The translations under genes and the position numbers were made by a program. From IMG/VR virus record IMGVR_UViG_3300032236_001024, positions 62,001-126,000 of that record: a DNA stretch of 64,000 bases. One strand, given 5' to 3'. This DNA is from a virus. Of the stretch, positions 1 to 64,000 are shown in pieces; position 1 is the stretch's first letter, and every line of letters begins with the position of its first letter. The notes below the pieces were generated by a model, which was given only the letters and a program-made list of their open reading frames with translations, was not told the origin of the DNA and did not search any database.

Positions 1-2
1 TT

Positions 3-521
3 CTATATAAACAATATTATGATGATAATACAAATAGTAATGCTACCCCTGTTCTTATAGTCCAAGCTGGACTAATGGATATAGTAAAATTAGGTCGAAA
101 TGCATTAGATTTTTTTCAGTATTTAGAATACGGAATTTTATTACATCATACTCCAACTAATGATATAGTATATGGAGGATATTCGACAGATTCTAATAGT
201 ACAAGTATTACAGCATATGATATTGTTTTAACAATACCTCACCCACCAAGTCAATTAAGTCCTTATTTTAAAATTTATAATGAAAACATAAAAGCTATAA
301 GTGATGTATTTCATTTAATGGCTAATAGACATAATTTGGATGTAGTCGATTTAAGTACACTAGATATGGGGATAGATTGTTATCAACTTACTCTTGATAG
401 AATAAACCCAAATTACAAAGGTTCTGTAAAAATAGCAAATAAATACATTGAGGATTTAGGTTTAGCTTCATTCCAAAACAATTCAAGTCAAGAATACTTA
501 TTACCCGCTAGAGGATTATAA
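3..521 (+). CDS. Conserved phage protein, 5' end cut by window edge
   Basis: The reading frame is open from base 3 with no stop, so the gene very probably starts upstream of the window. The first internal ATG is at 75 and would give 148 aa. I do not recognise the family. The visible part is an alpha/beta-looking soluble protein with no membrane segment, signal peptide or repeat. It ends nine bases before the first giant tail fibre gene and reads the same way, so a virion or baseplate/tail role is plausible from context only. Confidence 0.7.
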   Translation, partial: LYKQYYDDNTNSNATPVLIVQAGLMDIVKLGRNALDFFQYLEYGILLHHTPTNDIVYGGYSTDSNSTSITAYDIVLTIPHPPSQLSPYFKIYNENIKAISDVFHLMANRHNLDVVDLSTLDMGIDCYQLTLDRINPNYKGSVKIANKYIEDLGLASFQNNSSQEYLLPARGL

Positions 522-529
522 AAAAATAA

Positions 530-3500
530 ATGGCACAATTAATTTTTCCAGATAATCCTTTAATTGGGGCTACAACTACTACTGGTGGTTATGTTTGGCA
601 GTGGGATGGAGAGCGTTGGTTAAAAGTACCAACTGATTATCGTGGTTCTGCCGGATATGTCGGATCATTTGGTTATACTGGTTCTACTGGTGCTGGATTT
701 ACAGGATCAAGAGGATTTGTAGGTGCTCCTAGTGCAATTCAAATAATAGAATCGACAGGTGCAAGTTCTTACACTCTTGATAGATTAGTTGCAGATGCAT
801 TATCATTATTCGTTATTGTAAACGGTTCTTTCTTAATAGCAAATGTTGATTATACTGCTTCTAGTAGTACAATAACATTTAACAATATTCCACAAACAAA
901 ATCTAATATCGAAATTATATTTTGGGATGTAGCTGGTTATTATGGTTCAACTGGTTATCAAGGATCAGCAGGTTATACTGGTTCTGCTGGTGTTGGATAT
1001 ACTGGTTCTGTTGGTGCTGTTGGTTCTGTAGGTTATCAAGGTTCTGTTGGTGTACAAGGACCACCAGGTGGTGAAAGAGGATATGCTGGTTCTAAAGGTG
1101 ATAGAGGTTTCTTTGGCTATAGCGGTTCATCTGGGTATATTGGTTCACAAGGTGATATAGGTTATACTGGATCAGCTAGTACTGTTGTAGGTCCACAAGG
1201 TCCACGAGGTATAAATCCATCAAAAGGAATAGATTTATATAATTCATCATCATATCAAAATTTAACTGGCGTTACAGTAGATACTGCTACAAATTTAAAA
1301 CAAACTGTTGATAGTACTATTAATGATGCTGGTATTGATAATGTATTTTATTTTAATGGTGATGGTGAAAGATATGTTGAAGGCGTATACAAATTAAATT
1401 TATTTGGTTATCAAAGCGTTTCATTATCAGTATACAGTGGTGATGGGCTTTGGGCTCCAATTCCAACAAATCCTATACTTATTGAATATTCTATTGATCC
1501 TGATAATTATGGATGGCAAAATTTTGCTATTATTAATCCATCATTATTAACTATAGGTTTATGGAATACATTAACATTTAATATTCCAAATGAAGCAAAA
1601 AATCCAACTGGTGTTTATTTCCGTTATATCCAATATGTAAATGGTGGAATTGGAAAAGATAATTATCTTTTAACTGATTTAGTTTTAAATCCATTAATTG
1701 GTTATACTGGATCGCAAAGTTATACTGGTTCAGCTGGTTATACTGGTTCGTCTGGTTATCAAGGATCAATCGGTTATTCTGGTTCTGTTGGTGATACTGG
1801 TGGCACTGGTTATCAAGGTTCAGAAGGCTATCAAGGTTCAGAAGGTTATCAAGGGTCTGTTGGATATACTGGTTCTACAGGTAATCGAGGAATTCAAGGT
1901 GAAATAGGTCCAAAAGGTGATACAGGTGATACTGGTTATCAAGGATCAGCAGGATTTAGAGGACAAACAGGATTTAAAGGTTCATATGGTGAACTTGGTG
2001 AAACTGGTTATCGTGGTTCTGTTGGTTATCAAGGTTCTGTAGGTGATAAAGGACCACAGGGAGACCCTGGTGGTCCAAGAGGTTATGCTGGTTCAGCTGG
2101 TTCTGGTTATGCTGGTTCAGCTGGTGCTGGATATACTGGTTCGATAGGTATTGGTTATGCTGGTTCAAAAGGTGATTCAGGATTTTCTGGTTCACGAGGA
2201 AATCAAGCTTTAAGCAATTTAAAATATAATTGGGCTAATTTTATTAATTCCGTTACAGTAGATAGTGGTCAAGTAAGACCATTTGCTGGTACTTCTCTTT
2301 CTAATATAAGCACACTTGCATTAAGTAAAACAACTTCAGATGGAATTGGTGTATCTACTTATCTTTCACAATTATTTCTTGGCTCTAGCAATGATACTAA
2401 AAATGTAAAAGGTTATATTTTTCTTAATAAAGAAAATGGCACCGTTGCAGAACAAACTATTCTTAAAATTACAAATATTACTAGTACTAATGAAGCAATC
2501 GTATTTTCTTTAGAATATGTTAGTGGTTATAGCGGAACTTATTCTGAAGATACATCTATAATTATTTCATTTAATACAATTTCTATTGGTTATTCTGGTT
2601 CTGTTGGATTTACTGGTTCTTTTGGGTTTGTTGGTTCGCAAGGTTACACTGGTTCCAGAGCATATACTGGTTCACAAGGTGGCACTGGTTACACTGGATC
2701 AGCTAGTACTGTTGTAGGACCACCAGGTCCAAAAGGTGATACTGGTGAATATGGAGCAGTTGGTTTTACTGGTTCAAGAGGATTACGTGCAGGAACTGTA
2801 AGATATTGGTCAGGTGGTGCTAGTGGTTCAACTCCTGATACATATCATTTAACATTTGATGGATCACTTATTAGATTACAGGTTGCAGATTTAAATTATG
2901 TAGATTACACTTTTTCTCAAACTAGTGGTTGGAGAATTCTTGGGCAACTTATAAATTCAGTGCCAGTTATATATCCAACTCAAGTAAGAGGTATTCTTTA
3001 TGTAATTCCTGTTATAGATTATCCAAGTGAAGACAAACTTTGGACTCCTAATGTATTTGAAGTAAATAGTTCAGCTACATTAGGATACAATCAATTTGGA
3101 TCATTCTTTCAATTTAATATAAATCATGTTGCTGGTCAAAATGAATACTTTGAAGGAAAACAAGTTGAACTATTATTTGTTCCATCTGGTGAAACCGGAT
3201 TTACTGGTTCTAGAGGTGAACAAGGTGATCCTGGTGATCCTGGAATAAGAGGTTATACTGGTTCTGCAAGTACTACTGGTGGTTATACTGGTTCAAGAGC
3301 TTATACGGGTTCAGCTGGTTATGTCGGATCAGCAAGTACTATTCCTGGTTATAATGGCTCTAAAGGAGATACTGGATATACTGGATCAAAAGGTCTTGAT
3401 GGTGTTTATGCTGCATTAGGTTATACTGGTTCTCAAGGATTACAAGGACAAGATGGTGGAACAGGATTTACTGGTTCAGTTGGACCCAGAGGTGTAGGTT

Positions 3501-6500
3501 ATGATGGATCAAGAGGTTCATTAGGTTATACAGGTTCAATTGGATTTACTGGTTCTAGAGGATATACAGGGTCATCTGGATATGGCGGTTCAGTTGGTTA
3601 TGATGGATCAAGAGGTTATGACGGTTCGATAGGTTACACTGGATCACAAGGTGCTGGTTATACTGGTTCAGTTGGATATGATGGATCGAAAGGTGATCTT
3701 GGGTATACAGGATCAATAGGGTTTTCTGGTTCTAGAGGTATTTTTGGTTATTCTGGTTCAGTTGGTTATGCTGGTTCCGGTGGATTGGGTTATACTGGTT
3801 CAAGAGGCTCTGGTTATACTGGTTCAGTTGGGTATGCAGGATCAATAGGTGATCTTGGTTATACTGGATCGATAGGTTTTTCTGGTTCAAAAGGTGATAT
3901 TGGAACATTAGGATACGATGGATCAGTTGGATATACTGGTTCTAGAGCATATACTGGTTCTATAGGTTATACTGGTTCAAAAGGTGAAATTGGTTATGCT
4001 GGTTCTAGAGGTTTACTTGGTTACACTGGTTCAGTTGGTTATGTTGGTTCACAAGGTATTCCCGGTGCTTATGCAGCATTAGGATACACTGGATCAGTTG
4101 GTATTGGTTATACTGGTTCTGTTGGTGCTGGATATACTGGTTCAGTTGGATATGATGGATCAAAAGGTGATCTTGGTTATACAGGTTCTATAGGCTATAC
4201 TGGTTCAGTTGGTTATGTTGGTTCGCAAGGTATTCCCGGTGCTTATGCAGCATTAGGATACACTGGATCATCTGGGTTTGTTGGTTCTAGAGGATTACTT
4301 GGATATACTGGATCATTAGGTTACACTGGATCATTCGGTTACACTGGTTCCCAAAGTTATACAGGTTCAACTGGATTTGTCGGATCATTAGGCTATACAG
4401 GATCAATTGGTGTTGGATATACTGGTTCACAAAGTTATACTGGTTCAACTGGATTTATTGGATCGAGAGGTGATCTTGGTTACACTGGTTCTAGAGCATA
4501 TACTGGATCAATTGGTTATACTGGCTCTCAAAGTTACACAGGCTCTGTCGGATTTATAGGTTCAGCTGGTTATGTTGGATCGTTAGGATATACTGGTTCT
4601 ACAGGAATAGGTTATACTGGATCACAAAGTTATACTGGTTCAACTGGATTTGTCGGATCAAAAGGTGATCTTGGATTTACTGGTTCAAGAGGTGCTGGAT
4701 ATACTGGTTCTGTTGGCTTTGTTGGTTCTGTTGGCTTTGTTGGATCAAGAGGTGATATTGGATATGCTGGTTCTCAAGGTTTACAAGGTATACCTGGAAT
4801 TGCTGCAGCAATTGGATATGTTGGTTCACAAGGTCCACAAGGACCAGCTGGTGGTTATACAGGTTCTAAAGGTTACAACGGTTCATTAGGATATGTTGGA
4901 TCAAGAGGATTTGCTGGATCACAAGGTCCACAAGGAATAACTGGTTTTGTTGGTTCATTTGGTTATACAGGTTCACTTGGTAAAATTGCTGGTGCAGTCA
5001 GATTTACTGGTGCAAGCACAGTTGGTTCTTCTTCGAGTGGCACTCTTCCAAGTATTGGTGGATTTCAATTTGATACTAATAATGCTCTAACTACAACTAC
5101 AATTGAAATCAATAAAACTGATACTTTTGGAGCATCAAATTTACTTTCTGATATTATAAATTCAAATAATAATGCAATCAAAGGTCAGTTGTATGTTACT
5201 TCTAATGATGGTTTATATACGACTGTATATAATGTTACAAGTGGCGAATATGTACCAAATCTTTCTGGTAGTAGAGATTTAGATTTTACAAGATTAAAAG
5301 TTTCTTATTTAAGTGGGTATACAGGAACATTTACAAATATACCGGCTGATATAAGTTTCATTCCTACTGGACAGCAAGGTTATACTGGTTCTTCTGGATT
5401 TGCTGGGTCTAGAGGAGTACTAGGTCCAACAGGTTATGTTGGATCAGTAGGATTTGTTGGGTCGAGAGGTATTGATGGTGCATATGCAGCATTAGGTTAT
5501 ACTGGATCAAGAGGATATGTAGGCTCTATTGGTTATACCGGATCAATCGGATTTACTGGATCATTTGGATACACTGGTTCATTAGGTTATACCGGATCAA
5601 TCGGATTTACTGGATCATTTGGATACACTGGTTCGCAAGGTATTCCTGGTGCTTATGCAGCAATGGGATATGTTGGTTCTAGAGGTAATACTGGTTATAT
5701 AGGTTCTCAAGGATTACAAGGTCCACAAGGACCAGCTGGTGGTTATACTGGTTCAAGAGGAGCTATTGGTAGAACTGGCAATTCATTAAATTATACTTTA
5801 TTTGATTATCGATATACTATAACAAATCCTGGTGAATTTATACACAATAATGGTACTGTAGAATTATCTACTCAAGTTATATTTTCAAAATATGATAATT
5901 ATTATGTAACTGGTTTTGATTATTTTAATGGGCTGTTAACTCCAAATACTAATGAAAGAATAAAAGCCAAACTTATACTTACTCTCAGAAGAGATTATGA
6001 AAATTTTTCACAAGATTATTTAACAGTATTTAATGTTTTAAATATTGTAGATGCAGGTGATACATTCATTATTAACGTAGAATATGTTAGTAACGGTTGG
6101 CCTGAAATTTATGATCCACATACTATTGATGTTACTCTTATACCATATAATAATGGATATACTGGTTCTGATGGTTATACAGGTTCAATCGGATATACAG
6201 GTTCACAAAGCTATACTGGATCAAAAGGATATGCAGGTTCATTAGGTTATACTGGGTCTAGAGCTTATACTGGTTCACAAGGTTATACTGGCTCACAAAG
6301 TTATACGGGATCGTTTGGTTATACTGGTTCAATCGGATTTACTGGTTCAATTGGATACACTGGATCACAAAGTTATACTGGTTCATTCGGTTATGCTGGT
6401 TCACAAGGTGATCTTGGTTATACTGGATCACGAGGACCAATTGGTTATGCTGGTTCAAGAGGTTATTCTGGATCATTAGGTTATTTTGGTTCATTCGGAT

Positions 6501-9500
6501 ATGTCGGTTCATTTGGATACACAGGTTCAATCGGATTTACTGGATCAATCGGATATACTGGTTCTCGTGGCGATACAGGATATATTGGATCATTTGGATA
6601 CACAGGTTCAATCGGATTTACTGGCTCACTTGGTTATACTGGTTCCAGAGGTATTCAAGGTATAACAGGTTATGTAGGTTCATTAGGTTATACTGGATCA
6701 TTTGGATATACTGGATCACAAGGTTATACTGGTTCTAAGAGTTATACTGGTTCACAAGGTATTCAAGGTGATTTAGGTTATACCGGATCATATGGTTATA
6801 CAGGCTCAATTGGATACACTGGTTCTCGTGGTAATACTGGTTACTTCGGTTCAGTTGGTTATGTTGGATCAAGAGGTGCAACTGGTGCAACATATTTTGA
6901 ACGTATTCTAGATTTTGATAATGAAGGAACTTATATTGCAGATGGTGTTGGTGTTCAATTAGCATCTTCTGTTCCATTATTACCTTCTAGTGGTTATGGA
7001 AATATCGCTGTATTTGGATATGCTTCTACTGCAAGTAATAGATCAATCACAACTGCTGTAAAAAAATATCTTTCTGGATTTAATGCTATAACATTCAGTT
7101 ATAATAAAGCTAGTGGTGGACCTGGTGGTGCTACTGGTGGATGGGGAGATTTACCAGAATTAAACGAAGGATTAAGTTTCGAATATTCGGTTGATGGTAT
7201 TAATTGGACTGCGTTTGTTTATTTCAATCCATTGACTACTGTAAATAATGTTTGGACAAATTATACAGTCAATATTCCAACAGATGCAAAAGATTCGAGA
7301 GGCGTATATTTAAGATATAATCAAACAAATTATTCTGGCGGAACAGCAGATAATTGGGCAGTTACACAACCTGTTATTGCAGTTGTTGGTTATATTGGTT
7401 CTACTGGTGATCAAGGTCCAAGAGGTTATACTGGTTCACAAAGTTATACTGGTTCTAGAGGTTCTCTTGGTTATACTGGTTCAAAGGGAGAGCCAGGAAC
7501 ATTTGGCGGTGCAGCATTTGATTATCATTTTGATATCAGCACAACAAATTCTTCGCCAGCATCTGGTCGTTTAAGATTAAACAATACTAATATTACATCA
7601 GCATCAGCACTTTATATAAGTGATTCTGATTATGGTAGTATTCCTGTTTATGGTTATCTACAAACTATTGATGATTCAACATCAACAATTAAAGGTCACT
7701 TTAATATAACTGAAAGAGCAAACACAGAAAATTATGCTATGTTTGCTATTATCAATTATCATACACATCCAACTGGTTATTTTAATGTTCCTATATCATA
7801 TCTTTCTGGTAGCGGTACATTTACAGATGATATGGATATCGTTATCACTTTTGCTAGAACTGGTGATAAGGGTGATAAAGGCGATACTGGACCAATTGGT
7901 TATACTGGTTCATATGGATATCAGGGTTCCGCTGGTTACTTTGGATCAGTAGGTTATTATGGATCAGCTGGTGATAAAGGTATTCAAGGTGATACTGGAT
8001 ATCGTGGTTCAGTTGGTTATACATCTTCTGTTGGTTATACTTCATCTGTTGGTTATACTGGATCGGTTGGTGATACTGGTTATCGTGGTTCTGTAGGTTA
8101 TACATCTTCTGTTGGTTATACTTCATCTGTTGGTTATACTGGTTCACGAGGTGATACTGGATATACTGGATCGGTTGGTGATACTGGTTATCGTGGTTCT
8201 GTAGGTTATACTTCTTCAGTTGGTTATACATCCTCTGTTGGTTATACTGGTTCAGCTGGCTATCGTGGATCAGAAGGATACCGTGGTTCTGTAGGATATC
8301 AAAGTTCAACTGGTTACTTTGGTTCAACTGGTTACTTTGGTTCAACTGGTTATCAAGGATCAGAAGGATACCGTGGATCAGTTGGTTATACATCTTCAGT
8401 TGGTTATCTTGGTTCTACAGGTTATCAAGGTTCAGAAGGTGTTCGTGGACCTGAAGGTTATCGTGGTTCTGTAGGATATCAAGGATCAGCAGGTTATACA
8501 GGTTCACAAAGTTATACTGGATCGACTGGCTATTTTGGTTCAGTTGGTTATACTGGTTCAAGAGGCGCTGGTTATACTGGTTCTCTTGGTAGAACTCCTG
8601 CAGCACTTCGTTTCAATGTTAAAAATGGACCTGGTAATAGCAGTGGTTGGAGTCTACAGATACCAGATGTTAAAACAATATTCTTCATTGATTTTAATGA
8701 CGCTCAATCTGTACAACAAATAAACATAAACAGAACAGATTTATTTGATGTTAATGCTCCTAGTTTATTAAATCAAATTAATTTAATGACTACTTTAGTC
8801 AGAGGAAGACTATATGTAAGTGCTTTAAGTGGTGAACTATCTATTTTTGATGTTACTGATAGTTCATATGTAGATTATGATACTAGTGGATTTTTAGTAG
8901 GTCTTTCTTATACAAAAGTTAATGTAAAATATGCTAGTGGTTATACAGGATCATTTGATAATAAAGTAGTTGATATAACATTTATACCAACTTACACAAA
9001 TTATAGTGGTTCTGTAGGTTTTAGAGGTTCGGTTGGGTATCTTGGTTCTTCTGGACCAGCAACTGTAACAGAAAAAACAACTTATCCAACTGATCCTATA
9101 AATGGTCAAATGTGGTTTGATCCTGATACTGGTACATTAAGTTATTATTATCAAGGTGGAAATACATGGTTGGCTGTTGGTAGAGGTAGAATCGGAGAGA
9201 GAGGACCATTAGGTTATTCTGGTTCGTTAGGTTATACTGGATCAACTGGTGCAGGATATGTTGGTTCTACTGGTTATTTTGGATCATTTGGTTATACTGG
9301 ATCGGTTGGTTATACTGGTTCACAAAGTTATACAGGATCAAGAGGATATACTGGATCAGTTGGATATGTTGGTTCGCAGGGTGCATTTGATACTCAAACA
9401 CAATATAACTTCCAAAATACTATAACTATGAGCGCCAATCTAGTAGTAAATAATGTTACTATTGGAACATCATTTGAAATATTAAACTTTAGTGAAATTG

Positions 9501-9826
9501 TAAAAAATCATGGAACTATTAGTTCACCAACATTGAATCTATATGTTGCTAATGGTAACATACAAACATTGACTCTTGGAACTGATACAGTTACATTGTC
9601 ATTAATAAATACTGGAATGATAGCTAATAGATCATATAGTATGGCATTGATTGTTACTCAAGATAGTGTTGGTAATAGAAATATTGTTTTTCCAGCCAGT
9701 GTTAAGTGGCAAGGTGGTTATACACCAACATTTACAAAGACAGCATCAAAAACTGATATTATGTCATTGGTAACAGTAGATGCTGGCACATCTTGGTATG
9801 CAACATATTCTGGTAAGGGTTATTAA
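530..9826 (+). CDS. Giant collagen-like tail fibre protein (3098 aa)
   Basis: Very large predicted virion fibre. Residues 1-35 form an N-terminal module (NP..GATTTTGGYVWQWDGERW) also found at the start of the proteins at 11049 and 14107, probably the attachment end. Most of the rest is Gly-X-Y collagen-like sequence in a six-residue period (GYTGSI, GYVGSQ and the like), poor in proline. About ten globular inserts of roughly 40-170 residues interrupt it, near bases 735-915, 1210-1695, 2205-2585, 2790-3190, 4985-5370, 5775-6150, 6880-7385, 7505-7860, 8590-9000 and 9055-9185. Several inserts share a motif ending in SG.(G/T)F...(D/I)I.F. The C-terminal ~140 residues are a beta-rich tip, closely related to the tip of the 11049 protein. 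The repeats are inferred to trimerise as an extended stalk bearing receptor-binding beads. The stop overlaps the next start (TAATG). Confidence 0.88.
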   Translation: MAQLIFPDNPLIGATTTTGGYVWQWDGERWLKVPTDYRGSAGYVGSFGYTGSTGAGFTGSRGFVGAPSAIQIIESTGASSYTLDRLVADALSLFVIVNGSFLIANVDYTASSSTITFNNIPQTKSNIEIIFWDVAGYYGSTGYQGSAGYTGSAGVGYTGSVGAVGSVGYQGSVGVQGPPGGERGYAGSKGDRGFFGYSGSSGYIGSQGDIGYTGSASTVVGPQGPRGINPSKGIDLYNSSSYQNLTGVTVDTATNLKQTVDSTINDAGIDNVFYFNGDGERYVEGVYKLNLFGYQSVSLSVYSGDGLWAPIPTNPILIEYSIDPDNYGWQNFAIINPSLLTIGLWNTLTFNIPNEAKNPTGVYFRYIQYVNGGIGKDNYLLTDLVLNPLIGYTGSQSYTGSAGYTGSSGYQGSIGYSGSVGDTGGTGYQGSEGYQGSEGYQGSVGYTGSTGNRGIQGEIGPKGDTGDTGYQGSAGFRGQTGFKGSYGELGETGYRGSVGYQGSVGDKGPQGDPGGPRGYAGSAGSGYAGSAGAGYTGSIGIGYAGSKGDSGFSGSRGNQALSNLKYNWANFINSVTVDSGQVRPFAGTSLSNISTLALSKTTSDGIGVSTYLSQLFLGSSNDTKNVKGYIFLNKENGTVAEQTILKITNITSTNEAIVFSLEYVSGYSGTYSEDTSIIISFNTISIGYSGSVGFTGSFGFVGSQGYTGSRAYTGSQGGTGYTGSASTVVGPPGPKGDTGEYGAVGFTGSRGLRAGTVRYWSGGASGSTPDTYHLTFDGSLIRLQVADLNYVDYTFSQTSGWRILGQLINSVPVIYPTQVRGILYVIPVIDYPSEDKLWTPNVFEVNSSATLGYNQFGSFFQFNINHVAGQNEYFEGKQVELLFVPSGETGFTGSRGEQGDPGDPGIRGYTGSASTTGGYTGSRAYTGSAGYVGSASTIPGYNGSKGDTGYTGSKGLDGVYAALGYTGSQGLQGQDGGTGFTGSVGPRGVGYDGSRGSLGYTGSIGFTGSRGYTGSSGYGGSVGYDGSRGYDGSIGYTGSQGAGYTGSVGYDGSKGDLGYTGSIGFSGSRGIFGYSGSVGYAGSGGLGYTGSRGSGYTGSVGYAGSIGDLGYTGSIGFSGSKGDIGTLGYDGSVGYTGSRAYTGSIGYTGSKGEIGYAGSRGLLGYTGSVGYVGSQGIPGAYAALGYTGSVGIGYTGSVGAGYTGSVGYDGSKGDLGYTGSIGYTGSVGYVGSQGIPGAYAALGYTGSSGFVGSRGLLGYTGSLGYTGSFGYTGSQSYTGSTGFVGSLGYTGSIGVGYTGSQSYTGSTGFIGSRGDLGYTGSRAYTGSIGYTGSQSYTGSVGFIGSAGYVGSLGYTGSTGIGYTGSQSYTGSTGFVGSKGDLGFTGSRGAGYTGSVGFVGSVGFVGSRGDIGYAGSQGLQGIPGIAAAIGYVGSQGPQGPAGGYTGSKGYNGSLGYVGSRGFAGSQGPQGITGFVGSFGYTGSLGKIAGAVRFTGASTVGSSSSGTLPSIGGFQFDTNNALTTTTIEINKTDTFGASNLLSDIINSNNNAIKGQLYVTSNDGLYTTVYNVTSGEYVPNLSGSRDLDFTRLKVSYLSGYTGTFTNIPADISFIPTGQQGYTGSSGFAGSRGVLGPTGYVGSVGFVGSRGIDGAYAALGYTGSRGYVGSIGYTGSIGFTGSFGYTGSLGYTGSIGFTGSFGYTGSQGIPGAYAAMGYVGSRGNTGYIGSQGLQGPQGPAGGYTGSRGAIGRTGNSLNYTLFDYRYTITNPGEFIHNNGTVELSTQVIFSKYDNYYVTGFDYFNGLLTPNTNERIKAKLILTLRRDYENFSQDYLTVFNVLNIVDAGDTFIINVEYVSNGWPEIYDPHTIDVTLIPYNNGYTGSDGYTGSIGYTGSQSYTGSKGYAGSLGYTGSRAYTGSQGYTGSQSYTGSFGYTGSIGFTGSIGYTGSQSYTGSFGYAGSQGDLGYTGSRGPIGYAGSRGYSGSLGYFGSFGYVGSFGYTGSIGFTGSIGYTGSRGDTGYIGSFGYTGSIGFTGSLGYTGSRGIQGITGYVGSLGYTGSFGYTGSQGYTGSKSYTGSQGIQGDLGYTGSYGYTGSIGYTGSRGNTGYFGSVGYVGSRGATGATYFERILDFDNEGTYIADGVGVQLASSVPLLPSSGYGNIAVFGYASTASNRSITTAVKKYLSGFNAITFSYNKASGGPGGATGGWGDLPELNEGLSFEYSVDGINWTAFVYFNPLTTVNNVWTNYTVNIPTDAKDSRGVYLRYNQTNYSGGTADNWAVTQPVIAVVGYIGSTGDQGPRGYTGSQSYTGSRGSLGYTGSKGEPGTFGGAAFDYHFDISTTNSSPASGRLRLNNTNITSASALYISDSDYGSIPVYGYLQTIDDSTSTIKGHFNITERANTENYAMFAIINYHTHPTGYFNVPISYLSGSGTFTDDMDIVITFARTGDKGDKGDTGPIGYTGSYGYQGSAGYFGSVGYYGSAGDKGIQGDTGYRGSVGYTSSVGYTSSVGYTGSVGDTGYRGSVGYTSSVGYTSSVGYTGSRGDTGYTGSVGDTGYRGSVGYTSSVGYTSSVGYTGSAGYRGSEGYRGSVGYQSSTGYFGSTGYFGSTGYQGSEGYRGSVGYTSSVGYLGSTGYQGSEGVRGPEGYRGSVGYQGSAGYTGSQSYTGSTGYFGSVGYTGSRGAGYTGSLGRTPAALRFNVKNGPGNSSGWSLQIPDVKTIFFIDFNDAQSVQQININRTDLFDVNAPSLLNQINLMTTLVRGRLYVSALSGELSIFDVTDSSYVDYDTSGFLVGLSYTKVNVKYASGYTGSFDNKVVDITFIPTYTNYSGSVGFRGSVGYLGSSGPATVTEKTTYPTDPINGQMWFDPDTGTLSYYYQGGNTWLAVGRGRIGERGPLGYSGSLGYTGSTGAGYVGSTGYFGSFGYTGSVGYTGSQSYTGSRGYTGSVGYVGSQGAFDTQTQYNFQNTITMSANLVVNNVTIGTSFEILNFSEIVKNHGTISSPTLNLYVANGNIQTLTLGTDTVTLSLINTGMIANRSYSMALIVTQDSVGNRNIVFPASVKWQGGYTPTFTKTASKTDIMSLVTVDAGTSWYATYSGKGY
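5531..5634 (+). repeat. Exact 50-bp direct duplication in fibre gene
   Basis: Bases 5531-5580 recur exactly at 5585-5634, an offset of 54 bp or three 18-bp collagen repeat units. Identity at silent positions indicates a recent in-frame duplication rather than selection on the protein alone. Confidence 0.9.
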
Positions 9827-11019
9827 TGTTTGGTGCGTCTGGAGTATTATTTTCTACAAATTATAATAATAATGGCGAAAAATTACTTACTCAAGTTTCA
9901 GATAATATTGTTATTCCAACAATACAATTAGTTTCCGATAGCAATTGGGTTCCTTTAAATTTTTCAGGATTTATAAAATCACAAAATGCTGATTCGCCAT
10001 TCGTAAATAGTAGTACTTCTTCTGGTGGTGATATATCTTTAACATTTACTACTTCATCTGATGGAAATCATTTGGCAACTACTGGTGGAACATATGCTCA
10101 ACCATATGTAAGTTCTACTGTTGGTAGTGGTCAAAGTACATATGCGAATCCTAGTGGTTCACATTCACATACAACTCCTCCAATTAGTATAGCTGGTACA
10201 AGTTTATATCCATTTCATTTAAAAACAAAAATGTATACAAGAGCTACAAATTCTAATAAAATTTTTACTCTACCAATTGGAACAATAGTTTTTGGTGAAA
10301 ATATTGAAGATAGCGGAGTTGTTGCTACTTCCACTTATAGTAGTTTATATCTTTATGCGACAACAAATGATGCTGATGTTGGTAGAATTGGTGGTGGCAC
10401 AACTTCTCGTTCTATAAATTTAACTACTAGTCAAGGAGGCTCTCATAATCATGGAGCGACTGGTGTAAGAGCGCAAAATGGTTATAATCCTGCTTTTGGT
10501 TCCGAAAAATCAGCTGCAATTGATACAAATCAAAGTACTGGTCATACACATTCTTTATCTGCATCTTTAACACAATATATTAAATATATGAAATTGAATA
10601 CATATATTGTACAACAAGAAAATGTATATATTCGTTATGGTATGATATTTGGATTTACTTCTAATAATGTTCCACCAAACTGGTATTGTTGTAATGGTCA
10701 AACTATAGATGGTTATACAACTCCAAATCTTGTTGACAGATATGTAATGTTTGGGTATCAAGCAAACCATAAAGGTATTCCACCATCTGCATACGACAAA
10801 AACGCTTTAGTATTATCCAATGTTTCTTTATCTACTGAAAATTGGTTTCATTATCATGGTACAGGTGATGGTTGGCAAACTGTTGGTAATTATGGTAGAG
10901 AAAATCGTTATCATTCAACTGTTAGTGTTCCGCATACTCATACTATTACCACTTCTTCATCATCAATTGACTATGAACCACCAAATTACAATTTGATATA
11001 TTATATTTACTTACCATAA
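9826..11019 (+). CDS. Tail-collar / short-tail-fibre-type receptor protein
   Basis: 397-aa virion protein with the signature of phage tail-collar receptor proteins. Several His-x-His motifs (SHSHTT, HNHGATG, GHTHSLSA, PHTHTITT) of the kind that bind metal along fibre tips are present. A WYCCNGQTIDGYTTPNL block matches the tail-collar domain (usually G-W-x-x-C-D-G-Q), and the C-terminus is NYEPPNYNLIYYIYLP-like. The ATG overlaps the stop of the giant fibre gene, so the two are translationally linked, and it probably forms a tip or partner of that fibre. A paralogue lies at 12865-14070. The family is clear; the partner is inferred from context. Confidence 0.85.
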   Translation: MFGASGVLFSTNYNNNGEKLLTQVSDNIVIPTIQLVSDSNWVPLNFSGFIKSQNADSPFVNSSTSSGGDISLTFTTSSDGNHLATTGGTYAQPYVSSTVGSGQSTYANPSGSHSHTTPPISIAGTSLYPFHLKTKMYTRATNSNKIFTLPIGTIVFGENIEDSGVVATSTYSSLYLYATTNDADVGRIGGGTTSRSINLTTSQGGSHNHGATGVRAQNGYNPAFGSEKSAAIDTNQSTGHTHSLSASLTQYIKYMKLNTYIVQQENVYIRYGMIFGFTSNNVPPNWYCCNGQTIDGYTTPNLVDRYVMFGYQANHKGIPPSAYDKNALVLSNVSLSTENWFHYHGTGDGWQTVGNYGRENRYHSTVSVPHTHTITTSSSSIDYEPPNYNLIYYIYLP

Positions 11020-11022
11020 ATA
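11016..11022 (+). promoter_or_regulatory. Late promoter-like motif (ATAAATA)
   Basis: ATAAATA overlaps the stop of the tail-collar gene, about 26 bases before the ATG at 11049. It matches the core of T4-type late promoters (TATAAATA), read by the phage late sigma factor. Confidence 0.6.
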
Positions 11023-11048
11023 CATTAAAATAATGAACAGAGTTTTTT

Positions 11049-12338
11049 ATGTCAATTTCATTTCCTAGTAATCCATCACTTCTTGATATAGTCGTAACTG
11101 GCGGAACCACATGGCAGTGGGATGGATATCGTTGGGCTCCAACTGCAGATGTTGGTTATCAAGGATCACTTGGATTTCGTGGTTCTGTAGGTTATACTTC
11201 ATCTGTCGGTTATCTTGGTTCAACTGGTTATCAAGGTTCGACAGGGTATCAAGGATCAGTTGGTTATGCCGGATCAGCTGGCGTCTCATATTTTCAAAAT
11301 ACTACACCCACAACACTTATACCTGGTGAATTATGGTTTGATACAGATGATGGATTTATGTCTGCATACTTTGCAGATGAAGATACATGGGTTGGTATTA
11401 ATGGTGGAATGGCTGGTTATCAAGGTTCAAGAGGTGAACTTGGATACACTGGCTCATTAGGATATACGGGTTCTTTTGGACCATATGGCGGAACTTCTAT
11501 ATATTTTAAATTTGATACTGATATTTTAAATACTCAACCAAGCACTAGTTATGTAAAATTTAACAACACAAATTTGAGTGTTGCGACTAATTTAAAAGTT
11601 AGCACTACAGACACAAATTCAGTGACAATAAGTTCTCTTATAAATTCTCTGGTTGAAACAAATTCAACAAATTATTATAATAAAGCTTATATTACTATAA
11701 CTTCTAAAGTTTCTCCAAGTAGATATGTAATTTATTATGTCACTGGTGCTACATTTACAACTGGCGATACATCTATTAATTTGCTCATATCATATGTAAG
11801 CGGAAAAACAACTCCATTTGATGCTAATGAAGATATAATTTTATCATTTAGTAAGAATGGACCTATTGGTTATACTGGATCGAAAGGTTCTTTTGATCCA
11901 AATGCTACTTTAATTTTTTCCAACACAATAACTTTTTCAAATAATATAGTCGTAAACAATGCTTTTATTGGTACATCTGTCGATTTAATTAATTATTCTG
12001 AAGCAACAAAAAATCATGGAACTCTTACTGGAGCAACCACAGTATATGTTGCAAATGGAAATATTCAATTTATGACTTTGGGTGCTTCACCTATAACATT
12101 GACTTTTTCAAATACGGGTATGCAAGATAATAAATCATACAATTTAACTTTAGTTATAACACAAGATGGTGTTGGTGGAAGAACATTATCATACAATTCA
12201 TCAAACCCAATAAAATGGACTTATGGCACAATACCACCATTGACAACAACAGCAAATGCTACAGATATTCTTACATTTTTTACTGCAAATAAAGGCGCAT
12301 CATGGTATGGCGCACTTTCTGGTAAAAATTTCATCTAA
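11049..12338 (+). CDS. Short collagen-like tail fibre protein (429 aa)
   Basis: A compact version of the giant fibres. The N-terminus (FPSNPSLLDIVVTGGTTWQWDGYRW) is the shared WQWDG attachment-type module. It is followed by short Gly-X-Y collagen runs (GYQGSLGFRGSVGYTSS), a small GELWFDTDDG module, a globular domain at about residues 155-275 of the type inserted in the giant fibres, and a C-terminal beta-rich tip. That tip is clearly homologous to the last ~140 residues of the 3098-aa protein (VVNNAFIGTS / KNHGT / VYVANGNIQ motifs). It probably occupies an equivalent position in the virion as an alternative or accessory fibre. Confidence 0.85.
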   Translation: MSISFPSNPSLLDIVVTGGTTWQWDGYRWAPTADVGYQGSLGFRGSVGYTSSVGYLGSTGYQGSTGYQGSVGYAGSAGVSYFQNTTPTTLIPGELWFDTDDGFMSAYFADEDTWVGINGGMAGYQGSRGELGYTGSLGYTGSFGPYGGTSIYFKFDTDILNTQPSTSYVKFNNTNLSVATNLKVSTTDTNSVTISSLINSLVETNSTNYYNKAYITITSKVSPSRYVIYYVTGATFTTGDTSINLLISYVSGKTTPFDANEDIILSFSKNGPIGYTGSKGSFDPNATLIFSNTITFSNNIVVNNAFIGTSVDLINYSEATKNHGTLTGATTVYVANGNIQFMTLGASPITLTFSNTGMQDNKSYNLTLVITQDGVGGRTLSYNSSNPIKWTYGTIPPLTTTANATDILTFFTANKGASWYGALSGKNFI

Positions 12339-12353
12339 AAGGAGAAATATATT

Positions 12354-12860
12354 ATGGAATTTAATAGAGTAACACTGGATTTTGTAAATAAAAATTGTAG
12401 TATTTCATTAAATGGAGTAAACCATTTATTCAGTTCAGTTGATAAATTTATGTCATTGTCTGGTTATCCATTTACTGATACACACCTTGTATTTTTTGAG
12501 CCAGAAAGAGGAATTTTTGTTGTAGAAAGATCAGGACCAATTACTGTTGCTGGTGAAAATATAGAAGAAATTCAATGGATAAATTCGAATAGAGATAATT
12601 TAATTCAAGCAGCACATAATGATGGTTATGGTAATGTCGAATTATCATATATGCCAACATTACAACAAATTAGAGATCAAAAATTATATGAAACTGATTG
12701 GATGGTGACTCGTCATAGGGATCAATTGGATTTGAGTATGTATCCAACTTTATCAAATATCCAATATCAAAATCTATTGACATATAGACAAGCTTTAAGA
12801 GACATTACAAAAGTATATAACAATCTTGATGATGTAGTTTGGCCTTTGCTAGATATTTAA
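12354..12860 (+). CDS. Tail fibre assembly chaperone-like protein
   Basis: 168 aa with a strong Shine-Dalgarno (AAGGAG) upstream. The C-terminal half has the pattern typical of phage tail fibre assembly and tail assembly chaperone proteins: a helix with R-x-x-K-L-Y-E-T-D-W-M, then an acidic/Pro stretch, then L-T-Y-R-Q-A-L-R-D-I. The N-terminal half is a small beta domain. It sits between two tail-collar genes and beside collagen-like fibres, where such chaperones usually lie. It is inferred to help fold or trimerise the adjacent fibres; it could also remain attached to the tip. Confidence 0.75.
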   Translation: MEFNRVTLDFVNKNCSISLNGVNHLFSSVDKFMSLSGYPFTDTHLVFFEPERGIFVVERSGPITVAGENIEEIQWINSNRDNLIQAAHNDGYGNVELSYMPTLQQIRDQKLYETDWMVTRHRDQLDLSMYPTLSNIQYQNLLTYRQALRDITKVYNNLDDVVWPLLDI

Positions 12861-12864
12861 TATA

Positions 12865-14070
12865 ATGTTAAATTTTAAACTTAGAGATATTGATCTATCT
12901 TTAGCAACTACAAAAGAATTGCCACTTGGTTCTGTTATTTTTGTTGCAAATAATGATCTTAATAATTATGCAAACAAAAGTAATTGGTCTCTGATTGATA
13001 TGTCTCAATCAGATGGTTCTCCATCATTAATAAAAATTGTTGATCCATCTTCAATCGGAAAAATTAAGTATACAACTGTTTCTGATAGTATTACTACTAA
13101 TTCAAATGGTGATCATGTTGGTCCATCTACTGGGCTTTATAGATCATGGTTGTATTATTCTGGAGTAGATACTACAAGACCATTTATAACAAAAACAACT
13201 GGGGCGCACAATCATTCTGTAAGTAATTTATCAAATTATCTTTCTAATAATTATCCACTTTCTATAGTTGTTGGAGCTTACAAATCAAATCAAATTACAA
13301 ATGTTATACCAAAAAATACTATAATTTTTACAGATTCTCCTAATAGTGATTTAGATTTAATTGATACTTCAAAAATAAATTGCTTTATGATATCTGGTAA
13401 TTCTAATTGGTTATCAACTTATTCACAATCAAATAATGGTTTATTTGGTTCTAATAATTATTCTTCTACATCCTCTTTAGTTATGGGAAGTAGTGGAGAT
13501 CATGAACATAGTAATTATGGAAATTATAATGGGTTTTCTAATATTAGTAATTACACTAATAATGGTCAAGAAAATTTGACTGCAGGCTCTCACACTCACG
13601 TTTTACAAAATTTTTCAGCTTCCATAGAACTTAAAAGAACATTATTAAAAACATATAAAACAAATAAAGATACTTTTGTTTTTCAAAAAATGATAATTGG
13701 TTATGCTAATACTGATGTGCTTTCTTTAGCATCAACAGGATGGTATGTATGTAATGGTCAAACTGTTGGAGCCTATACTACACCAAATTTAACAAATAGA
13801 TATCCACAATTGAATACAACTTTTCATAATGTTAGTAATCCTGTTGGAAGTGATTTTAATCAATATAAAATAACATCTAGTATGGCTAATGCTAACAGTC
13901 ATACTCATAAAGGAGCTACTACTTCACGTTCATATACAGATGGAACGTATATAGCTCAACATGATGATTATAATTCATGGACATGGGCTCATTCTCATAC
14001 TCTAAACAATAATTTAAATTATGAACCATCATATTATGGTCTATCATTTATAATATATTTGGGCTCATAA
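12865..14070 (+). CDS. Tail-collar-type receptor protein, paralogue of the 9826 gene
   Basis: 401 aa and similar in layout to the 9826-11019 product. It has His-x-His motifs (HNHSVS, HEHSN, HTHVLQ, SHTHKGA, HSHTLN), a collar block GWYVCNGQTVGAYTTPNLTNRY, and the ending NYEPSYYGLSFIIYLGS. The copies have diverged widely at protein level, consistent with an old duplication and different receptor or partner specificity. It starts four bases after the assembly-like gene and is followed by a late promoter motif and the second giant fibre. Confidence 0.82.
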   Translation: MLNFKLRDIDLSLATTKELPLGSVIFVANNDLNNYANKSNWSLIDMSQSDGSPSLIKIVDPSSIGKIKYTTVSDSITTNSNGDHVGPSTGLYRSWLYYSGVDTTRPFITKTTGAHNHSVSNLSNYLSNNYPLSIVVGAYKSNQITNVIPKNTIIFTDSPNSDLDLIDTSKINCFMISGNSNWLSTYSQSNNGLFGSNNYSSTSSLVMGSSGDHEHSNYGNYNGFSNISNYTNNGQENLTAGSHTHVLQNFSASIELKRTLLKTYKTNKDTFVFQKMIIGYANTDVLSLASTGWYVCNGQTVGAYTTPNLTNRYPQLNTTFHNVSNPVGSDFNQYKITSSMANANSHTHKGATTSRSYTDGTYIAQHDDYNSWTWAHSHTLNNNLNYEPSYYGLSFIIYLGS

Positions 14071-14073
14071 ATA
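14067..14073 (+). promoter_or_regulatory. Late promoter-like motif (ATAAATA)
   Basis: CATAAATACA at the stop of the second tail-collar gene, 33 bases before the ATG of the 2929-aa fibre. Same sequence context as the motif at 11016. Confidence 0.6.
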
Positions 14074-14106
14074 CATAAAATAAAGAATAAAAGGTATTAA
14101 AAATTA

Positions 14107-17100
14107 ATGGCAATTTTATTTCCAGATAATCCAACAGTTGGACTTACACATGTTGCGGCTGGTAGAACTTGGCGCTGGGATGGTAAGCGTTGGACTACTA
14201 TTGGTGATGTTGGATATAAAGGCTCAGAAGGTTATCAGGGTTCTGAAGGTGTTCGTGGTTCTGTAGGTTATACTTCATCTGTAGGTTACACATCCTCTGT
14301 TGGTTTCCAAGGTTCTACTGGCTATCGTGGATCGGAAGGTTATAAAGGTTCTGAAGGATACAAAGGCTCTGAAGGTTACAAAGGTTCTGAAGGATATAAA
14401 GGCTCTGAAGGTTATAAAGGTTCTGAAGGATACAAAGGCTCTGAAGGTTATAAAGGTTCTGAAGGATACAAAGGCTCTGAAGGTTATAAGGGAAGCGAAG
14501 GCTACAAGGGTTCTGAGGGATATAAAGGTTCTGAGGGTTATAAGGGAAGTGAAGGCTATAAAGGGTCTGAAGGTTATAAAGGTTCTGAAGGCTATAAAGG
14601 TTCAGAAGGTTATAAAGGTTCGGAAGGATATAAAGGTTCTGAAGGTTATCAGGGATCAGTAGGATATACTGGTTCAGCTGGTGATGTTGGCTATAAAGGA
14701 AGTGAAGGTTATCGTGGATCAGAAGGCTTTCGTGGTTCTGTAGGTTATACCTCATCTGTTGGTTACACATCCTCTGTTGGCTTCCAAGGTTCAGAAGGCT
14801 ACAAGGGTTCTGAAGGATACAAAGGTTCTGAAGGTTATCAGGGTTCTGAAGGTTATCAGGGATCATTAGGATATCAAGGTTCATCTGGTATTACTGGATA
14901 TCGTGGTAGTGGTGGTGTTTCTGGTGTAACTGGTTATTCTGGTTCTGTAGGTTATCAAGGTTCTGAAGGTTATAAAGGCTCTGAAGGTTATCAGGGATCA
15001 GTAGGATATCAAGGTTCAAGAGGTTCTGACGGTTTCCGTGGTATCGTTGGTTATCAAGGTTCAGAAGGTTATAAAGGATCGATAGGTTATACCGGATCAT
15101 ATGGATATACTGGTTCTAGAGGATTTGCTGGTTCAAGAGGTATTCAAGGTATTCCCGGTGATGTTGGACCTACAGGTGATACTGGATATACTGGTTCTGC
15201 TGGTTATTCTGGTTCACAAGGATTTACTGGATCACAAGGTGACATAGGCGATAAAGGTGAAAAAGGGTTTACTGGTTCAAAAGGTCAGCAAGGCGATTTT
15301 GGTGGTGCTGCATTTGATTATAGATTTACCACAGATACTACAAGTTCTATTCCAGCAAGTGGTTATTTAAAATTTAATAGTTCTACTGTAGGTGATGTAA
15401 CATCATTATACATCAATAAAAATGATATATTTGCTAATTCTGTATATAATTATTTAAAGACTATCGATGATTCTACATCATCTATTCGTGGTCATTTTAC
15501 AGTAACTGAAAGAGCAAACACTCACAATTATAATATGTTTACTATCATTGGTAATTTACAGGATTATCAAAGTGATGGGTATTTTGTTGTTCCTGTTGGA
15601 TTTGTTACTGGCGTATCATCTGGTCTAGCTAATTTTTCAAATAATTTGGAAGTTCTTATTACTTTTGCCAGAACTGGTGATAAAGGTGATAAGGGCGATA
15701 CTGGTTATGTTGGCTCTACTGGTTATTGGGGATCAACTGGATATACTGGTTCAACTGGATATTGGGGTTCAGTTGGATTTACTGGATCATTAGGTTATTG
15801 GGGGTCTACTGGTTATGTTGGATCACAAGGATATACTGGTTCTACTGGTTATGTTGGTTCATTAGGTTATTGGGGATCGGTAGGATTTGTCGGATCAATC
15901 GGATATACAGGTTCGCAAGGATATACTGGATCAACTGGTTATTGGGGATCAACTGGATATTGGGGTTCAGTTGGATTTACCGGATCAATCGGATATACTG
16001 GTTCACAAGGATATACTGGGTCTGTTGGATATGTTGGTTCCACTGGTTATTGGGGATCGGTAGGATTTACTGGATCAATCGGATATACTGGATCAATCGG
16101 ATTTACAGGTTCAGTTGGATTTGTAGGATCAACCGGATATTGGGGATCGGTAGGATTTACTGGATCAATCGGATATACTGGATCAATCGGATTTACAGGT
16201 TCAGTTGGATATGTTGGTTCACAGGGTGTACAAGGTACTAGAGGTGTTCCTGGTCCTATTGGTGATCAAGGACCAATAGGTTATACAGGTTCTATAGGAT
16301 TCTTTGATTCTCTTGGTTATACTGGATCGATTGGTGCTGGTTATACTGGTTCAAAAGGTTATGCAGGTTCACTTGGTTATACTGGATCACTTGGATATTG
16401 GGGTTCGGTCGGATTTACTGGATCAGTTGGATTTGTTGGGTCTGTTGGTTATACTGGATCACAAGGTATACAAGGTGTAACTGGTTACGATGGTTCAACT
16501 GGTTATTGGGGTTCGGTTGGATTTACTGGTTCGATTGGTTATACTGGATCAGTTGGTGCTGGTTATACTGGTTCAACTGGTTATTGGGGTTCAGTCGGAT
16601 TTGCAGGTTCACTTGGTTATACAGGTTCTATAGGATTTACTGGATCGGTTGGATTTGTCGGTTCAGTAGGTTATGTTGGTTCACAAGGTGATCTTGGTCC
16701 ACAGGGATATATTGGCGGATCATTAATTTTTAATTTTACTACTGGTTCTACTTCATCAGGAGACCCAGCTTCAGGTTATATAAAATTTTATGGTGGAACT
16801 GGAAGTAGTTTATCTAATCCATCATCATTAACTAAAATTATGATCAGTAAAACAGAAGCAAAAAGTGGTTCTGATTTAACAAGTTATTTACTTTCATTGA
16901 CTAATTATAATACGTCAACTATAAAAGCTTATGTAACTATTTCTGATGCAAAAAATTATACAAAACATGCAATTTTTCAAATATCAGCTAGAATTCCTGT
17001 AACTTATCCTCTAGGAAATGAAAATACTAATGTAACATATATTCAATATGGTATACAGTGTATAGCAGGTAGTGGTCTCAGTAGTATTACTTCTGACGCA

Positions 17101-20100
17101 GAAGTTGCTGTAAGTTTTTCAAAAAATGGTGATAAAGGTGATCAAGGTGTAATCGGTTATACTGGTTCATTAGGTTATTGGGGTTCGGTTGGTTATACAG
17201 GTTCAGCTGGTTATGTTGGTGCAGATGGTTATGCTGGTTCTGTTGGTTATTGGGGATCAGTTGGTTATACTGGATCAAGAGGTGTTATTGGTTTAACCGG
17301 ATATTTTGGATCAGTTGGCTACACTGGTTCTATGGGACCACAAGGTGTTCCTGGAAATCCGGATGGGTATCAAGGATCGGTAGGATATCAAGGTTCAGTT
17401 GGTTATAAAGGTTCTGCAGGACAGGTAGGTTATAAGGGTTCAGCTGGTATTCAAGGACCACAAGGACCATCTGGTGGTGCAGATGGATATGCTGGTTCAC
17501 TTGGTTATACTGGTTCTAGAGGTATACAAGGAATAACTGGGTATGTTGGTTCTCAAGGTTATTATGGTTCTGTAGGCTATACTGGTTCATATGGTGATGT
17601 TGGTTACACTGGATCGATTGGTTATACTGGATCAATGCCATCACTTAATGGTGAAACTGGTCAAATTTTAGTAAATGATAATAATCTAGTAAATTCATAT
17701 GCTGGGTTTACATTTACATACTCAACTAATACATTAACAGTTTCTAACACAATAGTGGTATCAAATAATTTAACAGTTTCTAATACATTACTTACCAATA
17801 AATTAAATGTTATTGACAGCATACTTGTTGGAAATACAGTAAGAATATTCCAATCACTTTTAGTAAGTGATGAAATTTATTCTAGTAATACTATTACAAC
17901 AAAAAATTTATTAGCATCAGAAAATGATCTTACTGTTGGCAATTCAGCAACAATAACCAATACATTAACAGTTTCTAATACAATAGCAGTATCAAATACT
18001 TTAACAGTTGCTAATACATTATCGGTAGCAAACACATTAACAGTAGCTAATACTCTCATTGTCACTAAGTCACTTATTGCTTCTAATATTTTAACTGTAG
18101 GCAATAATGTAACAATAGCTAATACTTTAACAGTAAGTAACAATGCAAGCATAGCAAACACATTAACAGTTGCTAATACTCTTATTGTAACAAAATCTAT
18201 TATCGCTTCCAACACATTAACAGTAAGTAACAATGCAACTATTGCAAATACTCTTACAGTATCAAATAACGCTATAGTAGCAAATACACTCACTGTATCT
18301 AATACTATATCTACATTCAATCTATCAGTATCAAATAATGCTACTGTAGCAAATACATTAACTGTATCAAATACTGTTGTTGTTCCTATCCTAACTGTAG
18401 GAAACAATGCATTTATTGCTAATACATTGACAGTTGGCAATAACGCAACTGTGGCAAACACATTAACAGTTGCTAATACATTAACAGTATCAAATACTCT
18501 TATTGTTTCTAACACTCTTACGGTATCAAATAATGCAACAGTAGCTAATACTTTAACAGTTGCCAATACTCTTATTGTTACTAAATCTCTTATTGCTTCT
18601 AATACTCTAACAGTAAGTAACAATGCAACAGTTGCTAATACATTAACAGTATCTAATACTCTGATAGTTTCTAACACTATAACTGCTAATACCTTAACAG
18701 TCAACACATTAAGCGTTAGTAACAATCTTTCAGTATCCAACAGCATAAATGTTGGTAATAACCTTACGGTTTCCAATACAGCAATAGTATCTAATAATTT
18801 ATTCGTATACAACATTATATCATCAAATATAATGTCTGTCAATACCATAACTGTTGGGAACACATTAATAGTATCAAATACTATTTCATCTAATATTCTT
18901 TCGGTCAATACAGCAACTATTAATGCTCTGTCTGTATCCAATAATGCATCTATTGCTAATACATTAACAGTATATACAGTAAATGTTTCTAATACATTAA
19001 CAACAAAAAGTTTAATTATTTCTTCAAATACTTTATCTGTCAATACTTTGAATAGTAATACTATCAGTATTACCAACTCTAGTACTTTTGGAAATAATTT
19101 ATCAGTTGCTAATACTCTGACAGTTGGCAATACATTAATTATTGATACAAATCTTGAACTTTCAAAGAGACAAGTAAACTTCTCTAATTCACAGTTTTTA
19201 TATCTTCCTTCTGCTAATACTGGTAAATATACTCCTACCAGCACTGCAAATGGTGCTCTGAGATATAATTATGAAATAAATTCTGTTGAAATTTATGATA
19301 ATGTTGCAGTAAAGTGGATTAAGCTTGGTGCTTCACAAGATGATTTTGCTGCACTTATTGGCTCTATCAATTATCTTACAACTCAAAGCATTTATGTATA
19401 TAATGACTATGATGTTCTTTCCATCAATGCTTCTGCAGTATTTGCTGGCAATTCACAAGTAAATACAAATATCACAACACATGGTATTAGTACATCTGAT
19501 CCAAATAACAATACTACAATATCTTCGCAGGTAGTATTCGTTGGTAATAGTTCTGCAAACTCTGCTATCAGTCTTTATGGTGGTGATACTGTATTGGATG
19601 TATCATACTATAGTGTTTCGACTTCTGGTATTGCAACAATCCAAACTCGTAATGATCATGGATTGCAAGGTGTTAGAGGTGTTATCGGAAAAATTAGTGA
19701 CACTGGTTTCTATTATATTGATAGTCTCTCATCATTCAATGTTACTGATTTTGCAACATCAAATACTTTTAGTTTTGCTCTTACTTCTTCTAAGACTTCT
19801 TCAAACTTAAAAATAGAAAGTTTGGAAAGAGATGAAAATGGTGTTGTAACATATCATACTACTGGTCAACACCATTATCAAGTTGGTGATGTTATTAATA
19901 TTACTGGTATATCACCAACTCTTCCAAAGGGACCATTTAATTATAGTGGTGTTACTGTATACAATACTCCAGAAGCAAACACATTCTCGATATATGATCC
20001 TACAAAAGCAAATCTTGTTAGAAATTTAGTAACTATTTCAAATGATTATTATCCATCTACATATTCTGGTTATGTATATCTAACAGTTACTTTTGATCAA

Positions 20101-22896
20101 ACACATGATCTTAAAGTTGACAGTGACTATGTATATTTTGATACACCTGAATTAATTTCTTATTCTATTGGTGGTCGTAATCGTTCTATTGATGGAAAAC
20201 AATTCCAAGTAAAGGGAATACCAGCTTCCAATCAGATAAAAATTATTGCCTATACCAAATCATTAAATGATCGTGTAGCAGTTAGTGCTGGTTCATATAC
20301 TTTTGTTGATACTGCAACTATAACATCATTTAGAAATGTTGATCTTACTAATATTACTACATCTGCGTATGCTTCTATACCTATTGTAACACCAACTTCT
20401 CTTCCTTCAGGAAGCGTAAGATTAACAAATCCAATTTATATTTCAGTAAGTAATAGTTCTTCATTTACTAAAATTACTCCTACATCATTGTTCTTGGGAA
20501 CTCCAGGTTCAAATAACATTACCATCGATAGTTCTGGAACTAAGTTTAATACTAGAGGTTCTTATCTACAGACATTTATCAATGGTAGAGGTATCACCAT
20601 TTCTTCACTACAAGAAGAAGATGGTCAAGTTGTTCCAGAAGCAGATTTGTTCTTTGCTAACTCAAGTGTATTGAGCATTGGCAATTATAATAAATCTTCT
20701 ATAGTTTCTTCTGATATTGTATTCAGCAGCTCACTTAAAGCTGGTACTACAGATACATTCATTTCTTTGACTGGAGATACTTTATCTATATCTGATCAAT
20801 CAGGTATACAAAATACAACTATCACAACATCTTATGCTGATTTTGGTGGTGATCTTTCTGTTGCTGGTTATCTATATCTGAATACTCTTTTTGCTAATAG
20901 CAGCATTGGAACAAGAGGACAAGTTCTTACTTCAAATGGAACTGGCGGAACATATTGGTCATCTCTATCAGGTCTTGTTGGATATACTGGTTCTAGAGGC
21001 ATTCAAGGTATAACTGGTTACTTTGGATCAGTCGGTTATACTGGTTCAATCGGTGCTTCTGGCGTATCTGGATATGGTGGTTCGACTGGTTATACTGGTT
21101 CAGCCGGATATGTTGGTGCTGACGGTTATGCTGGTTCTGTTGGTTATACAGGTTCAGCTGGATATATTGGTAAAGATGGATATTCTGGTTCTGTAGGATA
21201 TACTGGATCATTTGGTTATGATGGTTCAAGAGGTTTCACTGGGTCTAGAGGTTCTGGTTATACAGGTTCCAGAGGATATGACGGGTTTGTTGGTTACACT
21301 GGTTCTATTGGCGCTGGGTATACTGGATCGATTGGTGCTGGTTTTGCTGGTTCAAGAGGAATTATAGGATTTGTTGGTTCACAAGGTATTCCCGGTGAAG
21401 CAGCTGCAATAGGTTATTCTGGATCACAAGGTTATACTGGTTTTATTGGATCATTTGGTTATACTGGTTCACAAGGTATTCCCGGCGAATTTGCTGGCAT
21501 GGGTTATACTGGTTCTCAAGGTGTTATTGGATATACTGGTTCGCTTGGTTACACTGGTTCATTGGGTGGTCTTGGTCCAAGAGGATATACTAGCTCTAGA
21601 GGTTATTCTGGTTCCCTTGGTTATTCTGGCTCACTTGGTTATACTGGTTCACAAGGTATTCCTGGTCAAGCTGCAGATAAAGGTTATGATGGATCGCAGG
21701 GATATACTGGTTATACTGGTTCATTAGGTTATGTTGGATCACAAGGTATTCCAGGTCAAGCTGCAGATAAAGGTTACGATGGTTCAAGAGGATATTTTGG
21801 ATCATATGGATATACTGGTTCTCTTGGCTATACTGGTTCACAAGGATATACTGGTTCTCAAGGTGAAAAGGGTGATCCTGGTGAATATGCTGCCATGGGT
21901 TATGATGGTTCACAAGGTGATATAGGATATACTGGGTCTATTGGTTTTACAGGTTCTCAAGGTATTCCCGGTCAGGCTGCAGATAAAGGATATGCTGGTT
22001 CTCTTGGTTATTCCGGTTCTCTTGGTTATTCTGGCTCACAAGGTATTCCCGGTGAAGCTGCATACAAGGGCTATGATGGTTCACAAGGTTATGATGGATC
22101 AACTGGATTCACTGGTTCCAGAGGAATTGTTGGATTTACTGGCTCTACTGGTGAAAAGGGTGATCCTGGTGAATTTGCTGCATTAGGATTTACAGGTTCA
22201 CAAGGTGATACTGGTGATGTTGGTTATGTTGGATCACAAGGAATTCCCGGCGAATATGCTGCATTAGGATTTACAGGTTCACAAGGTGATCAAGGTCCAC
22301 AAGGTTATTTGGGAGACCCTGGTTATACTGGTTCGCAAGGTGATGCTGGTGAAATTGGTTATACTGGTTCAGCTGGTCTTGGATTTACTGGTGATCAAGG
22401 TGAACTTGGATATACAGGTTCTTCTGGTGCTGGTTTCTCTGGATCAAGAGGTATTATTGGTTTCTCTGGTTCTAGAGGTGTTATTGGTTATGTCGGATCG
22501 GCTGGATATATTGGTCGTGATGGTTATAATGGTTCTCTTGGTTATACTGGTTCAGCTGGATATATTGGTGTTGATGGTTATTCAGGATCAGTAGGTTATA
22601 CAGGTTCAGCTGGTTATATCGGTCTTGATGGTTATGTTGGATCAAGAGGATATACTGGCTCTATTGGGTTCACTGGATCAAAAGGATTTGCTAATGGGCA
22701 ATCATTATCAGTAAATAACTTTGTAATTACTGGTTCAGTAACTGCTGGTAACAGTACTGGAACAAATATGCAGGTTCTTACTACAACTGGTTCTTCAGTT
22801 TATTGGGCAACTCTCAGTGCTGCACTCAATCTCGATGGTGGTGATCCAACATCCAATTATGGTGGAATAACTTCTATAGATGCTGGTGGTGTTTAA
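14107..22896 (+). CDS. Giant collagen-like tail fibre protein (2929 aa)
   Basis: N-terminus FPDNPTVGLTHVAAGRTWRWDGKRW is the shared attachment-type module. A long collagen-like part (about residues 35-1180) begins with a 17-unit GYKGSE array. It carries globular inserts near bases 15300-15670 and 16720-17120, related to those in the 3098-aa fibre. Around residues 1200-1680 the sequence becomes a non-collagen beta repeat (NTLTVSN, NNATVAN), followed by a globular region of about 500 residues without obvious repeats (to about 20980). A second collagen-like block (about residues 2290-2860) follows, with more imperfect triplets such as GSQGIPGEAA, then a short tip. The stalk/beta-fibre/globular/stalk order suggests a long articulated fibre. 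Which end faces the host is not settled by sequence. Confidence 0.87.
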   Translation: MAILFPDNPTVGLTHVAAGRTWRWDGKRWTTIGDVGYKGSEGYQGSEGVRGSVGYTSSVGYTSSVGFQGSTGYRGSEGYKGSEGYKGSEGYKGSEGYKGSEGYKGSEGYKGSEGYKGSEGYKGSEGYKGSEGYKGSEGYKGSEGYKGSEGYKGSEGYKGSEGYKGSEGYKGSEGYKGSEGYQGSVGYTGSAGDVGYKGSEGYRGSEGFRGSVGYTSSVGYTSSVGFQGSEGYKGSEGYKGSEGYQGSEGYQGSLGYQGSSGITGYRGSGGVSGVTGYSGSVGYQGSEGYKGSEGYQGSVGYQGSRGSDGFRGIVGYQGSEGYKGSIGYTGSYGYTGSRGFAGSRGIQGIPGDVGPTGDTGYTGSAGYSGSQGFTGSQGDIGDKGEKGFTGSKGQQGDFGGAAFDYRFTTDTTSSIPASGYLKFNSSTVGDVTSLYINKNDIFANSVYNYLKTIDDSTSSIRGHFTVTERANTHNYNMFTIIGNLQDYQSDGYFVVPVGFVTGVSSGLANFSNNLEVLITFARTGDKGDKGDTGYVGSTGYWGSTGYTGSTGYWGSVGFTGSLGYWGSTGYVGSQGYTGSTGYVGSLGYWGSVGFVGSIGYTGSQGYTGSTGYWGSTGYWGSVGFTGSIGYTGSQGYTGSVGYVGSTGYWGSVGFTGSIGYTGSIGFTGSVGFVGSTGYWGSVGFTGSIGYTGSIGFTGSVGYVGSQGVQGTRGVPGPIGDQGPIGYTGSIGFFDSLGYTGSIGAGYTGSKGYAGSLGYTGSLGYWGSVGFTGSVGFVGSVGYTGSQGIQGVTGYDGSTGYWGSVGFTGSIGYTGSVGAGYTGSTGYWGSVGFAGSLGYTGSIGFTGSVGFVGSVGYVGSQGDLGPQGYIGGSLIFNFTTGSTSSGDPASGYIKFYGGTGSSLSNPSSLTKIMISKTEAKSGSDLTSYLLSLTNYNTSTIKAYVTISDAKNYTKHAIFQISARIPVTYPLGNENTNVTYIQYGIQCIAGSGLSSITSDAEVAVSFSKNGDKGDQGVIGYTGSLGYWGSVGYTGSAGYVGADGYAGSVGYWGSVGYTGSRGVIGLTGYFGSVGYTGSMGPQGVPGNPDGYQGSVGYQGSVGYKGSAGQVGYKGSAGIQGPQGPSGGADGYAGSLGYTGSRGIQGITGYVGSQGYYGSVGYTGSYGDVGYTGSIGYTGSMPSLNGETGQILVNDNNLVNSYAGFTFTYSTNTLTVSNTIVVSNNLTVSNTLLTNKLNVIDSILVGNTVRIFQSLLVSDEIYSSNTITTKNLLASENDLTVGNSATITNTLTVSNTIAVSNTLTVANTLSVANTLTVANTLIVTKSLIASNILTVGNNVTIANTLTVSNNASIANTLTVANTLIVTKSIIASNTLTVSNNATIANTLTVSNNAIVANTLTVSNTISTFNLSVSNNATVANTLTVSNTVVVPILTVGNNAFIANTLTVGNNATVANTLTVANTLTVSNTLIVSNTLTVSNNATVANTLTVANTLIVTKSLIASNTLTVSNNATVANTLTVSNTLIVSNTITANTLTVNTLSVSNNLSVSNSINVGNNLTVSNTAIVSNNLFVYNIISSNIMSVNTITVGNTLIVSNTISSNILSVNTATINALSVSNNASIANTLTVYTVNVSNTLTTKSLIISSNTLSVNTLNSNTISITNSSTFGNNLSVANTLTVGNTLIIDTNLELSKRQVNFSNSQFLYLPSANTGKYTPTSTANGALRYNYEINSVEIYDNVAVKWIKLGASQDDFAALIGSINYLTTQSIYVYNDYDVLSINASAVFAGNSQVNTNITTHGISTSDPNNNTTISSQVVFVGNSSANSAISLYGGDTVLDVSYYSVSTSGIATIQTRNDHGLQGVRGVIGKISDTGFYYIDSLSSFNVTDFATSNTFSFALTSSKTSSNLKIESLERDENGVVTYHTTGQHHYQVGDVINITGISPTLPKGPFNYSGVTVYNTPEANTFSIYDPTKANLVRNLVTISNDYYPSTYSGYVYLTVTFDQTHDLKVDSDYVYFDTPELISYSIGGRNRSIDGKQFQVKGIPASNQIKIIAYTKSLNDRVAVSAGSYTFVDTATITSFRNVDLTNITTSAYASIPIVTPTSLPSGSVRLTNPIYISVSNSSSFTKITPTSLFLGTPGSNNITIDSSGTKFNTRGSYLQTFINGRGITISSLQEEDGQVVPEADLFFANSSVLSIGNYNKSSIVSSDIVFSSSLKAGTTDTFISLTGDTLSISDQSGIQNTTITTSYADFGGDLSVAGYLYLNTLFANSSIGTRGQVLTSNGTGGTYWSSLSGLVGYTGSRGIQGITGYFGSVGYTGSIGASGVSGYGGSTGYTGSAGYVGADGYAGSVGYTGSAGYIGKDGYSGSVGYTGSFGYDGSRGFTGSRGSGYTGSRGYDGFVGYTGSIGAGYTGSIGAGFAGSRGIIGFVGSQGIPGEAAAIGYSGSQGYTGFIGSFGYTGSQGIPGEFAGMGYTGSQGVIGYTGSLGYTGSLGGLGPRGYTSSRGYSGSLGYSGSLGYTGSQGIPGQAADKGYDGSQGYTGYTGSLGYVGSQGIPGQAADKGYDGSRGYFGSYGYTGSLGYTGSQGYTGSQGEKGDPGEYAAMGYDGSQGDIGYTGSIGFTGSQGIPGQAADKGYAGSLGYSGSLGYSGSQGIPGEAAYKGYDGSQGYDGSTGFTGSRGIVGFTGSTGEKGDPGEFAALGFTGSQGDTGDVGYVGSQGIPGEYAALGFTGSQGDQGPQGYLGDPGYTGSQGDAGEIGYTGSAGLGFTGDQGELGYTGSSGAGFSGSRGIIGFSGSRGVIGYVGSAGYIGRDGYNGSLGYTGSAGYIGVDGYSGSVGYTGSAGYIGLDGYVGSRGYTGSIGFTGSKGFANGQSLSVNNFVITGSVTAGNSTGTNMQVLTTTGSSVYWATLSAALNLDGGDPTSNYGGITSIDAGGV
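14338..14643 (+). repeat. 17 tandem 18-bp units encoding GYKGSE
   Basis: Seventeen consecutive in-frame units, each encoding Gly-Tyr-Lys-Gly-Ser-Glu, with mostly silent differences (ggttataaaggttctgaa and close variants). It is the most uniform and most charged repeat in either giant fibre, alternating Lys and Glu in the Y position of successive collagen triplets. Confidence 0.95.
16048..16210 (+). repeat. Exact 73-bp direct duplication, 90-bp period
   Basis: Bases 16048-16120 recur without a mismatch at 16138-16210, inside the GYWGSVGFTGSIGYTGS collagen block. A 90-bp period keeps the 18-bp unit register. Confidence 0.9.
17731..19150 (+). repeat. NTLTVSN-type degenerate beta repeat
   Basis: About 470 residues of the 2929-aa fibre made of short units such as NTLTVSN, NNATVAN, NTLIVTKSL and NTISSN. 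Alternating Thr/Val and Asn turns fit a solenoid or beta-prism shaft. At DNA level the units are degenerate (thirty-six- to thirty-nine-base spacing is common). Confidence 0.85.
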
Positions 22897-22903
22897 TCAT
22901 GAA

Positions 22904-22911
22904 TATAAATA
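22904..22911 (+). promoter_or_regulatory. Perfect T4-type late promoter motif (TATAAATA)
   Basis: TATAAATA in the 42-base gap between two fibre genes, 27 bases before the ATG at 22939. It is an exact match to the T4 late promoter core. Confidence 0.7.
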
Positions 22912-22938
22912 CAATATCAATTATGTATGGGTAAATAA

Positions 22939-25900
22939 ATGGCAATTCAAATACAATTAAGAAGAGGTACTGCAGCACAATGGGCTACTGCTAATACAAT
23001 ATTAGCACTAGCAGAATTAGCCATTGAAATTGATACTTCTTTATTTAAAATTGGTGATGGATTAACACATTGGTCTGATCTTCCATATGGTGGTATTCGT
23101 GGTTTTACTGGTTCACGAGGTGATACTGGATATGTTGGTTCGTATGGGTATACTGGATCAAGAGGATATACAGGATCATTTGGGTATACTGGCTCGCAAG
23201 GTATAACTGGGTATGTTGGATCACAAGGTTATACAGGATCATATGGATATACTGGTTCGCAGGGATATACTGGATCACAAGGTATAACTGGATATGTTGG
23301 TTCACAGGGTTATTCTGGTTCTTATGGTTATACAGGATCACAAGGCTATACAGGTTCGTATGGTCCAATAGCTGGATCAAATACACAAGTTGTATTTAAT
23401 GATAGTGGAATTGCTGGTGGTAGTGCTGGATTAACATTCAATAAAAATAATTATACATTAACTACTAATAGTATCATAGCAAATACATTCTCTGGTACTT
23501 CTAATAATTCAACATATGCATTTGGCAAAACTGAAATTGCATTGAATGTAAACACTTCACTTGTATCAAATAATTCAACATATGCATTCGGTAAAACTGA
23601 AATTGCATTAAACGTAAACACTGCTCTTGTATCAAATAACGCTACTTATGCATTTGGCAAAACAGAATCCAATCTTAACGTAAACAATGCAACAACAGCA
23701 AATAATTCTACTTACGTATATGGCAAAACAGAAATTGCATTAAACGTAAACACTGCTCTTGTATCAAATAACGCTACTTATGCATTTGGCAAAACAGAAT
23801 CAAATCTAAATGTAAATAATGCTACTTATGCATTTGGCAAAACAGAATCAAATCTAAATGTAAATAATGCTACTTATGCATTTGGCAAAACAGAATCCAA
23901 TCTTAATGTTAACAATGCAGTTACAGCAAATAACTCAACATATGCATTTGGTAAAAGTGAAATAAATCTTAATGTTAATAATTCTCTTACTTCAAATAAT
24001 ACAACATATTTGAATGGACAACTTTCATCATATTACACAAATGCTTCAAATATTTCTACTGGCACATTGGGAGCATCTAGACTTCCATATGCAATGAATC
24101 AGGGCGTTTCTACTACTAGTTCTGTAACATTTGCAAATGTCTCAATAACTGGTGGTACTGTGGCAACAACTCCACAATATAGCACAGATATTGTTAATAA
24201 ACAATACGCAGATGCTATTGCTACGGGTATTAATTTTCACCCATCTGTTAGATTAACAACAACACAAACTTTTGATAGTTCTACTGCAACATATTATAAT
24301 GGTGCAAATGGTGTAGGAGCTACTATCACTGATAATTCTCCATATATTGCTTTATCATTAGATGGCGTAACTGCAGCATATGGTGATCGTATACTTATGC
24401 GTGGTTCAAGCAATTCTGTTTGGAATGGAATTTATACAGTATCTAATACTGGTTCTGGTTCTTATCCTTGGATTATGACAAGATCATATGATTACGATCA
24501 AGTTGGTACTGGTACAAATGAAATTGATCAAGGTGATTTGATATATGTGACGGCTGGTTCTACTTTAGCTGGAACTTCTTGGGTACAACAAGAATCGGTA
24601 AATACAATTGGTACTGATGCAATATCATTTGTACAATTTAGTTCTAAAGCCCTTTTTGCATTATCATCTGGTTCTGGACTATATTATAGTGCTGGTGGTG
24701 CATTTGATGGTTCTGCAGCATCTACACTTGCAGTAAATACTTCATATATTGGAACACTAACTGCTAACAATGCAACATATGCATTTGGTAAAACAGAATC
24801 CAATCTTAACGTAAACAATTCGACATATGCATTTGGCAAAACAGAATCTAATCTTAATGTAAATAATGCTACTTATGCATTTGGTAAAACAGAATCTACA
24901 TTAAGTGTTAATAATGCATTATATTTAAATGGTGTTGCAGCTTCTTATTATGTAAATACTTCTGCTTCATATACTATCACTGGTATTCATACACACAATG
25001 CTAATATTGTACTTGGAAGTATTGGTATATCTGCTAATGGTTCTTATGGAACTGACACACAAGTATTGAAAGCCAATTCTACTGGTGGTGTTTTTTGGGG
25101 AACTGGTGTTTCTGGTTATACTGGTTCACAAGGAAATCTTGGTTATACAGGATCATATGGATATACTGGTTCACAGGGTTATGCTGGCTCTACTGGTTAT
25201 GTTGGGTCTCAAGGTAATTTAGGTTATGCTGGTTCTACTGGTTTTGTCGGATCAACTGGTTATGTCGGATCACAAGGATATGCTGGATCAACTGGTTATG
25301 TTGGATCACAAGGATATGCTGGATCAACTGGTTATGTCGGTTCTCAAGGATATGCTGGATCAACTGGTTATGTTGGATCAACTGGTTATGTTGGATCACA
25401 AGGATATGCTGGTTCTACTGGTTATGTTGGATCAACTGGTTATGTTGGATCACAAGGATATGCTGGTTCTACTGGTTATGTTGGATCAACTGGTTATGTT
25501 GGATCACAAGGATATGCTGGATCAACTGGTTATGTCGGTTCTCAAGGATATGCTGGTTCTACTGGTTATTTCGGATCAACAGGATATGTAGGTTCATCTG
25601 GAACTAATGGTTATTCCGGATCAGTTGGTTATGTAGGTTCATCTGGTTCAGTTGGTTATGTAGGTTCAGCTGGAACTAATGGTTATACTGGATCAGTTGG
25701 TTATGTAGGTTCAGCTGGAACTAATGGTTATACTGGATCAGTTGGTTATGTAGGTTCATCTGGTTCAGTTGGTTATGTAGGTTCAGCTGGAACTAATGGT
25801 TATACTGGATCAGTAGGTTATGTTGGTTCAGCTGGTTCAAATGGCTATTCTGGATCAGTTGGTTATTTTGGTTCAACTGGTTATACAGGTTCGTCTGGAT

Positions 25901-26211
25901 CAGTTGGATATATTGGTTCAGTAGGTTATGTTGGTTCAGCTAGTACTGTTATTGGTTATACTGGATCAGCTGGTTCTGGCGGTTCTGGTGGTTCTTGGAC
26001 TGGTGGAACTATGTCCAATACAGTCTATTTTTCCAACACAGCCGCATCAACTAATAACGTATCTGGTGCAGTTACTGTTCTTGGTGGTCTTGGTGTGAAT
26101 GGTAATATATATACTGCAAGTCGTGTTGGATTTGCTAACTCAGGTAATACTGGTGTAGCATATACATATTATAATGAAGTTTTGAACTCAATTGATACGG
26201 TATTTGGTTAA
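22939..26211 (+). CDS. Collagen-like tail fibre with Mtd-type N-terminal domain (1090 aa)
   Basis: The N-terminal 55 residues (MAIQIQLRRGTAAQWATAN ... FKIGDGLTHWSDLPY) match the N-terminal domain of the phage major tropism determinant (Mtd_N), seen at the base of many phage fibres. Then come a short collagen-like run, a 16-residue repeat region (YAFGKTESNLNVNNAT; bases about 23505-23990), and a beta domain of a common phage fibre type (DRILMRGSSNSVWNGIYTVS, bases about 24220-24650). More FGKTE units, a long GSTGYVGSQGYA collagen-like stalk (25110-25990) and a short tip ending in SIDTVFG follow. The last codons overlap the LamG gene (TTAATGG), so the pair is probably co-translated as a stalk plus lectin head. 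Confidence 0.86.
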   Translation: MAIQIQLRRGTAAQWATANTILALAELAIEIDTSLFKIGDGLTHWSDLPYGGIRGFTGSRGDTGYVGSYGYTGSRGYTGSFGYTGSQGITGYVGSQGYTGSYGYTGSQGYTGSQGITGYVGSQGYSGSYGYTGSQGYTGSYGPIAGSNTQVVFNDSGIAGGSAGLTFNKNNYTLTTNSIIANTFSGTSNNSTYAFGKTEIALNVNTSLVSNNSTYAFGKTEIALNVNTALVSNNATYAFGKTESNLNVNNATTANNSTYVYGKTEIALNVNTALVSNNATYAFGKTESNLNVNNATYAFGKTESNLNVNNATYAFGKTESNLNVNNAVTANNSTYAFGKSEINLNVNNSLTSNNTTYLNGQLSSYYTNASNISTGTLGASRLPYAMNQGVSTTSSVTFANVSITGGTVATTPQYSTDIVNKQYADAIATGINFHPSVRLTTTQTFDSSTATYYNGANGVGATITDNSPYIALSLDGVTAAYGDRILMRGSSNSVWNGIYTVSNTGSGSYPWIMTRSYDYDQVGTGTNEIDQGDLIYVTAGSTLAGTSWVQQESVNTIGTDAISFVQFSSKALFALSSGSGLYYSAGGAFDGSAASTLAVNTSYIGTLTANNATYAFGKTESNLNVNNSTYAFGKTESNLNVNNATYAFGKTESTLSVNNALYLNGVAASYYVNTSASYTITGIHTHNANIVLGSIGISANGSYGTDTQVLKANSTGGVFWGTGVSGYTGSQGNLGYTGSYGYTGSQGYAGSTGYVGSQGNLGYAGSTGFVGSTGYVGSQGYAGSTGYVGSQGYAGSTGYVGSQGYAGSTGYVGSTGYVGSQGYAGSTGYVGSTGYVGSQGYAGSTGYVGSTGYVGSQGYAGSTGYVGSQGYAGSTGYFGSTGYVGSSGTNGYSGSVGYVGSSGSVGYVGSAGTNGYTGSVGYVGSAGTNGYTGSVGYVGSSGSVGYVGSAGTNGYTGSVGYVGSAGSNGYSGSVGYFGSTGYTGSSGSVGYIGSVGYVGSASTVIGYTGSAGSGGSGGSWTGGTMSNTVYFSNTAASTNNVSGAVTVLGGLGVNGNIYTASRVGFANSGNTGVAYTYYNEVLNSIDTVFG
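23505..23990 (+). repeat. 48-bp FGKTE/LNVN repeat block
   Basis: About ten copies of a 48-bp unit encoding NATYAFGKTESNLNVN or variants, some adjacent copies almost identical in DNA (for example around 23814-23909). Three more copies lie at about 24765-24920 in the same gene. Confidence 0.85.
25411..25518 (+). repeat. Two exact tandem 54-bp units in collagen stalk
   Basis: Bases 25411-25464 are repeated exactly at 25465-25518, encoding GSTGYVGSTGYVGSQGYA twice. Flanking sequence from about 25255 to 25600 is made of the same 18-bp building blocks. Confidence 0.9.
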
Positions 26212-29200
26212 TGGCAGTAGCATCTAGATTAGATTCAGTTGGTAATTTCACGGTAGCCAATACAGGTATATTGGATGAAATATCATCATCTGATCCTAAT
26301 CAGTATAGTGTATACTCTACTAGCAGCAATAATAGTTATCTTTCTATATCAAGTGCGTCTGTTCCTGCAACTGGACCATTCACAATTGAAGCATGGATAT
26401 ACACAACAGTTTCAGCTACTCAAACAATATACAGCCAATATCTACAAAGTGGTGATGCTAATAGATGGCATTTTTCTATAGATAATAATACTGGATATAA
26501 ATTATCTTTTTCTCATGGTACAGCAGCAACAGCTTGGGGAAGCACAGTAGTTCCATTAAATCAGTGGAATCACGTTGCAGTAACAAGAGATTCTAGTAAT
26601 AATCTAAGATTTTTCTTAAATGGCGTATTAGATGGAACAACAGCATCGTATACTGCTACTCTCAGTCAGAATGCTCCAAGAATAAGTGGATTTCTTAATA
26701 CTGGTGTTAGCCAGTATAATTTTCAAGGATATATTTCTAATTTTCGTATTGTCAGTGGAACAGCTGTATATACTAATTCATTTATACCATCAAAAGCACC
26801 ATTAACAGCAATACCTAGTACAGTATTACTTACTTGTCAATCATCTACTTTTATTGATAACTCATCATCAGCAAAAACAATAACTAATGCTGGTCTAGTA
26901 ACTACATACCTACCACCACAATCAGATTTCTATGCTGCATCCTTTAATGGTAGTTCTCAATATATTTCTATACCTAATGCAGCTGGTGTAGCAAGTTATG
27001 CTAGTGATTTTACTGTAGAATTTTGGATGTATCCAACAGCTTTAGTATCTGGCACATATGGATTAGCTGGTCAATATAGACTTTCTAATGGTAGGTCTTG
27101 GTTAATAACTGTTGGCTCAAATGGATATATTCAAGTAAGTAATGGCACAACAGCATCAGGTAGTTATGTTGGCGCAGCTGTAGTTGGTGCATGGACGCAT
27201 GTTGCATGGGTTCGAAGTGGATCAATTTGGTATCTTTATATCAATGGTATTCAACAGAGCAGTCCTGCTTCAAATGGAACCCCTGCAGCAAGTACTGAAA
27301 ATATTATTATTGGAGCAAATGGTGATGCTGCAAGTCCTACTTGGTTTTTCCCTGGTTATATTTCAAACTTCCGTATTGTAAAGGGTACAGCATTATATAC
27401 TGGTGCTTTTAAACCAGATATTAATTTTACACCTGTATCTGGTACATCTGTTCTTACATTACAAAATTCTTCATTAGTAGATAACTCAACTAATATATAC
27501 ACAATAACTAACAGCACTAGTGTTACGTCATCGCTTATAAGATCACCAAATTTTCTTACAACTGCATCACAACAATCTTTTGATGGCAATCATAAAGTAG
27601 GTGGTATATATGATGAGGTAACTATTACACCGTCTAATCAATATGCTACTTCTTTTAGTGGTAGTAGTCAATACATATCAGTTCCATCTGGCCCTTTTGT
27701 AATAGGAACAAGTAATTTTACTGCTGAATGTTGGATAAATTCAAACAATTTAGCATCAAATCCAGTATTCATAGATAACTGGGCTCTTGCATCTGGTAAC
27801 TTAACAGGTCAATGGCAATTAACAGCTAATGCTACTACAATAACTTTTTGGTATGGAACTGGAACTAATACTCAATCATCTGTATCTGGTTCATTTGCTT
27901 TTTCTGCAAATACCTGGTATCACGTAGCAGCTGTCAGAGAAGGAACAGGTACAAATCAATTTAAAATATATGTAAATGGTAATGTTGTTGCAACAGGAAC
28001 TATATCAGCAAGTTTAGGTGTTAGTGTTGCTGGTAGTATTGGTAGACAAACATCTAATCAATTTTTTATGGGTGGTTATATTTCTAATGTTCGTGTAGTT
28101 ATAGGAACTGCAGTATACACTCGAAACTTTATACCTCCGGTTGCACCATTAGCTGCTGTACCTGGAACAACTTTGCTTACCTGTCAAAATGCAACCACAG
28201 TTGATAACTCATTTTATGCATACTCACTTACAAATAATAGTACGACAGTTTATAATCCGCCATACCCAACTTTTTATGCTACATCGTTTAGTGGTTCTGG
28301 ACAATACCTTGATACTCCTAGTAGTGCAACGCTAACACTAGGAACTGGTGATTTTACTATTGAATCATGGGTATATTGGAAAGGTGGAGCAAATAGAATA
28401 GTAGGTGGTAGTGGTACTAATGATACTGTTTTCAACGTTGTTATGGACGTTGCAAATGATGGCAGCTTTAATTTTGGTGGATGGACAACAGGTACAAAAT
28501 CTACCCTCAAGATTACACAAAATACATGGAATCATTTTGCTTGGACTAGAGTAGGAACAACAGAAAGATTCTTTGTTAATGGTGTGTTGAGTGATACAGT
28601 GACTCGTAGTTTTAATTTCAGTGCAACTACTTCTGTTGGTATAGGACACATAACAAATACAAATGGTCTTTGGAATGGTTATATCTCAAATCTCCGTATT
28701 GTTAAAGGTTTATCATTATATAACTCTGCTTTTACTCCATCTCAAACAAATCTAACAGCTGTAACAGGAACAGTACTGCTCACATGTCAAAATGCAACGA
28801 TTATCGATAACTCAACTAATGCATTTACTATAACAAATACTGGAACCGTGACCGTTCTTCCTGCTGCTCCATTTACTTCTGTCAGACAGCAATACTCTTC
28901 TGGCGACTATCTTGTTAGTGGAGTATTTGATGAAGTTACAGCTATAAATGAATCTTATAGTGCATCGTTTAATGGTAGTAGTCAGTATCTTTCTTTTACA
29001 GGAACTTCTTCTGTACAACTGTCAGGTAGTCCTTTTACTGTTGAATGTTGGATTAACTTAACTGGATATTCAGCAGGATATGGTCCTTCTTCTAACGTGT
29101 ATGCTGGTGCTCTTTTCTGGAATGATTATGCAGGCGGCGGTAATGGTTTTGAATTAGTACTAGCAGGTACATCATCATCTTGGACAAGTATATATTTTTA

Positions 29201-30242
29201 TTCAAAATCATCTGGCGCCCAAACAAATAATATATTAAAATCTTATGCGTTTTCGTTAAATACTTGGTATCATGTTGCTGTTGTTTCTAATGGTTCTACT
29301 CTTACATTCTATGTAAATGGTACATCAATTGGTTCTGGTGCGATAACAACTTGGACGGATACAACAACATATGCTATTGGTGGCGGTGGTAACTCGCCAT
29401 ATGGTTATTATTTTCCTGGATATATGTCAAATTTTCGAGTTGTAAAAGGTATTGCTGTTTATACTGGTAATTTTAATCCTCCACAATCACATCTAACAGC
29501 TGTTCCTGGAACTTCGCTTCTAACTTGTCAGTCAAGCACATTGGTAGACAATTCAACAAATGCATTTACAATAACTAATAATGGTTCAGTAACAACATAT
29601 AAACCACCATATTCACCATTTTATGCTGCATCGTTTAATGGTAGCAGTCAGTATTTAAGAGTTGCAAGTAATGCTGCCTTTTCTATGGGAACTGGTGATT
29701 TTACTTTTGAATTTTGGATTTATCCAACATCATTTGCTACCGCTTCGTTTCCATTAGACCTAAGAGGTGGCGTAACATTAAATCCAGCTCCATTATTTTA
29801 TATGGACACTACTGGAGCTATGGTTTTGGGCATACCCAATGGTGCAACAACTGCATATCCAGCGTCTGTACCATCGCTCACTTTAAATGCTTGGAATCAT
29901 GTTGCTTGGGTAAGAGCATCCGGATTTACATCTGCGTATTTAAATGGTGTTTATTCCAATGGTAGTGCAGATACTAACACATACGGACAATATGGTGTTA
30001 GTATTGGAGCCACAGGTGGTTCTGCTGTAAATTTATTTCCTGGATATATATCAAATCTTCGTATAGTAAAAGGCGTTGCTGTTTATACTTCAGCATTTAC
30101 ACCTCCCACTAGTCAATTGACAGCAATATCTGGTACATCATTACTTACTTGTCAATCTAGTACGTTAATTGATAATTCAACCAATGGATTTACTATAACA
30201 AATACAGGATCAGTATCAACAGTTCCTCGTGAACCGTTCTAA
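26211..30242 (+). CDS. Six-module LamG/concanavalin-A-like lectin protein (1343 aa)
   Basis: After a short N-terminal segment the protein contains about six consecutive modules of ~205 residues (near bases 26290, 26925, 27630, 28275, 28960 and 29625). Each module runs SFNGSSQYL, then (F)T(I/V/F)E.W(I/V)(Y/N), then WNHVAW.R, then a YISN(F/L)RIVKG(T)AVYT motif, and ends LLTCQSST..DNSTN.FTITN. This is the LamG/laminin-G-like (concanavalin A-like lectin/glucanase) jelly-roll pattern common in phage and bacterial adhesins, which usually binds carbohydrate. No glycosidase active site was recognised. The start overlaps the preceding collagen-stalk gene. Inferred role: multivalent binding of host surface polysaccharide. 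Confidence 0.85.
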   Translation: MAVASRLDSVGNFTVANTGILDEISSSDPNQYSVYSTSSNNSYLSISSASVPATGPFTIEAWIYTTVSATQTIYSQYLQSGDANRWHFSIDNNTGYKLSFSHGTAATAWGSTVVPLNQWNHVAVTRDSSNNLRFFLNGVLDGTTASYTATLSQNAPRISGFLNTGVSQYNFQGYISNFRIVSGTAVYTNSFIPSKAPLTAIPSTVLLTCQSSTFIDNSSSAKTITNAGLVTTYLPPQSDFYAASFNGSSQYISIPNAAGVASYASDFTVEFWMYPTALVSGTYGLAGQYRLSNGRSWLITVGSNGYIQVSNGTTASGSYVGAAVVGAWTHVAWVRSGSIWYLYINGIQQSSPASNGTPAASTENIIIGANGDAASPTWFFPGYISNFRIVKGTALYTGAFKPDINFTPVSGTSVLTLQNSSLVDNSTNIYTITNSTSVTSSLIRSPNFLTTASQQSFDGNHKVGGIYDEVTITPSNQYATSFSGSSQYISVPSGPFVIGTSNFTAECWINSNNLASNPVFIDNWALASGNLTGQWQLTANATTITFWYGTGTNTQSSVSGSFAFSANTWYHVAAVREGTGTNQFKIYVNGNVVATGTISASLGVSVAGSIGRQTSNQFFMGGYISNVRVVIGTAVYTRNFIPPVAPLAAVPGTTLLTCQNATTVDNSFYAYSLTNNSTTVYNPPYPTFYATSFSGSGQYLDTPSSATLTLGTGDFTIESWVYWKGGANRIVGGSGTNDTVFNVVMDVANDGSFNFGGWTTGTKSTLKITQNTWNHFAWTRVGTTERFFVNGVLSDTVTRSFNFSATTSVGIGHITNTNGLWNGYISNLRIVKGLSLYNSAFTPSQTNLTAVTGTVLLTCQNATIIDNSTNAFTITNTGTVTVLPAAPFTSVRQQYSSGDYLVSGVFDEVTAINESYSASFNGSSQYLSFTGTSSVQLSGSPFTVECWINLTGYSAGYGPSSNVYAGALFWNDYAGGGNGFELVLAGTSSSWTSIYFYSKSSGAQTNNILKSYAFSLNTWYHVAVVSNGSTLTFYVNGTSIGSGAITTWTDTTTYAIGGGGNSPYGYYFPGYMSNFRVVKGIAVYTGNFNPPQSHLTAVPGTSLLTCQSSTLVDNSTNAFTITNNGSVTTYKPPYSPFYAASFNGSSQYLRVASNAAFSMGTGDFTFEFWIYPTSFATASFPLDLRGGVTLNPAPLFYMDTTGAMVLGIPNGATTAYPASVPSLTLNAWNHVAWVRASGFTSAYLNGVYSNGSADTNTYGQYGVSIGATGGSAVNLFPGYISNLRIVKGVAVYTSAFTPPTSQLTAISGTSLLTCQSSTLIDNSTNGFTITNTGSVSTVPREPF

Positions 30243-30248
30243 TAAATA
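30242..30248 (+). promoter_or_regulatory. Late promoter-like motif (ATAAATA)
   Basis: TAATAAATAGA directly at the stop of the six-module LamG gene, 23 bases before the ATG of the next stalk gene. Confidence 0.6.
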
Positions 30249-30271
30249 GATAAAAGCAAACAGGATTAACA

Positions 30272-30904
30272 ATGGCAAAGCTTCAAGGTGGCACAAGAAT
30301 ATATGGTACAGCTAACGTAGATTCAAATCTCTACGTAACTAGCACAGTCAATGCTGCATCATTTACTATTGGTTCAAACTTTACTGCAAATACTACTAGA
30401 TTGGGAATAGGTGTTCCTATTCTAGCTAACAATGCTATTGGTACAGCTGGACAAGTTTTAACATCAAATTCTACTGGTGGACTATATTGGTATATTGGTC
30501 CAACTGGTTATTCTGGTTCTGTTGGATATGTAGGATCGACAGGATATGTAGGATCGGTTGGTTATTTTGGTTCTGTTGGATATGTAGGATCGACAGGATA
30601 TGTAGGATCAGTAGGTTATGTAGGCTCTGCAAGTACTGTAATAGGATATACTGGTTCTCCTGGTACTGGCGGTGGTGGTTCTGGTAACGGATATACTGGT
30701 TCAGCTGGATATACTGGTTCAGCAGCAGGACCAATTGGATATACTGGTTCTCCTGGTAGCGGTGGTTCTGGTGGTGGTTTCTCCAATGGTCAATCAATTG
30801 CAGTTGCAAATCTAGCGTTTACAAATTCTACATCTAGTAGTACAGGAATAGCGTATATGTTTGTTAACACAGTTTCTTATAGTATTGATACGGTTTTTGT
30901 ATAA
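30272..30904 (+). CDS. Short collagen-like stalk protein (210 aa)
   Basis: N-terminus MAKLQGGTRIYGTANVDSNL is related to the starts of the 34689 and 35435 products. A small beta segment (VLTSNSTGGLYWY) is followed by a collagen-like run (GYSGSVGYVGS, about residues 80-175). A short tip ends SIDTVFV, matching the C-terminus of the 1090-aa protein (SIDTVFG). The last codons overlap the next LamG gene (ATAATGG). It repeats, in miniature, the stalk-plus-LamG arrangement at 22939-30242. Confidence 0.83.
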   Translation: MAKLQGGTRIYGTANVDSNLYVTSTVNAASFTIGSNFTANTTRLGIGVPILANNAIGTAGQVLTSNSTGGLYWYIGPTGYSGSVGYVGSTGYVGSVGYFGSVGYVGSTGYVGSVGYVGSASTVIGYTGSPGTGGGGSGNGYTGSAGYTGSAAGPIGYTGSPGSGGSGGGFSNGQSIAVANLAFTNSTSSSTGIAYMFVNTVSYSIDTVFV

Positions 30905-33900
30905 TGGCTAACACAGTAAGTAAAGTAGCAAATACTGGTATAATGTATACCAAAGGTGAAATTGATGAATTGTCAATTAATCCAAATGCTCAAGGTAGTA
31001 TATCATTTAATGGTAGTAGTCAATATTTAAGTTTACCAGCTAGTAGTGCTTTTGCTTTTGGTACTGGCGATTTTACTATTGAGTGTTGGGTTAATCCAAC
31101 AACAGCTCCAATTTCAACACCCGTAGCATCAACAGTTAAAGCAATATATGGTTATAGAAATGGCGCTGATACGCTTCCATATTTATATTGGGCGTTTACA
31201 GGTGGCGTTTCATTTGCTGGAGATATAACGACATATTTAGCTTCTAACGTACAATTAACTTTAAATGTTTGGACGCATATTGCTGTTGTTCGTATAGGCA
31301 CAGCAATGAATATGTATATCAATGGAACTTCTGTTGCTTCTAACTCAAGTGTAACACAAAATTTTAGCGATTCAGCAAATGTTAGATATGTTGGATTTTT
31401 TAATGGTACAAATGGTTATTATTGGCCAGGAAATATTTCAAATTTACGTATTGTCAATGGCGTAGGTGTATACACTGGAGCCTTTACTCCTCCTACACAA
31501 CAATTGCAAAAATTACAACTTGCAGGAACAAACATTGCTGCTCTTACCAATTCTGCAAATACATCGTTATTATTGAATACATTATATAATAATGCATTTA
31601 TTGATTCAAGTGATAATAATTTTACAGTTGCTAATACAGCTTCACCAACATCAACACCACAACAACCATTTAATCCTGATGGTAATTATTCATATAATAC
31701 AAATACATCTAGTACTACATCTGGTGCATATATAACTGCTCCAGCGAATGTAAACTATGCATTTGGTACTGGCGATTTTACTGTTGAAGCTTGGGTTTAT
31801 ATAACAACTGCAGCTGGTTCATCAGCTTTTTTTGGACCTTGGACAGGAACAGCTTCAACTAGTGCATGGGTTTTTACACAAGGCGCTACTGCAACAAATC
31901 TTAGGTTTGGTGTTTCAAATGGATCAGCAACTACGTTTGTTGAAGGTACTGGTGGTTTAACATCAATAAACAAATGGATTCATATTGCAGCAGTAAGAAT
32001 AAGCGGAAACATAGTATTATATTCAGATGGTGTTTCAGTTTATTCTGGAGCATTATCGCAAAATATATCTGTATCTTCACAGGTATTACAAATTAATGGT
32101 ATTAATGGCTTAACATTTTTAACAACTGGATATATTTCCAATGTAAGAGTTGTTAAAGGTGTAGGTGTATACACTGGAACCTTTACTCCACCAACTACAC
32201 CATTAAGAGCAATACAATCAGCTGGAGCAAATATTGCTGCTATCACAGGAAATACAACAGTATTTACAAGTTTGCTTACTTGTCAATCAAAAACTTTAAA
32301 AGATAATGGCGCTAATAACGTTACGTTATCTGTTCCATCAACAATAAAACCAGTTCTATATTCGAATACAATACCATTTTCTAATGTATCTTTTGCAAAT
32401 AGTGGTTTGCCTGTAAGTAAACATTATAGCAACGGGGCATTACAAATAGTTGGTTCATTAGATGAAGTATCATTGAATACAAACATGGCTGGTAGTGTTA
32501 GTTTCAATGGTACAACTCAATATTTGGTTCTGCCATTGAACGAAGCATTTAATATTGGCACTGGTGATTTTACTTTTGATGCTTGGATAATGCCAACAAA
32601 TGCTACTATTCCACAGTGGGCGTGTATTTTTGGTGGTGTTAACTATGGTTCATCTTCAGATTATGTGTTTCAAGCTGGTTCTGGTCCCAACGTTGGTAAT
32701 TATCCGTATGCGAATTTTACTAACTCACAGGCAGATAATATAAATTCTTCTGTTGCATTAGTGCCATTTAAATGGCAGCATATAGCTTTAAGTCGTAAAT
32801 CTGGCGTCACAGCTATGTTTATTGATGGGGTTTTAACTGGAACTTATTATAACCCAAATAATTCTATGAACAATACTTTACAAAAGGGTATTGGTGGTGG
32901 ATATAATGGTAACGTCAATACATTGTTCCCTGGGTATATTTCTAATGTTCGTCTAGTTAAAGGATTAGCAGTTTATTCTGGTATATGGAATTCGCCAACT
33001 ACAGCATTAACAACAACGAGTCAAAATGCTACTGCTGCTCAGGTAAGTTTATTAACAGCTCAGTCAGCAACTATTGTTGATAATTCTACTAATGCATTTA
33101 CCATTACTAACAATAATACAGTTACAAGCGGCAATTCAATAATACCATTTGCTAGCACATATAGTTATCAGTTTAATGGAACTAGTCAATACTTAACTGT
33201 TCCTAATAATGCAGCATTTCAATTTGGTACAGGTGAATTTACCGTAGAATGCTGGGTTTATCCAACAGCAGCTGCTGATGCTGCAATATATTCTAAAAGA
33301 GCAACAAGTTCTATTTATGCTGGCGTCAGTGTACACACCACAGCAGCGGGATTTTTTGCTGTATTTTTAGCAAATGCTGGTGGTACTGCTTGGACAATTA
33401 GTAATACTACAGTTTCAGCTTATTCTATTAATACTTGGTATCATATTGTAGTAACGAAAAAAACTACATTATATGGTTCACATATTTATTTTTATGTTAA
33501 TGGTTCTCTTAAATATAGAGGCACTATGAATACTGGTGCATCAGTTGCAATTTTTGATGATGCTGCTGCAGTAGCAATTGGAGCAGGTTCATCAACAACG
33601 CCATCATTTTATTTTCCAGGTTATATATCAAATCTTCGTGTTGTTAAAGGTACTGCGTTATATCAGAACCAAACTATATTTACTCCGCCATCTAGATCAT
33701 TAGACACAACACAACAAGCAAGTGCAAATATTGCAGCTATTACTAATAAATCTCAAGTTAGTTTGTTATTAGAAACAGCAAAACTTAATTATATTGATAC
33801 AAGCTTGTATAGTCATGCAATAACAAAAGGTGGAACACCTCCTTCATCTGTACAAAGTCCATTTTTAACAAATCCAAGTGGTTATTTTAGTAATTTATTT

Positions 33901-34662
33901 AATGGAACATCACAGTATCTTTCTGTTCCAAACGGTGCTGTGTCTAGTTTAGGAACAGCAACTGATTTCACTTTAGAAGCTTGGATATATCCAACTACAT
34001 TAACACCTGGTGGAGGTGGATTATCTAACGGAGTTGCTTTGTTTGGTGCATATGGTGCAACAGGAACTATTACGGGATTTTCTTTTTTCTTTTTAAATAC
34101 TGGTGCTTTATACTTTAGCTCTTATGTTGCTGGCACACAACAAGCTTTGCAAGCTACAAATAATTTTGTTACAACTAATAGTTGGCAGCATGTAGCAATC
34201 ACACGTTCAGGATCAACATATAGAATGTTTGTGAATGGTGTATCTGTAACATTTACAGGTTCAATAACACAATCACTGGATACTACTAATCCAGTTAATA
34301 TTGGCGGATTAGTATATACTACATATTATGATTATTTTACTGGATATATTTCTAACGCTCGTATTGTAAAAGGTACAGCTGTCTACACATCAAACTTTAC
34401 ACCTTCTACATCACCATTAACAGCAATAACTAATACATATCTTCTAACTTGTCAATCTGCTATAGTAACAAGAGATAACTCAACTAACGTATTTACAATA
34501 ACAAATACTGGAACAGTAACAGCAATTGATAATTTTACCCCATTTACTGCTTTGGCTAATACTGCACCAACAATTACATCTGGTACAACATTAAGAAAAC
34601 AATATGATAGTGGTAATATACAAATTATTAACCAATTCGATGAATCAACAGGAACAGCATAA
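30904..34662 (+). CDS. Five-module LamG/concanavalin-A-like lectin protein (1252 aa)
   Basis: Paralogue of the 26211 protein with about five ~220-residue modules (near bases 30985, 31680, 32490, 33165 and 33880). It shows the same landmarks: SFNGSSQYLS, GTGDFT(I/V)E.WV, W.HIAVVR, YISNLRVVKG and T.LLT.QS. The N-terminal lead (TGIMYTKGEIDEL) resembles the equivalent region of the paralogue (TGILDEI). It probably binds surface glycan; the partner is the short stalk upstream. Modules differ enough to suggest different ligands or escape from recombination. Confidence 0.84.
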   Translation: MANTVSKVANTGIMYTKGEIDELSINPNAQGSISFNGSSQYLSLPASSAFAFGTGDFTIECWVNPTTAPISTPVASTVKAIYGYRNGADTLPYLYWAFTGGVSFAGDITTYLASNVQLTLNVWTHIAVVRIGTAMNMYINGTSVASNSSVTQNFSDSANVRYVGFFNGTNGYYWPGNISNLRIVNGVGVYTGAFTPPTQQLQKLQLAGTNIAALTNSANTSLLLNTLYNNAFIDSSDNNFTVANTASPTSTPQQPFNPDGNYSYNTNTSSTTSGAYITAPANVNYAFGTGDFTVEAWVYITTAAGSSAFFGPWTGTASTSAWVFTQGATATNLRFGVSNGSATTFVEGTGGLTSINKWIHIAAVRISGNIVLYSDGVSVYSGALSQNISVSSQVLQINGINGLTFLTTGYISNVRVVKGVGVYTGTFTPPTTPLRAIQSAGANIAAITGNTTVFTSLLTCQSKTLKDNGANNVTLSVPSTIKPVLYSNTIPFSNVSFANSGLPVSKHYSNGALQIVGSLDEVSLNTNMAGSVSFNGTTQYLVLPLNEAFNIGTGDFTFDAWIMPTNATIPQWACIFGGVNYGSSSDYVFQAGSGPNVGNYPYANFTNSQADNINSSVALVPFKWQHIALSRKSGVTAMFIDGVLTGTYYNPNNSMNNTLQKGIGGGYNGNVNTLFPGYISNVRLVKGLAVYSGIWNSPTTALTTTSQNATAAQVSLLTAQSATIVDNSTNAFTITNNNTVTSGNSIIPFASTYSYQFNGTSQYLTVPNNAAFQFGTGEFTVECWVYPTAAADAAIYSKRATSSIYAGVSVHTTAAGFFAVFLANAGGTAWTISNTTVSAYSINTWYHIVVTKKTTLYGSHIYFYVNGSLKYRGTMNTGASVAIFDDAAAVAIGAGSSTTPSFYFPGYISNLRVVKGTALYQNQTIFTPPSRSLDTTQQASANIAAITNKSQVSLLLETAKLNYIDTSLYSHAITKGGTPPSSVQSPFLTNPSGYFSNLFNGTSQYLSVPNGAVSSLGTATDFTLEAWIYPTTLTPGGGGLSNGVALFGAYGATGTITGFSFFFLNTGALYFSSYVAGTQQALQATNNFVTTNSWQHVAITRSGSTYRMFVNGVSVTFTGSITQSLDTTNPVNIGGLVYTTYYDYFTGYISNARIVKGTAVYTSNFTPSTSPLTAITNTYLLTCQSAIVTRDNSTNVFTITNTGTVTAIDNFTPFTALANTAPTITSGTTLRKQYDSGNIQIINQFDESTGTA

Positions 34663-34665
34663 ATA
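34659..34665 (+). promoter_or_regulatory. Late promoter-like motif (ATAAATA)
   Basis: GCATAAATATG overlaps the stop of the LamG gene, 23 bases before the ATG at 34689. Confidence 0.58.
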
Positions 34666-34688
34666 TGAAAAACAATAGGATTTAAAAG

Positions 34689-35432
34689 ATGGCAAAATTA
34701 CTTGGTGGTTCTAGAGTTTACGGTTCGTTGACAGTTGACGGTGCAATTATTGCAGGCGTGGGTGGTGGTGGGTTTCAAAATATGGTTGTGTTTACAACTG
34801 GAACGAGTGCGACATATACCTTTCCTACTGCTCTTCAAACTCCTGGAGCAAGATTTAAAGTAACTGTAATTGGTGGTGGTGGTCAAGGTGGTGGAACTTC
34901 AACCACTGCGGGAATGACTGGGGCTGGAGGAGGTTCTGGGGCTTTAATTGCTGTCATATTAACTGTCGTTTCTGGTCAATATACATTAACATATACTGTT
35001 GGTTCAGGCGGTGCTGGCGCTGGTACAAATTCTACAGGAACTCCTGGTGGCGCTTCCAGCATTACATATAATTCATTAACATATACAGCAGGTGGTGGGG
35101 ATGGTGGTCCTACAGCTACAGCAGGTAATTATGGTTTTGGTGGTACTGTTACAGGGCAAATTACATCAACTACTACTAACGCATTAGTTTTAACAGGTGG
35201 TCAGAGTAGTTATTCAGGAACTTCTGCTGCTGTTAGTCCTATTAATGCGAAAGGAGCCGATACTCCATTAGGCTATGGATTTGGTGGCCCAATGCATGGA
35301 GTTAATACTGGTGCAGCTGGTGTAGCGGCATCTGGATATGGTGCAGGAGGTTCTGGCGCAAAAAATGGTAGCGGTACAGTTGCATATGCTGGTGGTAATG
35401 GTACTGGTGGCATCATTATTTTTGAGTATTAA
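34689..35432 (+). CDS. Glycine-rich phage adhesin-like protein
   Basis: 247 aa. N-terminus MAKLLGGSRVYGSLTVDG is the MAKLxGG module shared with 30272 and, more loosely, 35435. Then a beta domain (TYTFPTALQTPGARFKVTVIG) leads into long Gly-rich runs (GGGGQGGG, AGGGSG, GGAGAG) ending GGIIIFEY. This plan (TFP....RFKV...GGGGGGG ... (G)IIIFEY) is common in phage tail fibre tip and adhesin proteins with a glycine-rich receptor-binding domain. The next gene is a paralogue. Confidence 0.78.
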   Translation: MAKLLGGSRVYGSLTVDGAIIAGVGGGGFQNMVVFTTGTSATYTFPTALQTPGARFKVTVIGGGGQGGGTSTTAGMTGAGGGSGALIAVILTVVSGQYTLTYTVGSGGAGAGTNSTGTPGGASSITYNSLTYTAGGGDGGPTATAGNYGFGGTVTGQITSTTTNALVLTGGQSSYSGTSAAVSPINAKGADTPLGYGFGGPMHGVNTGAAGVAASGYGAGGSGAKNGSGTVAYAGGNGTGGIIIFEY

Positions 35433-35434
35433 AA

Positions 35435-36142
35435 ATGGCAAAACTTAGAGATACATCAGTTTCCGGAAACTTAACAATAGACAATTCCTTGCTATCTGGA
35501 ACTGGTATTCGTAATGGCTATCAAAATATGGCTATATTTACCACTGGTACTGCAGCTACATTTACATTTCCGGCAGCATTTCAATCTGCTGGTGTTAGAT
35601 TTAAAGTAACTATAGTTGGAGGTGGTGGTGGTGGCGGTGGTACAAACTCAGTTACTGGCGCTTGTGGCGGGGGTGGTGGTGGTGGCGGTGTATGTATAGC
35701 GTATTTAACCATGGTTAGCGGTGTTTATACTTTAACATACACTGTTGGTGCTGCTGGTACTGCTGGAGCAGCTCTTGGTTCAGGTGGCGGTGGAGGTACA
35801 TCTAGTGTTGTTTATAATGGCGTAACATATTCAGCAACTGGTGGTGGTGGTGGTGGACCGTCTACTTCAGGAGTTGGATATGGTACAGGAGGGACTGGAT
35901 CGAATGGAACTTTAAATATACAAGGCGGTTATGGCGCTAGTGGTAGTCAGAGTAGCGCAGTAAATCCTACATGGGGATGGGGCGGAATACCAGCTTTAGG
36001 TTTTGGAATAGGATATTTCATTGGTGGTGGTGGTGGAGGATATAATTATGGGGCGGGAGGTCAAGGAGGTAATAACACCACGCTTGCTACAGGCAGAGGG
36101 GGAGCTGCTGGTGCAGCTGGTCTAGTAATTATCGAATATTAA
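35435..36142 (+). CDS. Glycine-rich phage adhesin-like protein, paralogue
   Basis: 235 aa and collinear with the preceding product: FTFPAAFQSAGVRFKVTIVG, then Gly tracts longer than those upstream (GGGGGGGG and similar), ending GAAGLVIIEY. The start lies three bases after the preceding stop. The two copies agree in the framework and differ in the loops between Gly runs, as expected for duplicated receptor-binding tips. Inferred host-range role. Confidence 0.78.
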   Translation: MAKLRDTSVSGNLTIDNSLLSGTGIRNGYQNMAIFTTGTAATFTFPAAFQSAGVRFKVTIVGGGGGGGGTNSVTGACGGGGGGGGVCIAYLTMVSGVYTLTYTVGAAGTAGAALGSGGGGGTSSVVYNGVTYSATGGGGGGPSTSGVGYGTGGTGSNGTLNIQGGYGASGSQSSAVNPTWGWGGIPALGFGIGYFIGGGGGGYNYGAGGQGGNNTTLATGRGGAAGAAGLVIIEY

Positions 36143-36152
36143 GGATAAACAA

Positions 36153-36488
36153 ATGGCTATTACGTATAATTTCAAAGTAACTAATATTAACTGCTATTCT
36201 GAATATGAATCATTAACTTATCTAGCATTTAATGTTTGCTGGATTTATATTGGAACAGATGGTGAATATACTTCTAATATGATTGGTAATACAGAAATAC
36301 CGTATGATCCTAACACAGAATACATTCCATATGGTCAATTAACAGAAACAGAGGTTATTTCTTGGATTGAACAATATACTGATCCTCAAGTTATTTCAGA
36401 TGCACAGACTCGAATTGAATTAAAAATCAATGAATTGAAAAATCCTATAAATACTATAAACCCTAAGTTGCCTTGGGATTTATCATAA
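36153..36488 (+). CDS. Conserved tail-fibre-neighbour phage protein
   Basis: 111 aa. The pattern W.YIGTDGEYT.......PYDPN.EY.PY..LTE..V..WI matches a small family commonly found beside phage tail fibre genes (I recall it as DUF7936, function unknown). An N-terminal beta part is followed by an acidic helix. It closes the adhesin cluster. Function not known; a fibre accessory role is inferred from location. Confidence 0.72.
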   Translation: MAITYNFKVTNINCYSEYESLTYLAFNVCWIYIGTDGEYTSNMIGNTEIPYDPNTEYIPYGQLTETEVISWIEQYTDPQVISDAQTRIELKINELKNPINTINPKLPWDLS

Positions 36489-36491
36489 ATA
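36485..36491 (+). promoter_or_regulatory. Late promoter-like motif (ATAAATA)
   Basis: ATCATAAATAAAAG overlaps the preceding stop, 19 bases before the ATG at 36511. Confidence 0.58.
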
Positions 36492-36510
36492 AAAGAAAAA
36501 AGAGAGTACC

Positions 36511-38880
36511 ATGGTAGATAATAATCAAACTCCAGATAATAGTCAACCAGTAGATAAGACTACTACCAAGAAATCTACGAAGATGCAAAAATCATCTACG
36601 AAAGGTGATGCTATTGATAAAGGTCATACAATGACAGGTTCAAAGCCTGATAAAATTGATATGAATCCTGAGTTCTACCACAATGTAAATAGTTCTTTTG
36701 AAGCTGATTTTGGTACTCCCATCAATGAATTGAATGTTCAGCAAAGACTTAAAAAAGCTTTGAATTTTAGAAAAATAAAGAGCAAAGTTCAATTGGCTAA
36801 AAAAAGAGCTATGCTAAGAAAAGGTACTGGTAAAGTTATTGCCAAGAGAGCCAAAGTACTAGCTATTAAAATGATTAAATCTAAACTTGCTGGAAATAGA
36901 GATATAAGTTCTCTTTCCCCTATGGAAAAGCAGAGAGTAGAAAAACTTGTAGGTAGAAGAAGTGATTCTGTAAATAAACTTGCTCTTCGTTTGATTCCTG
37001 CGGTCAAGAAAAAAGAAGCGAAGAGATTTCTTAAGAAAGAATCTATCGATCTTGATAATTTAAAGGAAACAGTAGATTTTATCAATGAAATTGTAAATAC
37101 ATCCGCTGGTGGTGGTGTAAGAGGAATGGGTCATTGTTCTGGTTATCCTGATGGCGAATCATCAAATTATGTACAGAATAATGTAAATGATGCAAATTCA
37201 TTGTCTCAACTTATAAATCAAACTGTCGATGACCACAATAGTATACATTATTCTGATGGTTCAACCAATCAAAATATTGCTCCAGATTCAGATACAAAGG
37301 ATAACATCATGGGTCAGAAAAAAAGTGGTGCTAAGGTAGCTAAAGAATCATTTAAATATGATCCAAATGATACCCACAAGAGAGATGATGGCACTGTTGA
37401 ATTGGTCAAGACATTCAAGCATGATACTCCCGGTGAAACAAAAAGTGTTAAGCCTATATTTAAAAGAGAAGTTAAAAAGAAAATCGATGAAGATTTTGAG
37501 GCATTTTTTGAATGTGATTGCGAACGTGAAGCTATGCCACGTTCTGGTCAAAATAGAAAAACAATGGATAATGTAATAAGAAATGCTACTTCTCGTAAAG
37601 TATCTGGTGGACCCTATCGTCAACAATCAATTCAGAAGAAGATCATTGATGAACAGTTGACCATTCTTGAGAATGCAGTTTCTTCTATTGATAGGGGTGA
37701 ATATGATTATGAAGGAGCCATGGCTCAGACACAACTTCAAACAATTTATCGTAACTCAAAAGAACTTGTTGATATGCTCAAAGCAGATGAAAACATGCCT
37801 GAATGGGTTCAATCAAAAATTTCTTTAGCACAAGATTATATTTCTTGTGTACGTGATTATTTACTTTCAAGAAAAGAATTGGGCGAATCATATCATGTAA
37901 AGAGTCATTCTGTATATGGTAAGGTCTTAGCAAAAGATGGTGAAGCACAATTAATGACTTATGATAGAGCAATGCATCATGCAGCAAAACATGGTGGTTC
38001 TATTTTAAAAACAATGAGTGGCAAGAAATATATTGTAAAACTTCCTGAAACAATGGATGATGGTCATGAGTTGAATCCACAGACAGTTAAGGAAGATTTA
38101 AGAAATTGGTTTAATCCAAATCATCCTGAAGGTGGATGGAAGAGAATTAATTCAAAAGGTGAAGCTATTGGACCCTGTGCAAGAGAATCAGGTGAAGCAA
38201 AACCAAAATGCATGTCAAATGAAAAAAGAGCAATGCTCACTAAGAAAGAACGTGCATCTGCGGTAAGAGCAAAAAGAAAGTATGATTCAAATCCAGAGCG
38301 TAAAGGTGATCCTATCAACGTTTCAAATTTTGGCAAAGGAAAAATTTCTGAAGCAGCAAATGCAGCACAACAAGCAGCTATTGCAATTTCTATGAAGAAA
38401 AAAGGTATTAAACCGAAGAATGAAGAAGTAGAATATATTGATGAAAAGAATTCACCAACAAATCCTGCACTTTGGAGTAAAGCAAAAGCATTAGCAAGAG
38501 GTAAGTTTGATGTATATCCATCAGCTTATGCAAATGGTTGGGCAGCAAAATGGTATAAATCAAAAGGCGGTGGTTGGAAATCGGTAAGTGAAGAAACTAT
38601 AGATGAAGTTGCTGCATGGCAACGTAAAGAGGGAAAGAATCAAGAAGGTGGATTAAATCAAAAAGGTGTGGATTCATATCGTAGAGAACATCCCGGTTCA
38701 CATCTTAAAACTGCAGTGACAACTAAACCTTCTAAACTTGATCCTGATTCAAAGGCAGCAAAGCGTCGTAAGTCATTCTGTGCAAGAATGTCTGGGATGA
38801 AGAAGAGACTTACATCTGCTAAAACAGCTAATGATCCTGATTCACGTATAAATAAATCACTAAGAAAATGGAATTGCTAA
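36511..38880 (+). CDS. Large basic phage virion-type protein (789 aa)
   Basis: Lys-rich protein with several recognisable blocks. Residues ~75-180 are strongly basic (KKRAMLRKGTGKVIAKRAK). Around residues 530-640 is GWKRINSKGEAIGPCAR followed by MTKKERASAVRAKRK-type sequence. Around 650-690 is a block with FDVYPSAYANGWAAKWYKSKGG, and the C-terminus has SFCARMSGMKKRLTSAKTANDPDSRINKSLRKWNC. The last three blocks (RIN..G...GPC, YPSAYANG, FCARMSGM) recur in proteins of T4-like and other large phages, often as separate small proteins. Known homologues have no settled function; DNA packing or virion structure is a guess from the basic composition. The neighbouring Dps-like gene starts two bases on. 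Confidence 0.75.
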   Translation: MVDNNQTPDNSQPVDKTTTKKSTKMQKSSTKGDAIDKGHTMTGSKPDKIDMNPEFYHNVNSSFEADFGTPINELNVQQRLKKALNFRKIKSKVQLAKKRAMLRKGTGKVIAKRAKVLAIKMIKSKLAGNRDISSLSPMEKQRVEKLVGRRSDSVNKLALRLIPAVKKKEAKRFLKKESIDLDNLKETVDFINEIVNTSAGGGVRGMGHCSGYPDGESSNYVQNNVNDANSLSQLINQTVDDHNSIHYSDGSTNQNIAPDSDTKDNIMGQKKSGAKVAKESFKYDPNDTHKRDDGTVELVKTFKHDTPGETKSVKPIFKREVKKKIDEDFEAFFECDCEREAMPRSGQNRKTMDNVIRNATSRKVSGGPYRQQSIQKKIIDEQLTILENAVSSIDRGEYDYEGAMAQTQLQTIYRNSKELVDMLKADENMPEWVQSKISLAQDYISCVRDYLLSRKELGESYHVKSHSVYGKVLAKDGEAQLMTYDRAMHHAAKHGGSILKTMSGKKYIVKLPETMDDGHELNPQTVKEDLRNWFNPNHPEGGWKRINSKGEAIGPCARESGEAKPKCMSNEKRAMLTKKERASAVRAKRKYDSNPERKGDPINVSNFGKGKISEAANAAQQAAIAISMKKKGIKPKNEEVEYIDEKNSPTNPALWSKAKALARGKFDVYPSAYANGWAAKWYKSKGGGWKSVSEETIDEVAAWQRKEGKNQEGGLNQKGVDSYRREHPGSHLKTAVTTKPSKLDPDSKAAKRRKSFCARMSGMKKRLTSAKTANDPDSRINKSLRKWNC

Positions 38881-38881
38881 T

Positions 38882-39352
38882 ATGGAACAACTAATTGAAA
38901 GCATGAAAGTTCTTCATGCAACTAATTTTGCCTTTTATCTTAAGATACATTTTTTTCACTGGAATGTAACTGGTCCTAATTTTCCTCAGTATCATGAATT
39001 TTTTGGTGATCTTTATGAAGATATTCATAATGCTGCGGATGATATTGCAGAGCATATTAGAGCAATCGAAGGATATGCGCCGGGATCATTTCAGAGATTT
39101 AAAGAATTATCATTAGTTCATGATCAGCTTGATGTAATTCCTGCACATGAAATGTTCATTCAAGCTTCAATTGACAATAGTATTGTTATTGGAGCATTGA
39201 AAAACGCATACAGACTTGCAAATGATTATGATGAAGTGGGATTGTCTAACTATCTACAAGATAGAATTGACGCACACAAGAAACACGGATGGATGATCAG
39301 ATCAACTGGTATGCTTGGCATATCTACTGCAACATCCCCATCCTCAACTTAA
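38882..39352 (+). CDS. Dps/ferritin-like protein
   Basis: 156 aa, the normal Dps length, mostly helical. The diagnostic stretch starts at residue 25 (FHWNVTGPNFPQYHEFFGDLY) and continues with DIHNAADDIAEHIRAIEG. Aligned by spacing to bacterial Dps, His26, His38, Asp53 and Glu57 fall on four ferroxidase ligands. The usual first Asp position is Gly42, with Asp43 beside it. Dps proteins form 12-mers that oxidise iron and protect DNA from peroxide. Whether it works in the infected cell or is carried in the virion is unknown. It lies among late structural genes, directly after a basic virion-type protein. Confidence 0.85.
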   Translation: MEQLIESMKVLHATNFAFYLKIHFFHWNVTGPNFPQYHEFFGDLYEDIHNAADDIAEHIRAIEGYAPGSFQRFKELSLVHDQLDVIPAHEMFIQASIDNSIVIGALKNAYRLANDYDEVGLSNYLQDRIDAHKKHGWMIRSTGMLGISTATSPSST

Positions 39353-39360
39353 TAAAAAAC

Positions 39361-39367
39361 CTAAATA
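39361..39367 (+). promoter_or_regulatory. Late promoter-like motif (CTAAATA)
   Basis: CCTAAATATAG in the 66-base gap before a gene with a strong AAAGGAG ribosome site (39405-39412). CTAAATA is a variant late core seen in T4-like cyanophages. Confidence 0.55.
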
Positions 39368-39418
39368 TAGTATTATAAACAATTAATTACTTTATTCTAG
39401 GTCTAAAGGAGAAATAAA

Positions 39419-40252
39419 ATGGCTCAATGGGGTAAAAATGATACAGCATCAAATTCTGTATTGTGGGGAGTTTCTGGATTTAACAAGACTGCAAATTCCG
39501 CAAATCGTGATGCTTTTTTCGATAACGTTACTAGAGGTGCTTACATTACTAACATGATCGTTGGTCAGTTTGGTGTTGACGCTACAGAAGTTGGTATTCT
39601 AAATGGTAATGTTGTTCACATTACTTTAACTTATAATGGTTCTGGTTATAGTCAAAACGTGGCATTTTCATTCACAGGCGGTGGTGGTTCTTCTGCAGCC
39701 GCTACTGGTGTTGCCAATTCAACTGGTAGAATTGCATCAGTAATTATTACTAATGGTGGTTCATCTTATGAAACAAATCCAACAGTAACAATTCCTGCAC
39801 CTTATAGCAACACATTCAATTCTGCATCTGGCGTTCTTGCCAACAGTATGATTACATTCACATCAGCTGCATTATATGCTGTAGATGACCCAATTACTTA
39901 TTCAACTCCAGCTGCTAATAGTGCAATTAGTGGTCTTGCAAACAATACAACATATTATGTACAAGCAAATGATGGTACTCGTATTGCTTTTGCTGCTTCA
40001 GTTGGTGGACCAAGAATTACTCTTACAGCCAAGGGTGCTTCAGAAAGTCATAATCTAACTGGTGCTACAGCTACTGCAGTTGCAGTTGTTGGTGGTGGTA
40101 AGAACAAGGGAATTCCTCATGCTGGATGGAATGTTCGTAAGGTAGGAACTGGTGGTAGAGCAGGGCGTGTTCAGTATGAAACACTTGTTGCTTTAGGCAC
40201 AATTACTGGTGACGCATCTGACGATGCAGTTCTTCCTGACTCTAATACTTAA
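39419..40252 (+). CDS. Abundant-type virion structural protein
   Basis: 277 aa with its own late-type promoter and the strongest ribosome site in the region (AAAGGAGAAATAAAATG). The N-terminus (WGKNDTASNSVLWGV) and C-terminus (HAGWNVRKVGTGGRAGRVQ, then YETLVALGTI) match a structural protein family found in T4-like cyanophages and related phages. The middle carries two insertions common in virion proteins: GSGY....FSFTGGGGSSAAATG ... TNGGSSYETNPTV, and YYVQANDGTRIAFA....I.LT. Tail or head surface location is not decided by sequence. Confidence 0.78.
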   Translation: MAQWGKNDTASNSVLWGVSGFNKTANSANRDAFFDNVTRGAYITNMIVGQFGVDATEVGILNGNVVHITLTYNGSGYSQNVAFSFTGGGGSSAAATGVANSTGRIASVIITNGGSSYETNPTVTIPAPYSNTFNSASGVLANSMITFTSAALYAVDDPITYSTPAANSAISGLANNTTYYVQANDGTRIAFAASVGGPRITLTAKGASESHNLTGATATAVAVVGGGKNKGIPHAGWNVRKVGTGGRAGRVQYETLVALGTITGDASDDAVLPDSNT

Positions 40253-40279
40253 TAATTAAAAACCAATAGAGGGTGCGTA

Positions 40280-41815
40280 ATGCCTAAAATTTCAGAATTA
40301 AACTCGATTACTAGTTTATCAAATGATGATCTAGTACCAGTAGTAAATGATCCTAGTGGCGCACCCTCTACTAATAAAATTACTTTTGATAACTTCAAAA
40401 AAAGTGTTACTAAAAATATTGTTTTTGAAGATGGAATGATACGAGCTAATACTGGTAATTTTGACATTTCTTCAAATAATAGTATATCATTACAATCAGT
40501 TGTCAGTAATTCAACTATTGGTTGGTCTGAATTATATTGGACAAATCTAAACCCTACACCAGCAAACAATGAAATGTCATTTGCAGATTTGTATGTTTGG
40601 GGCGATGGTATGGGATATACCATGGGCAAAGTACGACAAGATTTAAATTCTATTCAATTAAATGAATGGATATGGACAAAGGATGGTAATTATATCCTTC
40701 CAGATGGTGGAGACATTATTCTAGAAGGCAATTCTGTTATCAATCGTCCTATGTTGACGCCAAGTATTACTTATACAGGCACAGTAAAAGATTTCCCAAC
40801 GTTTTTTAATCTTTCAAAAGGTCATGCGTTACTTCACACATCAAACGGTCATGTCCTTGATAATGAAACACTATATTGGATAGAAGATAGATTTTACACT
40901 TCTGATTCAGATTTTAGTTTAGCTCAAACATTAGATTTTAATAATATAGGCGGAATTAATAATAATTTTACAATTGGAACCGATTCTGAAAACCTCTTAG
41001 CAATTGTAAATTTGCATAGCATATCTGTAATAACTGGTAATATAAGTATAACAAATCTTCCAGCATTAACATCATTTAATGCAAGTAATTTAGTATTTGT
41101 TGGTGGTAATTTATCTATTGATAGTATGGATAAAACAAATACTGTATTTAATTTTTCAAGTTTAAATCATATTGATGGTAATTTATCATTAACAAATAAT
41201 TCTGTTTTACAAACATTTCCACAATTTTCAGCATTAAAAATTGTTCAAAATATACAATATAATAATAATACTTCAACAACAGGAACGCCCATATTTACTA
41301 GTCTTGAAAATTCAGAAGCTATTATTTTTAATCAAAATTCTGGATTACCATATGGTCCTCAATTCCCAGCATTAATAACATCTCATGATATTTACATCAA
41401 TAATAATGTACATATGGCTACTGCGCCTGTATTTACTAATTTGATAAATGCATATGGTGCAATTGAAATAAGTGAATGTGCTGTATTGACTGCTGCTCCA
41501 GCATTTACTAATCTTGTATTATGCAATGGCAATATGATTTTACGTGCCAATCCTAATATGAATGGTGGTATTAGTCTTCCTGCACTTAAAACATTGAATG
41601 GTGATTTTATTGCTGATAATTGTTCATGGACAGATATTCAAGTAGATTATGTTCTTAATAAATTAGCAAGTCTTGACGGAACTAATGGCACTACAAGATA
41701 TCAGGCTCGTACTATTAATATGAGTGGTGCTGGTGCTTCTCCTCGTTCTCCAAATAGTTCCACTGCTTATTATGCACTTCTAAATCGTGATTGTAATATT
41801 ATTCTGAGTACTTAA
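40280..41815 (+). CDS. Structural protein with leucine-rich-repeat-like body
   Basis: 511 aa. Residues 1-40 (MPKISELNSITSLSNDDLVPVV) are an attachment-type start seen in many phage fibre and structural proteins. Residues ~40-160 form a beta domain. From about residue 215 to 460 the sequence repeats every ~24 residues as L..I.GN(I/L)(S/N)(I/L).N.(P/S)(A/V)L..F, like receptor-L-domain/LRR solenoids. This is unusual for a virion protein and suggests a protein- or glycan-binding face. The C-terminus contains SGAGASPRSPNSSTAYYALL. Its stop overlaps the next start (TAATG). Confidence 0.72.
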   Translation: MPKISELNSITSLSNDDLVPVVNDPSGAPSTNKITFDNFKKSVTKNIVFEDGMIRANTGNFDISSNNSISLQSVVSNSTIGWSELYWTNLNPTPANNEMSFADLYVWGDGMGYTMGKVRQDLNSIQLNEWIWTKDGNYILPDGGDIILEGNSVINRPMLTPSITYTGTVKDFPTFFNLSKGHALLHTSNGHVLDNETLYWIEDRFYTSDSDFSLAQTLDFNNIGGINNNFTIGTDSENLLAIVNLHSISVITGNISITNLPALTSFNASNLVFVGGNLSIDSMDKTNTVFNFSSLNHIDGNLSLTNNSVLQTFPQFSALKIVQNIQYNNNTSTTGTPIFTSLENSEAIIFNQNSGLPYGPQFPALITSHDIYINNNVHMATAPVFTNLINAYGAIEISECAVLTAAPAFTNLVLCNGNMILRANPNMNGGISLPALKTLNGDFIADNCSWTDIQVDYVLNKLASLDGTNGTTRYQARTINMSGAGASPRSPNSSTAYYALLNRDCNIILST

Positions 41816-42210
41816 TGAATATTGATAAACTTGATGAGTCTAATTTTTTATTATATGCAGCAAAACATTATGAAAACCCACAGTGTTATGATACCGTCGA
41901 ATTTTATGATGATCTGAAAAGATTTAAATATATAAAAAGATTATTTAATAGGTATGCAGAAGAAGGTGATTTGAAAGAACGATTAATATTGAATCATATT
42001 ATTGTTCTTATCAATGTATTTGGACCAGAACCAACAGCAAAAATGTTGTTTCTGAAATGTAAAGGACTGGAAGAATATTTAAAGCCATTTCTTTTGTTTT
42101 TAAATATTCTACCAGAAAAGATAGAGAATCTTGGTATAGAAAATAGAACCATATATACTATGGAAATAAAAATGGATACAAATATCCTACAGGAACTAAG
42201 GAAAATATAA
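41815..42210 (+). CDS. Conserved T4-like phage protein, helical
   Basis: 131 aa. The pattern L.E.NFLLYAAKHYENPQC..(V/T)EF.(D)DL.RFKYIKRL(F)...........ERLILNHIIVL.NVFG matches a protein widespread in T4-like cyanophages and related marine phages, of unknown function. All-helical and soluble. It overlaps the genes on both sides by one base (TAATG), so it is part of the structural-to-lysis operon. Confidence 0.78.
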   Translation: MNIDKLDESNFLLYAAKHYENPQCYDTVEFYDDLKRFKYIKRLFNRYAEEGDLKERLILNHIIVLINVFGPEPTAKMLFLKCKGLEEYLKPFLLFLNILPEKIENLGIENRTIYTMEIKMDTNILQELRKI

Positions 42211-42731
42211 TGGTTGTAGATGCATATTTAGTCTATAGTTTTATTAGAAGACTAGTCACACCATTTGAAAAGTATCCAGCATTCAAGGCTGGATTGATCG
42301 ATAAGGATGGAAACTTCACCAAGAGTAGAAATATGTTCACTCCTGATGAACGTAAAGCACTTCCCATATTTGATATTATGATTATCAATTTGAAGAGACT
42401 GATTGCCAAAGTTCCTTTAGGCAAAACACGCATCGCTACTATTGCAGCTGCATTGATGCTTCTAAGATCAAAGCCTTCAGCTAAAAAAGTACAAGAAGAT
42501 TATGTTGATGAGTTGTTTAATCTTGAAGAAGAATTACTTAAGACTATGGAAGAAGTAGAATCTGTTATGGAAGATGGTGCAGGTGCAGTAGTAAATAATG
42601 CTGGAGGTGGTAGTATTGCTGGATTGGGTGATAAACCATCTGTTGTAGTTGTTCCCAATAAAGCGGCAGAAAAATATAAAAAGAAAAACAAAGCTGATAT
42701 TATTATGGGTGTAGTAAAAAGGAAATTATAA
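42210..42731 (+). CDS. Conserved phage protein with Gly-rich/Lys-rich tail
   Basis: 173 aa. The N-terminal 100 residues (YSFIRRLVTPFEKYPAFKAGLID, then NLKRLIAKVP) resemble a conserved T4-like phage family of unknown function. The middle is an acidic coiled-coil-like helix (EELLKTMEEVESVMEDG). After it come a short Gly-rich stretch (NNAGGGSIAGLG) and a basic tail. The same NNAGGGSIAGLG-type element, flanked by acidic helices, also occurs in other phage structural proteins. One-base overlaps on both sides. Confidence 0.72.
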   Translation: MVVDAYLVYSFIRRLVTPFEKYPAFKAGLIDKDGNFTKSRNMFTPDERKALPIFDIMIINLKRLIAKVPLGKTRIATIAAALMLLRSKPSAKKVQEDYVDELFNLEEELLKTMEEVESVMEDGAGAVVNNAGGGSIAGLGDKPSVVVVPNKAAEKYKKKNKADIIMGVVKRKL

Positions 42732-43096
42732 TGTTTGGAAGATTGCCTCTTATACTTTTCGGAATAATATTTTTTATAGGCACATTTTGGACTTGGCTCG
42801 CTGTACATGATCATAATCTTAGAGTAGAGATTATTGCTGAGTTTAATGCACAACAAGAACAACTGCTTGCTGAGAAAAAGGCAGAGTTTGAAAAACAAAT
42901 GAACGATCTTAAAGATAAGACAACTATATTACAAAAAGAAGTAGATGATAAAAATGCTTCTATAGGCACAATGATAACAGAAATTGAATCAAGTGCAAGT
43001 AGAATGAAAGATGCTAATGATGATGCTGCACCATATCTTAAAGAAATTGTAAAGAATATGCAAAAGTCATTTGGTGAAAAGGTGAACAAGAAATGA
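42731..43096 (+). CDS. Inner-membrane spanin (i-spanin, Rz-like)
   Basis: 121 aa with one N-terminal transmembrane segment (about residues 6-25, LILFGIIFFIGTFWTWLAV). A long, charged, coiled-coil periplasmic part follows (about residues 30-95) with a short basic tail. This is the type II membrane topology of phage i-spanins. The next gene overlaps it by four bases (ATGA) and encodes a small lipoprotein, completing the pair. Together they are expected to fuse inner and outer membranes at the last step of lysis. Confidence 0.8.
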   Translation: MFGRLPLILFGIIFFIGTFWTWLAVHDHNLRVEIIAEFNAQQEQLLAEKKAEFEKQMNDLKDKTTILQKEVDDKNASIGTMITEIESSASRMKDANDDAAPYLKEIVKNMQKSFGEKVNKK

Positions 43097-43374
43097 AAAA
43101 AGTATTATTAATATCTTTGCTTACTTTGACTGGATGTGCTTCTGAAGAACCAGTAAAGCTTTTAGCACCAGAATACAAGGTTGTCAAGATTCCAGAACAA
43201 CTTTATGTGTGTCCTGTCATAAAGAACTATCCAGATGCATCTAACTTGACAAATAAACAAGTTGGTAGTCTTTTGGTAAATGTTCAGAAGAATAATATGA
43301 TGTGCAAGAATTCACTTGATAGCATCAAGAAATATATGGACGAGGCAGAGGCTACAGTAGCCAACAAAAAATAA
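43093..43374 (+). CDS. Outer-membrane lipoprotein spanin (o-spanin, Rz1-like)
   Basis: 93 aa. Signal peptide MKKVLLISLLTLTGC with lipobox Leu-Thr-Gly-Cys15, giving a mature lipoprotein of about 79 residues ending in a helix. The ATG overlaps the i-spanin stop, an arrangement typical of Rz/Rz1 pairs. A lipoprotein anchored in an outer membrane implies a Gram-negative host. The endolysin is not in this window. Confidence 0.8.
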   Translation: MKKVLLISLLTLTGCASEEPVKLLAPEYKVVKIPEQLYVCPVIKNYPDASNLTNKQVGSLLVNVQKNNMMCKNSLDSIKKYMDEAEATVANKK

Positions 43375-43377
43375 CTC

Positions 43378-43405
43378 TTGACTTCTTTTTCAATGAGCGT
43401 ATAAT
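43378..43405 (+). promoter_or_regulatory. Sigma70-type promoter for the primase/nrd block
   Basis: TTGACT, a 16-base spacer, then TATAAT, in the 63-base gap before primase. The ribosome site GGAG precedes the ATG at 43438. This marks the change from late to host-type transcription. Confidence 0.75.
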
Positions 43406-43437
43406 CAGTAATGCATCATTGAAATTGGAGATATTTA

Positions 43438-44478
43438 ATGAGTAATATTTGGTTAGATCAGAAGTATGCTACACTTCTTGGAACACAACTTGAAAGATTC
43501 AAGATAGTAAATTCTAAGCCATTTGGTGCAAGATTTAGATGCCCAATATGTGGCGATTCCAAGACAAACAAGCTAAAAACTCGTGGTTACTTTTATGAAC
43601 ACAGTGATCGTATCAATGTGAAGTGTCATAATTGTGGCTATAGTACATCTCTTCAAAAGTTTATTCAGACAATTAATCCTGTTTTGTATTCAGAGTATAG
43701 GATTGAAGTCTTAAAGAACACTGATCAGCCTAAAGAAGAACCTGAGAAGTTCGTGACTGATGTTACAAAGTTTGCATCACGAAGAGTTGATCATTTTGAT
43801 CCGTTCAAATCTTTAAAAAAGATATCTCAATTGCCTCATGATCACGTTGCAAAAAAATATATTTTAGATCGAAAAATTCCCTCAAATACGCACTTTAGAC
43901 TTTACTATTCACCTACATATTATCATTGGGTGAATGAAATTGTCCCTAATAAATTCAATGAAAAGGCTTTGAAATATGATGAGCCTCGTATCGTTCTTCC
44001 TTTCATTGATGAGAGGGGATATGTATTTGGATTTACTGGCAGAGCAATTCTTCCCTCAACAGGTTTACGTTATTCCACAATCATTCTAGATGACACGAAG
44101 CAGAAGGTATTTGGTCAAGAGACAATAGACAAGAGAAAAGTTGTTTATATTGTTGAAGGACCAATCGATAGTCTGTTTCTTGATAACTGTTTAGCAATGG
44201 CAGGATCAGACGTTAACTTTAATTTGCTTGCAGACCCTAACAAGATTGTGGTAATATATGACAACGAACCAAGAAATAAGGAAATTGTTGGTAAAATTAA
44301 TAAAGCAATCGATCAAGGATTCAAAGTTTGCATTTGGCCTGATCACATCAAAGAAAAAGATATAAATGATATGGTAAAGGCTGGTCATTCTGGTGCATCT
44401 ATTCAATCGATAATTGATCACAATACATTTGGTGGTCTTTCAGCCAAAATGAGAATGCAGAGTTGGAGCAAGTTATGA
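43438..44478 (+). CDS. DNA primase (T4 gp61-like)
   Basis: 346 aa. Makes RNA primers for lagging-strand synthesis with the replicative helicase (gp41 type). An N-terminal zinc ribbon has Cys35-x-x-Cys38 and Cys63-x-x-Cys66 (CPICGD ... CHNCGY). A TOPRIM domain contains VEGPIDSLF (catalytic Glu) and VIYDNEP (the acidic motif, here D-x-E). Length and order match T4 gp61. The helicase gene is not in the window. The stop codon overlaps the ATG of the MazE/AbrB-like gene. Confidence 0.88.
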   Translation: MSNIWLDQKYATLLGTQLERFKIVNSKPFGARFRCPICGDSKTNKLKTRGYFYEHSDRINVKCHNCGYSTSLQKFIQTINPVLYSEYRIEVLKNTDQPKEEPEKFVTDVTKFASRRVDHFDPFKSLKKISQLPHDHVAKKYILDRKIPSNTHFRLYYSPTYYHWVNEIVPNKFNEKALKYDEPRIVLPFIDERGYVFGFTGRAILPSTGLRYSTIILDDTKQKVFGQETIDKRKVVYIVEGPIDSLFLDNCLAMAGSDVNFNLLADPNKIVVIYDNEPRNKEIVGKINKAIDQGFKVCIWPDHIKEKDINDMVKAGHSGASIQSIIDHNTFGGLSAKMRMQSWSKL

Positions 44479-44642
44479 TATACACATCAATAATACAATC
44501 AGACGAAAATGGAGAATTGTTTATAGTTATCCCTGATGATCTAATCAATGAACTTGATTGGAAAGAAGGAGATACTTTAGACTGGTCCATTGATGGCGAC
44601 ACCGTAATTCTATCACGCAAAGAGGCAGAGAAAAATGATTAA
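44475..44642 (+). CDS. MazE/AbrB (SpoVT-AbrB)-like small protein
   Basis: 55 aa starting on the ATG that overlaps the primase stop and ending inside the start of nrdA. The sequence runs FIVIPDDLINELDWKEGDTL then WSIDGDTVILSRK. This is the swapped-hairpin SpoVT-AbrB pattern (a short Pro/Asp turn, (L)GW..GD.(L).(W).......(I)(L)), the DNA-binding fold of MazE antitoxins and AbrB regulators. No toxin gene is next to it. Inferred: a small DNA-binding regulator, possibly of this operon. Similar orphan proteins occur in T4-like phages. Confidence 0.7.
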   Translation: MIYTSIIQSDENGELFIVIPDDLINELDWKEGDTLDWSIDGDTVILSRKEAEKND

Positions 44643-46929
44643 TACAGTTTTAGTAACAAAGAGAAATGGGCATAAGGAACGTTTGGATTTAAATAAATTC
44701 CATAAGGTTGTCGCATGGGCGTGTGAAGGTATTAATGGCGTATCTGAATCTGAAATTGAACTTAAGTCTCAGATTCAATTCTATTCTGGTATCAAGACTA
44801 CAGATATTCAAGAAACTCTTATCAAGGCTGCAGCTGATCTTATTTCAGAAGATACTCCCGGCTATCAGTATGTTGCAGGTCGTTTGATCAACTATCATCT
44901 AAGGAAGCAAGTTTATGGCGACTATAACATCCCTCATCTTAATGACCATATTTCTAATGTTATTGACGCTGGATATTATGACAAGGATATTAAAGAATGG
45001 TATTCTGTTGATGATATTAATATTCTTAATTCATATATTGACCACAAGCGAGACTGCCAAATTGCTTATGTGGGTATGGAGCAATTTAGAGGCAAGTATC
45101 TAATTAAGAACCGTGCGACGGGACATATATATGAGACACCACAGTTTGCATATATGCTGATTGCGATGGTGCTATTTCGTAATTATCCCAAAGAAACTCG
45201 CTTGAAGTGGGTAAAGGATTTGTATGATGCAACATCTACTTTTGAAATTTCGTTGCCAACTCCTATTATGGCAGGTCTCCGCTCGCCTCAAAAGCAGTTT
45301 TCTTCGTGCGTCCTTATCGAAACTGGCGACTCACTGGATTCAATCAATGCTACAGCTTCTGCTGTTGTTAAGTATGTTTCTCAAAAAGCTGGTATTGGTA
45401 TTAACGCTGGGCGTATTCGTGCTATCGGGTCTCCTATTCGCAATGGTGATACTACACATACTGGTGTCATTCCCTTTTATAAGCACTTTCAGAGCGCAGT
45501 TAAGAGTTGCTCACAAGGTGGTGTCCGTGGCGGTGCAGCAACTCTTTATTACCCTATCTGGCATTTGGAAGTTGAAGACCTATTAGTTCTTAAGAACAAC
45601 AAAGGAACAGAAGATAACCGTATCAGAGGTTTGGACTATGGCGTTCAATTTAACAAGGTTATGTACGAAAGGCTTCTTACTGGAGGTAATATTACTCTTT
45701 TTAGCCCTAATGATGTTCCTGATCTTTATGACTCTTTTTTTATTAATACCGATAAGTTTAGATCATTATACGAGCAAGCTGAAAACAACCCGTCAATTAG
45801 AAAAAAGTCAATCCCAGCAATAGAATTGTTCTCTGCTTTCATGCAAGAGCGCAAGGATACTGGTCGTATTTACTTGATGAATGTCGATCATGCAAATGAT
45901 CATGGTGCTTTTATTAAAGAATTGGCACCTATTCATCAGTCTAATCTTTGTTGTGAAATTGACTTGCCAACCAAGCCACTATCTGATATAAACGATGAGA
46001 ATGGCGAAATTTCACTCTGTACTTTGGCTGCTATTAATTGGGGTAAAATTCGTGAACCTTCTGATTTCGAGCGCCCTTGTACTCTTGCTGTTCGTGCCCT
46101 TGATGAGTTGCTTGACTATCAAGACTATCCAGTGCTTGCAGCCAAGAATTCCACGATGGCAAGACGCCCTTTGGGTGTTGGTATTATTAATCTTGCTTAC
46201 TGGCTTGCTCGTAACGAACTTAGTTATCAGCATATCGATGCTGATGGATTGAACAAGCTTCATACGTTTGCTGAAGCATGGTCTTATTATTTGATTAAAG
46301 CTTCCATTGATCTAGCGGAGGAAAAAGGTGCGTGTCCGAAAAGTAATGAAACAAAATACAGCCAAGGTGCGTTCCCCATACACACCTACAAGAGAGAACT
46401 GGACGATATTGTATCGCCTGAATATAAGATGGACTGGGCTTCGTTGGGCAATAAAGTTCAGCAGTACGGCATCAGGAATTCAACGCTTATGGCTCTCATG
46501 CCATCAGAAACATCAGCACAGATTAGCAACGCAACGAATGGTATTGAGCCACCTCGCTCTCTTGTATCAGTCAAACAGTCGAAAGATGGAGTGCTCAAGC
46601 AAGTTGTACCAGAAGTTCGTAAACTTAAAAAGAAATACGACCTACTTTGGGACCAACAGTCACCCGAAGGATATCTTAAGATTTGCGGGGTATTGCAAAA
46701 GTTCATTGATCAAGGAATATCCGTTAACACCTCGTACAACCCTAAGTTCTACGAAGATGAAAAGATACCGATGAGTGATATGATTGGGCATCTGCTTCTA
46801 GCGTATAAGTTGGGAACGAAACAATTATATTACTTCAACACCAATGATGGTGCTGGTGAATATGAAGACTTGACTCCTTTGGCAAAAGGTGATAATGTGG
46901 AAGAGGATTGTGAATCATGCAAGATTTAA
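44635..46929 (+). CDS. nrdA: Ribonucleotide reductase class Ia, alpha subunit
   Basis: 764 aa, full length. Reduces ribonucleoside diphosphates to dNDPs for phage DNA synthesis. An N-terminal ATP-cone-like region begins VTKRNGHKERLDLNKFHK. The catalytic residues sit at the same numbers as in the E. coli enzyme: Cys225 (QFSSCVL), Asn437-Leu-Cys439-Cys-Glu441, and Cys462 (SLCTLA). Tyr732-Tyr733 lie in the radical-transfer path, and a C-terminal Cys759-x-x-Cys762 pair takes electrons from glutaredoxin. No break or inactivating change was seen. It works with the beta subunit at 48099 and probably the glutaredoxin at 50960. Confidence 0.95.
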   Translation: MINTVLVTKRNGHKERLDLNKFHKVVAWACEGINGVSESEIELKSQIQFYSGIKTTDIQETLIKAAADLISEDTPGYQYVAGRLINYHLRKQVYGDYNIPHLNDHISNVIDAGYYDKDIKEWYSVDDINILNSYIDHKRDCQIAYVGMEQFRGKYLIKNRATGHIYETPQFAYMLIAMVLFRNYPKETRLKWVKDLYDATSTFEISLPTPIMAGLRSPQKQFSSCVLIETGDSLDSINATASAVVKYVSQKAGIGINAGRIRAIGSPIRNGDTTHTGVIPFYKHFQSAVKSCSQGGVRGGAATLYYPIWHLEVEDLLVLKNNKGTEDNRIRGLDYGVQFNKVMYERLLTGGNITLFSPNDVPDLYDSFFINTDKFRSLYEQAENNPSIRKKSIPAIELFSAFMQERKDTGRIYLMNVDHANDHGAFIKELAPIHQSNLCCEIDLPTKPLSDINDENGEISLCTLAAINWGKIREPSDFERPCTLAVRALDELLDYQDYPVLAAKNSTMARRPLGVGIINLAYWLARNELSYQHIDADGLNKLHTFAEAWSYYLIKASIDLAEEKGACPKSNETKYSQGAFPIHTYKRELDDIVSPEYKMDWASLGNKVQQYGIRNSTLMALMPSETSAQISNATNGIEPPRSLVSVKQSKDGVLKQVVPEVRKLKKKYDLLWDQQSPEGYLKICGVLQKFIDQGISVNTSYNPKFYEDEKIPMSDMIGHLLLAYKLGTKQLYYFNTNDGAGEYEDLTPLAKGDNVEEDCESCKI

Positions 46930-47078
46930 TTGAAAAGTATGCAATCATTATGGCTCTTGGTAATAATGGTGGCGAATGGGCTACTCATTATACTGAGAAA
47001 CAGAAAGACCTTTGGCGTAAACGTGCTGAACAACTTATTAGAGATGTTCAGATGGAACTGAGTAATACACATTACTGA
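46917..47078 (+). CDS. Small conserved hypothetical protein (53 aa)
   Basis: ATG lies within the last codons of nrdA (13-base overlap), giving a 53-aa helical protein beginning MQDLIEKYAIIMALGNNGGEW. It has no membrane segment or known motif. The tight packing between nrdA and the next gene and intact frame support it. Function unknown. Confidence 0.6.
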   Translation: MQDLIEKYAIIMALGNNGGEWATHYTEKQKDLWRKRAEQLIRDVQMELSNTHY

Positions 47079-47079
47079 T

Positions 47080-47292
47080 ATGGATAAGGATCAACTGTAT
47101 AAAGACACCGATATTCGTGTCATCGATCAAAGAATTGGTATGGGTATCGGTGGTTTGAATACAGTTATCCGTCTCTATCATAAACCAACTGGTATCCTTA
47201 TTGAAATGCCACCAGTAATGAGAAATCAGTTCCTTGATAAGAAGTTGGCATTTGAAATGCTTGAGTATGCTCTCAGTGAAATTGGAGAATAA
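47080..47292 (+). CDS. RF-1-domain-like small protein lacking GGQ glutamine
   Basis: 70 aa. The core GMGIGGLNTVIRLYHKPTGI, then E...(M)RNQFLDKK.A.EML, parallels the release-factor class-1 catalytic domain (G.GGQ...(V)RL.H.PTGI ... RSQ..NK..A...L). The Gln of the GGQ motif, needed for peptidyl-tRNA hydrolysis, is Leu here, and the protein is far shorter than a full factor or ArfB. If the resemblance is homology, it cannot act as a normal hydrolase. Resemblance at this length could also be partly convergence. Confidence 0.55.
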   Translation: MDKDQLYKDTDIRVIDQRIGMGIGGLNTVIRLYHKPTGILIEMPPVMRNQFLDKKLAFEMLEYALSEIGE

Positions 47293-47465
47293 TGATGGAT
47301 AAAAATGGTCTTCAGATAGTTGTTCATGAAACAGAACCGACAGCTAAAATTTATATGTTTATTGATGGAAAGTACACACATTGGGTTGAATTTGATATAG
47401 ATCAAATGTGGAATTTACTTAATACTGTTCGTGAAAAAATTGATGAAATGGCGGAGAATATGTAA
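47292..47465 (+). CDS. Small hypothetical protein (57 aa)
   Basis: Begins on an ATG overlapping the previous stop (TAATG) and ends overlapping the next start (TAATG). The 57-aa product (MMDKNGLQIVVHETEPTAKI start) looks like a small beta-sheet plus helix (WNLLNTVREKIDEMA). Not recognised. The one-base overlaps on both sides argue that it is a real gene in the nrd operon. Confidence 0.65.
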   Translation: MMDKNGLQIVVHETEPTAKIYMFIDGKYTHWVEFDIDQMWNLLNTVREKIDEMAENM

Positions 47466-47884
47466 TGGATAGACGTAGTATGCTTTCATTCCTTGGTTTT
47501 GGTGCAGTAGCTGCTCCAGCTGTTGTCAAACAGTACGCTTCTAATCCTGTTCCAACATATGGATATGATGATAGTATCAAAGCTACTCCTGCTATTCTTG
47601 AAGATCGTGCTGACTATATCAAGCGTATGCAAGATGAACTTTCACAACTCAACGATCCTAAAGAGTGGATGGCTAATAGATTGGCAGAAGAGTTGAGAGA
47701 TTTCTATAATGGATACAGTTCATTTCGATATGAAACTATGGACCCAGACATTCGCAATATGAAATCTGTATCAGAGTCTGCTAAAATTCGTATGCATTTT
47801 GAACGTAAAGTTAAGCGTATACACGAGTCGCAGAAAACTTCAGTTACAAATCGTATCGCAGAATTTATGGGAATAAAGGCATGA
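47465..47884 (+). CDS. Protein with Tat-like signal sequence, unknown function
   Basis: 139 aa. N-terminus MDRRSMLSFLGFGAVAAPAV has twin Arg at 3-4 followed by a hydrophobic/Ala stretch and an Ala-Pro-Ala site, like a Tat export signal. The rest is helical and charged (residues ~45-135), with MQDELSQLNDPKEWMANRL and a basic end. Tat export for a small phage protein within the nrd operon would be unexpected. A membrane-tethered or cryptic leader is the alternative. It overlaps the next gene by four bases (ATGA). Confidence 0.6.
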   Translation: MDRRSMLSFLGFGAVAAPAVVKQYASNPVPTYGYDDSIKATPAILEDRADYIKRMQDELSQLNDPKEWMANRLAEELRDFYNGYSSFRYETMDPDIRNMKSVSESAKIRMHFERKVKRIHESQKTSVTNRIAEFMGIKA

Positions 47885-48102
47885 GTAGCACTGTTACACA
47901 GTTGAACCCACCTATTCCTTTGATGACACCAAAAGGAAAAGCGATGGCGCATTTTCTTATTGATTATGGTATTGAGAATGATCTTATGTGGGTATGCTTT
48001 CAGGACGACACTAGTGAGTGTTGGACTTGGGAAAACGCATATATAAGAGCACGAACAAACGAAACAATTGGTCGAAACAAAATGAGTAAGATAAACAAAT
48101 GA
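47881..48102 (+). CDS. Conserved small phage protein (LNPPIP family)
   Basis: 73 aa. The pattern LNPPIPL.TPKGKA.AHFLIDYGIENDL.WVCF.DD(T)(S)ECWT..N...RA..N.T(I)GR matches a conserved phage protein found in many tailed phages, of unknown function. ATGA overlaps join it to both neighbours, including nrdB downstream. Confidence 0.75.
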   Translation: MSSTVTQLNPPIPLMTPKGKAMAHFLIDYGIENDLMWVCFQDDTSECWTWENAYIRARTNETIGRNKMSKINK

Positions 48103-49205
48103 GCTATTCAGTATTTGATTCAAATAATAAGAAAGATGCAACACAAGTAAAGGCTTTTTTCGATGATGCTCCTACTATTGCAAGATATGATAGACAGAAA
48201 TATGCTTGGATTGAAAAACTCACAGACAAGCAGCTTGGATTCTTCTGGCGTCCAGAAGAAGTCGATATTTACAAGGATGCTAAAGACTTTAAGGATTTGA
48301 CTGTTCATGAACAACACATTTTTACGTCAAATCTTAAGCGTCAGATACTCTTGGACTCTGTGCAGGGGAGAGCGCCAACTATTGCGTTTGGACCTATATG
48401 TTCCCTTCCAGAATTGGAAACGTGGATCACAACATGGGCATTCTCAGAGACTATTCATTCGAGAAGTTATACCCATATCATTCGGAACATTTACCCTAAC
48501 CCATCGAAAGTATTTGATGATATAATCGAGATCGCTGAGATTGTTGATTGTGCTAAGGATATTAGTAAGTACTATGATACTCTTATTGATATGAATCAAC
48601 GTGCTGCTAGTGCAACTCATCTTCATCTCGTGCCAGTTCCATATCAGCACAAGAAAGCTTTGTGGCTCGCTCTTATGTCTGTCAATGTTCTTGAAGGAGT
48701 AAGATTCTATGTCTCATTTGCGTGTAGCTGGGCGTTTGCCGAAGTCAAGAAGATGGAAGGTAATGCGAAAATTATTAAGTTCATCGCTAGAGATGAAAAC
48801 GTGCATCTTGCTGGAACACAACAGCTACTCAAGGCGTTACAGAAAGAAGATGAAGACTTCGCCAGAATTGCAGAGGAAACAAAGCAAGAGTGCGTCGAGT
48901 TATTTATCAATGCTGTTGAGCAAGAAAAGGCATGGGCAAGTTTTCTATTCAAAGATGGATCAATGGTTGGTCTTAACGAAACGCTCTTGAATGAATACAT
49001 CGAATGGATCGCCAACAAGCGTATGACTGCTATTGGATTGCCTACTCCTTATAAGGGTGGAAGTAATCCTCTTCCTTGGACACAGAAATGGATTTCTGGT
49101 GCAGAGGTTCAGGTAGCACCACAGGAAACAGAGATTACCAGCTATGTAAACGGAGGTGTTAAGAAAGACTTGACAACTGATACTTTTAAAGGATTTTCGC
49201 TATGA
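48099..49205 (+). CDS. nrdB: Ribonucleotide reductase class Ia, beta subunit
   Basis: 368 aa, full length. Houses the di-iron tyrosyl radical used by the alpha subunit. All expected residues are visible: Asp86 (LLDSVQGRAP), Glu117 and His120 (AFSETIHSRSY), radical Tyr124, Glu199 (VLEGVRFYVSF), Glu233 and His236 (RDENVHL). The acidic C-terminus ends TDTFKGFSL, used to dock on the alpha subunit. The start overlaps the preceding gene by ATGA and the end overlaps the next. Confidence 0.95.
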   Translation: MSYSVFDSNNKKDATQVKAFFDDAPTIARYDRQKYAWIEKLTDKQLGFFWRPEEVDIYKDAKDFKDLTVHEQHIFTSNLKRQILLDSVQGRAPTIAFGPICSLPELETWITTWAFSETIHSRSYTHIIRNIYPNPSKVFDDIIEIAEIVDCAKDISKYYDTLIDMNQRAASATHLHLVPVPYQHKKALWLALMSVNVLEGVRFYVSFACSWAFAEVKKMEGNAKIIKFIARDENVHLAGTQQLLKALQKEDEDFARIAEETKQECVELFINAVEQEKAWASFLFKDGSMVGLNETLLNEYIEWIANKRMTAIGLPTPYKGGSNPLPWTQKWISGAEVQVAPQETEITSYVNGGVKKDLTTDTFKGFSL

Positions 49206-49468
49206 ATGAATCAGATGAATATAAGCGTGGATGGTATGATGGATATCAGGCTGCAAAGGAAGATAAAACAAAAATCTACCAGACACAACCTCTTGGTCCA
49301 GCTAAAACAATGGATATTCAATGGCCTGATAGGATTCCAACTACAATGCCATTTCCACCCAGTCGTTATAGTAATGTTTGTACATTGTGTAAGATAGACC
49401 TAAATAAGGCGACACATTATGTGTGTTCCCATCCAAATTGTACATCACAAATCAAAGTAACATGTTAA
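49202..49468 (+). CDS. Small zinc-ribbon-like protein (88 aa)
   Basis: Overlaps nrdB by ATGA. The N-terminal helix (DEYKRGWYDGYQAAKED) is a pattern common in small phage proteins. The C-terminal half has Cys60-x-x-Cys63 ... Cys75-x-His77-x-x-Cys80, a likely zinc knuckle. Function unknown. Zinc knuckle plus position by nrdB suggests a nucleic-acid or regulatory role, by inference only. Confidence 0.62.
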   Translation: MNESDEYKRGWYDGYQAAKEDKTKIYQTQPLGPAKTMDIQWPDRIPTTMPFPPSRYSNVCTLCKIDLNKATHYVCSHPNCTSQIKVTC

Positions 49469-49478
49469 GGAGAAGAGA

Positions 49479-49643
49479 ATGAGCGATAGAGAAATCACAT
49501 GCGGTGAATGTGAAGCAGAATTTCAGGTTGTACATGATAATATTACAGACCCAGAATTCTGTCCATTTTGTGGTTCGAAGTTGAGATATGAAGACGAAGG
49601 TAATTGGTATGATGATGACGATGACGGAATAATGGACCCATAA
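49479..49643 (+). CDS. Small zinc-ribbon protein (54 aa)
   Basis: ATG preceded by AAGGAGAAGAGA. Cys8-x-x-Cys11 and Cys28-x-x-Cys31 (TCGECE ... CPFCGSK) make a zinc ribbon, followed by a very acidic tail (YDDDDDG). Such small ribbons with acidic tails are common in phages. Function unknown. Confidence 0.7.
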   Translation: MSDREITCGECEAEFQVVHDNITDPEFCPFCGSKLRYEDEGNWYDDDDDGIMDP

Positions 49644-49650
49644 TAATATA

Positions 49651-49657
49651 ATAAATA
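49651..49657 (+). promoter_or_regulatory. Late promoter-like motif (ATAAATA)
   Basis: AATATAATAAATAGGG, 21 bases before the ATG at 49679. The ribosome site GAAGGAGA follows at 49663-49670. Confidence 0.55.
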
Positions 49658-49678
49658 GGGTTGAAGGAGAACAACCCT

Positions 49679-50092
49679 ATGTCTTATGAAAATCCGTGGC
49701 TACATGATGATACAATAATTGAATCTGATATAATTGATAATTATGTTGGGTTTGTATATCAAATAACAAACTTGACAAACGACAGAAGATATATAGGTAA
49801 GAAGCTTCTTAAAAGGACTAAGACAAAACAAGTTAAGGGAAAAAAGAAAAGAAGCCTCGTAGAATCTGATTGGAAGACATATTATGGGTCCAATAAAGAA
49901 CTACAAGAAGATGTTATCCAAATGGGTGCATCAAATTTTAAACGAGAAATACTTCGTCTTTGTAAGACAAAAGGTGAGTGCAATTATTTCGAAGCGAAAT
50001 ATCAATTTGACCTAAGAGTTTTAGAGAGTGAAGAATTTTATAATTGTTGGATACAACTCAAAGTGCATAAATCGCACTTGAAAAATTTATGA
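49679..50092 (+). CDS. GIY-YIG endonuclease-like protein
   Basis: 137 aa from the ATG at 49679. A TTG codon at 49661 is also open, but it would put the ribosome site inside the gene. GFVY (24-27) and RRYIGKK (37-42) form the GIY-YIG core, followed by a basic region, DWKTYYGS, and Glu105 in a F-E-A-K helix. The layout resembles T4 Seg-like and other phage GIY-YIG nucleases that lack a large DNA-binding extension. It may be a homing-type or host-DNA nuclease. No intron or inserted gene was seen nearby. Confidence 0.75.
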   Translation: MSYENPWLHDDTIIESDIIDNYVGFVYQITNLTNDRRYIGKKLLKRTKTKQVKGKKKRSLVESDWKTYYGSNKELQEDVIQMGASNFKREILRLCKTKGECNYFEAKYQFDLRVLESEEFYNCWIQLKVHKSHLKNL

Positions 50093-50104
50093 GGAGATGG
50101 TAAA

Positions 50105-50476
50105 ATGGAAGTATTAATCGCAGTTGTCGCTCTTGGTATTCTTGGGTGGTTTATTTGGCCCAAGGCTAAGAATGTTGCTGATGTAAATCATGACGGTAAG
50201 TTGAACACTGATGATGCTAAGGCTGCAGTAGCTAAGGCTGAAGAAATCGTCAAGGAAGAAGTCAAGAAGGTTGAAGAAGTAGTTGTTAAGGTTGAAACTG
50301 CTGTGGCTGCAGAAGTAAAGGAAGAAGCTGCAGCAATTGCCAAGACGATTAAGAAGAAGGTCGCAAAGGTAGAAGCTGCTGCAACTGAAACTGTTGTCAA
50401 GGCAGAAGAAAAGGTCAAGAAGGCAACGACGAAGGCAAAGGAAACCATTGCAAAATCAACATCGAAGAAGAAGTAA
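50105..50476 (+). CDS. Membrane-anchored EF-hand/dockerin plus Lys/Ala-rich protein
   Basis: 123 aa. An N-terminal membrane segment (about residues 2-19, EVLIAVVALGILGWFIWP) is followed by a single dockerin-like calcium loop (DVNHDGKLNTDDAKAA; ligands Asp26, Asn28, Asp30, Lys32 carbonyl, Asp37). The remainder (about 45-123) is a Lys/Ala/Glu-rich helix with heptad-like spacing, like histone H1-type tails. Related proteins occur in T4-like phages. It may link a membrane to DNA or a peptidoglycan-side partner. Function inferred only. Confidence 0.68.
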   Translation: MEVLIAVVALGILGWFIWPKAKNVADVNHDGKLNTDDAKAAVAKAEEIVKEEVKKVEEVVVKVETAVAAEVKEEAAAIAKTIKKKVAKVEAAATETVVKAEEKVKKATTKAKETIAKSTSKKK

Positions 50477-50510
50477 TAGACCTACCAAAGCAATAAGGGT
50501 AGTAAATGAT

Positions 50511-50687
50511 ATGGGGGTCATGTCCGTAGTAGGAGAATGTCCCTCATGTCAAACAGGCGAAAGAAGTTTAATAATAACAGACTTCATTCAAAATTTTTTT
50601 AGTAGTACACAAAGCACGGTCTATATGAGGTGTATTGCATGTGATACTACATATGAGACTACAGTAAGTTCATTAGCGGAAAGGTGA
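50511..50687 (+). CDS. Small zinc-ribbon protein (58 aa)
   Basis: Cys10-x-x-Cys13 and Cys41-x-x-Cys44 (ECPSCQ ... CIACDTTYE) form a zinc ribbon. I chose the ATG at 50511; an ATG at 50520 is also possible and would use GGGGG as ribosome site. The same frame is open further upstream but there runs through the previous gene. Function unknown. Confidence 0.6.
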   Translation: MGVMSVVGECPSCQTGERSLIITDFIQNFFSSTQSTVYMRCIACDTTYETTVSSLAER

Positions 50688-50693
50688 TATATT

Positions 50694-50963
50694 ATGGGTA
50701 AGAAGAAGACACGTTCGAAGTACACTTCTAGTGGTGGTTCACCAACTATTTCTAGGAAGATTAGCAATGCAGTTCGACATGATGTTGATGCTGGTACAAC
50801 TTTGATTCGTCAGTTGAAGATGTGGGCTAAGGGAAAGAGAACCATGGTTACTATCGAGAATCCAAACAAGAATGAGACCAACAAGAAGTTCATTCGTGTT
50901 GAAGGTAATGATCCTCGTGCATTTGGTCCTTGGAAGAGAGCTATCAAGGAAGTTGGCGCATGA
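50694..50963 (+). CDS. Conserved basic phage protein (89 aa)
   Basis: MGKKKTRSKYTSSG start, then a helix, then MVTIENPNKNETNKKFIRV and a RAFGPWKRAI end. The TVENPNKNETNKRFIRV-like core recurs in many T4-like phages, with unknown function. The stop overlaps the glutaredoxin start by four bases (ATGA), so the two are probably co-translated. Confidence 0.72.
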   Translation: MGKKKTRSKYTSSGGSPTISRKISNAVRHDVDAGTTLIRQLKMWAKGKRTMVTIENPNKNETNKKFIRVEGNDPRAFGPWKRAIKEVGA

Positions 50964-51205
50964 TTACGGTGTATGGAAAACACAATTGTGGGTATTGCAC
51001 CAAGGCAAAGAATCTTCTTGAGTCAAAGAAGATTCCTTATCAGTATCTAACAATTGGTGAGGATATTGGTGTGGATGAATTTGTCGCACTCTATCCAAGC
51101 GTAAGGACTGCTCCGTACATCCTAAATAATACTACAGCCATTGGTGGTTTCACTGATTTGAAATCATATTTGGAAGAAACATCTGGTGGGAATGAGAGTT
51201 TTTAA
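50960..51205 (+). CDS. Glutaredoxin
   Basis: 81 aa from the ATG at 50960, which overlaps the previous stop; a longer frame from 50930 would lie inside that gene. Active site Cys10-Gly-Tyr-Cys13, cis-Pro in RTAPYI, and GGFTDLKSYL at the glutathione/partner face. It supplies electrons to ribonucleotide reductase, matching nrdA (C-terminal Cys-x-x-Cys) and nrdB upstream. Analogous to T4 NrdC in role, not assigned by name. Confidence 0.85.
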   Translation: MITVYGKHNCGYCTKAKNLLESKKIPYQYLTIGEDIGVDEFVALYPSVRTAPYILNNTTAIGGFTDLKSYLEETSGGNESF

Positions 51206-51210
51206 AAAAG

Positions 51211-51217
51211 ATAAATA
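51211..51217 (+). promoter_or_regulatory. Late promoter-like motif (ATAAATA)
   Basis: AAAGATAAATAATG. A transcript from here would begin after the ATG at 51218, so this motif decides the start of the next gene in favour of 51254. Confidence 0.55.
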
Positions 51218-51253
51218 ATGTATAACAAACATAAACAAGAAAGCCTTTATTAC

Positions 51254-51589
51254 ATGACTGATCCAATTATAACTCCTATCATGGGGAAAGTTCTATCTGG
51301 TACTGGAGGCTTTGTAGGTGGAGCTACGTTCATGGCATTTTATCGTCCAAAAAATGTGTGGGACGCAGCGATACGATCAAGCGTCAGTACAGCATCTGCA
51401 ATCATAGGTGCAATACCTTTGATAGAATACTACAACATTCCAATATCAATGGATAATATTATTCTATCTGGTGCTGTAATTGGTTTTTGTGCATGGAGTC
51501 TTTTAACACTAGCAGCAAGAATGCTACTCAAAATTCAAGACGAAAAGACAGAAATCAAACTTCCAGAATTCATTAAAACAAAACAGTAA
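51254..51589 (+). CDS. Small membrane protein, possible holin
   Basis: 111 aa from the ATG at 51254 (MTDPIITPIMGKVLSG). The frame is open from 51218, but the upstream late motif makes that start unlikely. Three hydrophobic segments lie at about residues 12-30, 38-58 and 68-92, with a charged tail (KIQDEKTEIKLPEF). The segment GGFVGGATFMAFYRPKNVWD is shared with a small family in phages of alphaproteobacteria. The size and three-segment topology fit a class I holin, but no endolysin is adjacent and this is not proved. Confidence 0.6.
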   Translation: MTDPIITPIMGKVLSGTGGFVGGATFMAFYRPKNVWDAAIRSSVSTASAIIGAIPLIEYYNIPISMDNIILSGAVIGFCAWSLLTLAARMLLKIQDEKTEIKLPEFIKTKQ

Positions 51590-51610
51590 AACTTTACAAT
51601 ATAGGATATT

Positions 51611-52549
51611 ATGATGGAGCGAAATGAATTAAACCAACATGCTCGTGGTGGTACAGAACTCATGCAAGAACGTCTTCATGGTTCACTTTCCCCAGAACTT
51701 CTAGATCAATTTCAAATTATTCCTTCTCGTGTCAGAGAACTTGATCCTGATAAGAAGAAGATTCTTTGGCTACACGATCTTCCCAATGATCCAGAATCAG
51801 AACATCTAGCAGACCCTGAATCCAGAAAGAGGTTTGATAAAATTGTTTGTGTATCTGATTGGCAGATGCAGTTGTACAATATTACTTCAGCACTCCCATA
51901 TCAGGAATCAATCGTCATCAAGAATGCTATTGAGCCTATTCCGATTGAGAAGAAGGAATATGATGGTACTGTTCGTTTGATCTACCATACGACCCCACAT
52001 CGTGGATTGGAAATCCTTGTTCCTGTCTTTGAAGAACTCTGCAACATGCATGACAATCTTCATCTCGATGTGTATTCTTCATTCAAGATTTATGGATGGG
52101 AACAGCGTGATGCACAATTCCAAGAATTGTTTGATCGCTGCAAGGCAAATGAGAAGATCACCTATCATGGGTCAGTTTCCAATGAAGAAATCCGTGAGGC
52201 TCTTGTTCGATCTCACATCTTTGCATACCCATCAATTTGGCCTGAAACAAGTTGCTTGGCGGCTATTGAAGCAATGTCTGCAAAGAACATTGTTGTGTGT
52301 CCTAACTTCGCAGCTTTGCCTGAGACTTGTGCTGGGTTTGCGATGATGTACCCCTACAACGAGAACAAGAACCATCATGCTATTCAGTTTGCCCATACTC
52401 TCAATGGTGCAATCATGAACGTAAAAACAAATAATGGAAGTCTAGAACCATATCTAGACTTCCAGAAGCAGTACTTTGATTATTTCTATGGCTGGTATAA
52501 GCGAAAGCTAGAGTGGGAAAATCTGCTTTCGAGCATGGTCAGTAACTGA
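51611..52549 (+). CDS. Glycosyltransferase (GT-B, family 4-like)
   Basis: 312 aa. The N-terminal half has ARGGTELM and KKILWLHDLPNDPESEHL. The GT-B C-terminal half has RLIYHTTPHRGLEIL, then YHGSVSNEEIREAL, FAYPSIWPETSCLAAIEAM (the E-x-x-x-x-x-x-E nucleotide-sugar motif region) and LPETCAG. Short for the family, so some N-terminal structure may be missing or compact. The gene may glycosylate phage DNA, virion proteins or host surface sugar; which is not indicated. Its end overlaps the opposing gene by 11 bases. Confidence 0.8.
   Translation: MMERNELNQHARGGTELMQERLHGSLSPELLDQFQIIPSRVRELDPDKKKILWLHDLPNDPESEHLADPESRKRFDKIVCVSDWQMQLYNITSALPYQESIVIKNAIEPIPIEKKEYDGTVRLIYHTTPHRGLEILVPVFEELCNMHDNLHLDVYSSFKIYGWEQRDAQFQELFDRCKANEKITYHGSVSNEEIREALVRSHIFAYPSIWPETSCLAAIEAMSAKNIVVCPNFAALPETCAGFAMMYPYNENKNHHAIQFAHTLNGAIMNVKTNNGSLEPYLDFQKQYFDYFYGWYKRKLEWENLLSSMVSN
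52435..52464 (+). repeat. 12-bp perfect inverted repeat inside the glycosyltransferase gene
   Basis: TGGAAGTCTAGA, loop ACCATA, TCTAGACTTCCA. A perfect 12-bp stem without a T tract, near the 3' end of the gene. RNA hairpin or protein site; not a canonical terminator. Confidence 0.8.
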
Positions 52550-52790
52550 TCCCAAGATACTCGCTGATACCTTTGTACGTGTAAGGAATCCCAAGTTTCT
52601 TACACGTAATTTTTACAGCTTTACCATCTTTGTTTGCTGAGTGACGCATAAATGCAGCGAACATTTTATCACAGACAGTCACTGCTTCATCGATCCCATA
52701 GCAATAATCATTTGGATACTTATTGATGCAGTCCATCAAGCTTTCCAGATACGTGTCTTTGAACTTTTGCTGTTTTGATGTGAGGTTCAT
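52539..52790 (-). CDS. Conserved small phage protein (83 aa)
   Basis: Starts at the ATG with AAGGAGAACTACA before it; a longer frame from 52823 lacks such a site. MNLTSKQQKFKDTYLESLMD, then CINKYP..Y.YGIDEAVTVCDKM...(F)......NKDGKAVKITCKKLGI and a YLG end, matches a small helical protein found in many phages, function unknown. It ends within the 3' end of the rightward glycosyltransferase gene (11-base convergent overlap). Confidence 0.72.
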   Translation of the reverse strand: MNLTSKQQKFKDTYLESLMDCINKYPNDYCYGIDEAVTVCDKMFAAFMRHSANKDGKAVKITCKKLGIPYTYKGISEYLGISY

Positions 52791-52807
52791 TGTAGTTCTC
52801 CTTCTTT

Positions 52808-52990
52808 TCAGTCTGTAGCCCAATCGGTAAGCTTGTAATCCCAGAAGTCAGCGTAGTTCTTAGCTTCCTCTGCCACCTTGTCTACAGCCATTGCTTTCTT
52901 GTAGTAGCCACCTTGTTGTGCTTTGATCTCTTCAAGCTTGGCAATCAGAGCGTCGATGCCTTCATTCATTTTCTGGTCTAAGGAAGTCAT
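52808..52990 (-). CDS. Small helical hypothetical protein (60 aa)
   Basis: Start chosen at 52990 (AGGAGATAAGCATATG upstream); the longer frame from 53011 lacks a ribosome site. 60 aa, coiled-coil-like (ALIAKLEEIKAQQ ... VDKVAEEAKNYADFW). Not recognised. First gene after the leftward promoter at 53017-53044. Confidence 0.66.
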   Translation of the reverse strand: MTSLDQKMNEGIDALIAKLEEIKAQQGGYYKKAMAVDKVAEEAKNYADFWDYKLTDWATD

Positions 52991-53016
52991 ATGCTTATCT
53001 CCTCTGTTCATGATTC

Positions 53017-53044
53017 ATATTACCATACTCACATGGGGTGTCAA
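53017..53044 (-). promoter_or_regulatory. Leftward sigma70-type promoter
   Basis: Read leftward: TTGACA (complement of 53039-53044), 16-base spacer, TAATAT (53017-53022). Downstream leader TGAATCATGAACAGAGGAG closely resembles the leader of the promoter at 53553-53580. Confidence 0.82.
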
Positions 53045-53053
53045 GCGTTTATT

Positions 53054-53081
53054 TAAAAAAAGATAGGGGATTTCTCCCCTA
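53054..53081 (-). terminator. Leftward intrinsic terminator
   Basis: Seven-base-pair stem (TAGGGGA/TCCCCTA in leftward sense) with a four-base loop, followed by a T run. The first stem bases are the TAG stop codon of the gene at 53079-53279. Confidence 0.88.
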
Positions 53082-53279
53082 CCAGTCTATCGTATAGCCG
53101 CTTTCCTTGGGGAAAAGAACCTTGTAGTCGGATTCCACATCCCACATGGCGTGACCTGAGTAACCTTCGTATTGCCAAGCTTGTACTACCTCGCCTTTCT
53201 CATCCATGACTCTGAGGATGTAGTTGAGCATCTGAGACTCAAGTTTGGTGTCGTTTGGAAGTTGGATAACTTTGGTCAT
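53079..53279 (-). CDS. Small hypothetical protein (66 aa)
   Basis: 66 aa (MTKVIQLPNDTKLESQMLNY start, ending SGYTIDW). Ribosome site GGAACC is before the ATG. Mixed alpha/beta, Trp-rich near the C-terminus. Not recognised. Second gene of the unit starting at 53580; its stop lies in the terminator stem. Confidence 0.62.
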   Translation of the reverse strand: MTKVIQLPNDTKLESQMLNYILRVMDEKGEVVQAWQYEGYSGHAMWDVESDYKVLFPKESGYTIDW

Positions 53280-53291
53280 TTTCGGTTCCTT

Positions 53292-53528
53292 TCAGAAGGG
53301 GATTTCTTCGTTTTCAGCGTAAACAGGGTTGAGGTTGTACTGATACGTTCCACAATCCTGCTCTTCAAACTCGTACTCTTCTGGATGAGGCTGCTTAGGA
53401 CCATTGTAGAAGGGGTTAGGATACCAAACGTCACGATCAGAGAGAATCCAAGCCCTATCCTGATTGTCGAAGCCTACGTTACGGGAATATTCCAGATCAG
53501 CCTGTGATTCAGTTGCCAGATAACCCAT
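53292..53528 (-). CDS. Small hypothetical protein (78 aa)
   Basis: Start at the second of two close ATGs (53528); the first (53534) abuts AGGAG with no spacing. 78 aa, acidic, with WYPNPFYNGPKQPHPEEYEF and a Gln/Glu-rich end. Not recognised. First gene of the leftward unit from the promoter at 53553-53580. Confidence 0.62.
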   Translation of the reverse strand: MGYLATESQADLEYSRNVGFDNQDRAWILSDRDVWYPNPFYNGPKQPHPEEYEFEEQDCGTYQYNLNPVYAENEEIPF

Positions 53529-53552
53529 GTCCATCTCCTCTGTTGATGATTC

Positions 53553-53580
53553 ATATTAACATACCCACATAGGGTGTCAA
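53553..53580 (-). promoter_or_regulatory. Leftward sigma70-type promoter
   Basis: Read leftward: TTGACA (53575-53580), 16-base spacer, TAATAT (53553-53558), then leader TGAATCATCAACAGAGGAGAT. Nearly the same as the promoter at 53017-53044 through to the ribosome site. Confidence 0.82.
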
Positions 53581-53591
53581 CTGTTTTTATG

Positions 53592-53620
53592 AAAAAAAGA
53601 GGGGTATTATCCCCTCTTTA
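53592..53620 (-). terminator. Leftward intrinsic terminator overlapping a coding end
   Basis: Stem of nine base pairs (AAAGAGGGG with CCCCTCTTT in leftward sense), loop ATAATA, then a T run. The last codons and the TAA stop of the 38-aa ArfA-like gene are inside this hairpin, the stop being in the loop. Confidence 0.88.
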
Positions 53621-53723
53621 AGTGCTTGATTTTCCTTGTGTATGCACCTTTTCCCTTTTTGGGTGCAACAATTTTTTGCTGAAACTGGCGTTCAGACAGG
53701 GATTTTGCTGTCAGATTTCGCAT
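53607..53723 (-). CDS. ArfA-like ribosome-rescue protein candidate (38 aa)
   Basis: 38 aa from the ATG at 53723; AAGGA lies nine bases upstream. Sequence MRNLTAKSLSERQFQQ, then the block KIVAPKKGKGAYTRKIKHLK, then RG. This follows E. coli ArfA around [20 protein letters not shown]: a helix ending F-(R/Q)-Q-(R/K)-(V/I), then K-K-G-K-G-(S/A)-Y-x-R-K, then a basic H-(G/L)-(N/K)-R-G. ArfA recruits release factor 2 to stalled ribosomes. It is shorter than ArfA and lacks the C-terminal hydrophobic tail, as active truncated ArfA does. The final codons form the terminator stem. A longer frame from 53813 overlaps the previous gene and is not preferred. A small family of basic phage proteins of similar size exists, so family membership is uncertain. 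Confidence 0.62.
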   Translation of the reverse strand: MRNLTAKSLSERQFQQKIVAPKKGKGAYTRKIKHLKRG

Positions 53724-53928
53724 TTCCTCCAATCCTTTGAATTGCCTCTGATATGTGATAATCAAGGCGGTTTGAGAAGTCTTCCAGATGGTACGTATCC
53801 ATGAAATACGCATTGGACTTGATGAAAGATATCAGATAGCCAATGGTGTAATCATCTCCTTTAAGTTGGAGAAGTGTAACAAGATTCTCAATCTTGGTTT
53901 CGATTTTATCATTAGAAGTGGTATTCAT
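53692..53928 (-). CDS. Small hypothetical protein (78 aa)
   Basis: 78 aa, ATG at 53928 overlapping the previous stop, with GGAGCTATATA upstream. Helical (IETKIENLVTLLQLKGDDY ... FSNRLDYHISEAI). Not recognised. Overlaps the ArfA-like gene by 32 bases at its 3' end. Confidence 0.63.
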   Translation of the reverse strand: MNTTSNDKIETKIENLVTLLQLKGDDYTIGYLISFIKSNAYFMDTYHLEDFSNRLDYHISEAIQRIGGNAKSDSKIPV

Positions 53929-54197
53929 TATATAGCTCCCATGATACGAGGATACGAGCGAATAGGCGAACTTTTTTTGTGAACGACACGAACAAAGTCT
54001 GGGTATCGATCATATTTAGATTGCCAGACCTTGATGAACTTGTCAAGATCACAATCTTCCTCAAGATAAACGGTCTTTCCCTTCACATAGGAATATCCCG
54101 TAAAATCAGTAGGAACAAGACCAAGAGTCTCCAAAACCTTGATGGAAACTGCAACCCAACCGTGACCGGGATCAATGTAGTATTTGAAAACTTTCAT
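53928..54197 (-). CDS. Conserved small phage protein (DPGHGWVAV family)
   Basis: 89 aa with AAGGAGATAGGAAA upstream. YYIDPGHGWVAVSIKVLETLG, then GYSY.KGKTVYLEEDCD, then a basic C-terminus with SPIRSYPR. This pattern (DPGHGW.AV ... GYSY..G..VYLEEDCD) recurs in tailed phages, function unknown. It overlaps the next gene by one base. Confidence 0.74.
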   Translation of the reverse strand: MKVFKYYIDPGHGWVAVSIKVLETLGLVPTDFTGYSYVKGKTVYLEEDCDLDKFIKVWQSKYDRYPDFVRVVHKKSSPIRSYPRIMGAI

Positions 54198-54209
54198 TTT
54201 CCTATCTCC

Positions 54210-54404
54210 TTAGCGAACGGGTTCGATGACAAGCTGCAGACCGTTCTTGGTGATGCAGTCATAAAAACCGGGGTGATCCTTATCCTCTTCGATGAAAAGG
54301 GCATACAGATAGGTCTTGGCGTACTCAATCGCAGCCTCATAGGACTCGTAGACGCCAATGACGTTGTAGGCGTAGATGTTTGAGATGTTCACAAGCTTGA
54401 CCAT
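54210..54404 (-). CDS. Small hypothetical protein (64 aa)
   Basis: Start at the ATG with AAGGAGAAAATC in front; the frame extends to 54425 without a site. 64 aa with V.LVNISNIYAYNVIGVYESY then an A-rich helix and FYDCITKNGLQLVIEPVR. Not recognised. The ribosome site lies within the end of the preceding gene. Confidence 0.64.
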   Translation of the reverse strand: MVKLVNISNIYAYNVIGVYESYEAAIEYAKTYLYALFIEEDKDHPGFYDCITKNGLQLVIEPVR

Positions 54405-54414
54405 GATTTTCTCC

Positions 54415-54591
54415 TTATGCCACAATCTTGGCAGTGAGGGAAGGACTTTTTGTGCTGGTAGCCAGAATTTGAGGACGAGTGACGCCCTCTTCCTTGATTA
54501 CCTCGTAGAAAAACTTACGGGCGGCATTATAGGTTTTGAAAGGAACTTCATGACGGGTCTTTTTGAAGTAGGTGTAGGTGACGGTGAACAT
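54415..54591 (-). CDS. Small hypothetical protein (58 aa)
   Basis: 58 aa with GGAGATAGCCA upstream. Sequence MFTVTYTYFKKTRHEVPFKT, then NAARKFFYEVIKEEGV and a Lys/Ser end. A beta-then-helix small protein, as in many phage early genes. Not recognised. First gene after the promoter at 54616-54644. Confidence 0.62.
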   Translation of the reverse strand: MFTVTYTYFKKTRHEVPFKTYNAARKFFYEVIKEEGVTRPQILATSTKSPSLTAKIVA

Positions 54592-54615
54592 TGGCTATCT
54601 CCGTTTTGATGATTC

Positions 54616-54644
54616 AATGTAGCAGGGGGTTTCCCCCCTGTCAA
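54616..54644 (-). promoter_or_regulatory. Leftward sigma70-type promoter with palindromic spacer
   Basis: Read leftward: TTGACA (54639-54644), 17-base spacer GGGGGGAAACCCCCTGC, TACATT (54616-54621), then TGAATCATCAAAACGGAGAT. Most of the spacer forms an inverted repeat with the end of the -35 box. Confidence 0.75.
54623..54640. repeat. Perfect inverted repeat in promoter spacer
   Basis: CAGGGGG, four-base loop, CCCCCTG. Seven base pairs, mostly G-C, overlapping the -35 end. Possible operator or an RNA hairpin. There is no T run on the leftward strand, so it is not a standard terminator for the gene ending at 54654. Confidence 0.85.
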
Positions 54645-54653
54645 CACTTTTTT

Positions 54654-54875
54654 TCAGTTTGTGACGCATATTCCGTTGTGAGCATAAGCACCAACTGCCC
54701 AATCGTTACCGGAAGCAATGACCAGCGGAACGAAGGTTCCGTCCATCTTGCGGTAGATCATGTACTTGGAACCATTTTCCTTGATGGTCTCAAGGCAATT
54801 CTCTAGACGCTTCATAGCACCTTTTTCAGTCTTGAGACCGGGAATTGTTTCGAGCCATGCATTGAGGTTGGTCAT
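54654..54875 (-). CDS. Small hypothetical protein (73 aa)
   Basis: 73 aa (MTNLNAWLETIPGLKTEKGA, then RLENCLETIKENGSKYMIYR, then VPLVIASGNDWAVGAYAHNG). GGAGATGACCA upstream. Mixed alpha/beta soluble protein. Not recognised. Only gene of the unit from the promoter at 54903-54930, with no clear terminator after it. Confidence 0.64.
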   Translation of the reverse strand: MTNLNAWLETIPGLKTEKGAMKRLENCLETIKENGSKYMIYRKMDGTFVPLVIASGNDWAVGAYAHNGICVTN

Positions 54876-54902
54876 TGGTCATCTCCGTGATTCGATATAG
54901 AT

Positions 54903-54930
54903 AGATTACCACAGCCAGATATGGGGTCAA
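54903..54930 (-). promoter_or_regulatory. Leftward sigma70-type promoter
   Basis: Read leftward: TTGACC (54925-54930), 16-base spacer, TAATCT (54903-54908). Divergent from the rightward promoter 44 bases away. Confidence 0.7.
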
Positions 54931-54973
54931 CTGTTTTTTATAAAAAAAAGAAGAAAAAAGACAATCTTTTTGG

Positions 54974-55001
54974 TTGACACCACCTACATAATGCTTATAA
55001 T
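54974..55001 (+). promoter_or_regulatory. Near-consensus rightward sigma70 promoter
   Basis: TTGACA, 16-base spacer, TATAAT, followed by the leader CACATCAACAACGGAGAAAG before the ATG at 55029. Strongest sigma70-type promoter in the window. Confidence 0.88.
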
Positions 55002-55028
55002 GGTCACATCAACAACGGAGAAAGCCAC

Positions 55029-56138
55029 ATGGCTAGGGCTAATGCCAAGATCAAGGTCAGGAAGTCTCATTCTGAGACCTATCTGATCAACAAGAAGTAC
55101 TACGGTGACGAGCCTACTTTCGAGGCTGGTCATGAGCGTTCCAAGATGCTTGGGGCGTTCAACTGGTACAACACGATGGCTGATGAGGATGATGTTCGTC
55201 AGTACATCACTGAGTATCTCAAGTCTGTCAAGGCGGATATGGAAGCAAAGAAGTTTACTCGTGTCCCTTTCATGCGTGTTCCTCGTACAGCTGCAGCAGT
55301 TGTCCGTATGCACATGCGTGGTGCGGTTCTAGACGATGGTATGCTGGATCGTGCCAAGACCAGCATCGCTGATTGCATGAAGTATGCGGAGCAGGAGAAG
55401 AAGGACGACAATGTGGTTCGTCTTTCTATTCAGGACCATATGAACAACAAGGTCTCTGAGTTCATTGGCGAGATTGAGTCCATCCTTGATGATGGTGCTG
55501 TCGGTTTCTCCATGTACACCTCTCTGCAGAGCAACAACTTTCCTGCTGCGCTCTCGACTCGTGTTGCTGAGTACTATCGTCCCATCCAGCAAGAGATTGC
55601 GGATGCGATTGCCAAGAAAGACCCGCAACTGGTGGAAGCTTATTCTGGCTATACCAAGCCTCAGATGAAGGCAAAGCTGGCTCTGTACACTGGCATCATT
55701 GACGACTGCGAAAAGCACAGCGGAAACGTCCGCAAGGCTCGTAAGCCTCGCAAGAAGAAGGCTGTGAGCCCAGCCAAGAAGCTTAAGAGCTTCCAGTACC
55801 AGAAAGAGGATGCATCGTTAAAAATCTCCTCTGTCAATCCTGAGAGTGTTCTGGGAGCCCAAGAGCTTTGGACGTTCAACACGAAGAGCAAGGTGCTTTC
55901 TGTGTTTCGTGCAAGGGGTCCAGCTGGTCTTGAAGTCAATCGTACAGCAATCGCTGGTTACGATGCTGATACCTCCATGTCCAAGAAGATTGGACGCAAG
56001 ACGGAGGAAATTCTCAAGACAGTCACCACTGGTGGTAAGGTGACACTCAGGAAACTGTTTGACACCATCAACACCGACAAACTCAAGTTTGTTGACCGCC
56101 TAAATAGTAGCACAGTACTATTGAAGGTGGTTAGGTGA
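55029..56138 (+). CDS. Large basic early-type phage protein (369 aa)
   Basis: First gene after a near-consensus promoter, with GGAG and good spacing. N-terminal region ARANAKIKVRKSHSETYLIN, then a helical middle (about residues 50-220). Next come a very basic linker (about 235-255, RKARKPRKKKAVSPAKK) and a C-terminal domain (about 258-369) with LWTFNTKSKVLSVF and KLKFVDRL. The linker could separate a DNA-contacting part. Codon use is visibly more GC-rich than in the fibre genes (AAG, CTC, GTC frequent), consistent with strong expression. Conserved in related phages as far as I recall, function unknown. Confidence 0.7.
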   Translation: MARANAKIKVRKSHSETYLINKKYYGDEPTFEAGHERSKMLGAFNWYNTMADEDDVRQYITEYLKSVKADMEAKKFTRVPFMRVPRTAAAVVRMHMRGAVLDDGMLDRAKTSIADCMKYAEQEKKDDNVVRLSIQDHMNNKVSEFIGEIESILDDGAVGFSMYTSLQSNNFPAALSTRVAEYYRPIQQEIADAIAKKDPQLVEAYSGYTKPQMKAKLALYTGIIDDCEKHSGNVRKARKPRKKKAVSPAKKLKSFQYQKEDASLKISSVNPESVLGAQELWTFNTKSKVLSVFRARGPAGLEVNRTAIAGYDADTSMSKKIGRKTEEILKTVTTGGKVTLRKLFDTINTDKLKFVDRLNSSTVLLKVVR

Positions 56139-56141
56139 ACA

Positions 56142-56501
56142 ATGACAAGTAAGATTATACAGTTTCCGGATAAGAAAAAGGGAGAGGCTGGTAATCCAGC
56201 CTCTCTCGAAGAAACAATCTCTCAGATTGAAGAAGTAAGAAAGCTTTTCTGTGATGAGATTGCAGATGATGTTTTTCAAGCAGTGTTTGCAATCATTAGC
56301 AATTATGGAATGGTTCCAAAATCATCACCAGAATTTATTCGTGATGCATTTTTCTTTGAAGAAGTTCTTCAAGCAATGCTATATAGAATGAAGAACATCA
56401 ATCATCCCATGCACTCTCTGATCGACAAGACAGTTACGATTTCAGAAGATGTAGAAAAAGAACTTGAAGAAAAATTAGAAGAGTCCTTGAATCAGCATTA
56501 A
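56142..56501 (+). CDS. Conserved hypothetical phage protein (119 aa)
   Basis: 119 aa starting four bases after the previous stop. SKIIQFPDKKKG, then an acidic helix (SLEETISQIEEVRKLFCDE), a helical core with FFEEVLQAMLYRMKN..HP(M)H(S)LID and an acidic coiled-coil tail. Related phages carry similar small proteins near replication genes. Function unknown. Confidence 0.68.
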   Translation: MTSKIIQFPDKKKGEAGNPASLEETISQIEEVRKLFCDEIADDVFQAVFAIISNYGMVPKSSPEFIRDAFFFEEVLQAMLYRMKNINHPMHSLIDKTVTISEDVEKELEEKLEESLNQH

Positions 56502-56515
56502 AAAATGCATATATA
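56487..56515 (+). promoter_or_regulatory. Weak sigma70-type promoter candidate before RNase H
   Basis: TTGAAT, 17-base spacer, TATATA, inside the end of the preceding gene. The spacing fits but both boxes are degenerate in an AT-rich stretch. Confidence 0.4.
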
Positions 56516-56535
56516 TAATGTATGGACAGTAAAAC

Positions 56536-57396
56536 ATGATTATTATTGACTTCAACCAAGTCATGATCTCAAATTTGATGATGCAACTTGGCAACCACAC
56601 CAACATCCCTATTGATGAGGGATTGTTTAGGCATATGGTTCTCAATTCACTTCGCTCTTATAAGCAGCAATTTGGAAACAAATTTGGTGAGATCGTTATC
56701 GCTTGTGACGACAAAAACTATTGGCGCAAGCAAGAATTCCCCTATTACAAAGCAAATCGTAAGAAGACTCGTGATGCTTCTGAGATTAACTGGACTCAGG
56801 TTTTTGAGGTCTTTAACAAGATCAAGTCAGAACTGCGTGAGTTTTTCCCCTATCGTGTTATTCAGATTGATACTGCAGAGGCGGATGATATCATCGCAAC
56901 TCTGACAGAAAATTTTGGACACGAAGAAAGAAACGATGAAAAGCTTTTGATCTTGTCTGGTGATAAGGATTACATCCAACTTCATAAGTATCAGTATGTG
57001 AACCAGTATGATCCTACTCGCAAGAAATGGATTACTCATAATGATCCACACAAATATCTTTATGAACACATCTTGAAAGGAGATTCTAGCGATGGCATAC
57101 CTAACATACTTTCTGATGGTGATACTTTTGTTAGTGGGAAACGCCAGAAACCTTTGACGCAAAAGAGAATTGATGAGTTGTATGAACTTAATCTAGAAGG
57201 CAAATTTGATCATCAATATGCGTTTGCCTATGCTAGAAATAAAAGGTTGATTGACTTGACAATGATCCCATCACATATTAAAGAACATGTATTAGCTAAA
57301 TATGAAGAAGAAGCAGGGAAGGATCGTTCAAAAATCTTCAACTACTTCATCAAGTACAAATTGAAAAATTTAATGGAAAACGTAGGCGAGTTTTAA
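56536..57396 (+). CDS. rnh: RNase H / 5'-3' exonuclease (T4 Rnh-like)
   Basis: 286 aa, flap-endonuclease family. Removes RNA primers from lagging-strand fragments and degrades 5' DNA ends. Metal ligands appear in order: Asp5 (IIIDF), Asp58-Asp59 (ACDDKNYWRK), Glu115/Asp117/Asp118 (EADDIIATL), Asp143/Asp145 (SGDKDYIQL), Asp183/Asp186 (KGDSSDGIPN). The bridge region FPYYKANRKKTRD matches the family. It pairs functionally with the primase at 43438. Length agrees with T4 Rnh (about 300 aa). Confidence 0.9.
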   Translation: MIIIDFNQVMISNLMMQLGNHTNIPIDEGLFRHMVLNSLRSYKQQFGNKFGEIVIACDDKNYWRKQEFPYYKANRKKTRDASEINWTQVFEVFNKIKSELREFFPYRVIQIDTAEADDIIATLTENFGHEERNDEKLLILSGDKDYIQLHKYQYVNQYDPTRKKWITHNDPHKYLYEHILKGDSSDGIPNILSDGDTFVSGKRQKPLTQKRIDELYELNLEGKFDHQYAFAYARNKRLIDLTMIPSHIKEHVLAKYEEEAGKDRSKIFNYFIKYKLKNLMENVGEF

Positions 57397-57399
57397 ACA

Positions 57400-57828
57400 A
57401 TGTCAAAATTATCGATATATAATACACTGGTAAAGTGTTGTGAATTTGAAAAAAGAGAACATAGAATTGAAGCACTTCGTGCAAATGGGAATCCTGCAAT
57501 GTGGGCAGTCTTGAGACACATGTTTGATCCTAATATCAAGTTTCTTCTTCCAAAAGGCGATCCTCCATTTGAACCTTTGGAATTTGACGAGCCGGGAAGA
57601 CTTTATGTAGAGGCTCGAAAGTTTTACCTTTTTGTTGAGGGTGGTCATCCAACAATCACACAGATGAAACGTGAATCCCTCTTCATCAGTCTTCTTGAAA
57701 ACGTAAACAAGGAAGAAGCAAAGTTACTCCTTGCTATGAAAGACAAGAAGAGTCCTATCAAGGGACTTACCAAAAACCTAGTCGCAACTGCTTTCCCAGG
57801 GTTACTTCCAGATGAGCAAACAACTTAA
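57400..57828 (+). CDS. Conserved T4-like phage protein (DUF6433-like)
   Basis: 142 aa. Blocks R.......ALRANGNPAMWAVLRHMFDPNIKFLLPKG, then P, then KRE.LFI.LLE.V...EA.LLLAMKDKK and I.GLTK.LV..AFPGL(L), match a small helical family typical of T4-like cyanophages (I recall it as DUF6433). Function unknown. It overlaps the next gene at its 3' end and follows RNase H by three bases. Confidence 0.82.
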   Translation: MSKLSIYNTLVKCCEFEKREHRIEALRANGNPAMWAVLRHMFDPNIKFLLPKGDPPFEPLEFDEPGRLYVEARKFYLFVEGGHPTITQMKRESLFISLLENVNKEEAKLLLAMKDKKSPIKGLTKNLVATAFPGLLPDEQTT

Positions 57829-58000
57829 AAAATCGGATATGAAAAAGAAGAATCATGGTGGGTATTCCTACATGATGGAGGAAGAAGAAATCTCTCTCAA
57901 GGAGATTAAGAGAAACAAGGAACATAAGCATTATCGTAATTATGAAAATGCTTTACGTTCAAAGAATGTAGATCGTCTACTCTCATATGAGGAAGATTGA
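57812..58000 (+). CDS. Small conserved basic protein (62 aa)
   Basis: 62 aa, starting 17 bases inside the previous gene. Basic, with MKKKNHGGYSYM, an acidic stretch MEEEEISLKEIKR, then HYRNYENALRSKNVDRLLSYEE. The KHYRNYENALRS part resembles a small conserved protein in T4-like phages. Function unknown. The stop overlaps the next start (TGATG). Confidence 0.64.
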   Translation: MSKQLKKSDMKKKNHGGYSYMMEEEEISLKEIKRNKEHKHYRNYENALRSKNVDRLLSYEED

Positions 58001-58182
58001 TGTTTGAAACATTGGTAGCAGCAACAGGTCTTACTTTAATTATGATGGTCGTTTCTATCCTTTATTATTTGAAGGGAAAGAAGCAGGGGATGGAATTTGT
58101 ACTCCAGATTCTCTATGATAATGATAAAAAGGCTTTTAATCGTTTACACGCAACACTACAGAAAGAATTAACAAATGTCTGA
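58000..58182 (+). CDS. Small membrane protein (60 aa)
   Basis: 60 aa from the ATG at 58000 (TTG at 57997 is also open). One membrane segment, about residues 4-24 (TLVAATGLTLIMMVVSILYYL), followed by a basic KGKKQGMEF and a helical tail. Function unknown. Single-pass with a cytoplasmic tail in the usual positive-inside orientation. Overlaps the next gene by eight bases. Confidence 0.6.
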   Translation: MFETLVAATGLTLIMMVVSILYYLKGKKQGMEFVLQILYDNDKKAFNRLHATLQKELTNV

Positions 58183-58378
58183 CGAAACAGTATTTCTAGT
58201 CGATGGATTGAGCATGTATGATCCAAAGATTATCAATAAGCAAATGATTAATGATGAGAAGACACCACTTCTTTGTGATCAAGTCAAGCTAGATATGCTT
58301 GCACAAGGATTGAATCCTTTGAATTCAGAAGATGTTCGAAAGTTTTGGTCCAAGAAAGGCGTAGGTCTTAATGGCTAA
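58175..58378 (+). CDS. Small conserved hypothetical protein (67 aa)
   Basis: 67 aa (VFLVDGLSMYDPKIINKQM, then ...LNPLNSEDVRKFWSKKG). Helical, ends Gly-rich. Overlaps neighbours by eight bases on each side. Function unknown. Confidence 0.6.
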   Translation: MSDETVFLVDGLSMYDPKIINKQMINDEKTPLLCDQVKLDMLAQGLNPLNSEDVRKFWSKKGVGLNG

Positions 58379-58604
58379 TTATACCTTCCTGAATAAGGAA
58401 ACAAACGAAGAGTTTGATATCTCAATGCCAATCTCTGATCTTGATGATTACAAGAAAAATAATCCACATCTAGAACAGCTATTGACTGGTATCAGACTTG
58501 GTGATCCAACAAGGCTTGGATTGCGTAAACCAGATTCAGGATTTCGTGATGTTCTAAAGAAAGTGAAGCGAGCCCATAGGGGAAGCACTGTAAATACTTG
58601 GTAA
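58371..58604 (+). CDS. Small conserved phage protein (77 aa)
   Basis: 77 aa. YTF.NKETNEEFDISMPISDLDDYKKNNPHLEQLL, then DSGFRDVLKKVKRAHRGSTV. The pattern (..E.(F)...M.I(S)....(Y)...NP(H)(L/I)EQ ... (P)D.GF(R/K)(D/E)VL.K(I/V)) is common in T4-like phages, sometimes described as an FmdB-like/zinc ribbon relative, but no Cys pairs are present here. Last gene before the bidirectional terminator. Confidence 0.68.
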   Translation: MANYTFLNKETNEEFDISMPISDLDDYKKNNPHLEQLLTGIRLGDPTRLGLRKPDSGFRDVLKKVKRAHRGSTVNTW

Positions 58605-58606
58605 AG

Positions 58607-58633
58607 AAAAGGCTCCATCATCTGGAGCCTTTT
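58607..58633. terminator. Bidirectional intrinsic terminator
   Basis: Eleven-base-pair stem AAAAGGCTCCA / TGGAGCCTTTT with loop TCATC, T-rich on both strands. It separates convergent units. Confidence 0.9.
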
Positions 58634-58639
58634 ATTATT

Positions 58640-59242
58640 TTATAATTCTTGAACTGTAAACGCAAACCAAACATCTAACTTTGTACTGTTATCTACTCGC
58701 CTCATACAAAGCGTCATCATATTTCTTGAGTCACCGCCATATAATGGGGAATATACAGAGTCACCACCTGTATTTTTACCAATGATAATACCACTATGTC
58801 TTAAATAAGTTCCTGTAGGAACAGTGAAAGCATTTCCTTGATTAGAAGAATACTTGTCCTGATATACTCGATATTGGCTATGCGTACCAAAAGTAGTCCA
58901 ACTAGGAACTGCTGCACCAGTAATAGTCAATGGCCCTTCATACCACTCGTACATAATAGTACTCGATGTAGCATTATTATTACCAATTTCATAATTTATG
59001 ATTTTTTCTATATCGCTGCTACTAGGACTCCCATTTTGAAAACTGACTACAGGTCGCATAGTATCATCCATAGTCCATCCACGATTTGCATTTGTGGCAT
59101 GGTTATTAAAAGAATAGAATGGTAAATTAGATTCATTTATAATGACACTTAATGGTGTCGCAGAAGAAATACTGGTGCCATTGCTATTAAAAATATTAAC
59201 ATTTCCAGTAACTTGTGTATTACTATTGAATAGAAAAGTCAT
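58640..59242 (-). CDS. Small tail-fibre-type protein (200 aa)
   Basis: 200 aa from the ATG overlapping the stop of the 971-aa gene (TAATG), with GGAGAATAATTTA in front; a start at 59257 lies inside that gene. Beta-rich, Ser/Thr/Asn-rich composition as in phage fibre tips, with no clear family match. The C-terminus (MMTLCMRRVDNSTKLDVWF) is unlike the other fibres. Inferred partner or tip of the upstream fibre by coupling. Confidence 0.6.
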   Translation of the reverse strand: MTFLFNSNTQVTGNVNIFNSNGTSISSATPLSVIINESNLPFYSFNNHATNANRGWTMDDTMRPVVSFQNGSPSSSDIEKIINYEIGNNNATSSTIMYEWYEGPLTITGAAVPSWTTFGTHSQYRVYQDKYSSNQGNAFTVPTGTYLRHSGIIIGKNTGGDSVYSPLYGGDSRNMMTLCMRRVDNSTKLDVWFAFTVQEL

Positions 59243-62157
59243 TAAATTATTCTCCAACTTCCGTTATTATACAACATATGAATTCCACCATTATTGATCG
59301 TCAATATGAACCCTGAAGGATCGTTGTCTACATTTCCAGAAACAGTGATTGGGTTGTTGATGCAGTTGCCAGATTCATCTTTTATTATTAAGTTTCTTCC
59401 TGAAGTTGTCGATGATGGTAATGTTACAGTAACTGCACCATTTAGGTTTATACCAACATAATAGTCAGAATCAAGTATCGTATAGTTACTTGATGTTACT
59501 GTTTTCGCATTGACTACATTTGTGTTGGCCCAATATACCACCGTGCCATTTGATGAAAGAACTTGTCCTGCCTTCCCAATAGACCCATTTGCAGTGATAG
59601 TTTTTGTTGTAATATTATTTGGCACAGTAATACCAGTAGAATCAATAAAAGCAGATGTTTGAATTACATTGCTGTTTAGCGGTGTTGTTTGAAATGAAAT
59701 TCTAGTACCAGCTGCATTACTGTTAAAATCTTGTGCAGCTTCAAAGTTTATTCTTACAATAGTACCAATAAATTGATTGGTATTATTAGTCCAACCCTGT
59801 GATGTTAAACGTAATAGTGTATCATTGTTAGCAGTAGGGAGAGGAGTATCTACTGTTCCTCTTGCTGCTCTAGTTGCAATTGATCCATACGTACCAGTAC
59901 CAAATGAGTCAATACTAATACGTGCTGGCTGACCATTTTGTGCAGTTGCCTGTAATAATGTTCCAGTAAAATTACGAGGCTGTTCATAACCGGAAGATGT
60001 GCCTACTATAGAAACTGCTGATTCTGAATTTAATATAGTATCAGGCGTATTAATAGTTATTCTACCACTTCTAGTAATTGCAAATGTTGTTTTTCCAGTA
60101 TCATAACTTTTAACAGAAATTGGTCTGTTAAATACAACATTACCCGTTGCTAGTGTTGTGCCAAATAAAATATCTCTTGCATTATTAGCAATTGCAATTT
60201 GATTATCACGAAGCGTGAATTCACCTACTTTAATACCTGCAGAACCAGTAATATAGAGAAGGTTATTTGCAGCACCAATACCTATATCAGTTCCTTTTAC
60301 TTCATCTAGAACATAGATCGTATTAGCACCAAAGTACGCACCTTTAAATCTCTTAGTTGGTGATCCAAGATATACGCCTTGATCTGTATAAGGAACAATA
60401 TCAGCATGAGGAACAATAAATCCACCAGGCCCTGGATTTAAAGTAATATCTGTATTTGCTCTTGTTGTAATTGCAAGACCAGCATTAACAATAGCTCTAA
60501 CAACATACATGTATTGTAGAGGTTGAGGCCATGCTGTTTGACTTATATCACCTATTGAAGTATTAGCAATTACAATTGCTGCATTTGCACCTGTTCCAAT
60601 CCATTTAACGCCAGAAAATACTGGAACACCTGCACCAGAAATAACATCATTTATCTCTAATACTGGATCAGGATTGGTTGTAAACTTATAAACTGTCCAT
60701 GGGTGAGGTATACCGTTCCTTAATCCATAATCACCAATATTAAGATTATCACCTACACCTGTTGATGTATCGACGATGCTATCTAATATTAAAGGCGCAA
60801 CAATAACTTCTACTGTATTTGCACCAGAAATAATTGTACCTGTAGGAATGTTTACAGTTTGTACATAAGCATTGGCCCAGCTATAAGATGTATTACCTAG
60901 ATTGTAGGTGTATGTGCTATTGGGAATGATATTAGAAGGCACATGCAGCAAATCTGTTATTACCGAATGCCCAGAAGAATTCTGAATATCTCCACCTTGT
61001 GGAAGTGTAAATACTCCATTATTATCAAAACTATATGTGTTTGATCCAACATCTATATTAAGAGAATCAGATGCATGGATATGGAACCCCATAGTTCCTT
61101 CTATGTATTGTTCAGGATTAGCAGAATTAAATATAATCTTACCATGTTCTGGAAGTGTCAATACACTATCAGTTCCAAATGTCCAAAGTGAACTTGCCGA
61201 TAGAATATCAATATTAGCAGAACTTTGAATTCTAGCATTTTTACTTTCAGTATTATTTGCACTAGGTAAATTAAGTTGACCAGTGGTTGCAAGAATTACT
61301 TCATAACCATTTGCAACTAATCTATCTGGTGTGGGTGTGTTCCAATAAATTGATGATCCATTCGATGTTAGTACTTGACCATTATTACCAAACGATCCAT
61401 TAGCTTCTATTCCACCACCATCTAAAATTAAACTATCAGCATAAACATTTGCCCAATAATCAGTAGGTGAACCAATATTATAAACGCCATTAGCTCCAGG
61501 GGTTAATTGTTGATCTATATGACTAAGATCAACATTACCTTCTGCAATTTGAGAAAAAATAAATTTTTTCGTGCTATTATCATATGTGAGAAAGTGACCT
61601 TGCCTAATACTAGAACGATCAATATCATCTAGATAACGAAGATTGACTTCACCACCACCATGACTACTACCAGCAAGAGCGATCTTTCTTGATTGATCAT
61701 GTACAAGCTTGTGGAAGTCAGCCACACTCTTTTTAATAACTTCTATTTCTTTGCGAAGAGAAGCATTAATTAAATCTGCTTCTGTTTTCTTTCCATCTTC
61801 TGGAACATTAGTAGCAGATACTGCCTGTGATACAAGATTAGCTACTTCTAATACAGGAGGTTCGACTACAACTTCTTTAACGACAGGTTCTGATATCGTC
61901 TCTATATGAACAATTGGTGTCTCAACGATAATCTGTGGTGCTTTCTTGATAAACTCATCAGGAAGTTTGATTTGTTTTGGAGGTTGAATTTCTTCTTTAA
62001 TCTTTATTTCAAAGTCAGCTTTTTTTGATAAGGCTGCGCCAAAACTCTTAAGAAGACGTTCTTCTTTAAGTCTCTTTTCTTCAATCTTCTTAAGTTCTTC
62101 TTGTGCAGAAGAACCTAAAATTTTAGCAAAGTGTTCAAGAAATTTCTTTTCGTCCAT
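59242..62157 (-). CDS. Leftward tail fibre protein with N-terminal coiled coil (971 aa)
   Basis: N-terminal ~170 residues are charged and coiled-coil-like (EELKKIEEKRLKEERLLKS ... EVIKKSVADFHKLVHDQ). A hinge RYLDDIDRSSIRQGHFLTYD precedes a long beta-rich body. It repeats the fibre modules GSFGNNGQVLTSNGSSIYW and YNIGSPTDYWANVYAD (the latter resembling a slow, tail-fibre-type Y..GS....W...Y.D repeat). At the end are NGSIGKAGQVLSSNG.VVYWA and a beta tip (GRNLIIKDESG.....I.V.G). The same GQVL(T/S)SNG element occurs in the fibres at 14107, 22939 and 30272. A different fibre from the collagen-like ones, transcribed the other way. Confidence 0.8.
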   Translation of the reverse strand: MDEKKFLEHFAKILGSSAQEELKKIEEKRLKEERLLKSFGAALSKKADFEIKIKEEIQPPKQIKLPDEFIKKAPQIIVETPIVHIETISEPVVKEVVVEPPVLEVANLVSQAVSATNVPEDGKKTEADLINASLRKEIEVIKKSVADFHKLVHDQSRKIALAGSSHGGGEVNLRYLDDIDRSSIRQGHFLTYDNSTKKFIFSQIAEGNVDLSHIDQQLTPGANGVYNIGSPTDYWANVYADSLILDGGGIEANGSFGNNGQVLTSNGSSIYWNTPTPDRLVANGYEVILATTGQLNLPSANNTESKNARIQSSANIDILSASSLWTFGTDSVLTLPEHGKIIFNSANPEQYIEGTMGFHIHASDSLNIDVGSNTYSFDNNGVFTLPQGGDIQNSSGHSVITDLLHVPSNIIPNSTYTYNLGNTSYSWANAYVQTVNIPTGTIISGANTVEVIVAPLILDSIVDTSTGVGDNLNIGDYGLRNGIPHPWTVYKFTTNPDPVLEINDVISGAGVPVFSGVKWIGTGANAAIVIANTSIGDISQTAWPQPLQYMYVVRAIVNAGLAITTRANTDITLNPGPGGFIVPHADIVPYTDQGVYLGSPTKRFKGAYFGANTIYVLDEVKGTDIGIGAANNLLYITGSAGIKVGEFTLRDNQIAIANNARDILFGTTLATGNVVFNRPISVKSYDTGKTTFAITRSGRITINTPDTILNSESAVSIVGTSSGYEQPRNFTGTLLQATAQNGQPARISIDSFGTGTYGSIATRAARGTVDTPLPTANNDTLLRLTSQGWTNNTNQFIGTIVRINFEAAQDFNSNAAGTRISFQTTPLNSNVIQTSAFIDSTGITVPNNITTKTITANGSIGKAGQVLSSNGTVVYWANTNVVNAKTVTSSNYTILDSDYYVGINLNGAVTVTLPSSTTSGRNLIIKDESGNCINNPITVSGNVDNDPSGFILTINNGGIHMLYNNGSWRII

Positions 62158-62161
62158 ACTA

Positions 62162-62860
62162 CTACTTTAAAAATTTGGAGGTTATTTTTGTTTTGACTGT
62201 TCCTGTATTTAGGGTAACTTTCAATGCTACTCTAAGTTTGCCTTTTCCAGTACCAGCTTTGAAACCGCCACTGGTATCTAGAAAAGCTTCTTTAATATGA
62301 GTAGAATCAAATGGAATTGCGTTCATTCCAATCAATCTCTTTGTTCTCATATTGGTGCTAAATAATGAAAATTTTACGCCACCTGTTTGAACAATAGCAA
62401 AATAATCATCACCACTATCTGCCCAATGCGCTCTAATCAATTGAATAAAAAGATTGCGATCAGTTGGTGTTTTGAATTCAAAGTCTTCTTTTGGTACTCT
62501 ACCAGAAGGCACATCAATTCCATTATCACCAACAAACCCAGCATGATGATCACCTTTTATTTTTCTAAGATGATCAACATACTGTTCAAATGTATCATAT
62601 CCCTTTAGCTGTTTTATGATAATATCAACATCAGGATTTTTCTTTCCTCTTGTGATTGTTTTATCAAACACAGTAATAGAAGTGAAATCGCTAGTGCTTT
62701 TCACTTCTGCTTGCTGTAATCTATTATTTGATCTGAAAACAATATCAGGAAGATTGCTTGCTTTTCTAGCAATAGAAACTATAGGGATATCATAATTTTC
62801 TAGAATTGATGCAAAGTTAACTTGTGCTTCTGCACCTCTTTCAATACGAACTTTTGACAT
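62162..62860 (-). CDS. PD-(D/E)XK nuclease-like protein (232 aa)
   Basis: N-terminal motif: Glu11 in RGAEAQVN, Asp39 in NLPDIVF, and Glu52-Val-Lys54 in QAEVKST. This is the D...ExK arrangement of PD-(D/E)XK nucleases such as Hjc, with a Glu in the first helix. The remainder is a longer beta-containing C-terminal part (VKFSLFSTN, LRVALKVTLN). It lies between a HAD-type gene and a tail fibre, with a CTAAATA motif upstream. Resolvase, host-DNA nuclease or a catalytically dead structural use are all possible. Confidence 0.55.
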   Translation of the reverse strand: MSKVRIERGAEAQVNFASILENYDIPIVSIARKASNLPDIVFRSNNRLQQAEVKSTSDFTSITVFDKTITRGKKNPDVDIIIKQLKGYDTFEQYVDHLRKIKGDHHAGFVGDNGIDVPSGRVPKEDFEFKTPTDRNLFIQLIRAHWADSGDDYFAIVQTGGVKFSLFSTNMRTKRLIGMNAIPFDSTHIKEAFLDTSGGFKAGTGKGKLRVALKVTLNTGTVKTKITSKFLK

Positions 62861-62868
62861 ATGTAAAT

Positions 62869-62892
62869 CCTAAATAACATCTATTATTTAGG
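62869..62892. promoter_or_regulatory. CTAAATA inverted repeat, likely leftward late promoter
   Basis: Perfect 9-bp inverted repeat CCTAAATAA / TTATTTAGG with a six-base loop. Read leftward, CTAAATA (62885-62891) lies 25 bases before the ATG at 62860 and overlaps the preceding stop. Alternatively an RNA hairpin. Confidence 0.55.
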
Positions 62893-63454
62893 CAATCATG
62901 TCGTAAAGTTCTTTCCAGTTTTTGACCAGAGGAATACCTTTATGGTTCATGTTATGCCCATGTTCCATAAGAATAGGGTTAAGACCATATTGTTTTCCAA
63001 CTTCTGCATTTTCAATCTTGTCTTCAATCCAATACAGTTCCTTATCCTTATACTTTGCAAGTGCATCATGCTTATCAGCACCAGTATCTAGATAAGTAAA
63101 TCCATCAAAAACAGTCTCACCAAAAATCTTTTGAAGATTTTGTGTCCGTAATTGACATGCAGATGGATCAAGACTAAGAGAAGTGATTACATGGAATACA
63201 TATCCATGCTCACGATGAAGCTTCTGAACATATTCAATAGCATCACGAAGAGGAGGAAGGAAACCAATCATGGCTGATTCATTAAAATCACGAATCAAAT
63301 CCTTAGCACGTTCAGTACTAATCTCATATTGAACACCAATGCTATAAAAAGTTCCTTTGTTTAAATTCTTATAGCCTTTACGTTCCATCCATACATTAAA
63401 AGCATATTCCCAATTGAGAAGTACACCATCACAATCCGTCAAAATTAGAGTCAT
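62888..63454 (-). CDS. HAD-family phosphatase-like protein (188 aa)
   Basis: Motif I Asp7-x-Asp9-Gly-Val (LTDCDGVLLN), motif II near HVITSLS, a likely motif III Lys, and motif IV YWIEDKIENAEVG. About 190 residues, the usual size for a small HAD hydrolase with an alpha-helical cap (residues ~15-70). Such phage proteins are often annotated as 5'-nucleotidase or polynucleotide kinase phosphatase. The substrate is not indicated. AAAGG precedes the ATG. Confidence 0.8.
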   Translation of the reverse strand: MTLILTDCDGVLLNWEYAFNVWMERKGYKNLNKGTFYSIGVQYEISTERAKDLIRDFNESAMIGFLPPLRDAIEYVQKLHREHGYVFHVITSLSLDPSACQLRTQNLQKIFGETVFDGFTYLDTGADKHDALAKYKDKELYWIEDKIENAEVGKQYGLNPILMEHGHNMNHKGIPLVKNWKELYDMIA

Positions 63455-63464
63455 AATAAACCTT

Positions 63465-63944
63465 TCACTCTTGAATTACACCTTCGTTTATTTTACGATC
63501 TTGAGCCCATTGAACAACCAAACCTATTGCTCTACCATGTGCTTCTATTTCCCATGGCTGATCCCAATACGTAACTTTAGTAGTGTCTACTTTCTTTTTG
63601 TTGTAGACATATACTTTATTATTCTTCATTGTCTGATAATATTCGCCTTTTGCCCACTGCTTGACATGCACCAATTCATGGGCAAAACAATCCACCATGA
63701 CATGAAGCTTTTGATCTGGGTCTATATCTATGGTAAAAACTTTTGGTCTGAAATGAGTATCTTCCCATATACAACAGCCAAATATTTTTTCTTCTTTAAA
63801 CATATTTTTTTTAAAAACAACAGTTATGTTGAGTTTCTTTTGCATAGATTTGGTGAAAAATTTATCAAGAATATATCCACCAAAATCTTTGAAATATTCA
63901 AGCACTAATGGCGAAACATGTTTTTGATTTTTAAATTTGATCAT
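63465..63944 (-). CDS. HExxH zinc-metallopeptidase-like protein (159 aa)
   Basis: ATG at 63944 preferred: a transcript from the late motif at 63966 would start near the upstream ATG at 63959. Motif FAHELVHVKQW (His89-Glu90-x-x-His93) and downstream WEIEAHGRAIGL (likely Glu134 ligand) give a zincin-like active site, as in small SprT/ImmA-type or WLM-like phage proteins. Residues 1-60 are a helix and beta strands with no signal peptide. May process a virion or host protein; substrate unknown. Confidence 0.75.
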   Translation of the reverse strand: MIKFKNQKHVSPLVLEYFKDFGGYILDKFFTKSMQKKLNITVVFKKNMFKEEKIFGCCIWEDTHFRPKVFTIDIDPDQKLHVMVDCFAHELVHVKQWAKGEYYQTMKNNKVYVYNKKKVDTTKVTYWDQPWEIEAHGRAIGLVVQWAQDRKINEGVIQE

Positions 63945-63965
63945 AATAAAATGTCCCATTTCAAC

Positions 63966-63977
63966 TATTTATAAATA
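63966..63977. promoter_or_regulatory. Palindromic late-promoter motif TATTTATAAATA
   Basis: Perfect 12-bp palindrome containing TATAAATA on both strands, 22 bases upstream of the leftward metallopeptidase start. It could fire leftward, and rightward into a gene beyond the window. Confidence 0.6.
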
Positions 63978-64000
63978 CCATAAACAATGGAGAATGTCAA

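What the first reader, a model, noticed from the sequence alone, without database searches (positions are those of the whole stretch)
22939..34662. Duplicated stalk-plus-lectin cassette
The pair 22939/26211 (collagen stalk then LamG protein) is repeated as 30272/30904. In both pairs the stalk ends SIDTVF(G/V), the stop overlaps the LamG start, and the LamG proteins share module landmarks. The second stalk has been shortened to 210 aa or the first expanded to 1090 aa. This looks like a gene-pair duplication giving two independently evolving adhesin complexes.
Basis: partly seen in the sequence, partly recalled or inferred. Interest (0 to 1): 0.6.

Follow-up and report, generated by a model that had tools for sequence, protein, structure and literature searches.

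The report
Phage fibres with three-point lectin caps
Two neighbouring gene pairs in a large T4-like phage each encode a collagen-like tail fibre and, overlapping it by one base, a long lectin protein; both belong to a widespread, unannotated arrangement in which every fibre ends in the same short tail and nearly every partner carries three copies of one short motif, as if one adhesin chain clips onto the three chains of the fibre tip.

Summary
Two stalk+LamG pairs lie in tandem; both stalks end SIDTVF(G/V) and both stops overlap the LamG start (TAATG). The duplication reading is only partly right: stalk 2 has a different N-terminus, each stalk tip and LamG protein has nearer relatives in other viruses, and the 11 LamG modules interleave with those of other viruses. 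No recent tandem copy is seen; an old one is not excluded.

The real find is the junction. In IMG/VR, a search for YYNx5(L/I)DTVF that asked for no stop codon gave 66 distinct hits; 65 have exactly one residue after DTVF, then stop. The next gene usually starts -1 to +2 nt away and carries a ~19-aa motif (RLxSxGxLxVxGxFDEV): three copies in 50 of 62 complete partners, never more, while length runs 72-1901 aa and LamG count 0-8. The smallest partners (72-75 aa) are just the three motifs. Of 78 proteins with two or more motifs, 77 follow a fibre ending DTVFx or a close variant.

Best reading: a C-terminal docking peptide on a trimeric fibre and a three-repeat adapter that mounts one exchangeable adhesin chain per tip. 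It would work like S16 gp37/gp38 but without detectable homology. Docking itself is inferred; AlphaFold was uninformative.

The parts
22905..22911 (+). ATAAATA late-promoter-like site of cassette 1
   Evidence: 34 nt upstream of stalk 1; of 9 plus-strand sites between 9 and 39 kb, 7 lie 26-40 nt before a gene start, none before a LamG gene
22939..26211 (+). Stalk 1, 1090 aa: Mtd_N N-terminus, two collagen-like stretches, conserved tip
   Evidence: Pfam Mtd_N 7e-11, Collagen 5e-51
25048..25098 (+). Pre-collagen motif GTDTQVLKANSTGGVFW, alignable with stalk 2
   Evidence: local alignment score 94 against a shuffle maximum of 68
26194..26208 (+). C-terminal peptide DTVFG of stalk 1
   Evidence: DTVF invariant and strictly C-terminal in relatives
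26209..26213 (+). TAATG: stalk 1 stop overlapping LamG1 start
   Evidence: sequence
26211..30242 (+). LamG1, 1343 aa: three adapter motifs and 6 Laminin_G_3 modules
26223..26285 (+). Adapter motif 1 of LamG1 (aa 5-25)
27567..27623 (+). Adapter motif 2 of LamG1 (aa 453-471)
   Evidence: below the level of the independent profile search
28887..28940 (+). Adapter motif 3 of LamG1 (aa 893-910)
26325..30071 (+). Six Laminin_G_3 modules of LamG1: 26325-26756, 26946-27383, 27660-28097, 28293-28706, 28971-29444, 29637-30071
   Evidence: all over the curated cut-off
30242..30248 (+). ATAAATA late-promoter-like site of cassette 2
   Evidence: 30 nt upstream of stalk 2
30272..30904 (+). Stalk 2, 210 aa: MAKLQGGTRIYGTANVD N-terminus, short collagen-like stretch, conserved tip
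30272..30322 (+). MAKL-type N-terminal module of stalk 2; in relatives this module opens the gene after the adapter
   Evidence: 28 of 28 readable downstream genes
30440..30490 (+). Pre-collagen motif GTAGQVLTSNSTGGLYW of stalk 2
30887..30901 (+). C-terminal peptide DTVFV of stalk 2
30902..30906 (+). TAATG: stalk 2 stop overlapping LamG2 start
30904..34662 (+). LamG2, 1252 aa: three adapter motifs and 5 Laminin_G_3 modules
30919..30975 (+). Adapter motif 1 of LamG2 (aa 6-24)
32416..32472 (+). Adapter motif 2 of LamG2 (aa 505-523)
34597..34644 (+). Adapter motif 3 of LamG2 (aa 1232-1247)
31009..34371 (+). Five Laminin_G_3 modules of LamG2: 31009-31461, 31720-32157, 32506-32958, 33175-33648, 33901-34371
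   Evidence: all over the curated cut-off

Best explanation
Each pair encodes a trimeric tail fibre and its tip adhesin. The collagen-like stalk forms a homotrimer (inferred from the collagen repeats) that ends in three identical C-terminal peptides ...YYN-x5-(I/L)DTVFx-COOH. The overlapping downstream gene makes an adapter-adhesin with three short repeats (RLxSxGxLxVxGxFDEV) separated by exchangeable cargo, here 11 LamG lectin-like modules in the two proteins together. The three repeats fold back together and each engages one of the three fibre chains, so one asymmetric adhesin chain caps one trimer and displays the LamG modules as loops towards the host surface. The overlap and shared promoter keep the two proteins made together. 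Shown by sequence: near-invariant, strictly C-terminal peptide, tight gene coupling, three repeats whatever the cargo, exclusive association of the two parts. Inferred: trimer state, physical docking, 3:1 stoichiometry, glycan binding, position in the virion.
For: Strict C-terminus: 65 of 66 distinct hits have exactly one residue after DTVF although no stop was asked for; the other is an unrelated protein. D, T, V, F and the N seven residues upstream of that D are invariant in 72 distinct tips (DTVF was part of the selection). Start of the next gene: -1 nt in 49, +1 in 19, +2 in 4 of 80. Three motifs: 50 of 62 complete partners have 3, none more, against 0-1 chance hits in reversed and shuffled controls; in 33 clusters at 50% identity, 22 have three and 9 two; most 'two' cases show a weaker third by eye. 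Count does not follow length or LamG number. Minimal partners are the motifs alone. Reciprocal: 77 of 78 proteins with two or more motifs follow a fibre ending DTVFx, DTIFx or DVVFx (also 55). A profile built without window sequences finds, in the whole 202-kb genome, five of the six motifs in LamG1 and LamG2; its only other hit crosses a stop. Cargo occupies every slot and is exchanged. In the pairs with LamG cargo, fibre tip similarity tracks adapter similarity (Mantel r 0.53) more than cargo similarity (0.23). Precedent: one S16 gp38 chain caps a gp37 trimer through three tryptophans set at 120 degrees (PMC6851490).
Against: No structure or interaction was shown. About a fifth of the complete partners (12 of 62) show fewer than three motifs above threshold, and three long ones (L139, L246, L252) cannot be brought to three by eye. 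The motif model was trained on the same partners, except for the tests. Relatedness explains part of the constancy of three. Gene adjacency alone could give the Mantel correlation.
Confidence: 0.6

Rival explanations
1. Recent gene-pair duplication: cassette 2 is a copy of cassette 1, with the stalk shortened or the other one lengthened.
For: Same order, same tip motif, same overlap, homologous LamG modules, co-linear GQVL-collagen-tip part.
Against: Different N-termini; each tip and LamG protein has nearer relatives elsewhere; modules interleave with other viruses'; longest shared exact DNA 20 nt; the MAKL start of stalk 2 is what normally follows an adapter.
Confidence: 0.12
2. The downstream protein is a fibre-assembly chaperone (like T4 gp38 or Tfa) that acts on the fibre C-terminus and leaves; LamG modules are passengers.
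For: Position after the fibre gene, tight coupling, and 72-75 aa minimal partners without any cargo. T4 gp38 is such a released chaperone (PMC12892980).
Against: Many partners carry up to 8 lectin-like modules or Gly-rich cargo in every slot, which suits a displayed adhesin; LamG modules are exchanged between viruses.
Confidence: 0.17
3. The three motifs are only inherited linker repeats between cargo domains, with no link to fibre symmetry; the partner attaches by its N-terminus or elsewhere.
For: All partners may descend from one three-repeat ancestor; in the window the motifs sit between LamG groups like linkers.
Against: The minimal partners consist of the motifs alone; cargo can sit in any slot or none without changing the count; the motifs occur only after DTVFx-type fibres.
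Confidence: 0.18
4. The TAATG junction is a programmed frameshift or restart that makes a fused fibre-lectin protein.
For: Conserved sequence at the junction.
Against: The gap varies (-1, +1, +2 and more) with several stop-start spellings, so the frame relation is not conserved; no fused form in 65 occurrences; no canonical slippery heptamer by inspection.
Confidence: 0.02

Closest known systems
T2/S16-type long tail fibre tip: gp37 trimer capped by the gp38 adhesin (PDB 6F45; Pfam GP38 PF05268)
   Same: Adhesin encoded directly after the fibre gene, one variable adhesin per fibre tip, three equivalent contacts matching a trimer, Gly-rich cargo in some members
   Different: No sequence match to gp38 or to any solved structure; motifs look beta-like (GxLxVxGxFDEV) instead of three helices with tryptophans; motifs are spread along the chain with cargo between them; fibre tip peptide DTVFx; often LamG cargo, sometimes a collagen shaft
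Laminin_G_3 (PF13385) proteins of cyanophages and other marine phages
   Same: Same lectin-like module in tandem in tail proteins; widely present in isolates (313 phage records)
   Different: In the four isolates checked the LamG proteins have no adapter motif and no DTVFx fibre before them
Tail-fibre chaperones (T4 gp38, Tfa)
   Same: Small gene next to the fibre gene, acts at the fibre C-terminus
   Different: Partners here often carry large binding cargo and no known chaperone domain
Synechococcus phage S-SRM01 genes QPX48296/QPX48297
   Same: Fibre ends NSLDFIFI, one-base overlap, partner with three motif-like stretches (two above threshold) followed by cargo
   Different: Diverged tip and motifs; annotated hypothetical; the only isolate found

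Membership tests
gp38 tip adhesin of T2/S16-type phages (PF05268) | Sequence similarity to GP38 | tested here: not met
   No GP38 hit in LamG1 or LamG2 or in 14 minimal partners; only chance-level PDB matches
gp38 tip adhesin of T2/S16-type phages (PF05268) | Three tryptophan-tipped helices that contact the fibre | tested here: not met
   The 14 minimal partners contain no tryptophan
gp38 tip adhesin of T2/S16-type phages (PF05268) | Gene directly downstream of the distal fibre gene | tested here: met
   -1 to +2 nt in 72 of 80 pairs
gp38 tip adhesin of T2/S16-type phages (PF05268) | One adhesin chain on a fibre trimer | not testable with these tools
   Suggested only by three motifs per chain
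Laminin_G_3 domain proteins (PF13385) | Modules above Pfam's curated cut-off | tested here: met
   11 modules, 55-82 bits against a cut-off of 27.6
Collagen-like phage fibres (PF01391) | Collagen triplet repeats | tested here: met
   Stalk 1 clearly; stalk 2 has about 21 triplets but scores 25.1 bits, under the 27.2 cut-off
T4-like myovirus (host genome of the window) | Homologous major head protein and tail sheath | tested here: met
   Head protein 69% identical to Stenotrophomonas phage DLP6; tail sheath, NrdA
Recent tandem gene duplicate | The two copies are each other's nearest relatives | tested here: not met
   Tips, LamG proteins and modules have nearer relatives elsewhere
Tail-fibre chaperone (T4 gp38 or Tfa) | Absent from the finished virion | not testable with these tools
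   No proteomics for these phages

The most novel reading that the evidence does not exclude
A so far undescribed fibre-tip mounting system: a strictly C-terminal peptide on the trimeric fibre and a three-repeat adapter, unrelated in sequence to gp38, that converts threefold symmetry into one exchangeable adhesin chain, spread through many mostly uncultivated phages. It would be an independent solution to the trimer-to-monomer problem and a modular platform on which lectin domains are exchanged in nature.
Probability: 0.55. Interest if true: 0.75.

Novelty: new variant of a known kind. Interest (0 to 1): 0.62.

Why it matters
Tail fibres decide which bacteria a phage infects, and in metagenomes the part that touches the host is hard to recognise. 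A fibre ending DTVFx followed by a three-motif protein gives a simple sequence handle that names the distal tip and its adhesin in many uncultivated phages, mostly unannotated so far. If the docking is real, it is a second way, besides gp38, to mount one asymmetric adhesin on a threefold fibre, and it explains how lectin modules can be swapped freely while the connection stays intact.

Tried and rejected
AlphaFold2 on the minimal adapter (14 and 34 sequences): pLDDT 44 and 52, two strands suggested per repeat, not usable. That the fibre tip and the adapter motif are the same repeat: scores no better than shuffled tips. Frameshift fusion: rejected, see rivals. Adapter in bacterial genomes: 56 pattern matches, none confirmed. 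Adapter in isolate phages by tblastn: no match with the first tip and adapter queries, a further one only chance-level; one weak full-length match (E 5) proved to be the same arrangement in S-SRM01, with no further isolate from it; a 69-aa capsid control query works. The tip query may have been partly masked by the low-complexity filter, so absence from isolates is not proven. 150 kb of DLP6, nearest by capsid: no adapter. PDB search with the fibre tip profile: nothing. PHROGs and Pfam for the minimal adapter: no family. Literature searches found no description of this arrangement in the open-access library; subscription papers and preprints were not searched.

Full report
What is there. The window is part of a 202,141-base virus contig of a T4-like myovirus: its major head protein is 69% identical to that of Stenotrophomonas phage DLP6, with T4-type tail sheath and NrdA. 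Inside a long run of tail-fibre genes lie two tandem pairs: stalk 1 / LamG1 (22939-26211 / 26211-30242) and stalk 2 / LamG2 (30272-30904 / 30904-34662). Both stalks end SIDTVF plus one residue and both junctions are TAATG. LamG1 has 6 and LamG2 5 Laminin_G_3 modules. ATAAATA sites resembling T4 late promoters stand 26-40 nt before seven structural genes of the region, both stalks included, but not before the LamG genes, so each pair looks like one transcription unit.

Is it a duplication? The stalks align only over their distal part: a GQVLxxNSTGGxxW motif, collagen and the tip. Stalk 1 starts with a Mtd_N domain, stalk 2 with MAKLQGGTRIYGTANVD, also seen at gene 34689 and in other viruses. 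The stalk-1 tip is closer to 65 other viral tips than to stalk 2; stalk 2's nearest is L138. LamG2 is closest to L180 (44.6% identity) rather than LamG1 (31.9%). In a tree of 87 modules the two proteins' modules are scattered among other viruses', and LamG2's last module is nearly identical to one of L180. The DNA of the two cassettes shares at most 20 exact bases in a row. So the pairs are members of one family, but not a recent copy of one another; a mosaic origin fits better. In relatives the gene after the adapter began MA(K/Q)L... in 28 of 28 readable cases, so the N-terminus of stalk 2 sits where such a gene is expected, and its tip plus LamG2 may have been joined to it.

The wider pattern. 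Searching IMG/VR for the junction gave 95 stretches, most of them real fibre/partner junctions by inspection of tip and partner N-terminus. To avoid that bias, the tip motif was searched without stop or overlap: 66 distinct hits, of which 65 end exactly one residue after DTVF and one is an unrelated protein. Of 80 pairs from a broader rule, the partner starts at -1 nt in 49, +1 in 19 and +2 in 4; the last residue is G in 53, L in 15, V in 6.

The partner. Partners share a ~19-aa motif. A profile counts three copies in 50 of 62 complete partners, two in 10, one in 1, none in 1, and never more than three; reversed and shuffled controls give none or one. Most of the 'two' cases have a weaker third copy on inspection. 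After clustering at 50% identity, 22 of 33 clusters have three. Length (72-1901 aa) and LamG count (0-8) vary freely. The 72-75 aa forms are three motifs and little else; in the others cargo sits before, between or after the motifs, and nine patterns of empty and filled slots occur in all. The reverse test holds: of 78 distinct proteins with two or more motifs in all fetched loci, 72 follow a DTVFx fibre, 5 a DTIFx or DVVFx fibre, and one lies at a contig edge; loci found with the partner alone give the same picture. A profile made only from other viruses picks out, in the whole 202-kb genome, five of the six motifs in LamG1 and LamG2, plus one weak hit that crosses a stop codon. Shafts vary too: collagen in the window, ANAAF-type repeats in L180, almost none in L075. 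So the tip and the three motifs are the conserved core, and shaft and cargo are exchangeable.

Mechanism. The collagen repeats imply a trimeric stalk. A strictly C-terminal peptide in the fibre, a partner with three equivalent motifs, and their exclusive association point to a trimer-to-monomer cap. A solved precedent exists: one S16 gp38 chain caps the gp37 trimer through three tryptophans that enter three symmetry-related pockets (PMC6851490). The present parts are not members of that family: no GP38 match, no PDB match above chance, no tryptophans. The claim is therefore 'works like', not 'is'. Tip and adapter similarity are correlated (Mantel r 0.46 over all pairs, 0.53 in those with LamG), tip and cargo less so (0.23), as expected if the contact is conserved and the cargo exchanged, though adjacency alone could contribute. 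AlphaFold2 on the adapter alone was not informative.

Known or new. LamG modules in phage tail proteins are well known and the tip-adhesin principle is known. The DTVFx tip has no PDB match and the three-motif adapter matches no PHROG, Pfam or PDB entry above chance, and I found no paper on them. One cultured phage, Synechococcus S-SRM01, has a diverged version annotated as hypothetical: fibre ending NSLDFIFI, one-base overlap, partner with three motif-like stretches, two of them above threshold. I therefore file it as a new variant of a known kind, with a fair chance that it is an independent docking system.

Limits. IMG/VR contigs are fragments and many are near-duplicates; counts are of distinct sequences, not independent events. 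The motif profile was trained on the partners it counts, except. Trimer state, docking, stoichiometry and ligand binding are inferred.

Noticed in passing
L041, L042, L047-L050, L056: Other phage LamG proteins follow a different ~110-120 aa gene, often ending in ELS or EIS, with the same one-base overlap; possibly a second, separate LamG mounting system.
   Followed up: no
L075:3168-5969: A MAKLQDGTRIYG N-terminus fused directly to LamG and Gly-rich cargo, with no DTVF tip and no adapter: covalent display as an alternative, next to a DTVFG/adapter pair.
   Followed up: partly
L044:6071-22903: A 5610-aa predicted phage protein with 25 LamG modules by the local profile.
   Followed up: no
L180:13-1125: Fibre shaft made of ANAAFGNANATLVVASAAF repeats instead of collagen, ending in the same DTVFG tip.
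   Followed up: no
window 34689-36142: Two tandem MAKL-type genes with Gly_rich_2 domains directly after LamG2.
   Followed up: partly
window 14107-22896: 2929-aa fibre protein with GYKGSE collagen-like repeats and a long NTLTVSNTLTVANNATI repeat shaft.
   Followed up: no
L125:1126-3528 (contig 167126-169528): Three tandem paralogous genes starting (M)NTVITHFYNEEY, glycosyltransferase-like by eye.
   Followed up: no
window 9605-38854: Plus-strand ATAAATA sites sit 26-40 nt before seven structural genes; a candidate late promoter for this phage.
   Followed up: partly
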